Positions 1 to 64,000 of a stretch of 64,000 nt of DNA are shown here, one piece after another (the stretch's first letter is position 1; every line of letters starts with the position of its first letter). The translations under genes were made by a program, and so were the position numbers. This DNA is from Hypomesus transpacificus. Its lineage: Eukaryota > Chordata > Actinopteri > Osmeriformes > Osmeridae. The DNA is taken from contig NC_061075.1 of NCBI RefSeq assembly GCF_021917145.1, positions 7,556,968-7,620,967 on the forward strand. The letters run 5' to 3'. Under the pieces are notes generated by a model. It worked only from the letters and a program-made list of their open reading frames with translations. It was not told the origin of the DNA and made no database searches.

Positions 1-1882
1 AGACCTGTCTGGTCTAGGGCTGTTTTCCTGGTGTGTAAATAAAGTAATGTAAAAGAATAGCTTGGTGAAAAGAGTTATTAATGGCCCCATACAGCCCCCC
101 TACAGTACACACATGTCAGATTCATCCGATCACTTCACACCTGTGGAGTTACAGTACTGTAAATTACCATGTCTCTGAAATATGAAGCTTACAGCACATA
201 TCTAAAACATATATAGTACTTCTCCGTTGGGGGTTTTAAAAGCATAGCATTTCAAACACTTGGAGAAATGAAATATAGTTTATAGAGAACATGACATAGC
301 TCCATCTGTTACCTGCAACGTAAATGGTGCGGCTTAGAGTAATTCTCCTCATAAAGCCAAATCCATCATATAATATAATCTCTCCAACAGCGCCAAAGAA
401 GGTCCCTGGTCTCTGGTTAGCACCTGTTGAACAGCTGGTGAAATGACAGAACCTGGTTTCTAAAGTCCTTCTTTGGTACCCTGGGAGTTCTGTAAACAGG
501 ATGTTCTCTCATTATATAAAATTGGAAAGAAAAAAAGGCTTATGGCTTGTGACTAGGCTACTTCATATTTCTGTTTTGGAAATAAGACTATTAGGCCTGC
601 ACGTTTGCGCTCAGCCACTGATGAAATTATTGGGGATTGATGAACATTACAGAGATCACGGGGAGAAAGGGCAAACTGTCAACCTCAGCCATGAATGACT
701 GACTGCTCCAAACTGTTAAGATGAAGGATATTGCATGACTTGATGTCATGAATCTTACATTTAAATACATATATTATCCAAGCCTATAGTCAGACAATCA
801 AGATACATTCAGGGGATAAGAATGAAGAAAAGTGATGAGGTGACAGGGCTGCCAACTGCCGTCTTCAAGATATATAGGACGCATTGTTATGCTGTGCCTC
901 GTGAAGGTAGAAGGTATTTCAAGTGAATGGTTATGAAACGTCGACGTTGACCGTTTTAATAAAGTCGAGCGTAGCAGGCCTTCGAGAGACTCTGCCCACT
1001 AGGTTTAGCGTGCTATCCCCAGCTGTGTGCGTGGCAGCTAACGCACAACTGGGATATTATTAATATTCTGGAATCGACATTGATAGGCCGTCTTTATTAG
1101 GTCCTAATGAAGATAAAAATGTGTTGTGTGATTTTTATGGAGGAAACTATATAAATGCAAATTCACCCTGGGACTGTTTTGCTCTTGCTTTTCCTCTCTA
1201 AGCAGCGGGACGGGCGGCTTTCGTCAGGCTGCCTGTCGCTGCGAGATTTGTAAACAATTTAAAGAACCAAATTGATTCACCCCCTCCTTCTCCCTTTCCC
1301 CTATTCTAATGATTTAACTGTATTACACAAGACACCCGAAGTTCAGCGGCGTACCTACTCCAAACAGGAAGTGAATGTTTGTAGTCTCAGCGTTTATCTG
1401 GAGGTAGCATCACGATAATGCTGTGAGACTGATTGGAAAGTAGATTTATTTGGATCGTGTAATAACCTGCGAGTCGCTTGAATCACCGTCAGAATCTTGT
1501 TAAGCCAGAACGTGAAATCTTTTCATGTGTAGGAGGGTGAGTAATCATTGGGGCACCACACTAATGGGTGACTAGTATGTCTCAGTAAGCAGTGAGATGC
1601 GGTGGATATCAGAAAGGTGTTGGATACAGACTGTGACTGAGGGCTACAAGGAGCCAGCTGGGAATTCCATCTAGAGCTGGAAAGACCTATGTAAGCATTG
1701 AGTACCTTCATTGCGTGCTTTTCAAGTGAGTTAACCTTGCACTTGATGAAGGTACTTTGCTAAGTGTCATGAAATTGAGATGAAAAAAAAAGCCTTGAGT
1801 ATGGTGGCCCGCTAGCTTCTTAGGTGGCAGGCTGTTCAATTCATTTCTAATGGACCTGAGCTCCTATTATCCGGAGGTCTCA

Positions 1883-1921
1883 GGTGTGTGTGTGGGTGTG
1901 TGCGTGCGCGCGCGCGCGTGT
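1883..1921. repeat. (GT)n/(GC)n alternating purine-pyrimidine tract
   Basis: GT dinucleotides pass into a GC run, giving about 39 bp of nearly perfect purine-pyrimidine alternation, the type of sequence that can adopt Z-DNA under supercoiling. Confidence 0.85.
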
Positions 1922-2837
1922 TTAATTTAGTTTACCATACCGACTCTATTTATTCAGCTCCCATAACTGGAAAATTGATTTCCTCGCTTTGCGTATGCTC
2001 ATTATTCACCAGTGTTGTACACCAACAAGCCTAAATGCATGGAAATAAAACATGAAACACTTGTGGGTTTTAATTAGCTTTTGCTACACTTGCTTCCACA
2101 CACAAACCGACAGAGAGAAAAAGGGAGGGGGTCTTTTTGAGTCGGTAGATAGAAGGCAATATATATTTTAGATTCAGAAAGCCTGCACAATGGCTGGACC
2201 ATATACTGAGGGCTAATCAACAAAACAGGCCTTTTCTTTTAGGCAACAAGGTTCATTCGCAGTGTTGAACCAAACTCAAATTGTCCTTTAATTTGTGAAT
2301 CGCAAAATGCATTGATCATCACAATAGTGAATAAATAGTACTTTAACCTTGTTATTGTAAGTTTGATTTGCATGAAATATGCTTGTTTTTCCATACATTA
2401 GGCATACATACAGAATAACACCCCAGATACTTCTCCATATTTGAACCTTCCTCATATCCTTATTCATTCAGCCTTTCGAGGCCAACCAGCCTCGATCTAA
2501 TATCTGCCAATTTAACCCCTACACAAACTCACCGCCCATCTTTAAGGTATGATAATCCATGAGTTAATTGCTCATTGTGTGTTAAAATGAAAACAAATAA
2601 GCCCTCATCTTGCCCCAGTTCTCTGCTCAGTCAGCTAGTAGTGTCACGTGGCGAAGGGACTGTGCCCCCTGGTCTGAACAGAGGAACTGGTACCGTAGCA
2701 TCTGGTGTCATTACCTGTTTATTTTGGGGGCAGTCACTGTGAAATCAGCAATTAACTCAAATACAGCCCCAGCTACACAGTGTTGTTTACTTTAACCTTG
2801 ATCACCTTTGGGAGGAGAGAGGGCATCACTCCCTCTG

Positions 2838-2976
2838 CACGCACGTGCACGTGCACATGCACATGCACGGACGCACACAAGTGCACCCATGCATGCACTC
2901 GCACACACTTAAACAGCACATGCACTCAGGCACACGCATCCACACAGACAAGCACAATTGTGCGTGCGCACACACT
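2838..2976. repeat. Degenerate CA/GCAC-rich microsatellite
   Basis: The tract is built of irregular GCAC, ACAC and GCAT units. The open frames on both strands here (Cys/Thr/His-rich) come from the repeat and are not genes. Confidence 0.8.
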
Positions 2977-3940
2977 AGACAAAAAGGAGAAAGGGTTATG
3001 TTATGAATTTGGATGAAAACCAAAGTTTGCACTAGTTTTAATGGATTTAATGACATAATACACTGAGAAAAATATGACCTTGAAACTCTCGAAGGAAACC
3101 AGTTGAATTGTCCTTCCCAAATGACAGGCAAACAAACAGAACCACTTTTGTGCGGTAGAGGTCACAATAATTAATTGCAAGGTGAATTTATCTCTATAGA
3201 TGATGAAACTCTGTCCTGGTTTGAATATATTTTATATAATTAAAACCTTCATTTACAAACCTGAATAATAATCAATAGTTTTTTCCCTCAGTGCGGAATG
3301 TTTGAAAATGTGTTTAGCATATCATAAAAAGTTGTTTGATTAACTTTTGTTCAAGTGAACATTTGAATGTCTGTAAGTGTAGGAAAAGGACAATTTAGAT
3401 GTAATTCTGTGAAATAAACAGCATTAATGGTATCATTCTCACCCAAACAGTCAGTGCCAGTACGATCGACAAAAGATTCAACGTCAGAAACACACCGAGG
3501 TGCTGCTGCCCTGAGATGAAATAAGAAAAAGACCATGATTCCATTTAATGGCCTTTGAAAATATATGATGACAGCAAGATAACCACATGTTTTTGCCAGA
3601 GACGTCCATGCCTACAGTAATAGGCCCTCTCCTCTTATTCTGAAAGCTTGCACAAATCTCTATATTATGTCAAATTAGCCGGTGCAATTTCAGAGGGCTG
3701 AAAAATAATTTGATTCACCAAATACCAGATAGATAATTGCAGTTGATGGTTCCAGTAAGCTTGAAAAAGTTGAATGTGCGCTGCGCCTCCACAATACACT
3801 GTTGTCAATTAGAGGTATCAATATTTTTCAGACGGTTTTTATGAAGCTGTAAAATCCTGTTAAGTAGAACATGCTGGTAAGTGCGGGAAGGAGAGTATGT
3901 TGGAGAGATAATGGGGACTATGCTCTGCTCTACCCTACCC

Positions 3941-4105
3941 TGCCACCCACCCCCCACACTACCCTACCCCACCCCACAACTCATACCAAACCCACCCACC
4001 CCACACCCTACCCCACACCCTACCCCAACCCTCACCCTACCCCACACCACACCCTACTCCAACCCTCACCCTACCCCACACCCTACCCCAACTTTCACCC
4101 TAAGT
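3941..4105. repeat. Pyrimidine-rich CCCTA/CCCCACA minisatellite
   Basis: About 165 bp of degenerate CCCTACCCCACA and CCCTACCCCAAC units. One strand is C-rich and the other G-rich, so it resembles telomeric CCCTAA loosely but has no regular 6-bp period. Confidence 0.8.
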
Positions 4106-4614
4106 TAGTTTCATTGTCTTATCTTTTTTTTTTTCTTATTTAATGCTGTGGATTGCTGTTCCATCCCAGTTTGATTAGGCCTACAGTTTCAAATTTGTCA
4201 GTGCAGAAAGTGCTTGATTTTGTTGTTTGTTTTCTGATGACATGAATATGAGCCATAAAGTTCCAACTGTATTACTGTATTGATCTAATCTCCAAGGCAA
4301 CTCTCAGGCAACAAAGAGTTTGCCATCTGGGATTTACCTCTGGGAAGTGTGTGGTATTGCTGTAGATGTTGCTCCACTTCAGCAACGTCTTCAGGGAGTG
4401 GGTGGGGAGGGTGAAATCATTGAGGTTGTCTAGGGTAACAGCATAGAGTTAGAAGAATGAAACGTTCTCTCTGGTTCAACTGTTTCTTGGTATTTGCTGC
4501 CATCTGGTGGCCATCATTATAATTGATCAAATGTTAAATGTTCTACGATTTTATGTCGGCAAGAGTACTTGGGCATCAAGTGGTATTCACGTTGTGTATA
4601 GGGCTAATATAGTT

Positions 4615-4735
4615 TGTGGGTTTACCTCAGTGGTTAAAGCATTTGACTGCAGATCAAAAAGTTGCAGATTCAAAAAAAACCCTTTACTGTACACTACTTT
4701 GGCTAAAAGTGTCCCGTGAATGAATAACATTTTTA
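4615..4735 (+). mobile_element. tRNA-derived SINE fragment
   Basis: The text CCTCAGTGGTTAAAGCATTT followed by GACTGCAGATCAA matches the A-box to anticodon-arm region of a tRNA-Cys-like gene, followed by a degraded B-box (GTTGCAGATTCAA). It ends with CTACTTTGGCTAAAAGTG, like the 3' tail of fish SINEs that share LINE ends. It cannot fold as a complete tRNA, so it is a SINE relic. Related heads lie on the minus strand near 57.8-58.0 kb. Confidence 0.6.
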
Positions 4736-5600
4736 AAACTCCAGAAACATTGTGGACAGGAAATGAAACATTGCACAATTTGGTCTTAATTTCTTAAATA
4801 TTTGTCGTCTCTAAAGGGAACAGACTTAAAGTGATTCCGTGAGCTCTGCAGATCTTCAAACAATGCTTCACCTAATTGAAACCTCCAATGTTGTCCCATG
4901 TTTCAGAGCCCCGAGTCCGATTACAACCATGCGCCAAATCATCCGGTAAAACTGGTCTGTGCACGGTTAAAAGGTCTGAGTCAAACCAGGCCACTTAAAG
5001 ACCCAGGCTTGTATGAAAAGTCTCATGCGCATGGTTATCTTTGCTTGATTAGTTGTGTCTGACAGTTGCTCTTTGTGGATATAGGTTAAAAGACCCAAGG
5101 TCAAACCTTGAATACTGACAAGCAATGGATTAACACCTGTGACACTTTTAAAGTGCAAATGTCATTAACCCATGGGAGTGACACACACACAGACACTAGA
5201 GAATTATAGGCTAATTTTCCTTAGCACTACATTGCTCCTGTTAAGATGTATTTTAGCATTACATTTCAACTTCTCAGAAGCATTAGGTTTAGTGACTACT
5301 GTATCGTATTGTTTAATGTGTAGATTATACATGATCTATTCACCCAAATTTGCATGCGTTTTTTAAGGGGCGTTTTAGGTATCGATTTAGTGTTGTAACT
5401 GATCAGATTAGTGTCTACATACTAAAATATTATATAACTAGGATATGTTGCAACAGAAAGCAAATGAAATTTAAAGGCACACGTTGCTATTACACTGCCC
5501 TTATTTTTTTATGGGTAGCTGTCCAGGGTGCTGATTCAGGTGAAGGGAAGGCGGAAGCAAATGTCTATAGTTGATGGAGGCTATATTCGATTATCGCTCA

Positions 5601-6844
5601 TAAGGCTTGTCTTCATCACACATGGTGAGGTGATTTCCTGACGCTCTGCAACCGAGAAACCAAAACAAACACACCACGAGCAAGAGACAGACAGATGTTG
5701 GCTTCCGTCGAAAGCAGTGAGGTATTTTCCGGGCAGACCCTTATTATGAATGTAGGCTGCACCGGAATCGAAGCTGTCCGAACGGGATTGTATTGTTAAT
5801 ATATATGCATTACAAGGTTTAGATTGAGTACTTGACTTCCAATTGCAGTTTAGATTGTTGTTTCTGAATGCGACGGATTGGGAGGAATCTGTGGGCGTGG
5901 AACTGAGATTACAGATTTCCCTTGCCGCCCCCCCTCCCCCAGCAACACCAATACACCACCCTAACCACCAACTCCCAGCCTAATACCCACCAAGGCCGAG
6001 GATGGAGCGAATAAACTACAGATATTCTTACGGAGCCTTGGATAAACGTTAACTATTAGGCGTCAGTAGTTGTTCCTTTTGTGAGCTGATAGCCTGTTTG
6101 CTGCTCATTTGGAACAATAAACACAGGCTGTTAACTGATCGATCTTTATTTGGATTCGTATCGTGAATGCTTGTATTTCGGACCATGGAACGTTCGCTTT
6201 CCCGACACCAAACCGCTATAATCGACTAGACTATCTGAGATGCTTCGTTTTTTACATTTTCGAGTACAAATATTGTTTCCACGCCGGTTATTGTTAAGAT
6301 GTTTCCGATGCTGAAAATCAAAGCGGAGCCTTAAGGACTTGTCACCTGATACAGCGAGGCCCCATGGAAACTGCGACAATTTGGGATATAGCCTAATACC
6401 ATATAAACTTCAAGTGAAATATATGTTCTGATTGCCCAAATGGATTCGTGCATGGACAAGCAATTTATATTAAAAAAAGCCCAAACATAATTGGATTGTT
6501 CTTAAATGATTCATTTTAGAATTCCCAGGTCTGGCTGAGCCACCTGCTTTCATATTTCCACCGACGTGCGCTTTGAGGGTAACTAAAACAGCAGGATTTA
6601 TTACAAATTCTGCTACAAACAAAGCGCCAACAATTTTTAGATATTGACTGAACAAACCAAAGACTTATCACGATTGCACACAGTGGCATGGGGCATTGCT
6701 GAACAAGATTATGCATTCTACTCGATTTACTTAATCTGGGCATTACGTTTCAATCTTAAAAAGAGGGCAAGTCGAGGGTTTTACGCTTCTTGGGAATCCT
6801 CTCGCGCAAGTGTGTGTGTGAGAAATTGCGAGAGAGGGGCCAAC
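5601..6844 (+). promoter_or_regulatory. CAMK4 upstream region and probable 5' UTR
   Basis: This is the 1.2 kb before the CAMK4 start codon. No TATA box at a convincing distance or CpG island is obvious. The frame of exon 1 stays open upstream to about 6644, but the first in-frame ATG giving a CAMK4-like N-terminus is at 6845. Where transcription begins cannot be fixed from the sequence alone. Confidence 0.35.
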
Positions 6845-18142
<11,298 letters not shown>

Positions 18143-18596
18143 GTGACAGGTTCCAAAGACACAAGTTACAAGCATTCGAGAACTCGTACTGGTGGATTCA
18201 GCAGCTAATGCCGTTGTGCTGTAGAGTCTTGCAGAGACTTGCGTGATATGACGAGAGAAATTATGACTGCGTTGAAGAAGAAGGCTTGGCGACTGATTGA
18301 CTTGTCTCACACTTCACCTTCCTCTGGGCCGCATAGTCTGGAAAAAACGACCGATTTGACATCCCTCCATATAACTTGTCCTTCATTGTGTGAGATGATG
18401 AGTTTGGAGATGTAAAATAGATCAGTAAATTAGCTTTTAACTTCGGTCTCCACTTTGCTGCCTACCTGACCTGCTTTAACTTATCTACTTTTCCATTTGT
18501 TTTCAAGGCGAGGTCGACCAGGAGAAAGGTTTTTGTTAGGGACAACTTGAAAAGACAATCTGTTTTCATACTTTGTATGCTCTGCACCTTTCTACT

Positions 18597-18602
18597 AATA
18601 AA
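18597..18602 (+). terminator. CAMK4 poly(A) signal candidate
   Basis: AATAAA lies 455 bp after the CAMK4 stop codon and is the first canonical hexamer on the + strand there. Alternative downstream sites are possible. Confidence 0.5.
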
Positions 18603-19913
18603 TGTTGGGATCTACTGACTTCATATGCAAACTCATGAATACAAATATAATCCTCTTCTTGCACCTCATTGCTTTCAGGTAGTAAATATATTGTATTTGT
18701 GAGCTGACGAATATAGTCAAGATGTATTGTAAAATGTTTACTTTGCAATTATTGTAAATGCTGACCTAATGTTTGCTCTATATATGGTTCGAATCAAAAC
18801 AGATAACAGCGACAAAATAACAGTCATTGTTGTAAATATCAAAGTCAACAAGTCAACAGCTATTTCAAATCCTTTAATCCAAACCTTCTCACCCAATCTC
18901 ACCCTCCACCACACTCTCTACCTCTCTTTGTACAGGCGCTTCCAACCTGTGATAGCAGATTCTGTAAAGAGACACCACTACTGAAATATATACGAAGCAA
19001 AACAGAGCGTTTCCCCAAACCGCCCTTCAAATGATATTGCCAGTGCCAGGCAAACACCTCTGAGGAGAAAACGTCATTATCATAAGCAAAGGGCTTTTCC
19101 AGTTTCAAACAGTTGGAAATCAAAATGTTGTGATCAAAATGAAACAGTTTCTTATTTCCTTGAGTAAGTTTCTGTTTAATGGGCACACATTTGCTTTTCT
19201 GGAATGCATTATCTTACTAACTCCAACATTGCCAAATAGTAAGTCTTGTATATTGCTGACATAAGAAAGGTAGAAAATAATTTGCAGGATGTGATGTTTA
19301 AAGTGGATTTTTGCTTATTAATATTATTATTGAATGCACAACATATTTATTTAGTGGGAAAACACCCCAGTTGTAGTTAAATATATTGTATTTGTTGTGT
19401 AGTTTCAGTATTTCCTGTTTTCTTGATGAAAAAGGTACTTTATTTTGGAACATATTTTAGACAGAATATTGAAACCAATAATCATAGCTATATAAAGAGT
19501 GGGGAATCTATAGGTGAGTGTACAGTTCTATTATTTTTGGATGTTCTATCATATCACAATAATCCCAATGAATCAGATTTGATTGTTCTGTATTCTGCAT
19601 AAATATTAAAAACAGCACATGTTTACAATGGTAGATGCTGTTAACAGATATTAAAATGAATAAAATGTGGATTTTAAAGTCAAACACTGGCTTTTGAATG
19701 TAATGTGACCTGAATGACAGTTCATTGAAACTAGGCATGGGAATGAACAGGCCACTGATAATAAAAAAAGCGATTTTGTAGCCAGTTACCTACCAACCTA
19801 CCAACCAACCTACCTACCTACTGACCTAAAATAGGCCTTCTGGGGGGGGGGAAGTATTACCACAGAGCTGAACGTAATGTAAAAGTACAACATTATACTT
19901 CCAGATATTGTAC
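18603..19913. other. AT-rich intergenic DNA between CAMK4 and the Ig-like genes
   Basis: About 1.3 kb between convergent genes. It contains AT-rich sequence and a short ACCT microsatellite near 19.79 kb. No conserved coding exon is seen. A clear AATAAA for the minus-strand gene is not found close to its stop (the nearest TTTATT is near 19.34 kb). Confidence 0.6.
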
Positions 19914-20562
19914 TTAACTAAAGCCAAAACACCGAGAGGATTGGATCCCATTCCTAAACGCATGTCCTGCTTGCATGACTCCACATGAATAGCTACTGCT
20001 GGGGTTCCATTCCTCTGCAGAAACGTTCCAGATACCAGTGATGGTGTGGGTTCCATCTTGTTCCCTGGCTGTCAGAATAGAGTTTTGCTTTGGGTCCACC
20101 ACTGTGCTGTTGACCCACCAGGTCATGTCTGCGTGCGTTGGCTCTAGGCCACTGAGAACACACACCAACACTGGGGTGGTTCCATGGTTACCGTCCACTG
20201 AAGACAGGATGACAACAGAGGGATCAGTGCTTTGTAAACCTGTGAATAACAGACAAAAGACAAATTAAAACGAAGTTTCGGGGGAAATATTTGAGGGGTT
20301 ACCTTTGGAAGTCGAAACGTTTTCACAATGATTATTTCCTTAGTAAAGATTACCTTTCACAAAAAGCTCAATCCCTTTACTGAAAAATGCCTCCTTCTGT
20401 GTCTGCTCACTGCTGTATACACACCTGAGAAGACAATTTTATCATTAGAATAAGAATATCTGAACTATTAATATAATATGAAATGATACTATGATGTGAG
20501 TTATTTATTGGACAAGCTTACCTCAGTAGTAATAAAGTGAAAGCCAGCCTTCCTGTTGTCAT
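19914..20562 (-). CDS. Lambda-5/IGLL1-like protein: leader, J-like exon and Ig C1 domain
   Basis: Three exons on the minus strand: 20562-20522 (leader MTTGRLAFTLLLL), 20424-20354 (J-like) and 20239-19914 (Ig constant domain and stop). Junction phases agree, giving 145 aa. The J-like exon has its own splice acceptor and ends EAFFSKGIELFVK, which aligns with the F-G-x-G-T-x-L-x-V strand of Ig J segments, with Ser in place of the first Gly. The C domain has the canonical Cys64 and Cys123, Trp78 and an SYSC-VM--G motif as in lambda chains. A free Cys141 lies four residues before the end, where light chains bond to heavy chains. Sequons: NST (81) and NVS (109). Leader / J-like / C is the exon plan of lambda-5, the non-rearranging part of the surrogate light chain. 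Alternatives are pre-TCR-alpha (normally no J-like exon) or the J-C end of a germline-joined light chain. I am confident that it is an Ig-superfamily gene and less so of the name. Confidence 0.72.
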
Positions 20563-20689
20563 TTTCGCAGAGTGGGTCAAGTCACTACATGGGAGAAGAA
20601 AAAGTGCCTCTTGTTCTGAATCCAGCAAGCAGGATAGTTATCCAATCCTATGCCCCTTCGTCTTAAACTAGAGCGATTCCAAACACAAC

Positions 20690-20785
20690 CTCTCTCAAAC
20701 ACCCCCCACACACACTCACACACATACAGACACATGCACATTGGCACACACACAAACGCAGACACATAGACAAAGACACACACTC
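20690..20785. repeat. (CA)n-rich microsatellite
   Basis: CACA/ACAGACACATG units between the two Ig-like genes. Confidence 0.85.
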
Positions 20786-21334
20786 ATGTAGCAAATCAGC
20801 ATTGGCCTTTAGTTTACTTACCACATTTGAATGCTATATATGCTCCTCTTAACTTATACTTTTACAGCAGACTTTCTCAATTAAAAGAAAACATGCCAGA
20901 CCATTGAGGTGGAACAGCTTTGTTGTCCCAAAGGAGCCTCCTGTCTCTCAGGCTCAAAACAAGTAGATCAGTTATTCAGTTAGGAGGAGTATAGAAAAAA
21001 ACGTACCAACTGTTCTTTCCTGTTTTTCTGTCTTAAACAGATGTACGCTTATTAGGAAGCCATCCAGTGTGGAGGGTTTGGTATGATTCTGGCCAGAACA
21101 TAATCATTATCTGTCTTTTGAGTTCTAACTCAGTTAAATCACCTCTGCTGGTTTCCAATTAGTTAACTACTTATTGTGAGAATTGTGTTCAAGCCTTCAT
21201 GCCGAGTTCAACATTAAAACTATCAGCTGTAGCACTGTATGGAGGTGCATTCTATGAAGGAAGCCCGACTGAATCAGACTTCAAAACTACAGCAGAAGAA
21301 AAAAAATCGAAAACATCAAACATTTCAGTCAACA

Positions 21335-21340
21335 TTTATT
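21335..21340 (-). terminator. Poly(A) signal of the VpreB-like gene
   Basis: AATAAA on the minus strand (TTTATT on +), 50 bp after the stop codon at 21390-21392. It supports a transcript that ends within the V exon rather than always splicing onward. Confidence 0.65.
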
Positions 21341-21389
21341 ATCAAACAGATTTATGAGTGACAAAATCGGAAAGCCATGGCCCTCATCC

Positions 21390-22016
21390 TCACGGTCTCC
21401 TTTTAACATTCCCATCTCCATGGTAACCCAGTCCACAGTAATACACAGCTGTGTCACTCTCTGTCGATCCTTGGATCACCAGCTGATGGACATGTGGTCC
21501 ACTCTTGCCAGGCCGGGCGGTGAACTTGTCCGGTTGGAAGCCTTGGCCGTAGATGACAAGGAAGACGTTGGTCAGAGGGTAGCTCAGGATGAGCTCAGGT
21601 TTCTCCGCGTGTCTGTGTTTGTACCAGCTGAAAGTACTCTTGTTGAAGGAGATGGACAAGGGACAGTCAAGAATGGCATTTTCCCCCATTTTTACTGATA
21701 GCTTGCTGCTGGACTCTCCTCTCCATAGGCCTGCAACAGACAACATCTACTGAATTGTCGGTGCAATGACATTAAATATTTTTCCAACAAACGTCACTTC
21801 TAGCTATCATTCAATTCTTTTGGAATTAGGCTTCCATTCATTCATTTTATTCGTTTATTTGGAAATTAATAATACATTATTTTATTCGTACTGACTGGAA
21901 ATAAATTATGAACACTGTACAGCACTGATACAATATATGCTTCCATACAATGAAACATGTTATGGAGGAAAACACTTACCAAACAGCACACTTGACAAAA
22001 AGAGTATTCCTTTCAT
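21390..22016 (-). CDS. VpreB-like single Ig V-domain protein
   Basis: Two minus-strand exons: 22016-21980 (signal peptide MKGILFLSSVLF) and 21730-21390 (V domain and stop), together 125 aa; mammalian VPREB3 is about 123 aa. The domain has Cys35, FSWYK (Trp48), and SDTAVYYC (Cys111), all hallmarks of an Ig/TCR V set. After YYC it continues GLGYHGDG and a basic tail ending KRRP, with no FGxG J strand, no recombination heptamer or nonamer that I can find, and an immediate stop. A signal exon, one V exon and a short charged non-J tail is the VpreB plan. The lambda-5-like gene follows 0.8 kb downstream on the same strand. A GT (21393-21392) just before the stop could act as a donor and is phase-compatible with the J-like exon. 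Alternatives are a NITR-type receptor lacking its membrane exon, or an orphan V. Confidence 0.75.
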
Positions 22017-22033
22017 GTCTTCTGTGTTTTCTG

Positions 22034-22043
22034 TTTCTGTTCC
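22034..22043 (-). promoter_or_regulatory. ETS-IRF composite element (EICE)-like site
   Basis: On the minus strand GGAACAGAAA matches the PU.1/IRF4-IRF8 consensus GGAANNGAAA and continues CAGAAAA. It lies about 18 bp before the V-gene ATG, so it may be in the promoter or the 5' UTR. EICE sites are typical of Ig light-chain enhancers; function here is inference. Confidence 0.35.
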
Positions 22044-22738
22044 TGTGTGTGTGTGTTTTTGTTTCTGAACGAAAGTAGGCAGGTGTCAAACTAACTGAGG
22101 TTCCAAGTCTCTTGTTATTGTATTCATAATCCATAGCCAATCTCTGTCTGTGGTGGGACCAGGAAATATTTACCCCTTTTTTTGTTTTTTAACCCCTCCC
22201 TATTGTTATAGTTTATGAAAAGGAAATGTCCTGTGTCATTGTAAAAAAAAAGAAAGAGGATTTTTTTTAAGTCCCTTCACTGGAGACTATTCACAACACA
22301 AAAAGACTTTAGAGAGATTAGACAAACACACTCACCGTGTACTTTGAATATCTCCTTTATGTCAAAAAAGAGTACTCAAGCATAGAACAGTAGGTGACTG
22401 TGTCTTTGACAATAATCCCTTTAAAATTATGTGGCATTTAGGCCAGGTCTCCTTGGGTGAAAAGCAAACAAGGCGCCCTTCAGTTATACAGTTGCTTTCT
22501 ATTCAATATCTGTTTTCTAAAGCATGTTTCCTATAGTGTCACATTAGTGGTTGTTTATGGAAAACAGAGAGAAAGCAAGTAATTACAATACCTGCTGCTA
22601 GATGGAGCTAGACTAAATCTATCCCCACTTTTTCCGTTTCAGTTGTAGTGTAGCTGTAGGTAACTGCAACATGACAGGCCCCTCCCTTACCCTAAGTTTC
22701 TTTCCAGCTACTTTCTTTTCACCACCTGGGAGTTGTGT

Positions 22739-22934
22739 TACCTCAGGCCCTAGGGTTATTGTGACCCCACCGTCGAATTGCGACAACTTTACTTAAAAAT
22801 AAAGTGAAGCATTTTCTTTTAACCGTTGGGCTGTCTCTCACCCCCCACAGCGCGAGATTGTATTTGTTTTTTTATTGGTTAAAGTTGTTGCAAACCTTTG
22901 GGTCATTGTGACCCGAAGGCAGCACAAGGGTTAA
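22739..22934. mobile_element. piggyBac-type non-autonomous element (MITE)
   Basis: The right end read on the minus strand is TTAA then CCCTTGTGCTGCCTTCGGGT and CACAATGACCC. The left end (TAGGGTTATTGTGACCCC) is a diverged inverted counterpart. TTAA target sites and a CCCTTGTG start are typical of fish piggyBac-like MITEs. About 200 bp, no coding. Confidence 0.45.
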
Positions 22935-23776
22935 GTAACAGGTTCAGCATAGTGTGATAGTTCTGGGCAGCATATGCAAACGTTTGCACAAAAAGATAAG
23001 AGGACACACCTATCACTATCCTGCAGTTCACAGTGTCTCTATCCAAGGTCAAATCTGTTGTTGTGACTTTCTGTGTTCTCAGAAGAGTCACTTAATTTCA
23101 CGAGATTATTATCCTCTCTTTGTCAAAATGTGTCAATTATTTCAAATGGTTTCATTTTGATTGAGCAAATGTGTCTACTTCAATGACATTTGCAAATAAG
23201 TTTTAAGCGTCAAAATCGCAATCAGACACTAAAATCCTCCCATGTTTTGATGATTTGCCAGAGAATGCAGTTGGAGAATTCGGTTGTGACACTGTGGGGG
23301 AGTTGTCGACTTCGCTAAAGAAAACAGCTCCTCAATCTATCAGTGCAAACTGGGGTTTTACATTCGTCTTTAAATCACATAGACTCTGAGAAACCTGGAG
23401 ATATTTAAGCATTTGATGTTTTCAGAATAGTGTTTTTCACGTAAATTCAAAAATACTTTGAATACTTCGCTGTCGGACTTTAGATCTGATTACGTTATGA
23501 AAATGAATCGGAAACGAGAGCTTTCCGCTGCTGTGTGGCTGGCTACTGTTCAAGTTAGCGTTGTGTGGACCGTGCCATGCCTTCTCCCGGGCCTTGGCAT
23601 CAGGTCAGGAAACACTGAGACGTTGCTACAGCACTTGTGCAAGTGTTTAAACTAAAGAGATGGCTGCGGAATCAGGCAAGCTGCGGGAACTCGTCCTCCC
23701 CCTGCAAGAGCTGGCGTTCGAGGCCAGCTCTGCAGTATGTTGAGCTGGGAGGCCTGCCAGGATGCTCTTAGACCCA

Positions 23777-23874
23777 GAAATGGAAACAGAAACTACAAGC
23801 AGTCTTTTAGGGAAACTCCAACCCCTTGACACAGCATCCTAAGGAAGAATTCTGCTGCTTTAACTTTCATTTTC
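23777..23874 (+). promoter_or_regulatory. Two ISREs flanking a kappa-B site upstream of the tetherin-like gene
   Basis: GAAATGGAAACAGAAACT at 23777-23794 is three GAAANN steps, a strong interferon-stimulated response element. GGGAAACTCC at 23810-23819 fits the NF-kappa-B consensus GGGRNNYYCC. TTTCATTTTC at 23865-23874 is a second ISRE on the opposite strand. The cluster is 470-570 bp before the ATG; an untranslated first exon between them is possible (a GT follows AAGAAAAG at 23881). It also lies 1.8 kb upstream of the divergent VpreB-like gene. Confidence 0.55.
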
Positions 23875-24346
23875 CAAGAAAAGGTGTGTGTGTGTGTGTT
23901 TATGTGTGAGAACAACTTCTATCTTCATAAAGTTCTTCGTAATTTCCTCTAGGCCCCCCCTGCCCCCCTGCCCCAGGGCACGAAGGAGAGGATAGTAAGG
24001 GTGTGGTGGGGAGGGTGGAAGGGAGGGAGTTTTTGTGGAGAGAGTAACAGGTTTGCTGTCCTCACTCAACCACTGGCAGGGCCACACCCCTTTCCTGCCC
24101 CAAACCAGCGGAGACCGTTGGGGGAAGTTCATTTCTAACAGCAACTAACAGAGCACTCACTCTGTAAACCTTGGCCTCCCAAAGACAGGCACACTTGTTA
24201 CTAAAAGGATTAACGAAACTCAGAAAGAAAGAGACTAAATCAACTGGCATTAAACCAAGGATTTATTTTTATTATTTTTTACAATCACTGTAATCATCAT
24301 CACCTCCATCAACTCCACGGTGTACCTACCTACCACTACCGTCGCC

Positions 24347-27338
24347 ATGGGAAACTCCAAGTCGTCTCAGACTACCCGCAATATCATCATTGCCTTACTG
24401 GCCCTCTGGTCTGTCATCTCCCTCATCATCATCGTGGTGTGGGCCACCACACCGGACATGAAGAACATCAAGGAGTGCCAGGCCAGACTGCAGAAGGTGA
24501 CTGTGGAGCTGGAGGGGGCCAAGGTGGTGTTTGAAAAGAACAAGGTAGCACTGGAGGAGATGGTGGAAGAGAGCAGGGCGAATCTGACCAGGCAGCGCCA
24601 AGAGATAGACCGTCTCCTGGAACGTCTGGGTAATACCAACACGTCCCTGGATGATTGTCGTTTGGAGAACGTGAGTGTTTGCCTTGATTTTCTGCCGCCC
24701 CCCTCTTCTGCCCTCCTTTCTCCCTTGCTCCCGTAGTCTTGAGGTCTGAACTGACTCACTCTCTCCTTCCTGTGGCCACAGTCATCCCTCTCTCCCTGCT
24801 TGTACTTGCCTCCCTCCTTCTCACAGAGATCTACATGCCAAAGACTTTTACTATTCACCTCGTAGTTTTATATTTTTCTAAGGAAGAAAAACCCAACACA
24901 GTTGTTTATCAACTAAACAAGCCATGACCAATACACAAGCAGATTTATCAAATGATTTGTTTTTGTTTTGATTGATAGCGGAATTAAGAGTAAAGGCCAG
25001 TGATGTAAAAGCCACATCTCACCTTTACATAACACGCACAGGCACAATGGATAGAATGAATTTAGTGCAGTCAGTTATGCAAATACCTTGGAAATTGCAA
25101 TCAAATTCAAAGCAGTCGTTCCTCTCATGGAGTGGGTAGGAGGTCAAGCTTGAGTCTTCCTGGAGACAGACGATAAGGCCCATTGCAGCACATGCACTCT
25201 GTTCTAAATACAAAGGTTATTGTCTTACATGTCCACACCAATTCTGTCAGTAAAATCTATCTTCTTATGTGGTACTATATCTCGTTATATACAGGTAAGT
25301 GTTCTTCTGTATAGTTAAAAAAATCCATCCCTGGGTCAAAGGAATGTTTTTTAACACAGTTCCTACAGCCATATCTCAGGCAGACAGATCTGCTTTCAGT
25401 CACAATTACAAATATGTGATAGCAGACATAAGCATGATATTGCCAGTGTCCCATCAGCCACTTTGATTGTGTTGAGAAATCGCTCAATGATGACATTGTC
25501 TTTTCAGGTAAACTTGAACTTGAACATCACAGTCTTGGAGAATGAAATTGAGAAGCATAAAGAAATGGAGGCGAACCTTACTGATGTAATCAAGCTACAC
25601 AAAGGTAGGAAAATTGTTGTCACAGTGGCTGGGTATGGGATTTTTGCCTCTGGTACTGGCTACCATGAAAGGAGCACTCTCTCTGCCATGATATTCTTAG
25701 CTACATTTTCCCCTGTAACCATGGAGACCGCTGAGTCAGAGTAAATAAACAAACATGATTGGTTAGTTATTGCACCTCAGAAAAGTCAGTAAAATGAAAA
25801 TACATTTTTTGAGAGGAAGACTAATTAGGAATTATGTAAAATTTTCAATCTTGGTTGGTCAGTGAAAAGTTACTTTAGTTTACCATTTTAAGCTTGATGA
25901 AAAAGTGGGGGTTAGAGGAATCAGGTAGTGGAGTATAGTGTTGGTTTGTGCTCTAGTTTTATCTGAATTACAATTAGAATATTATAATATGTCATAATTA
26001 ATGCAACATGTGTGCGAGAGTGACTACATGTGCAGTCTAGTAGAGGGACATTTCTAAGAGATTTCCTGACTTGGAATAAGCAAAGGAAGTGATGAATTCC
26101 CAAACAAAAAACGATAAACGGAAATTACATTGTGTTGAAGGTGGCTGTATTTGATAAAAATCAAGCACAAATGTGCTTGTACAAACACATACTTGATTTG
26201 GAAAAATGTAGTTGCCTGTGCTGGGAAGGTCCTACGACAACAGGATAGCCAGCATTTTTCTTATGGAAAAAACAGGCTAATATGTGAGTGAAACCCCTCT
26301 ACTGCCAGCCAGTTCCCAAAATAGTTGTAGTGACGTCATTGAGTCCTGCTCACAACATACTCTGATAAGTATTCACAGGGCCAGATATTGCCTTATAAGT
26401 GAATGCCATAATCCAAATATTCTATGTTACCCTATTTTAGATCAAAGACTATCTTCTAATGGATTGCCTGAACTGTCTTTTGAACATCAAAACATAAATA
26501 ACAGGCCGACCACCCCCCAAAAAACACTGACACTGTAAACTGTTTTTCACAGACAGTGGTTCATCTAACTTTAACTAACCCTATAAGTAATTTCACAGAT
26601 AAAAAGCATCTTAAAGATAGTTGTAAAGATATTGCTGTAAGGGCACATAAAAAAACAAAAATGAGCATGACTGCAAAAACAACAGTTAAACAATTGAACA
26701 ATTAAAGTTCACAAAAGCATATCACAATGTATATTAATCTGGTCTTGATGCAATTTCAGACAACATTGAGAACCTGCAGGAGAACTTGACCCAGGCGTCC
26801 CACCAGATGACGTCATGCCAGGCGCTGAACTCTGCTGCGGAGAGCCAGAAGCTGGCTGCAGAGAGCCAGACCAAGGCCTGTGAATCTAGCAAACTGTACA
26901 TACAGAAGCAGCTGTGAGTATCATCATAGATTACAAGAGCAGATGGGTGACTGGTGTGGATCAGATAAACAAACCTGACTAGTTTATACGACAGGAGTGT
27001 TTATCCTGTATCTTTTCTTTGTCGCGGTCCACAGGCTGAAATGTAGAAAGGAGGCCAATGGAGAACACTCCGAGTATGCAGATGATGGTTGTGTCACACC
27101 AAGGACGAGCATTCTTGCCCTAGCGGTGGTTCTTTGCACTTGTCTGCATTTGATAACATGTGAGTATGTTGTTTAGAACACAGAGCCAATCTTGGATGTT
27201 CAGCTCTCCTCTAGCTCAGTCTTTAGACACAAATCATTTGTAAATCTGTAAATATTTGTGAGACTGTACCATACTTTGTAACAGAAACACATAATGACAG
27301 ACTTTTATTTAATAACTGTATTTTCGATGTTTTCAGGA
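24347..27338 (+). CDS. Tetherin (BST2)-like membrane protein: N-terminal TM, coiled coil, GPI signal
   Basis: Exons 24347-24670, 25508-25604, 26760-26913, 27035-27159 and 27337-27338, total 702 nt or 233 aa, with phases agreeing. The start has an ideal context (GTCGCCATGG). Residues 1-12 are a short cytoplasmic end (MGNSKSS, also a possible N-myristoylation motif). Residues 13-33 are a hydrophobic membrane segment. Residues about 40-200 are a charged heptad-rich coiled coil with Cys44, 104, 160, 181 and 195 and sequons at Asn79, 98, 114, 131 and 149. After a small-residue stretch ADDG (207-210), residues 217-232 are hydrophobic and the chain stops one residue later, a GPI-anchor signal layout. 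The stop codon is split by the last intron (T|GA). Tetherin holds budding enveloped virions with exactly this doubly anchored coiled coil; PLVAP-family proteins share the N-terminal half but lack the GPI tail. The gene is near certain. The BST2 name is inferred from topology, since coiled coils carry little sequence signal. Confidence 0.7.
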
Positions 27339-27841
27339 ACGCTATTCAAGTCATGTAAAAGTGGAACACTGTCCTTCAGGATACCATGAAGTAGTCCATG
27401 GGTGGACTTGAAGAACACAATTTCATGGACAAATTCACTGCTGTAAAAAATACTGTTGGTAAACAGATGATTGGATCTGTAGGCTATGTGATGCTATACT
27501 TTCCTCTTTACAAACATCAAGCTAAGGATACCAAAATGGGCTGTTCACGGACTTATCTTTTGAGTTGTGCTAGTTAGCCATCACCTTTTTGCTTGATATG
27601 CCTATCATTTGACAAATGATGTACCCGCAACAAAGGTTTTCTTGTGCTTTATATTTTTTTGTTTTAATTTTTTATGTGAAACACTTCAAACATTCTCTAG
27701 CTAGCAATATTCCTGTATTTATTTGTATGTGTTTGGAATGAACTTATGAATAAGTATGCCTGCCCACTTTGACCATCAGTTACAGCAAATCTAAAACATT
27801 ACCATATAGTGTCACAATGCAAAGTTAGTTTCAAACAGTTG

Positions 27842-27847
27842 AATAAA
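27842..27847 (+). terminator. Poly(A) signal of the tetherin-like gene
   Basis: AATAAA about 500 bp after the split stop codon and before the PWWP3A promoter. Confidence 0.6.
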
Positions 27848-28203
27848 GTGTGTCCAATTCTTTGTCTGTCAATGAGGCCTCAGACTTTCATTTTGTCCAA
27901 CTGGCTATGGACTAAAGTACATTTTACATAAATTAGATAAGGTTTACTCTGACCACCGAGAAAGACCACACGACTAGGCTGGCTGCATTAAAAATGTCCA
28001 ACTGTTCTCATATTATATCTCTTACTATATCAATTACATGGGTAAAGAGCAGTGAAAAGGGTGGAGTATGGAAACTGCAAAGGGTCTGAAAATCAGCATG
28101 AAATTAGAGCAGAGTTTGTGGTGCAGACACCATTTCCCCTGTCCTCGTGTTACCTTTGCCCACGGTTTCATATTGTACTCGCCGAGATCTCGTTGATGTG
28201 TAA

Positions 28204-28215
28204 TGCGCACGCGCA
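28204..28215 (+). promoter_or_regulatory. NRF1 site in the PWWP3A promoter / 5' UTR exon
   Basis: TGCGCACGCGCA fits the NRF1 palindrome YGCGCAYGCGCR. About 40 bp on, a splice donor (CACAG|GTAGGT, exon end 28257) defines a plausible untranslated first exon. It joins the acceptor at 28830 (CTGGCAG), 42 bp before the start codon. TATA-less NRF1 promoters are usual for housekeeping genes. Confidence 0.55.
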
Positions 28216-28872
28216 AACACAAAGCACTTGGCGGGTGACTGAAGTTGTAAACCACAGGTAGGTTTGCATCATATCAAAGTTAAGACTGTTATGACTTACA
28301 TGTAAATAAATACCACGCTGGTAATAAAAATCACGCTGGCCTTGTGGAATTAAATACCACATGTATTTTTATGAAGTCGCGAAGGCAACTGAAGCCGCGA
28401 CCTAAATACTCGTAGGCTACGAGGTTTTTGGTTTGTTGTCAAAACACCACAGTAGGTTTATTGTCTTCTTGCAGTATCATTACACAAGTGTCTGTAAATT
28501 AATTGTTTCTTTAATGTCGAAAAGTTATTTATTTGGTGAAATGTAACGTGACAGAGTTACTATAGTTTTTATACTAGTTGCTATAGCTTGATAGTAATGG
28601 TGGGTGGAGAATTAATTGGTGATTGGAGGTATTTATTAATGTCAGATACCTTGAATAAGATGTGGATACAGTAGGCTTTTTGCTATGTTTTGCCTGTTGA
28701 ACAGATACTGCTAATGGCGTAGCTACAGAAGATACATTCTTAGGTCAGAAACTGGGGTAGCGAGCTGACTTGTAGGCTAACTGAATTGTAGAGTCCGACA
28801 AGGCTAAAATGTTAACATCTCCTCTGGCAGGTTAAAGACCCTAGCTGTTGACGAGTTAATTCATGCCATTCG

Positions 28873-31800
28873 ATGGAGTCATCAGAATATATACTATTCA
28901 ATTGGAAAGGCAAACAATGGCCGGCCAAGGTAATATGCAAGCACTACCATACGCTTACTCTGTGGTTTTCAAGTTATCAGTTCACTTATTGTATCTACTT
29001 ATCTACATGTATGTTCAGGTTTTGAGGAGATCAGTAAAATCAAAGCATAGGAATGATGTTGAAGTTGAACTTCTCGGTGAAGGTCCCAGGTATAAATTAT
29101 AAATTATATCAACAATATGGTATATATAGAATGAACATTTGAGCAAACCTAAGGCATGTCATTTAATTGCAGAGTGTGGGTGCACGAGAAGAAAACGCTA
29201 CCGATGACTCTGCAACGTATAGAGCACATTTCTGCCCGTTTGCGTGAGTTTTGATTGCACTAATACTGCGCTGTCGAGCACGACACAATTCCTACCCATT
29301 CCATTTAACTGGCACGAAGACAGGTTAAAGCTGCCGCAGTGATATTTTTTTTTTTAACTTTTGAGGTTTAAAACGGGCTATGATTACAAACTGAGATGTT
29401 ATGTTTGTACATGTGTTCCATACTGTACACTACTTAAGTCTGTAGTAACACGCATACAGGATGCCTACATTTATATTTGGGCTTTGTATGTTGTGTTGGA
29501 GTCTTTCATTCAAGTAATTAAGTGAACAAATCGAGTTCAAGGCTAGCGTTTTCCGCTTATCATAGACTTATCTTGTCACACAGGCAGACAGCCGTTTGAA
29601 GTGGATCTGTGGACGTAATGTGGTTGATTTCCTATTTAGATATGGACACTATCCAAGTCTTCCTCCTTGTATCATCAACACACCATCTGTAGAGTTTGTT
29701 TCCTTGTTTCTGGCTGGTCATTGTGACCTGTTTTGTTTCTCTTAAACAGAGTTTTTACAAATACTGAATAATATTTTAGGCAAGCTATGCCATCATACAC
29801 TTGTAGAAGCAGTTACAGCCAGCTAAGTATGCCAACTGCCATAGTTGGTGGTACTGGGACTATGGCAGACTCTCTGATACGGAGAAAGAAAAAATAAGAA
29901 AAATAAATGACCTAATTCATCAAGTGCCACATAGTTACTTACTGCAATAATGGATGCTGTTGGATACAATCCAGATCCACTCGCAACATTGCAGAACCAG
30001 ATAAGAGCAGACACTTATGAAACAGTGTTCTCATGTGAATACAACACTAAACCAAAATAACACAAAAGGTATTGTCTTTGACGACCTCTCTACATGTGGT
30101 CATGTGGATAATTCTTCACCACAATAGTGGTTTGTGAAGGACACCACAAAAAAAAAAAAAAACACATCTTTGTTTCACAGTTAAATCGACTTCCAGACCA
30201 ACGGACACAATGAGAGAGTTGAAACACCGCAAAGCGTTGCGGTTGGGATTCGAAATGTGTCAAGAGATCCCAACGTCTTCCCTGCCAGAATACCCAAGCA
30301 TGGCAGAAGTTCGACGTGACCGACGGGTGACGCTCGATGGAGCGAAAGGTATTGGCCGGACGAATGTGAAGACAACAGATGCAGACGAGCATGACAAGCA
30401 AGGCCCACCCCAACAAGCGACAGGGGATACCAGCCCAAACCAAAAACTTTCAAGCTCCAAGGTGGTTAGGAAGTGTCGATCTGCTTTAAGAAGACAGACC
30501 TCACAAACTCCAAGTACCAGCTTGTTGCAGTGTTCGAAGGAAGAAACCAGTCTCATCCACCACAATGCTCCACAGCGAACCAGACAAAACAACTCCTCTC
30601 CTGAGAGCTTCGTGGGCCATTGCAGGCCCATCTCAAGGGCTTGCTCGAGGCAAGGCCTGACATTTAGCCTGGCGGATCCTCAGGTAGTACATTGAAAGCC
30701 CAACAACGAGTTGCTGCTGATGGAGTAAATGTTTTTTGGAGCTAAAATCACACATCCTTATTTGTCTTTCATTTGACTGTTTTTAATTGCACCTCTTTTG
30801 CGTTTCCTCCTTAGGAATCAAAGCCTGAAGCCATACCATGCAGCAAGGGAAATAAAGGTAAGCGATGGGACAATTGTTCGTTAGAGGTTTTACTACCATG
30901 TAGTAAAACCTGTAGTACCACCATCAAACCGTGCTGTAAGTTGAGTAAAATCGCCTGTGCTGTTGTTTGGTGTCATTGCACAGGTGTGGTCACGTCATTG
31001 TTCGACACTTCCAGTGAGCTGACCGTCACCCCGCCACAGTCCCTCCCTCTGAAAGAGCTGCAAGGGCAGACAGTCCCAGCCGACAGCCAAGACCACGACG
31101 AGGAGACAGAGGAAGATCTCCCCAGGTTCTGCATGCAAATGGAGGAACGTGAGTATATACATTAAGGTTATGTAAGGTCATTTTACAATTTGTTAAGTTG
31201 TAAGAAAGTGTGTGTTTGTCTGTCTGTGTGTCTGACTCATTTATTTCCTTCCCTTAGGGGCTCTCACAAAGGGCGTGTGTGTCTGGTGTAAAGTGAGAGG
31301 ATTCCCCTACTGGCCAGCCATGGTATTTTCCCTTCCATGTAACTTTTGGTTGTACTTATTTGAAGCAACCATTCCGAAACAATTATAGAGCAACAGTGAG
31401 TGTGATAATCTTTCTGCATTTTTTTTCCCCATTGGTAGGTCAACTGTCTTTACCGCAAGGAAAAGAAAGCAGGTGTTGTGTTCATTGATGAATTCATTTT
31501 CCAAAAGAGAAGAACTCTAAATGGGTAAAGGTTGACATTTTGCATTTCTTTTTGTGTTGCTGCATAGCTATATGGCCAACAGGGTAATATGAAAAATGCA
31601 TTATATATAGTTTTTGAATTACCATAACCATATTTATGGCATAAACACATGATAAAAAAACACGAATGTTCATGAATATGAAATGGGGTAAATAAATATC
31701 CTAGTTTAACAATGAAATTTCTATGAAAAAACATGTACAGTTAAGGTAACTATAGTGACCAGTTGTTGATGCTTAGAAAATGTATGATGTCTAATTCCCT

Positions 31801-33689
31801 GTGTCTTCTTAGAATCAAGGTCACCTTAAGAAACCTAAAACCTTTTGATGCTGAGGAAACTGCTGAGTTGGTGGTAAGAGACTTACCTAAAACATGACGT
31901 TATTTTACCTCTCCAAAATATGCATGGATTTTGACAATTCCTTAAGCAGAACTGCAAATCACCAATAGCTTAAGATTCACTCAATTAGAAAAGGCACAAA
32001 ATACACATTATGTTTACCTTGGGTGATTCAAAGGCATATGAAATTGGGAGACGGCTATGCAAATGTTGTGGTTGCCTGTCTTACAGGACAAAGCCAGGGA
32101 CAGGTATGGTACTGCCATTGACCACTGTCTTGAACTTATTCGGGACTATAAGATACGCATCGGTAAGAAAACAGCCTCAGCCTCACTAGGTAGCCCTCCT
32201 GGGTCTGTCTTTGCAATGTGGTAGTTGTTTCTGGTTCAAATGACATCAAAATACTTTATACTTGAAGTATCTTAGTATTTCATATTGTAGCAAAAAGAGA
32301 TTCTTAAACACTCTAAACTGCCATGTGTAAGTAAGACCTATTTAGGGTGACACCTTGTTTTCATCTGCACTAATCTACTAAATTGTATTGCTCATTGGGT
32401 GACATGCATATCTGGGTCATCCTTCATAGGCTGTGGTTCGTTTTCTGGTTCCCTGGTAGAGTATATTACAGATGACATCAGTAAGTTCAAAAGGCCTGTT
32501 CTTCCATGACAGATATAATTTAATTTATTCATAACACTTCATAGTCTTAGAGGTGAAGTTCTTGTATGAAAGTAATTTTCATTCTACTCTGTCCAAGAGG
32601 CATTCCATTGAGGAGGCTTTATCTGAGCTCACCCAACAAGAACATTTTGAAGGACCACAAGTCACCAGTTGAGCATCAGAACATTAGCAGCCCCTGTACC
32701 CAGGACGTACACTCCCCTGACCAGGAAGTACACTCCCCTGACCAGGAAGTACACTCCCCTGACCAGGAAGTACACTCCCCTGACCAGGAAGTACATGCCC
32801 CTGACCAGGCAGTACACCCTCCTGACCAGGAAGTACACGCCCCTGACCAGGCAGTACACCCCCCTGACCCGGAACTAAACAGTTGTAAGGCCGCTCACAA
32901 CTGCAATAATGAGAAAATGGTGCACTTCATTGTCAGAGAGCGGGGTTTGGAGGGGCACCTTCAGGTGAGTGAGATATCAAAATCAATGTTTCAAGAGTTG
33001 AAAAACCAGTCTACAAAAAGACAAAGATGTAGATTACCTATGCCATTCATGATTCTTTCAAAAAATAGTTTTATCCCCATCTTTTCAACAGGGCGTCATC
33101 AGTGGCAGTGTGTTATCTAAGTGGCTTCAGGCCTACAAACGACGCAGTCGCAAAGTTGTTAAAACCTACATTGAGGATGACGAGCAACTGGACCAGATCT
33201 TCTACTACCTGAAGGATGTTCTGGAGAAAGCATCTCCTTGTTTATCAGAGTTGGAGAAGATCCACTTCATTTTGGATGTTCTCTTACCAGAGGTGACTGG
33301 ATGCTGTTAAGTGTTATTGTCGTGAGGGAGATGGCAGTTAAATTGTGTGTTAGTCGCTAGGGGTTCATCATATTTTTATATGAGAAATGAAAATGCGTAT
33401 TTGTCTATGAAAATCTTATTTTCAGGCAGTCATCCATGGAATCTCTGTGGTTGAAGGTATATCTGTCAAAAAAGCAGAAGATAAGTACATGCAGTGGCCT
33501 TTTGTCAGTGAAAGGTAAGTGGCATTTAGAGACCTTCAGTATCTGAAACATTCTCTGTGCCGTTGTTAAATTTGGTTTAAATTTACTGGGAACCATTTTT
33601 TTTATCTCTTCAGAGAACGGAAAGAGTTTGACTTCATGATTGCTAAGCAGATGAAGAAATGGCACAACATAGATAACAATAACTTGTGA
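28873..33689 (+). CDS. pwwp3a: PWWP domain-containing DNA repair factor 3A (MUM1/EXPAND1)
   Basis: A nuclear chromatin reader known in mammals to bind nucleosomes and work with 53BP1 at DNA breaks. Coding exons: 28873-28929, 29019-29089, 29173-29243, 30181-30683, 30815-30857, 30984-31148, 31258-31322, 31439-31524, 31813-31873, 32087-32162, 32430-32480, 32600-32964, 33092-33292, 33426-33514, 33614-33689. They total 1980 nt, or 659 aa (human about 710). The N-terminus has a Tudor/PWWP-like strand (FNWKGKQWPAKVL). The middle is a low-complexity linker. The PWWP domain starts near residue 304 (VCVWCKVRGFPYWPAM) and ends near KPFDAEE, followed by IRDYKIRIGCGSFSGSLVEY, diagnostic for MUM1. The C-terminal helical region includes FILDVLLPEAV and AEDKYMQWP, the family end. 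Residues about 450-505 are a coding minisatellite. Start chosen at ATGGAGTCATCAGAATAT because it gives the conserved Y-L---W-----WPAK. Confidence 0.92.
32701..32868 (+). repeat. 21-bp coding minisatellite in PWWP3A, eight units
   Basis: Eight in-frame 21-bp units encode heptapeptides of the form QEVHSPD, later QEVHAPD and QAVHPPD. They are followed by a degenerate PELN. The first four units are nearly identical and the last four alternate, which suggests stepwise duplication. The segment lies in the linker between the PWWP domain and the C-terminal helices. Confidence 0.95.
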
Positions 33690-33847
33690 CCTGTATTGGC
33701 TGCTTTTCTTGGGCAGCAAACTTATTTTGTTCTATTTTAAATGTATTTGACAGGAAACAGTTGTAATTTATGATAAGGGTTGATATATTTATTGTTCTGC
33801 AGTTGTCTTAATACATCTTTGACTTGCGTTTGTAAACCCACGTTGGA

Positions 33848-33853
33848 AATAAA
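33848..33853 (+). terminator. PWWP3A poly(A) signal
   Basis: AATAAA 159 bp after the PWWP3A stop, only about 205 bp before the WDR18 start codon. Confidence 0.75.
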
Positions 33854-33967
33854 GTTACATTTTCCCAAAATACATTGTATTGATTGTTCAATGCAACGCT
33901 TTTTGAAGGTTTGAAAATCTGAATGTGACGCAATTGGCACATAAAAGCGTTTACCGTGTCTTTCTGG

Positions 33968-34006
33968 ACTACATTATCCACAATCCCTCGAAGGGAAATG
34001 ACGTAA
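33968..34006 (+). promoter_or_regulatory. WDR18 core promoter motifs
   Basis: ACTACATTATCCACAATCC (33968-33986) resembles the ZNF143/THAP11 element of housekeeping promoters, and TGACGTAA (33999-34006) is an ATF/CREB-type half-site. They lie 53-91 bp before the WDR18 ATG, in the 205-bp gap after the PWWP3A poly(A) signal. Confidence 0.4.
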
Positions 34007-34058
34007 AGAACGGGGTTTCGTTGCCAGCGTGCAGCACAATCTCGCTTCTTAAAGCAAG

Positions 34059-37000
34059 ATGTCAGCGCCTATGGAAATAATTGTGACTGCCGACTCGGCT
34101 GGGCAACTTTGGAATTGTGCAGTATTTGAGCTCCATTCCGGTACAAATCTACTGACATATCGTGGTGGTAATAGCTCTTCAAGGTCCCTGACTGTTCTGA
34201 ACGGAGAATATATTCTTGGAGCCCAACTCGGGAAAAACTTCATCAACGTGTGGGAAATCCAAAGAAAGGTAGCGTGTTTTTAGCTCACTACGTGTTAGTC
34301 AGCGTGTGGTCCATATGTAGCCTAGCGGTTGATGCTCAGTTATGCTGCAACGTGACAAGCCCATACCTATCTAAACACTAGCTAAGATAACTGGCAAGGT
34401 AGGTAAACTGCTGCATAGTTTATCTACCGGTTATCTGGATTGCTAGTTAACGTTAGCTGTGCTTTATTCAATAATTGACTGCCAACCTTTTTTTGTTTAC
34501 TACAGAATCAGTTCTATAGAAACTATCCCGCTTCATCATGATTTGTCTTAAAATACATTTGTCTTTCTATTTTTCTCAGGATCAGTTACAACAGAAAATT
34601 GTGTGTCCTGGGATTGTAACCTGCCTGACTGCGTCTCCCAATGGATTGTACCTCGTTGCTGGGATTGCTGAAGCTATTTACTTGTGGGAGGTAAGTAGCA
34701 CGTAGTATTTCACTGCGTCCATCTATAGTCTATCTCTGAAGTAATGCCCTAACCTATTGCATAGAACCAAGACTGGCAGACCATGAGAACTTTTCAGACT
34801 GTACATTTGTCAGTGTGCCTTTGAAACCAATAAGACCATTTACAAGTGCCTCATGATTGCTTACCTGTTTCAGGTGTCCACTGGGAATTTGCTGGCCATC
34901 CTGAGCCGTCACTATCAAGACTTAACCTGTCTGCGGTTCACCGATGACAGTAGCCATTTTATCTCAGGGGGCAAAGACAACCTGGCACTGGTGTGGAGTC
35001 TGGCCAGGTACAGTCCTCTGTCCCTCACTCACCCCCCATATAGAAGTCAAGATATAGCATTTTTGACTGCGTCAGTCTGTTACAGTATGTTTGGTCTCTT
35101 GACACTGGATCATCTAATCTGAATGGTTTGTAAGGTGATTTACTATTGTACAGCTTATCAGATCTGAGAAGTTCAAGTCTTTTATTGTCCGATGCATATA
35201 ACAACACAGGGTCAGACTGGGCACTGAAATTCTTCGGACAGGATTTATGTAATGCCAGGTTGCTTTGCGTTGAACTGTATGTGCACACTGCATATGGTTT
35301 TCAGTGATCTGTCATTTAACAGCCAGCAGAAGCCTGATAATGAACCATTCTTTTGGATTAGGTGTGTGAAACGTCTAAAACATGTAGGGCAAGGGATCCC
35401 AAGGACCAGGATTGAGAAAGACTTGCACAAGAGTTGGATGAAATTAAATTGTGATGAGAATTGTTTTGCTTTCCTTTCACGCCACTAGGTGGCAGTGTCA
35501 GACTTCTATTGCAAGTTCAGGCAACCACAGACCGGTAGACCGGTTTCAGTTAAGGATGCCTTTTTTCCTCTGGGCACTATTCCCTTTACCGTGTGGTTAC
35601 TAGGGGTGGGAATCTTTTGGTACCTCACGGTTCGATTCAAATAGATTCTTGGGGTCATGATTCGATAAAAAATTTAATGAATCAAATTTCGATTTAATAT
35701 ATGCTTACATTAGATTCCTGTTTAGTGAAAATAATCCCAATGCATCAAAACCTTTTTTGATGAGTTTAGTAAGTAAATAGAAGACTGAATCGCGATTCAA
35801 ATGCAAATCGATTCCCCCCCACCCTTATTGTTCATTGTGACCAAAAGAACACAGAAAATAACACACATGATGACAGGACAGACCCTTTGCATGTTAGGGG
35901 AGGGTATACACTTTATATCAGGTGAAAAAACGGCCTGATATAAGCTTGTATCCCCTCTGTAACATTTGCTAGAAAAGAGCAGACATCTCCAGATTATATC
36001 AGGTTGTTCATTGTGACCAAAAAGAACACAGAAAATAACACACAGGATGGCAGGACAGACCCTTTGCATGTTAGGGGAGGGGGTACACGTTATATCAGGT
36101 GAAAAACAGCCTGATGAGGGGTAGGGTCTTACAGTATCGGTCTGGGGTTAATTTGGAAATGTTTTCTGCATTCACACATCTGTCTGTTACATACCTGTGT
36201 CTTTGATAGCAAATTATACAGTAGACAAAATCATTAGGCATTAAAGGGTGTTATGTAATTATTTATTTTTTTGAGCACACCTGAATTGCACACCTGAATT
36301 TTGTAACATCCGTGTAACTGATTGATCTCATCCCAGTTTTCAGTGGCTTGAGGCCTGGGAAGGTGTTCTTCTTGTTTTTTTACTTCAAATTCATGATTGG
36401 TATGGTTTAGTCGCAATCTGTGACTTGGAGCCTTGCAATGAATGCCTTTTTTTTCTTCTGTGCTACTGTAGTTTCAAACGGCTTTATTCCACAACTAAGC
36501 CGATTTCCCCCTTTTGGAGTAAGCTACTCTACATTGCAGTAGAGTACTGAACGCTGTTTGAAATCTTTCTATATTATTAACTCTTGAAATTCCTTCACAA
36601 GTGCAAAATAATGTGATTGTCAGGGCTTCATTGATATGAGGTCTGCTCTGTTACGGTACTTATGCATAAGAATACCCCCCTGGACAGCCTAGATCCTGTT
36701 CATGTATTGAAAGTGAGCTCGAGGTCCCTTGACTACTTCAGTCAGTCCTTCACCTGGTCACCTGAAACTCTTTGTTATGGCATGGACCTGAATGTTAAAC
36801 AAGTCCTTTATGATTTTTTAATGTCCTTTTGATGAGAGAGGTTGGTTCAGATCTCCAAAAAGGACACAGTCCTTGACTAATAATACATTGAAAGGAATAC
36901 TGGGAAGTACATGAATCCGTGCTGAATAATGCAGTGTATTTCTAATTCTACACGTCGAATGGGTGGGAGGCGATGTGGAGACGTCTTCGTGGTGGGCCGT

Positions 37001-40000
37001 TGCAAATCCCTTTCTCTTGGGTAGGCCTCGTTCAGCAGTCTCTGCTTGGTGACCATGTTTGCACATGGAGGCAGTTCACTGTGGTAACACGCAAACACAT
37101 TTTCTTTACTTAGTATTGATGGACCGCCTTTGTTCTTTTGGGTAACGGTGCCTTTTTAATTTTTAATTTCAAGAAATCAATGAAAGACTGGAATGAGACA
37201 GCTAAGCACATTGAATTAAAAAGTCCAAAACAAAGGCCTAGATCAGTCACTTTTGGAAAGCCAAAAAAGTTTGACTAGGGAAGGGTCAATAGGGAATACG
37301 GTTCAATTGGGAAGTCCAAAAAGTTGTTTCACTGGCTTTGACCTTCCATTCCTCAAGGGACACAGCGGAGCGCAACGTAGCATGAAAAGTAAAGTGCTTC
37401 GGGTGCCGCCAGAAGAATGTTTAAACAGCCACCAGCCTGCTTTGGGTAATGCACCTTTCACCTGTGAAGGATGGCCTGCCTTGGTCCACGCATCAATATT
37501 AAGTGGCTTTCATCGACCACTTCCTAGGGTGAATGAATGAGCGTGGCTCGAATCGTCTACAGTAGCTGTATGCTGAGCTAAATTATGAGCAAACAAATTG
37601 GCACAAAAAAAACGATGGAAACCAGCTGGAAGTCTGTGAGGAGAAATACAAGTTTGTTCGATATCTCCCTCAAAGCCACAGCCTCTCCCCCCCCCCCCCC
37701 CCCCCCCCCCCCGCCGACTCCCATCCCCTCCACCCCCACTCTGTGTCTCTGCACATGCCAGGACTGCGGGCCATGCGCTGGCGGGTCCCTGTGCATCAGT
37801 GCTGTATGTCGCAGATGTTTCCACAGACAGGTTGCCCCTGAGATCTTGCCAGGGCTCCGGTGTTTCCCGCCACCACGCTGACAGAATGGGGCCTGGGTCC
37901 CCTCTTCTTTCATCAACGCAAGCCCCCCTCCCCCCACCTTTCTCCTTCTGTCCCTTGGATTCTTCTACCTGATACAGCTTCTTCCCCCCCCGCATCTCTC
38001 TTTCTTTCTTTCTTTCTCCCCCTACCCTCCTGTTCCTGGCAGGTTGTGGCCTGGTACATGCCAGAACCAGTGAAAGCCCTGAGCTAGACTGTGTGTGCTG
38101 TGGAGGCTTTAATTGCATTTTTCAGCCCAAATGCTCTCCCTGCCACAATCCAGGAACACATCGTCGTATTGAAACTCCTGTATGCCTGTGGAAGCCAGAG
38201 CGCAAATAAACAGGAGAGAATGTCATCATTTAACCGAACGATGCAATCGTTTCGGTGTGTGCACAATACAGTTGCATTACTAATGCTAATGACTAGCAAT
38301 GCTGCTGCTAATAACTGTTCAGTAACTGTAAGTCCTCTGGTGTTGTGTTGCCAGCGTGGTGCAGCTGGACCAGTCCCACACCCCGGAGCCTCGCCACGTC
38401 CTCACCCGTCACTCCCTGCCCATCACAGACATCCACTGCGGCCTCATGGGACCTCAGGCTCGCGTCGCCACGGCGTCCCTGGATCAGACCGTCAAGGTGA
38501 GCGTTCTAGTTTGAAACTTGAAATAGTTACAACTCCAAAAAGCAGTTTGGAGTCATCTTTATGGATTTTATGGGTCTGGGATGCGGAATGGTATTGTATA
38601 CATGTCGTATATATGGGCTGATGAAAATGGATGAGCATTTTAATAACATCACTGTTGTAGACAGACATCTGCCAGATCTTTGTGTCAACAAACTGTCGAG
38701 ACAGATCCTCGACCTGTCAGAACTGTATTATAAAATATTCTCCATTTTGATTGAAAGTCTCATGTACGGTACTCTAGAAATCAACCTTGTAGGCATAAAA
38801 ACTACAAGTATATTTGTTTACAAACCATCTTATCGCAGCAGATGTGTCAGCTTATGACAGAAATTGCCAGAAAACACAAAAAATAATACACGAATACCTA
38901 ATAAGCTACACCACAGGGTATTAAGTTTGAAACTTAGAAATTCATCAATCCAACAAGCAAAACCCTAATGCATTGTTAAGCATCCTTTTAATTACGTGGA
39001 CAATTAATGACACAAGTTTTACTCGTGAGTTTGACTATTTACCACAAGTTTTATTCGTTTTCACTTCCCCTGTCAAACATTGAACAGACCTTTAATGATA
39101 TTTTAAATATGAAAGTGGCCAAGGAGCTTCCTAAATGGAATGCGTACGTACATCACAATCTCATTCGGAGGGTAATGGAAGGTGACCCCGGAGCAGTCGA
39201 TGCCTCTCAAACGAAATTGGATTACAAATAATCAGTTCTCCTGGTTATGCAAAGTGTTGCAGCTGTTTGCCCTGGGTGGGGAGCCAGTCCACTCGGACTA
39301 GATTGAGAGGAGCGTCCTCATGTGGATCGATGAACCTCTGGGATGAACGGCCGTCAGTTAGCGGTTTAACTGTATCTTATAATTGAATAGGTAAAATACC
39401 TTTTTTTTTTCTTTTTTTACTTCAACATGTCCGGTAACCATTTATTGTGCCATGAATACACAAATCAAGTTGTTATATCTGTGTGTGTGTGTGTGTGTAA
39501 AAGTCAGCACCTAAAATGTTGTCTGGGTTTAGGCACACTGTATGATCCTGGCATTTGGAAGCCCCACAGTACAACGTCTGGTCTAAATGCAAACGTCGGT
39601 GATGTGAACTCGCTTTGTTTTCTTTCCACAAGGAAGAGAGGGAAGGTAATTCTAGCATGAAGCCAGCCGGTCACGGGCTTGTAGCCTTATCTTGCATTTC
39701 TCTTCCATTTTATTCACTGTGTGATGCAATCAATACCCTGCCAACCGGCTGTAAAGAATGTTTAGCTGTGTGTGGAGGCTGTGCCGGGTTGTGTCGAGGG
39801 GCACAGTAAGAAACAGGAACCACCGGAAAGTTCCACAGCCTTCACAATACCAACGTTTGACAGCGCCTCAAGTTTGACAACCAACTTTTCCACCAGTGAG
39901 TCCTTTACCTTTAGTCTTGTGCAATGTGCACACCTATTTCTTCAGTAAAAACAGGGGACCACGCGTTGCTATGTTATTCGCTTCTAGGTCCGTGACAAAC

Positions 40001-43000
40001 ATTTCCCATGTGAGGTACGAGGCCAACCGTTCCCGTGGAGACGACAAGGGTGATTTAACAATAACGTTTATAAGTAGTCATGAATGTCCAACAGCCATAA
40101 AGTTTGACAAGCCTTTAGAGGCTATGAGACAAGGTATTCCATGAGAGAGAGTGAGTGTTTCATCAATCCATCACGTCAAAGAGCCTTCCGCGGAACTTTC
40201 ATGCTCTCTGTCATTGACTCTGTGTTGATAGGATTTGTAATGAGGTAATCAGGCCTGTTAAATGACAACAGCAGGCATGACTGATCCAAGGGCTGTTCCC
40301 TGCGACGTTTGTTTTTGTGGAAATTGACTTTTTCGGGAATGAGGGCGTGACCAAATTTGATGGGCTGACGAGTCAGGAGCCAATGGCGGAGTGAGGTGTG
40401 GGATAGGGGAGTCCCTTGACGTGAGGGAGCTCAATGTCAGCGTCAATGCCGTTTGTAGTCTCTAACAACCTGCGGCCTCCTCGGGGGGGGGGGGGGGGGG
40501 GGGGCCTGGGGAGAGGGTGGCGTAAGGCTGGGAGAGGAGGAACTGGATTTTGCAGACTAGTTTTGAAGAGGTCAGAGGTGGTGCTAGTGAGAGATGACTT
40601 ATTGTAAATGCAGCCATGGTGACCAGAGTGTCGGCTTGTTTGACTTCTCGTCCGAACATGCCGTGATCAGATCGCATCGTCTACTCCGCCTCCAAATATT
40701 CCCGTCACAAGTCGATATCAAAGTTTTGAGCATTAAGAGTTGACAGCCATCATAACATGACGTTTTCCACGCGTTGATTCTACATATTCAAAATCATTTG
40801 GTTCCCTTGCGTCCAGCCTCCTTATCCTAGGCGGCTCACCCTTCTGCCTCCTGGAATGTTTTAAGAGCGTCCTCAGGTTTCCTTCTATTCAATCATTATT
40901 TTTCTGATCTTTCTCTTCAGTGTGAATGTTCCCTCCAAACCCTTTTCCCTCTGGCCCTTGAGGTACAGGCATGCACGCCTGCTGTGAATGCAAATATTAA
41001 TTAAGCGATGAAGGCAAGTGGTGTGAACAGAATAAGCCCTCATGCTCTGTGTTTGATGTCTGTCTCTTTCTCTCTCTCTCTCCCTCTTTCCCTTGCCCTC
41101 TACTTCCACCTCCTGAGACAGAGAGAGAAAAAGGGAGTACCAGAGTGAGAGACTCAGTGAGAGACTGAGGGAGAGACTGAGGGAGAGAGTGAGGGAGAGA
41201 GGAGAGAGGTGTGTTTTGAAAGAGAGGAGTGTGTGTCTCCACACTGCTCTCATGCGAGGCCTCAACGCTCTGATTAGCTTTTTGACTTGCTGCGGTGACT
41301 GGCTGACGGCTACCAGCAGCTCCGTGATGAAATCGCTCCAAGACTTTCTTTTGGCCAGCGCTCCTTATCGATTCGTTATAGATAGAACGCCATCTTGCTG
41401 GCGGCTGACACAACTCTTGGAAAACAGAGCAACAATTCAGTCTGTCGAGGTCAGTTGAGTGAGTTCAAAACATCCCCCGTCACCGTGCTTACCTACAGTC
41501 AACCAGGCTGGGGATTCTTATTTAATGCCTGCTTAGCCTGCACATGAACTGTCTATGTATTAAGCTGCTTTGTTGACAGAAGTTAAGCACAGGTGATGAT
41601 CATTTTGTAGTGTGTAGACTATGTTCCATGTCTTCTGTTTTTCTACCAGTAAAAACCTTAGTCCTTCTTGTTCATGCTGAAGGACCGGCAGGAGACACAA
41701 GTATTCCTCTGAGATGGGATTGTAATGCGCATGGATCAATGGGCGATAGATCATGGTCTTGTCTCGTTTCATCTCTTAAGAGTCGCGTTGCAAATGATCC
41801 GTGAACAACATTAGACACCTGCTCAGGGCAGGAGCAATCTTTTGAACAATGTCCCTGTCCATGAATTGTGCATGGAGTCAGCTCTAATGAACGTCTTCTT
41901 CTTCAATGCTTCATTGTCTTCTTATTTAATGCTTCATTCTTATGTTATCTTAATAAAGTACTTGACATTCATATCAAATTGCCAGACAACACAGTGAACA
42001 CTCTTTGGATGTTTCTGCTGGATGTGGAAGGGGTATTGGATGGCTTGATGTACATAAGCAATCCAGTACCTTGTTTACATTTAGTTTAAAGGGAATCGGC
42101 TTATTGAAGTTGTTAAATATTGATTAAGACAGTCTGGTGTAATCATAAATGGAATGGGTAAATGCTCTCCACTGTACAGAAGTATAAAGAGCTTCTAGCC
42201 CTGAAAGAATGATTTATTTTCGACATTTTCGAAAGCCTACATTGGGAGAGGAACATGGAGGACAGGAAATGATTTGTTACAATAGGATACAGATATCATC
42301 AAAGTTTCATAAATGGCCCAAGTGGGGCTTTGATCATTATGACTCAGCTTTTCCTCCCAGTGGGTTTGTATTTAATTGACAAGCGGGGGTAGTGTCCGTC
42401 CCCTTTCATATTGAAAATGGTATCTTAGCACCATCACAGCGGAATGAGCAGTGCACTGTCTTCAGTACTTATTGCCAATATGCCGGCTATATTCATTCTT
42501 TTTTTTGGGGGGGGGGGGGGGGGGGGCCTAATGTTCATACATTTATTATTTGGAGTGATTCACATTGCATATTTGTTAGATATGAAACAAGGAAGAAAAC
42601 TGTGTGCTATCGTGAAGTTAATATGTTTGTATGTTGTTAAATTCTATATAGTTGGTCTTGAGTTTGTATGATTGTACATAAAGAAGGTGGCTGTGGTGAG
42701 AGGATATTTTAATTACTAAAAGATCAAAGGTCAAACAATCCTCTCGTGGCAAGGCCTGCTTTTATTAAACAAGTTTCGTTGCATGTGCAAAATTAATGCA
42801 CTGCGTTATTATTTTGTGCCGTGGCCAAAAAGTTCCCTTTTTTATTTGCCCTAATTTTGCCCCGAAGTACTCTTCTTTTGTCTTTGCTAAATATGATTCC
42901 TGTTCCTTCTAGATCAAATTGGTCAGCTCTTCATGTCATCATGTTCAATATCATCAGCTTCTCTATGGATTACAGGCTGTCAGTCTCTTCTGATAAATAT

Positions 43001-46000
43001 CTCCTTCCCTGTCGAGGACAGGGAGTTGGATCGTTGGCCAAAGGAGAAGTGGAGGTCACGCAGGAGAACAGAGCTTATTAGCAAGGAGGAGAGGCTTTCC
43101 ATAGCTTTCCAACCCTATGACAGAATGTGTAAACCCTCCTTTCCACCTAATGAAAGTTGAATCATCACGAGTCAATGTGATAGAGGTATTCTGTGGAAAC
43201 ACACATTTTATTAGTTGCTGCATATGGTCGAGTCAACAGGATGTTATGGTTGGTTGTCTAATACTTAAGAACATCATAATATAATCATAATATAACATAA
43301 TTTATATTATATTTAAACAACCCTCTATCCAGGGCTTTGTTATAATTGTTTTTCTGCTGTGGGGTAAATCACCGAAAAAGCATTCCTTATACAAAACGTG
43401 CCTCAAGTCACCAAGCCTACTTTTTCCAAGTACTTTACAATCCAAAAATCTGTTACCTCAGCTTCCCCCCCCCCCTCCCTGTTCTCCACAAGCTGTAGTA
43501 ATGAATTAGCTTGGGGTTTGATGAATGACCATCTAGATCTTGGCAAAAAAATGTTCGGTGTCATAACCACTAAATGATTTGATCTATCTATGTCATTAAG
43601 TTGAGTCTGGAACAGAAATGTGCAGAGGTTCTGCAGACTGAAATGGATTTTCGAGCCTTGAGGTATGAAACAGCCCACCTCTTAAAGACAGACAGGGTCA
43701 TGATCTTCGTTGTGGCGTGTGCTACGCTGACACGCACCTCGCTGTTACTTTTCTTCTTCTTTTTTTTTACCTCGCTTTCTCATTAATTAACTTGAAACAT
43801 GAAACTTGATATGGTCTGGATTTGGTCACTCTTCATACCTAGACGTTTACCAATGAGAGGATAATCTCTCTCTCTCTCTTCCTCTAGCTCTGGGAGCTGT
43901 CATCGGGCGAGTTGCTCCTGTCTGTCCTGTTTGATGTGGGCATCATGTCAGTCACCTTTGACCCCTGCGAGTACTGCCTCTTCTCTGGCGGCAGTGACGG
44001 CAACATATTTCAAGTGTCCCTGTGCAGCCAGGTAAGTCTTGTGTTCTGTCTGCAAACCTTAGCCTGGACATTTATCCCTGAACCTCGACTGATGAATGGC
44101 CCTTTAATGCTGATGTTTAAAGATGACTGTTCACTTATTTTCGAAATATTACTTTGTCATCTTTACAGGTAGTATTCTATTACGTCCTATAATTGTTGTT
44201 GTAACAAGTCGTTTATTCTGTATACATAGGGTTGACAGTTACGATTTATTGCAGAGGGCTTTTTAAACAAGGCCTGTTCACATATCTTTAAAATTCACCT
44301 GACACTTCATTTCATGTCTCATTAAGGTTTACTCTGAAAGCACACATAATGTAGCTGTAACAATGCATTTCATTTAATGTATTATACATGATTTTAGAGT
44401 GCTTTTTTGTACTTGTTTACCTGCTTGTGTTTTGCTAGTTGTGGGTAGTTGTAAGGACCAAGGGGAAAATAACATAAGCAGCTGTCCTGCCAGGCTGATA
44501 GATCACTCATCAAGCCTTACCTTTTGATATACATTATGTGGCATACATTCAGGACAGTTGGCTCTAAGGATTTTTGTATTCATGTGTCATTCTTTTGCAG
44601 TCATAACGCTTGGCGTCACAACCAGCAGTGCATATTAATAAAGTCCTTTAGAACAAAATCTGAAAAATGTAAGAAACCTCCAACAAACATTAAGTTAACT
44701 TATTGCTTTATACAATAACATCTGTGTTTAGTTTTTTTTCACACAAAAGCACAAAGAAAATCCCCTTGAGGTCAGAACAGTTGAGTAACAGGAATGTGCA
44801 TCAAGAAGGTCAAATAATCCATCACCTGTTTAAAGTTAACCCTACTTCTTCTTTTATGTGAAGTCCCAAGGTCAATTGGAAAATTCCTAGTTATTTTTTG
44901 TGTCTTGTTAGTGTCTTGAAATATCATATTTATTTCACAAGAGGGTCTCTTGTGACGTCTTTAGTTAATCCTATTTTTATTGCTTTCCTACAGGTACACC
45001 TGCACTTAGAGATTAATGTTGTGTAATTTTAACTTGTTTAACTACATGCTCTTATGGTTTCTTCCCTTTAGCACTATTTTTTGGTTGTTCACAATATGTA
45101 CTTCTTCTTTTTGACTACCCGCAATGCTGTGGGGCTATCTTGTTGTTATTATCAGTGACCTATGCACTTTGTAAAGTTCTCTTGGAAGTCGCTTTGGATA
45201 AAAGCGTCTGCTAAATGAATAAATGTAAATGTCTCTATAAGGAACAGAAAGCTCCTTGATGTACTTCTTTCAGAGCTGACTTATTTAGTTTACAAAGTTT
45301 GTTGGCAAACACTTTAAATATTTAGGGATAAGTGAAAATGGTGGAGTCAGAATACACTCTTAAGGAAACCAAACTGCGAGGATAGTTGAGTGATAAACTT
45401 TACCCTCTTACTGTAATCCCACCCATCATTCTTGATGCTGCCATTTTGTTTGTGTCTACTGAGCACAGCTTCTTCAGACGCTGGGGAGGGGAATAGCCAA
45501 TAACTGTAAAAAAACAAAAACAAATTGTTTTTCTATGAAATCATTGTCTTCGTCACTATGGTCTAGTGACTAGTCTATTGCTTTGAGAAGCACTTTAGAA
45601 GCACTGCAGTGAGAGGAATCCTCCTCAAGCATTTGGCAAGAAAGTTGTGGAGGCAAATGTAAGTGAAATTACAATAGGGTCCTCCTGACGGAGGAACCCT
45701 AATGATCTAGCATGTTTTGATGTGTTATTGATGTAAATCAGCACGGGTCGTCCTGAGCATTCATTGCTCACACCCACCTCCGGTTAATGAAATGTAATAA
45801 AATCTTAGAGGCTCTTCAACGTTTGCCACATTATCAAGGTTGCCTGAACACGACTCAAAGGGTTCCAGCTACCTTCTTTCTTTTGTCCAGTAAACTTTAT
45901 GTACTTCGGGTAACACCACTAAAACAATAGTTTGGTAGAAAAAAAAAACACTTTCATTCGTTTCCATTACAGAACAACTTAATCCTCTTTTAAAATGTCC

Positions 46001-49000
46001 TTTCGCTCACCCTGGCCCCTTGCAGCAGCATCAAAACTGGGAACCCAAATGAGTCAACAGGCATGACTGATCCCCCCCCTCCCCATGGCACCCACATCAC
46101 GATAGAGGCATCATGCCTTCCTCCTCTCCTGATAAGGCTTAGAAACTGCTGAACGACTCTGGAACTCTCACCCCATTTGCATGTCATGTATCCATGATCC
46201 ATCGCATTACATTTCCTCTATTACACTTCCATATGCAGCATCACATTAGTTTGTCATGCCCCCGCCCGCCTTTTCACATTAGTTTGTCATGCCCCCGCCC
46301 GCCTTTTCCCCTTCATACCACAACTGGTGGCACTGGGGTGGCATGCTCGTAGAACATCTTTACAGCTGGTTTCCCCCCTCCTGAAGGGGTTAGAGTGTAG
46401 TGTAGAGTCAAATTGTCACTGTCTAGCAGGGTCTGACTAATTAGTTCTCTCACTTACCACGTTGGGCCTGTAGGTCTTAAGTCTACTTTCCCACTAATGT
46501 GAAGACGCCCTGGGTTCTAGGTAGCAGGGGATGGGAAAAACCAGGACAGATTTATTACATTGAATGCTATACTTGACATGATGAAAAGTGAAAGTGCTGC
46601 AAAAATACTGTATAAAATGAGTGCCAGTGCAGTAAGAAAATGTCACTTGCTAAGATTTCTTAAAATATTGTGTAATTTCCTTAAAATCAAGTCACGGGAT
46701 AAGCCAACTCGAAACAAGTCCAGCTAGGTTTATAGATGATCACACTCAGATGTCGAGTTTTTGCTGTGTGTGCTTTCCTACTAATGTGACAACGCCCGTA
46801 ATGTAGCAGGGGTTTTCACGAAGCAGGAAAAGAAACGGGACAGATTTTTTTATTGTTAAATTGAATGCTGTACTTGACATGAAAAGTAAATAGTCCTTTG
46901 GGCTACAGCAGTAAGAGTCACCAGACAGTGTGAAACTCTGGAGGGGTTAGAGGGGTCCGTGAAAGGTCCAACTCAATCTCTCGTGGTTGTTTTACCACTG
47001 GTCTTTATTCAGGCATGTTATCTTTACCTTGTCAGCTTTGACTGGAATGGAATGGGTTTGACATCCTGAAGAATGGCTGCTAAATCATAGATGAAACATT
47101 CGATGAAAGATTGAACGCAAATCATCTAATGGATTCATATTGAAGTTGTCTGGCTGGCAGCAATTATTGATACGGAACTGACCAGTTCAAGACTTGCTCA
47201 AGCGCTGCTCAATTGACTTTGATTTCTAACAGCCGTCTGCTTGAACTTAATTATTTAGGTAAGCTATCCTCCTGAGGATCAATTGGATAGTAATTAAGGT
47301 AATTGGAGAGAAGCCTGCTTTTAGAGCCTCAGGTGTAAGTTGAAAGTACAATTGATTATTTTAATAAAGAAGAAAAACGTGTTTGCAATTAAAACGTAGG
47401 AATTCAGTTAAATACTCTCTGTATTCTGCAGCACACCTACGCTACCTTGGCTAGGATTAAAGATATCGTCAGTGTGGTTACATTTCAGCATTTTATTTAG
47501 GCCTTGCTTTTTAAGCTCAAACGCTCCATCCTCCCCCCTGGTCGCCCCGAGCGCTCGTGGTATAATGATCTATCTTATTATGCCGCGCTCTCTGTCATTC
47601 ACTCTAAAGGGATTCCAGTTAATCTGAAAGTCATTCTTTCCGTTTTTGTGATTGAGAATGGATATCATGTTGTTTTCCTTCCGGAAAGATTTGCATTTTG
47701 ATGCATAGTTTCTCACTTCCCTTTCCTTTTTTCGTTTGTTGGTTTAATCCCATAAGCTCATGAGCTGTGATAAAGATGTTGGCCCTTTTTCTCGCTCAAA
47801 CGACTTGTCTTCGGGACTTGTTGAGTCGTGAGTTGACAGAAGTATACTAGGATTGCTTTGGGTCATCAGGCCTTAAAGCTAGCACTTGCCTTTGGGAATA
47901 TGTGGACATTTTGGATTCCTGTGATGGTCTAAAATGTTGTCGCACTGTGGACAGAGAGGATACCTAGCTGGAGCTGGTATATAGAGTTCTCCAATGCAGC
48001 AAGATCTGCCACTCTCAGCACTCTTGACAAGTTCATAAAAGAATGTCTTTTGTTTCCTAGACCACAGAAGTTACATTTTGATGTTGTTTGAACCCTGCAT
48101 AAACCCTGTTAGTAAGCTTAAGTTTCTGTATTAGTACAATAATGTTTTTTTTTCTCGTCACGTTGTAGCTTATATATTAAGTTAAGCATTCTGTCATCTT
48201 TCTGCCAGCTCTACATGAAGGCTTTCAAAAAATATTGTTGGTTTTTCCAGCAGGACTTTTCCTGCTCCCGTAATAGTGCTGTTTACCCAAATGGAGAGCC
48301 TTGTTCATTTCCTAGACAGCCTAAAGTGTCCATGGATTGGTGTTAAATAAAGCGGATTTCTTACCCGGCCATAGCCATTTGATCCCCTGGGCAGAACGGA
48401 CGATGTGATGAGTGTGTCAATGCATGGCAGTCTTTAACTCCACCAGTTGGGGAGATAAAGGCTACATCTGAACGGGTGCTCTGTTGTTCTGTATTTTGTT
48501 TAAATACATTTCGTCTTTCCAATACTTTTTTACAATATATATATATATACAGTGCCCTCCAAAAGTATTGGAACAGTGAGGCGAATTCCTTTATTTTTGC
48601 TGTAGACTGAAAACATTTGGGCTTGACATCAAATAATGAACGTGAGACCAGAGATCAACGTTTCAGCTTTTATTTCCAGGTATTTACATCAGGATCTGAT
48701 GCACAACTAAGAAAATATCACATTTTGTTTGAATCCACCCATTTGTCATGTGAGCAAAAGTATTGGAACAGATATACTTAAAACATATTTAAGTGAATAA
48801 GACTTAATATTTAGTTGCAAATCCTTTGCTTTCAATAACTGCAGCAAGTCTGTGACCCATTGACGTCACCAAACTTTTGCATTCTTCCTTTTTGATGCTT
48901 TCCCAGGCTTTCACTGCAGCCTCTTTCAGTTGTTGTTTGTTTTGTGGGGTTCCTCCCTTCAGTCTCCTCTTAAGCAGGTAAAATGCATGCTCTATAGGGT

Positions 49001-52000
49001 TTAAGTCTGGAGATTGACTTGGCCAGTCTAATACCTTCCATTTCTTGCCCCTGATAAACTCCTTTGTTGTTTTGGCAGTGTGTTTTGGGTCGTTATCTTG
49101 CTGCATGATGAAGGCTCTGCCAATCAGTTTGGTTGCATCTTTCCTTAAATTGGCAGACAAAATGTTTCTGTAGACTTCCGAGTTCATTTTGCTGCTGCCA
49201 TCATGTGTTACATCCTCAATGAAGATTAATGAGCCCGTCCTAGAAGAAGCCATGCAAGCCCAAGCCATGACATTACCTCCACCGTGTTTCACAGATGAGC
49301 TTGTGTGTTTGGGATCATGAGCAGTTCCTTTCTTTCTCCAAACTTTAGCCTTTCCATCACTTTGGTAAAAGTTAATCTTTGTCTCATCAGTCCATAAAAC
49401 TTTGTCCCAGAATTTTTGAGGTTCATCTCTGTACTTTTTGGCAAATTCCAGCCTGGCCTTCCTATTCTTCTTGCTAATGAGTGGTTTGCATCTTCTGGTG
49501 TAGCCCTTGTACTTTTGTTCATGAAGTCTTCTGCGAACAGTAGATAGTGATACCTTCACTCCTGCCATCTGGAGGTTGTTGCTGATCTCACTAACAGTTG
49601 TTTTAGGGTCTTTCTTTACAGCTCTCACAATGTTTCTGTCATCAACTGCTGATGTTTTCCTTGGTCTACCTGTTCGACGTCTGTTACTTAGTACACCAGT
49701 AGTTTTCTTCTTCTTCAGGACATTCCAAATGGTTGTACTGGCTATGGCCAATGTTTCTGCAATGGCTCTGATTGATTTTCCATCTTCTCTAAGACTCACA
49801 ATTGCTTGTTTTTCACCCAAAGACAGCGCTCCGGTTTTCATGTTGTTTTTACCTCTGAATACAGTCTGCATAGACAAAACCTATCTTACCCAATCTGAAC
49901 CTGAGTGTAGACATTCAGTGGTATTTATTGATTGAATAATGTATGTAATAGGACACACCTGGGCAACAAAACACACCTGTCAGTCATATGTTCCAATACT
50001 TTTGCTCACGTGACAAATGGGTGGGTTCGAACAAAAAGGTGATATTTTCTAATTTGTGCATCAGATCCTGATGTAAATACCTGGAAATAAAAGCTGAAAC
50101 GTTGATCTCTGGTTTCACATTCATCGTTTGATGTCAAGCCCAAATGTTTTCAGTCTACAGCAAAAATAAAGGAATTGGCCTCACTGTTCCAATACTTTTG
50201 GAGGGCACTGTATATATATATGTAAGTATGTTAATATTTATATATATATATACATGTGTATATATATGTATACATTGGTTAAATACTAAATACTTAGTAT
50301 CGCTAGTAATGGAGTAATAGATGTTATAGATTTGTGCACTAGATTTTGAGCAGTTTAAAAGGCTTGCATATTTATATATATTACATTCCTTCTGAGTGGA
50401 TTAGAGTAATTACTGTTTTTCACCCCCTTTTAGTGTTTAACTTAATCTACTGTTGGTGTTAATCTAGTGGAATTAGAGAGGATGAATGCCCCATTCTTGA
50501 AAGTAATATGGTCATTTCTGCAGATGTATTCCAGTCAATTCCAAGCATGTACACAAACAGACAGAATAAATGAATAAGTGGGGCTCTGGCCAGCAGTCGT
50601 TCCCTTTTAAGTCCACTTGTCATGTTTAATTGAGTGCCATGAAAGCTAGCAGAGTAGACGTAATGTAATGATTTGAGTCGGTCATAGTCAAATCCAGTGG
50701 TGTCCAGCCCCCCCCCCACTACCCAATGCCTATCTGACGCAACCTATTCCTTCATTAATGCAATTAAGTCAATCGATCAAACCATTTAGCAGCCAAATGG
50801 GGGCCAAAAATGGAGCAACTTAATGGCAGGAGAGGGAGGTAAATGTCTACCTGAGATGCAAGTGAATTCTATTTGGCTAAAAAGAAAAGAACAATTTATT
50901 CTCCAACTTTAGTATTTTGGTCGAAACTGTGACGTGTGTGTGTGTATATCAATTTTCGTTTCCCTCTGATCTTCAGGGCCTGACTCGGGATAAGACCTTC
51001 CAGTCCGACAACGAGGGAAACCAAGTTTTCAAAGGACACAGGTAGGTGTCTCTTCAAGGGGGCAAGGACAGGCTATGCAGAGACTGGGCTGCAGAAAGGG
51101 GAGGACACAGCGTTTTGGTGCTTTACCTGCTGGGTGGCTGTTTCGATGGCGTTCGGATACCCTTACGGTATCCTTGCAGAATACATTTTGTATGGAGCAC
51201 CAGGTGCAGCTAGCTACTCAGGCGTCCTAATCTCTCATCCCGTCTGATACCTGGGTCTGTCACACGTGTGAACTGAGTCCATGCTGATGGCTGGGGAATT
51301 ACATTGGCGGACTGCAGAACTTTACTTGGTGAATGTCAAGAAGCTTGGAGCTGCGGAGTTGAGTGAAGGTGCCTTGTGTTGTGGCTTGACTCATTCGGTA
51401 GCTGCATATGCCTGGATTTTGTTCTCATACCTGGAAGGCAAACACATGGTAATTAGGTTGCCAGTAATGTGCAAACACAAATGCACAAAGTATGAGATGG
51501 AATTCTGCAAAATAACTGAAAAGTTATAGATTTTGTTTTACAGTAATGGCTTTTTCGCTTTTTTCGGGGGGGGAAGTAGATTCAGTGATGGATAATATTC
51601 ATGAATAGTGAAGGCCCTGGTCATCATTGAGAATATCCGCAATATGGATTCAGGAAACAGAACGAGTGATGTAATTTTGGAAACTCAAGACATTTGAATT
51701 CTTTGTTCCCCCCCTTTTTCTTTTTTAGCAAACCGATCGGCGATTTCAAATCACTGCGATATAAGTATATTTAAGAAAGTCAATTCAAAGAATGAACATT
51801 CCCTCAGATGATGAGTTTCTTCCTTCTCCATCAGGAGCCTTGTGACGTGCCTGTCCGTGTCGATGGATGGCACTGTTCTCCTGTCAGGCTCTCATGACGA
51901 GACCGTGAGACTGTGGGACATCCAGAGCAAGCAGAATATCCGCAGCATCAACCACAAAGGTGAATTTTCCTCCTGTCTGCTTACCTCCTGTCTGTCCCCC

Positions 52001-55000
52001 CCCACACACGCACACACCACACACTCAATTTAGTTGACATTAGCATCCATTTCATTAGCAGATGAAGGCGATGTCAAAATAACCATGCCAACATTCAGTG
52101 TCATGATTATAAGGTCACTGTATTGAGTTAGCGGAAGGCCCAAATGACTGATCCTAGAAATTAGTGCCAAATTAACGCAACAAGAAATTGGCGCCAGAAT
52201 TACCGAGACACATAAAGAGGTTGCAGCGATGTTCGACAGAAAATTTGCAGTAAGTACACCTAATTAAACATTTCATCATCGCGCCCCCTTTGCCAGACTT
52301 CACAGGGCTGTGAAATGGTAAAAAAGTTTGACATCGCTGTCAAAACTATAGTTTGGATTCTAATTACTCCAGGTCACAGGTTGCATGGTCCAGTTAGAAA
52401 AGTCAACCAGGAAGCAGATTAGACAAAATGTGGGCCTGTTGGTGGCAGTCTATGTCCCATCAGTCAGCCACACAGGATGCAGGACATCTCAGAGGCTCTT
52501 AAATCTCCCTTAACCCTCCTCAGTCCCTCCCTTGTCTTATGTGAGCCACCAGGGGGATTTCAGGCTGTAGTTAAGATGTCAAAAAAGGTCTCAATCTCTC
52601 CTCGCCGCAGAGCTCCTGAGCTCCACTCATTCTCTGCAGCTCTGTACGATAGCAGTGTCTGTTACGGCCCCTCCCTCCCAAGACCTGCCTGATCAAGGAG
52701 GCAATTAAAAAACCTTCTCGCTGGCCCCTTCGCTCCGCACATTTCCATCCCTCTGTGCTAAGCTCCGTGGCGCAACCAACACAAATCGGGGAGCAGCGGC
52801 GGAAAATTAGCTTGGAAAATGAAGTTGGTGCTCGCAGTGCACAGGAGAACAACACGTTGATTTGATATGAGGGTTTTTTCGTTACGTAAGGGTGACATGC
52901 CTCCCAATACAAGTGAGCAGGGAAATATGTTGTCGTCTTGGGGGAACACATGGGTACACCATTACTGGGGTTAGCCCTTTCTTTACAGTCAGCCAGCTTA
53001 TAAGGAAAGTGCATTAGAGTGTCATTGACTGCTTCACTGGATTCACTCCGAAGGAATGGACAAAATTGGAAGCCCTTTCTGTGTGATAATAGTTCATCTT
53101 CTAGCGACAGATAATTACTTACTCTCCAGGTGGTGACCCTCTTCATAAACATTGGAGAATGCAAGCTTGAGGCCAAGGGGGGGGTCTCCATGTTGAACTT
53201 GGCCAGAGTTTTCTTGTCTTTCTCATAAATAGAAGAGGAACTTTATCTCTCTCTCTCAAGCACCTTAATCACAAACCCACAGGTTATCGTAACTGGCATT
53301 CTGAGCTTCTGTGCCGGGAACAAACTGAAGTCTAGCGTCTGTTGCTCATGGGTCCAGGGTAAAGTAACGACCGAGTATTTAGACTTCAAACAACCCCCCC
53401 CCCCTCCCTCTGCTGTCTGTGTTGCTCCTCCTGCGTGGATGAAACTGCTAGCTTCGCTAATCCTCAGTGGCGCTGAGGCATTACTGTGTCCGTGATGTAG
53501 ATCCGGTTCCTTCTGAGCACCACACCCTGATCAGAGAGGTTGAAGAACGCGCTTGACGACAAGTTGCATCAAAACGCTTGAGTAAAAGGCACAATTTGCG
53601 GAATCTTCGTTGAAACGCTAACCACATAATCACCTGTGAATTAAGTCATAAAGGTCAACCCAGTACATTATTTACCTCATCTGCCCAGTGTACTAGTCTA
53701 GACTGCAAAACCAGGACACGTATCCATTAGTGAGTATGGTGACATGGGGTATGCTTTTTCCGCCAAGGATTCTTGGACTCCCTAAGAACCGTGCAACTCC
53801 TTAGGCCTACACCACTATCTCGCCATTCCCCTCTTCACCACGGGCAGCCTTGGCACCTGCTGAAGCACTTTCCTGCTCAGGCCTTGTTACACATTGATTA
53901 AAGAGTCATCGAAACTGACACTTCTGAGTGGGCCGAGGGGGACCGTCCAGGACAAGAGCCTGGTGTCAGTCACTGTCTAGCTGATGCCTGCCTGCTGCCA
54001 TTCACAGTGAGCCCCAACTCAAGACCGTACTCTAGGCATCACAACCTTTTGCAGTAAAAAATAATTGACTAATATTTTCTATGACACCCAAGCCAACATA
54101 GGGTCCGGTCTGAGTACTTTAACCTGAGGTTCACGCAAATATTCCCTGATGATGATGGTTCCTAGCCCTGGTGTCTGTCTAGGGACATCTTGATCCATGT
54201 CTTAGTAGCTGCATTGTGTTGGCATGATATGTCGTATCACTCCCCTACCTTGGTCTCTGCATTTTGTGTCCCTCCTTGGCAGCTGCCAGGATTTATGAGT
54301 GTGTAGGAGCGGCACAGGACCATTAGTGTCCAGGAGTGGGCGCCAAGTCCATGGGATCGATATCTGTAATTGAGTGGGAGTTAATTAGCCAGGCCTTATT
54401 ACCACAACAAGAAATAAATATACTGTCTCCCTGTTACACCATCACAAACTGCTATTTAAACTGCCCCCGGTTCTTAAAATAATTTGGAAAACGGCAATGG
54501 CTTCATACCTTATACCCACTGTTTTTTTTCATTACCCTTTTTTTTGGGGTTGCAAAGTAAAAACAATTGAAAAACACGCCCGTAGGCAAAATAATGATAT
54601 ATCTCTGTTCACCTCTGCTGAAAATCCATAGTGACTCCACTGATAGACAGTGGGTCTGACTCCAACTGCAGTCGGGCAGAAAGAACCAAGTCCTTTGGGC
54701 CCAGGCAAATATAATACCAACGGACAGGGACAAAGAAAGCATAGCAGATCTGCTCCCTGTTTACTGAGGTTTATCGCAGTGCTTATTAGGCACAACATTG
54801 CCCCAGTCCGCCCTCCATCCCTCTCCTGCATTATTCATGATGGCTTTTGTTAGACGTTGGGGATTATATTTATGTGCTAATAAATGAACTGCAACCTGTT
54901 GGTTTTACTGGCCCATTCCCATATTAATGGGGGTGTTTCTGTTCACAGCTTGCTTTCCTCACTTCTGCACCCTGCCATATAATGGTTTAGCACACTCCCT

Positions 55001-58000
55001 CCCTCCTTCCTTCCTTTCTAGAACCCGGTTTCCCTCCTCGTTTGACATTTCTCCTCTGCGTTTCCAACCCTTTCTGTTCTCTCTCACATGCGCTCTCCCT
55101 CCCTTTCTTTTATCTCGGTTTTCACTCCTCAAGATGCTCCACTTGAGATTTCCCAGGATGCAAATGCATTATTCAATTCCCTCTTTGACTGGAAGTCAAA
55201 CTGAAATTGGGACGTATTGCTGTGATTTTATTCCAAACATCAGAATTTAAAGGCTGTTTAAAAACGATCTGACTTGTTTTCATGGTCAGAGAGCGTGGCG
55301 ATTTATCACGTTGTACAACCAAGGCTCATTTAAACTTGAGGTTTCACCTATCCAGTGCCATGTTGTAATTCGACATTCATTGTCTAGTTGTACATGAATC
55401 CTTGTTTCCGTTAAACTGGGGGGTTAATAAATGATGATACAGCTCACATTTGTGAGTGCCGAGTCTTAAATCATTTTGCAGGCTCTTTAGTTGACTGTAG
55501 GGCTTTATGTTTCAATCACACTGTATAATGGAGGTGTTTTAGTCACCCCGCAGTGCTCATAGGGGATTTTATAAAGCAAATTATACGATTTTAAAGAGGA
55601 TGAAGGGTATAGCTAGCTAGCTCTGACAAAGATCAAGTTATTCTGGAATTCTTATTAAGTCACTGTTTCTTATAAAGGACAGACCCTCACACACCCTTCT
55701 TTCTCGACTGTTTTTTTCTCAATTTCAGTCAAAACATGAATTATTGCTGAGGAAAGTCTTCTGTTGTAGATAGGCGGTCAAGCCGTGATGCTGATTAAAC
55801 AATGACCACCTCGCCCAGCGTCCTTGACTTTGGCCACGGTTACCATATTAATTCCGCTCTATCGTTCATTTTTCCAATAATATGCAAACAAGGATTTTGT
55901 CTTCAATTACAGATGGCACATGTCGATATCAGTGACAAAACACCCTTTCAATATTTTAGAGGCTAATTCTTATGTATCCCCAGTAGTTTGTCAATCAGCG
56001 AATCAGCAACTAGGCTGTAGAATTGACACCCAAGGTTAGCCAATGGAATTTAATCCCAGGTACCAAGACCGGGCGTCTCTGACTGAAAGTAATAGTCAAA
56101 GACGAGGAATGTGGCTGACTTTAACAAACACGTACGACTGAACAGCTTCGAGCCTCTGCTTTCAGAGCAGAAATGCCAGACAGAGTGGTCGAATGCACCC
56201 CTCCTAAGCACAACTCGTCATTGAGGAGGGATTTAGTATGCCAAGCGATTTAACGGTTAAAGGTTGCCTGCTCTGCTCACAACTGGGAAGCAATAAATCA
56301 ACACCCACATTTTTTTTTTCCCCCCTCCCCTCTCCCAGTTATAACCTCCCTTGGCGTGAAATGACTCTGGCAGCAATCTCTGTGCACTGATGAGGAATTA
56401 CAGCCACCCAGCCTTCCTTTGTCAATTTAGCAGCTGATGTAAAGATTTTAAGTGGGAGCGAAAGATGAATGCATGGACAAAATGGTGACTTTTTCACCTT
56501 TCCTTTTCCGGTGTCCACTGTGGAAAAATCTGAGCCAACGAGAAGGTTGCCAGAAACTGTCTCCAACTTGGAAAGAATCTGTTGCATTTAATGATTGACA
56601 TTGAAGTCCCGTTAGACAAAGTTGGTCAGGTGTAGACATATTAGACTGAAATCGAGAACACCTTCTCAGCACTTAGGACTCATGTCACCATCATTTATTT
56701 TTTCGTGAAACACTAGCAAAAAAAAACTAGGGTATTGGACAATGTTTGTGGTTCTGCGTTAAGCTGGTTCCAGAGGTTGACGCCCATTCGCAGTGCCAAC
56801 TCTTGCAGTGCCCTGGGGGCTTTCTCAAACGTAGTCTCCATAATGTCGATTAAACGAACAAAGTTCGCAATCTCGCCCCCTCGTGTTTGTCCTACAAGCC
56901 TGGCTCTGTGCAACACAATTGATTGAAACCCCTCTCAATCACAACCCAACAAACAATCCCTCCCTCGCTCCTTTCTGCCTTCCTTCTTCACATTTCCTTT
57001 TCCCTCTTTTTCTCTGCCTCTCAACCGTTTCTTCTCAAGCGGGGAACAATGGGTTCTAGATTGGACGTCTGGAACGGCTTTGATGCGTCGCCTGTGCACA
57101 AACACCCCCAAAAACCCTCCACTAGTTAGCTTGAGTCTAGCTTGAAGACATGGCGTATTCTGCGCAAGTAAAAAATAAAAAACACCATAGCTATAAGGTT
57201 GTGCCAGCGTCTGACTCACTGGTGTCTCCTGCACAGTGTGTTGAGGGAGACCACAGAGAGAGGACCCAAACAGTGTCAGAAGTGTGGGATGAAGCACACC
57301 CACCTTTTAAACCCTTCTTGGGGGCATGGAGCTTCATAAATGTAGATATTCCACGCTTCTCTTTATTATCTCCCACCCCTCCTGTTTCCTGTTATCGCCT
57401 CTCTGCCATTCATTGACTCATCATGGTTGCCTACGATTTTGAAGAATGTTGATATTGGAAGACTCTGGGGGAGGGGGGGGGGGGGGTTGAAAAACAAAAA
57501 GAACACTGTGGGTTAAAAGGAAATAAATCAATACTTTACCCTCAGTAAACGCACTGTGCTGGATCAATGCAAGAAAATATCTGTCTGGCCTGCCTCGATG
57601 ACTGCAGTGTGATTTGTAGAGTGCTGAGAAGCTGCTGCAAAGCTTCTTGATCGAAGGCTCAAAGCCTGGCGAGGTGATGTTCCATCCCTGGATACATGTT
57701 GAGGAAAGACCCTAATCCACTGTCTGTCTCTGTCTGGGTCACCTTATCAGCAAACCCTGTGATGGGGACCTGTCTGATTTACAGTCCCTGGTGTCACAGC
57801 TGTCCATCAGTGTGCTGTTCGATTCCCAGAGGACAGTTAGTGTGATGTAACGTCTTGATCTGCAGTCGAAGGCTCTAACCGCTGAGCTTAGATCTATCCC
57901 TAATAGCTAATGGAATAATGTGTTCAATTAGCAGACACTCATATTTATATTTGCTGTTAAGTGCTCTAACCACTGAGCTATTCCTTCCCTTGTTTATCCC

Positions 58001-61000
58001 AGATGTACTGAAGCCACATTGACCGCTGTGTATGTTTGCTTTGTGGTTTTTGGTTATGTATGAAAGTTGACTCAATTCAGTTTTATATACTTGCACATCA
58101 CTGGATGTGATCAAAAGATCTGCTTCGCTTAGAAAGCCTAGTCATTAACTTTTTTGATGTACAACTTCAACTGCCAAAGCTCAGTAACTTTTTTTGAATC
58201 CATTGATTTTAAGTCAGGTACAGTTTCCCCTTTTGCATTTAATATTTAATTAGAAAGTTTGGCTCTCTATCAAAATTATACATCTGTTTTCCTGAAATGT
58301 CTCTTCGATTTTTAGCCCAGACCTTGCTGAATCCCTAATAAATGAATGCCAATGGACTGTGTGAAAAATGGGCGCTAGGTGTATATTTTCTAAGATAAAG
58401 CCTTTTACTCAATGACTGGACATTACTTAAGGACGGGAAAAGGAGAAATAACAAAAGGAATACATTGGTCAGATTATTCGAAATGACTGTCTTTTAATGA
58501 GCCCAGATGACTCACTTTCTAGCCACCCATTGAAATTGCTATGTCAGATCCTCCATCAGATTCTAGCTCCTTCTCTTGGTCTCGGGTGAAATAGACTCTG
58601 TTCACGATGATGGCTTAATGTCTCTTGCCTAGAGAGACAATAAAATAAACGTCAGATTGGCAATACCCTCGCAAGGATGTTTCTCTCCCGGTGGACAGAT
58701 GGGCAATTCCGGTGATTTGATGCCCGCTTGTGCAGGACTGACACTAATGGCCAAATAAAAGACTAGGCGTCAGGTTCAAGAGTTGAATGAGCACTAAAGC
58801 TCGCGTGTTAGCATTAGCATCCTCAAAACAACATTCAAGGGCAATCACTTTTAACTTGAGTTATTTGGAGAAGTTTCACCATTGCCCGTGGCTATGGTGA
58901 GGTAGCCTGTAGGTTAGCGGTTAGCAGAAGGGAGAGATTGCTTCTGTAGTTCCTCAAGTCCTTCGTTCACCTTTTTCTACTTTGATCTGTGGCTTCCTTT
59001 GGGCAGGCACAGCATTCCAGCGTGGCAGGGGGGCCTGACATTTAGCTTTCTTCTCTTGAACCTCATGTCAGTTTCACATCACGGGCCAAGATGATGTCCA
59101 CTTGTTGTATGTGTATAGAGGTGACTTCAAAAGCTTGTTGCTCAAAATGCTTTTACAGAAGAAAACCAAGTAGATACGCATTATTATTATTTTTTCAGTC
59201 GCTAATGTCCGTGGAAGTTGAAGGGCCAGTCAGCTACTTCCCTAACCTGCCCATCCAGAGGAAGTAAAAGACCTGACTTGACCAATCGGAATTTGGCAGA
59301 TGATAATGCATGCAGTGAGGAAATCCTATACTAAACTGTCATGAGGCACATAAAATGTGTCTTCCCACTTAGATGATTACCGCTGTCGTGTTGTCTCCGT
59401 CTCTCTCTTTCCTCTTGCGCTTTTTCTCTCTTTTCCTCTAGTTCTTTCCCTCCCTTTCTTGCGCTCTGTCTCTCCTTCTCTCTCTAGCGCTCTCTTTAGC
59501 TCGCGCTCATCCCTCCCCGTCTCCCTGGATCTCCGTCTTCATCTCTGTCTTCCACTCTTGACGCACACTAACGTTCCTGATTTTCCTCCCCCTTCTCAGG
59601 TCCAGTCACCAACGCCTGCATCATGCCAGCTCCGGCCAACATGTTCCTGCCGGACAGCCGGCCGGGCGTGCCCCTGCTGCGGTTCAGCCGCCACCTCAAC
59701 CCCGCCGATCAGGGTGGGGCGGGCGAGACCGGGGGCGTGTTCCTCCGCCTGGGACCCCGCACACAGGTCAGTCAACCCCCCCCATAGCAGGGGTCTTCAA
59801 ACCTGGTCCTCGGGGCTCACAGCCCCCTGTATGTTCTAGATGTTTCCTTGTGCCAACACACCTGATTCAGATGAAGGGGCCGTTGTGTAGCTCTGCGGAA
59901 GCCGGATAGCAATTTGTTCATTTGAATCAGGCGTTTTGCAGCAGGGAAACCTCTAAAACAGTCTGGACAGTGGGCATTTAGGATCAGGGTTGAAGACCAC
60001 TTCTCTGCAGAGTCCCTCAACCCCAGCTGCAAATGTCCTCCCCTTTCAAAAAAAACCTTCAAGTAAAGTGTCTGACAGGTGATTAGCATGTGCTTTGACC
60101 TTGGCTTTGTATGGTGGGAGCGTAGCGGCCCTGGTTTTTTGATGTGTAATACCGGGAGGCTTGTGTTCAGCAGTTCTGATCATCCTCCAATCACGTTCAC
60201 ACCACCCACAAAGTTCTGCTCGTCCTCCAATCACGTTCACACCACCCACGAAGGAGGGTTTGGGTTTCGTTCCGGAAGCTTTGAATACCATGAGACCACT
60301 TATCCGTATTCCTGTCCCATTTCCTCAGATTTAAAGTGTAATGTCAAAGGTATAGAACAATAATACAAATGTATTTCTTATTTAAGTCATATGACGGAAG
60401 ACTAGATTTCTGGTAAGAGGGCTAGCTCATCACTAATTGGTCAATAACTAGCCTAGCTTAGCCTAGCCAGCAAACCATTTGCATTTCTTTCCTCACAATG
60501 ATCCTTGAAATGGATCCCTGGCCTAAGTGGATTAAACTCCCGCATGTGGAGGAAGCATATGTATTTGCTTACCGTATGGAGAAATCCCCTCCACCCTAAC
60601 CCCAATACACCGGTAACCTCCCGCAGTCTAAGTGAATGGCTGCAACATTGTGACGAGCCATCTGTGTGTGTCCCGTCAGTAATCCTTGCACTGTCAAAAT
60701 CAATTACACCCGGCTAAATGAAATGGTCATGCACGGGCCTCTGTTCAACCCACCACCTGCTCAGTCAGGGGAATTCACCTTTCATGAACCGCTTCACCTG
60801 GCCAATATTTTCTTGCAGCTATCGCACTCTCCTGCCTTCTCTCTCTCTCTTTTCCACACAGTTGTTCCCTCGCTCCTAAATCTCTCTTTCTCTCTCACCT
60901 CCGGCTCTCGTTCTCGGGTTCACCATTTCTCTCGTTATTTCGCTCTCTTGCTTTTTCAGAGGCTATCTTTCTCTACCATTCCTTCTCCCATCCTTTCTCT

Positions 61001-63349
61001 CTGTCTTCCTTCTCTTTTTCTCTCTCTCTCGTTCTCTCTCTGTCGGAGGTCGCTTATTTCCATAATGGCTAATCTCGGAGCTGCTGGGAATATAACTGTT
61101 GCTGTGGAGAAATGGGCTTCACCCTCCCATGCTCTGAAAGCCAGAGAAACGTAGAACATGATTATAAAACATTTATCACAACTACAACGAATCCCTAAAA
61201 ATAAAAATGATATAGTTACAGGAGCCAGAGGTGTGTTGCACATTCACACCGTCACTGATGGCTAGGTGTGCAAAGTAAATTATACTGCAAACAAACGCTA
61301 GTTATTGTTTTCTCTAGGGAAACATCGCAACTACTGGTACCCTACGTCAAGACTGGCACTGATTTTGTGTTGCGAGTGTGCAGGTTTGCTTACAAAGATA
61401 TCACCTGCAGATACCCAAGTAAAGTTTAACCACAGGGTTTCAACGCTGGAACTTTCAGCTACGGACCTAAAGTTTTGAAAACGTGTGACCGGTTGCCATA
61501 ATAATCTCAAAGAAAGACGTCAGCCATCTTCTCTTGGGGGCTTCCCTCAGATGATTCCACTCAGGGTGGTCGGGCCCCAGAGAATGCCCATGATGGAGGT
61601 GACCACCTGGAGTGAAGGTTCAGGGGGAGGCAAGGGAGCTGGAGAGGGCAGGGTTTAGACAGGACAGAGACGGGGGTTCCCCAGGGAGCCTCCAGAGGAG
61701 ACGAGACGATGGCTCTTCATGGCCCCTTTGATAGTGTATCTCACTGGTCGGCTAATTAGATATTTCCTTTAGGGTGGGGGTGGGGGGCAAAGATTCAGAG
61801 ACTAATTAGTGGAATGGGTAGATAAAGGTAATGCTTATAGATATGGTCTCTAAGGACATGTGTGTGTCTGTGTGCGCACACAGTCATTTTTTTTTACATC
61901 ACGCGTTTGAACTTGTCCTTTACGTGTGTACAGTGATTCAATGTAAACCATTTGAAAGAGTATGTCTGTGCACAGGACTGTTGGCTACGCTAACATGTCT
62001 AGTTAGTTACTAACGTGAACTCCACAAGGAGTGCAGGCCTAAACTCAGTGCCATCTTTTTCCATGTCCTCTCAGGACATGCATCGTTCAGTTGTTTCTAC
62101 CAGCTATATATATGGACTTCTATTTAAGAGACTGTGACTTAAGTACCATCAGTGTTTCTAAACTATGCTAAAAGGGATACTTTTACACTGTGTTTTTAAG
62201 AGTCCCTAACTGGTTTACTGCAAGCGCCCTAACAAGCCGAAAGTTTGGCTTCGTTTTGAGTCAACTTTAGTGATTCGACTGCCATTCACCACCCACAAGG
62301 GAGAGGACTCTGGACGCTACGGCCAATCAATAACCCTGAGAAGAGGAGCAGAAGGAGCAGGGATTAGACAGCCTCGCTCCACATCATTATGCGTCCGCCA
62401 ATTCGTAGGCGTGTGTAGCTTTGCTTCCCCACCCTCACCCCTCCTCAAATCCCCCTATCTCTCTCTTAAGCACCGTCCAGCCGCTCGGCCCACCCAGGTG
62501 ATATAGACGGCGGTCTAATAAACCCCCGACTCCCACACACTTGGGCGTCGTCAGCGAGGGGAACTGCCCAGGGATCCTTGCGCGTTCGCCGGCCCAGGCG
62601 CGGTGGTTATAAATCAGCCTCGTAGACCGGGAGACTCCCCTCCCACTTCCTCCTCCTCCTTTTATTGGACAGGCCCCCTTAATTGCGGATCGACCTTGTT
62701 GTTGTTGTCTGGTGTTGTCATTGTCGGCTCTTTTATTGGCATTGTCAGAGGCACATTATGGCCGTCACGCCCGCGGCAAAGTCGTCTTCGCTGCTCGTCA
62801 GTCTGGTGGGCTTGGGGGAGGGACTCGTAAGTTAGCCATCAGCGCCGGTGACCTCCGTGTGTGAGCGATTTCCTCGAGGCACGTGGGATCGTAGCCAGAC
62901 TCGCCTCTACGTGTGTGTTTGAAAGGTCTTAATTTGCTGTTGCATGTCGGCCCGTTGGGAAGAAATGTATTTCAATTAAGTATTCGATAGCGATTGTTTT
63001 TAAGAGTCGAACCGTGTAAACTGAACGTGCTTCCTTGCATTTCTCTCAATCTCGTTCTTAGTCTCCGTTTGTCTTTTCGTCTCTTTCATTCTGTCTCTCT
63101 TTCAGTCCCTTTTTTTTCGGTATCTCTTTGCCTCTGTCTCTCTCCCTCTCTCTGTCTCTCTCTATCACACACACTGATGTATTGCACACATTGACACGGC
63201 TTCTCTCTAACACTGTCGAGGGAGGGAAAGAGAGTGCTGAATAAACCCATTGTTTTCCCCTCCCGCTCTGCTCCTCTCAGGCCCAGGCAGAGACCTACTT
63301 GGAGAAGGCAGACAAGCTTCACTCCCTCATGTGCTCAGTAACAGACAAG
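34059..63349 (+). CDS. wdr18: WD repeat-containing protein 18, 3' end beyond the window
   Basis: WDR18 is the WD40 member of the PELP1-TEX10-WDR18 (Rix1-like) complex for pre-60S rRNA processing; it has also been linked to laterality in fish and to the DNA-damage checkpoint. Exons: 34059-34268, 34580-34690, 34874-35007, 38355-38496, 43888-44031, 50977-51041, 51835-51959, 59600-59766, 63281-63349; all phases agree and 389 codons are visible. Diagnostic stretches: the N-terminus [109 protein letters not shown]. The last visible exon ([20 protein letters not shown]) matches the segment before the C-terminal coiled coil, so one or more final exons are missing. Introns 3-5, 7 and 8 (3.3-7.6 kb) are far longer than those of PWWP3A. 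Confidence 0.96.
35826..36116. repeat. Direct duplication of a ~112-bp segment
   Basis: 35826-35937 and 36003-36116 are about 90% alike (both begin TTGTTCATTGTGACCAAA and contain GACCCTTTGCATGTTAGGGG). They are separated by a 65-bp spacer that also carries CAGGTGAAAAA/GCCTGAT-type sequence. Possibly the remains of a transposable element. Confidence 0.8.
37687..37712. repeat. Poly-C run (26)
   Basis: Uninterrupted C26 on the + strand of WDR18 intron 3; its length is prone to sequencing error. Confidence 0.9.
40483..40504. repeat. Poly-G run (22)
   Basis: Uninterrupted G22 in WDR18 intron 4. Confidence 0.9.
42507..42526. repeat. Poly-G run (20) after poly-T
   Basis: T8 followed by G20 in WDR18 intron 4. 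Confidence 0.9.
45185..45235 (+). mobile_element. 3' tail of a fish SINE/LINE-type element
   Basis: GTCGCTTTGGATAAAAGCGT followed by CTGCTAAATGAATAAATG is a widespread fish retroposon 3' end. The upstream boundary is unclear and may reach back to about 45.0 kb. Confidence 0.55.
46242..46307. repeat. 33-bp tandem duplication
   Basis: Two identical units beginning CACATTAGTTTGTCATGCCC at 46242 and 46275. Confidence 0.9.
48550..48770 (+). repeat. Left terminal inverted repeat of the Tc1 element
   Basis: 221 bp, the inverted counterpart of 49989-50210, with outer and inner copies of the AAAAGTATTGGAACA core. Confidence 0.93.
48804..49871 (-). CDS. Tc1 transposase, DD34E, apparently intact
   Basis: 355 aa from the first ATG (49871). 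The N-terminal half has two helix-turn-helix units for binding the repeats, beginning [18 protein letters not shown], with an AT-hook/NLS-like GRPRKTS between them. The DDE catalytic residues are present: Asp in VLWTDETK, Asp in MQQDNDPKH and Glu in SPDLNPIE, with 34 residues between the second Asp and the Glu. The Gly-rich box [13 protein letters not shown] is intact. No stop or frameshift is seen, whereas most fish Tc1 copies are broken. Whether it is active cannot be judged from sequence. Confidence 0.93.
   Translation of the reverse strand: MQTVFRGKNNMKTGALSLGEKQAIVSLREDGKSIRAIAETLAIASTTIWNVLKKKKTTGVLSNRRRTGRPRKTSAVDDRNIVRAVKKDPKTTVSEISNNLQMAGVKVSLSTVRRRLHEQKYKGYTRRCKPLISKKNRKARLEFAKKYRDEPQKFWDKVLWTDETKINFYQSDGKAKVWRKKGTAHDPKHTSSSVKHGGGNVMAWACMASSRTGSLIFIEDVTHDGSSKMNSEVYRNILSANLRKDATKLIGRAFIMQQDNDPKHTAKTTKEFIRGKKWKVLDWPSQSPDLNPIEHAFYLLKRRLKGGTPQNKQQLKEAAVKAWESIKKEECKSLVTSMGHRLAAVIESKGFATKY
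49989..50210 (-). repeat. Right terminal inverted repeat of the Tc1 element
   Basis: 222 bp, ending GGAGGGCACTG next to the duplicated TA and an AT microsatellite of about 70 bp. Confidence 0.93.
51960..59599 (+). other. WDR18 intron 7
   Basis: 7.6 kb, the longest intron here. It is mostly complex, repeat-poor sequence with many AATTA/TAATTG homeodomain-type cores (for example near 54.36-54.42 kb), plus tRNA-like SINE heads near 57.9 kb and a poly-G run at 57473-57486. A 206-codon minus-strand frame at 52571-53191 lacks any recognisable domain. No exon is supported. Confidence 0.65.
57829..57990 (-). mobile_element. Two tRNA-like SINE heads
   Basis: Read on the minus strand, GGAATAGCTCAGTGGTTAGAG (57990 side) and AAGCTCAGCGGTTAGAG with CGACTGCAGATCAAG (57890 to 57850) both match the 5' half of the tRNA-Cys-like SINE seen at 4615. 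B boxes are degraded. Confidence 0.5.
59788..60002. mobile_element. MITE with imperfect inverted ends in WDR18 intron 8
   Basis: The left end CAGGGGTCTTCAAACCTGGT and the right end (inverted) GTGGTCTTCAACCCTGATCCT pair as terminal inverted repeats around 215 bp of non-coding DNA. It begins only 22 bp after exon 8. The superfamily is uncertain (hAT-like by its ends). Confidence 0.55.
60181..60250. repeat. 40-bp tandem duplication
   Basis: The units start at 60181 and 60221 and share TCCTCCAATCACGTTCACAC and CACCCAC. Confidence 0.85.
60251..63280 (+). other. Remainder of WDR18 intron 8
   Basis: 3.0 kb with TC-rich stretches near 60.84-61.04 kb and 63.05-63.17 kb and a GC-richer patch near 62.4-62.9 kb. 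No exon recognised. Confidence 0.6.
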
Positions 63350-64000
63350 GTGAGTGACGCGCCCAGCGTTGCCCCGGACGACGCGCACACTCTGATCTGG
63401 AAACGCACTCTCCAGCAGTCTCCAAACACACAGCAGGAAAAGACCTGTCAGATGTGAACTATTCTCCCACCGCTGGGTAGATTGGGTTTGCAAAAGTCGG
63501 GGGGGGGGGGGGGGTGAGCTAAAATCACAACCCTGTTCCTTCCCCAATCACATACCGTGACGGTGATTTTAGGAAGGGGGAGGGTGGCAAATAAGACATT
63601 TCAATATTTTACGGCCCATATACCCTCTTTCCTCTGGTGAAATCCACACAGATAACTGTCTGTATACTTCCTGAAGTCACTTTTTGAACCTTCAGTCACC
63701 CGTTACCTCTTTTTTTAATAATACTGTAGCCACTTCTGTTGGTGTTTCCAGGTTCCACAGACTGGGCAGAGGTTGGTTGCCCCCCTGGCAAAGTTCAAAG
63801 CTGATGACTTAGCAAAAGTGCCATTTAGGTCTAGTCTTATTTCTTGATACAGGTTATATGAAATGAGCGTGACATATTTTGGATCCCAATGTCATGAAGC
63901 GGTCACGGGATTCGTCAGCTACTGTAACCAGACGAGGTCACCAGAGGCATCTTACCCCTGCTCCTGGGAAGCTGCTGTTGACTCCACTGCTTGGCCTTTC
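63350..64000 (+). other. Start of WDR18 intron 9
   Basis: Begins with donor GTGAGT. It contains a G16 run (63499-63514) and otherwise complex sequence up to the window edge. The final WDR18 exon is not reached. Confidence 0.7.

Follow-up and report, generated by a model that had tools for sequence, protein, structure and literature searches.

A sid1 gene and its lambda-5-like neighbour in a smelt: candidate halves of a surrogate light chain

Surrogate light chains in mammals and their proposed counterparts in fish

The surrogate light chain, on which mammals try out newly made antibodies, combines in eutherians a V domain without a J segment (VPREB1/2) with a J-C1 protein that has its own leader (lambda-5, encoded by IGLL1). 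Mammalian VpreB has been described to have 8 of the 9 strands of its fold; the missing strand comes from lambda-5 and is both necessary and sufficient for the folding of VpreB. Folding of the heavy-chain CH1 domain, to which the C-terminal cysteine of lambda-5 is bonded, is brought about by the lambda-5 core, although for a glycosylated IgM CH1 in vitro only the whole complex sufficed. The unique regions of the mammalian proteins matter for secretion and antigen contact (all PMC12859133). VPREB3 has been described as standing outside the surrogate light chain. In fish, a review of 2013 gave counterparts of VpreB or lambda-5 as unreported, and the question whether heavy chains in fish are tested by a stand-in light chain has counted as open since at least then (PMC3570791). 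For the IgL sigma genes of the sterlet, a non-teleost fish, the discoverers suggested a VpreB/lambda-5-like role by convergence (PMC5985310); these genes are described there as an atypical light-chain locus and are compared here by that description.

For zebrafish, papers published by 2022 had put forward sid1 and the gene beside it, si:ch211-1a19.2, as counterparts of VpreB and lambda-5, and both have been assigned to a single expression module, that of B precursors positive for rag1/2 and dntt. The two genes are adjacent and in the same orientation according to PMC9614664, which rejects them as VpreB1 and IGLL1 and prefers VpreB3 for sid1. The objection raised there builds on overall similarity, on a missing unique-region motif, on flanking genes that differ from the tetrapod ones, and on cited work in which zebrafish were reported to lack a distinct pre-B stage. 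In medaka, sid1 has been found in rag1-high, dntt+ B precursors (PMC11759298), in zebrafish it marks a lymphoid-progenitor cluster of the kidney together with rag1 and rag2 (PMC10948150), and zebrafish igic1s1 has been called a predicted IGLL1 homologue (PMC6365377).

As the zebrafish pair has already been both proposed and contested, the pair described here from the smelt Hypomesus transpacificus is a further example of a known and debated pair and not a first discovery. New are the further fish lineage, the smelts, and the anatomy of the lambda-5-like half, whose exon-level features (J-like strand, C-terminal cysteine) are not described in the portions of the zebrafish-pair literature that were available. 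Among the papers listed in the literature searches, none was recognised that deals with this pair in a smelt or that tests its binding or loss. A first-pass annotation of the DNA had interpreted the locus as a VpreB/lambda-5-like pair and as a candidate for the first surrogate light chain in a fish; the gene plan behind that interpretation has held, whereas the novelty has to be given up in view of the zebrafish proposal.

Layout of the smelt gene pair

Two intact gene models, gene A followed by gene B, span positions 22016-19914 on the minus strand of the window, by which the whole analysed stretch of 64 kb is meant (Table 1). The annotated coordinates were confirmed exactly, and the annotated distance of 0.8 kb corresponds to 827 bases between the stop of gene A and the ATG of gene B. 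Gene A has the annotated VpreB plan, with a signal exon and a V exon, no J and fitting splice phases, and order and orientation of the two genes are indeed those of the mammalian VpreB/lambda-5 pair, with which the locus also shares the absence of recombination signals. As reported for zebrafish, the downstream C1 gene adjoins sid1 in the same orientation. The V exon of gene A and the C1 exon of gene B are both entered in phase 1, as is the case for V and C1 exons of Ig genes, and the predicted splice sites and phases of both genes are mutually consistent. Past residue 22, the best 19-residue Kyte-Doolittle means are 1.30 in protein A and 1.05 in protein B, and as the usual limit for a membrane span is about 1.6, such a span is not expected in either protein.

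Table 1. Positions of the gene pair and of neighbouring features in the window
Feature	Position	Strand	Remarks
Gene A	22016-21390	-	
Gene A exon 1	21980..22016	-	37 nt, start and most of the signal peptide MKGILFLSSVLF, phase 1, donor GTAAGT
Gene A exon 2	21390..21730	-	V-set domain, acceptor TTGCAG, Cys35 and Cys111, non-J tail, including stop codon
Gene A polyadenylation signal	21335..21340	-	AATAAA, 50 bases past the stop
Donor-like site at gene A stop	21388-21396	-	GTGAGG, overlaps the stop codon, phase 2
EBF-like palindrome and E-box	22723-22755	-	CCCTAGGG and CAGGTG, 27 bases apart, 739 and 712 bases before the ATG of gene A
Gene B	20562-19914	-	
Gene B exon 1	20522..20562	-	leader, 41 nt, phase 2, donor GTAAGC
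Gene B exon 2	20354..20424	-	71 nt, donor GTAATC, phase 1 on exit; rest of the leader, a short linker and the J-like strand FSKGIELFV
Gene B exon 3	19914..20239	-	C1-set domain with Cys64 and Cys123; an additional cysteine, Cys141, close to the C terminus (SSRCFGFS); including stop codon
CAMK4-like gene	9544-18142	+	limits by eye
CT-rich simple repeat and minisatellite	15644-15971 and 16597-17036		in and beside the CAMK4-like gene
Gene beside gene A	about 24347-27176	+	starts MGNSKSSQTTRN
PWWP3A/B C-terminal domain	33053-33307	+	exon piece, E 1.8e-18
WD40-type exon pieces	34053-52030	+	one joined stretch with WD40 match, E 3e-10
Open frame, 358 codons	48807-49880	-	Tc1/mariner transposase-like by eye

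A six-frame pattern scan of the whole 64 kb found a single V-type and a single C1-type stretch, which are genes A and B, with patterns strict enough that divergent domains could escape them. No recombination-signal-like site is found at the 3' end of the V exon of gene A or at the 5' end of the J-like exon of gene B; with up to 4 mismatches, 4 such sites occur in 5 kb (2.03 expected from 100 shuffles), none of them at the exon edges. An ordinary rearranging light-chain cluster was rejected for this lack of recombination signals. The window contains 0 Rfam matches at the gathering threshold and 0 tRNAs.

The donor-like site at the stop codon of gene A is in the phase that exon 2 of gene B accepts, and read-through splicing could in principle also yield a joint V-J-C chain from the two genes, which would be a light chain fixed in the germline. 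This is hardly to be expected, as the site has a donor score of only 0.59, compared to 3.1 to 6.3 for the three model donors, and ranks 34th of 317 GTs (scores from an approximate matrix), the polyadenylation signal follows directly after gene A, the agreement in phase has a one-in-three chance, and a fused V-J-C query matched no such protein (241 candidates, none at E 0.01).

Upstream of gene A, there is one EBF-like palindrome (0.09 expected) and there are two E-boxes (0.86 expected), and upstream of gene B one E-box (0.65 expected) and two TATA matches (0.6 expected), with 0 matches for the remaining motif classes (7 classes scanned in the 2 regions); these motifs were picked post hoc and count as weak evidence.

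The V-domain protein and the J-C1 protein

Protein A comprises 125 residues, a signal peptide and a V-set domain (Pfam E 5.6e-10, above the curated cut-off) with two cysteines at positions 35 and 111 and without a J. The short charged non-J tail of the annotation is the sequence GLGYHGDGNVKRRP, 14 residues between YYC and the stop, with three basic and one acidic residue and a pI of 10.0. Of two candidates in the protein search, one matched, a protein of the European smelt Osmerus eperlanus named "secreted immunoglobulin domain 1", which is 89% identical over 125/125 residues (E 3.4e-70), unchanged in length, and differs in the tail by one change, G to R. Since this named sid1 matches at 89% over the whole length, gene A is almost certainly sid1.

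When PDB was searched with protein A, 4036 sequences were found at E <=1, and among the best 60 of these 4036, multi-V-domain antibody constructs are on top (best 46.9 bits in sum), with a TCR V-alpha 12-2 chain at 38.6 bits, NITR11 at 34.0 bits and antibody light chains at up to about 34 bits also among the matches listed. VpreB1, compared locally with an equal database size, reached 12.4 bits, and is thus not the closest relative of A in sequence; by bit score, the V half of the pair is nearer to TCR V-alpha 12-2 and NITR11. The first-pass annotation would have taken a V domain placed within NITRs or another receptor family as refuting its interpretation, and on such a placement these scores decide neither way. 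As the TCR-alpha, NITR and antibody V scores exceed that of VpreB1, protein A is, judged by these comparisons, VpreB-like in plan and not in sequence. Also the tails differ, that of VpreB1 being long and acidic (30 residues, pI 4.8), whereas that of A is short and basic. An AlphaFold model of A, based on two sequences, had a mean pLDDT of 42.5 and was set aside.

In NITRs, the V domain or domains are combined with a transmembrane and signalling part. A membership of A in this family was rejected, as A has no such part and stop codon and AATAAA directly follow the V domain. The bit scores and the NCBI name would nevertheless suit a secreted innate Ig-domain protein with a V domain of TCR/NITR type, whose resemblance to VpreB would then be superficial. 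In line with this, sid4, a zebrafish gene of related name, rises in fins after rhabdovirus infection (PMC2997011, in the available part of which sid1 is not mentioned), so that genes with sid names may have some part in innate immunity; at 0 h of transport stress, sid4 also rises in the liver (PMC3677916). An innate function of A is nevertheless improbable, as the NITR-type part is missing and sid1 expression has been reported from zebrafish B precursors that are rag1/2+ and dntt+ and from medaka cells with high rag1. The TCR-like scores themselves agree with zebrafish sid1, which finds mainly TCR chains (PMC9614664).

Protein B has 145 residues and consists of a leader, the J-like exon and a C1 domain (Pfam C1-set E 3.2e-10); with it, the profile searches that the first-pass annotation had suggested as a check placed both proteins in the predicted Ig domain families above the Pfam cut-offs. 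The lambda-5 plan of B came out stronger than claimed. BLASTP with human lambda-5 gave 41.6 bits and E 5e-10 (one comparison), with 26/118 identical residues and 7 gap positions, in an alignment that runs from the J strand (FSKGIELFV/FGSGTQLTV) across the J-C junction to the C-terminal cysteine pair. The cysteine spacings are 36, 59 and 18 in B and 37, 59 and 18 in lambda-5, B also sharing the C-terminal cysteine; the spacings 59 and 18 also occur in Ig lambda, whereas the corresponding values are 60 and 20 for Ig kappa and 60 and 28 for pre-T-alpha, which B does not resemble. For the J and C part of B, the Smith-Waterman Z was 17.5 with lambda-5, 16.7 with Ig lambda, 3.7 with pre-T-alpha, and 2.2 with TCR C-alpha.

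The annotated J-like character of exon 2, whose peptide ends FSKGIELFVK, stood in part. The strand fits the J consensus F-G-x-G-T-x-L-x-V at 4 of 6 positions, and at least 4 were reached by 0.37% of 100,000 exon-peptide shuffles, whereas a strict J pattern was matched nowhere in the 64-kb window when all six frames were scanned. The J-likeness thus appears real yet incomplete and is modest when taken alone, but it gains weight because the strand sits directly before the phase-1 junction to C1. From the J-C part of an Ig lambda light chain, B differs by its own leader exon, the degenerate J motif and the lack of a recombination signal. Only about 10 residues precede the J strand (leader end judged by eye), the unique region of lambda-5 being almost missing, and the GPRC motif of lambda-5 (PMC9614664) is not present in B.

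A protein search with B gave 13 candidates, none at E 0.001. B is an Ig-domain gene that adjoins sid1 in the same orientation, as described for si:ch211-1a19.2 in PMC9614664, and it very probably is the counterpart of this zebrafish gene in another lineage, a candidate assignment by position and orientation only. As a C1 domain without a V domain of its own, B could also be seen as a fish pre-T-alpha-like partner of TCR beta, and according to the 2013 review pre-T-alpha had not been found in fish by then (PMC3570791). This was rejected by the Z of 3.7, by the 60/28 spacings and by the lack of a predicted membrane span, and such a partner is scarcely credible here.

The order V, J, C is that of a light-chain cluster, and the degenerate J motif and the lack of a relative of B among the 13 candidates might indicate that such a cluster is dead or dying and has no present function. 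This is very unlikely, as no damage is seen in the reading frames, the splice sites or the cysteines of the domains, B has its own leader, A is 89% identical in Osmerus at unchanged length, and both genes have been reported as expressed in zebrafish.

Predicted pairing of the two proteins

Genes A and B, very probably the smelt counterparts of zebrafish sid1 and si:ch211-1a19.2, most likely code for a heterodimer that acts in B-cell precursors in the manner of a surrogate light chain; the mechanism predicted for it has a probability of roughly 0.55. The sequence shows A to be a V domain with a leader that lacks the J (ninth) strand and has no recombination signal at the 3' edge, and B to have a J-like strand before a lambda-type C1 domain, with a cysteine where lambda-5 bonds CH1. 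As A lacks a strand and B has a strand and a cysteine in the right places, we infer that the two proteins pair. B would donate its strand to A in a beta-strand complementation like the one demonstrated between lambda-5 and VpreB, the C1 domain of B would fold onto the heavy-chain CH1 with a disulfide via Cys141, and the complex would allow the testing of heavy chains before any light chain exists. It counts against a surrogate light chain that the unique regions are almost absent in the smelt pair.

Alternatively, A could act by itself in the ER, similarly to VpreB3, as a chaperone of heavy or light chains that are being made, and B could be a separate lambda-like protein with no joint function. 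VPREB3 is, as A, a single V domain with a short tail, being described in PMC9614664 as without a substantial one, and the tree in that paper places zebrafish sid1 in the VpreB3 branch, where also its length is noted. A, on the other hand, has a J-C1 partner gene 0.8 kb away, and a chaperone function of A alone leaves the J-like strand and the lambda-5 cysteine geometry of B unexplained, as well as the shared expression module that has been reported for both zebrafish genes; it is rather unlikely, although more probable than an innate function.

The smelt pair has probably evolved separately from the eutherian one, to which it would then be analogous, and it may perhaps go back to a V-J-C cluster for teleost light chains in which the recombination signals disappeared and a second leader was acquired. 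More tentatively, it can be proposed that teleosts evolved their own surrogate light chain, separately from the eutherian pair, in which a TCR/NITR-type V domain, by itself unable to reach its full fold, would be completed by the strand of a lambda-type J-C1 protein and heavy chains would be tested before light-chain rearrangement. If this is true, beta-strand complementation would be a twice-invented checkpoint, and already if the pairing holds, the heavy-chain checkpoint would either go back further than has been assumed or have arisen twice. Opinions on the zebrafish candidates differ, and smelt B shows the mechanically important parts, i.e. a donor strand, a lambda-type C1 domain and the position of the CH1-bonding cysteine; with smelt A as a V domain without donor strand beside it, a sharp biochemical test is possible.

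As to the genomic neighbourhood, the gene next to gene A codes for an N-terminal hydrophobic stretch and a coiled coil, with no Pfam match above the cut-off. In zebrafish and medaka, sid1 adjoins si:ch211-1a19.3 (PMC11759298), and as the smelt gene stands at this position, it is possibly si:ch211-1a19.3. Before the pair in window order lies the CAMK4-like gene, of which four short exon pieces match Pfam Pkinase below the cut-off (E 0.07 to 3e-7) and the C-terminal kinase piece matches human CaMKIV with 66.3 bits; of the two repeats listed with it, the long simple repeat is CT-rich, and the minisatellite is proline-rich if read on the minus strand. Further on, a PWWP3A/B-type exon piece is followed by the WD40-type pieces, the first of which has no Pfam match and which presumably resemble WDR18, and the transposase-like open frame lies on the strand opposite to them.
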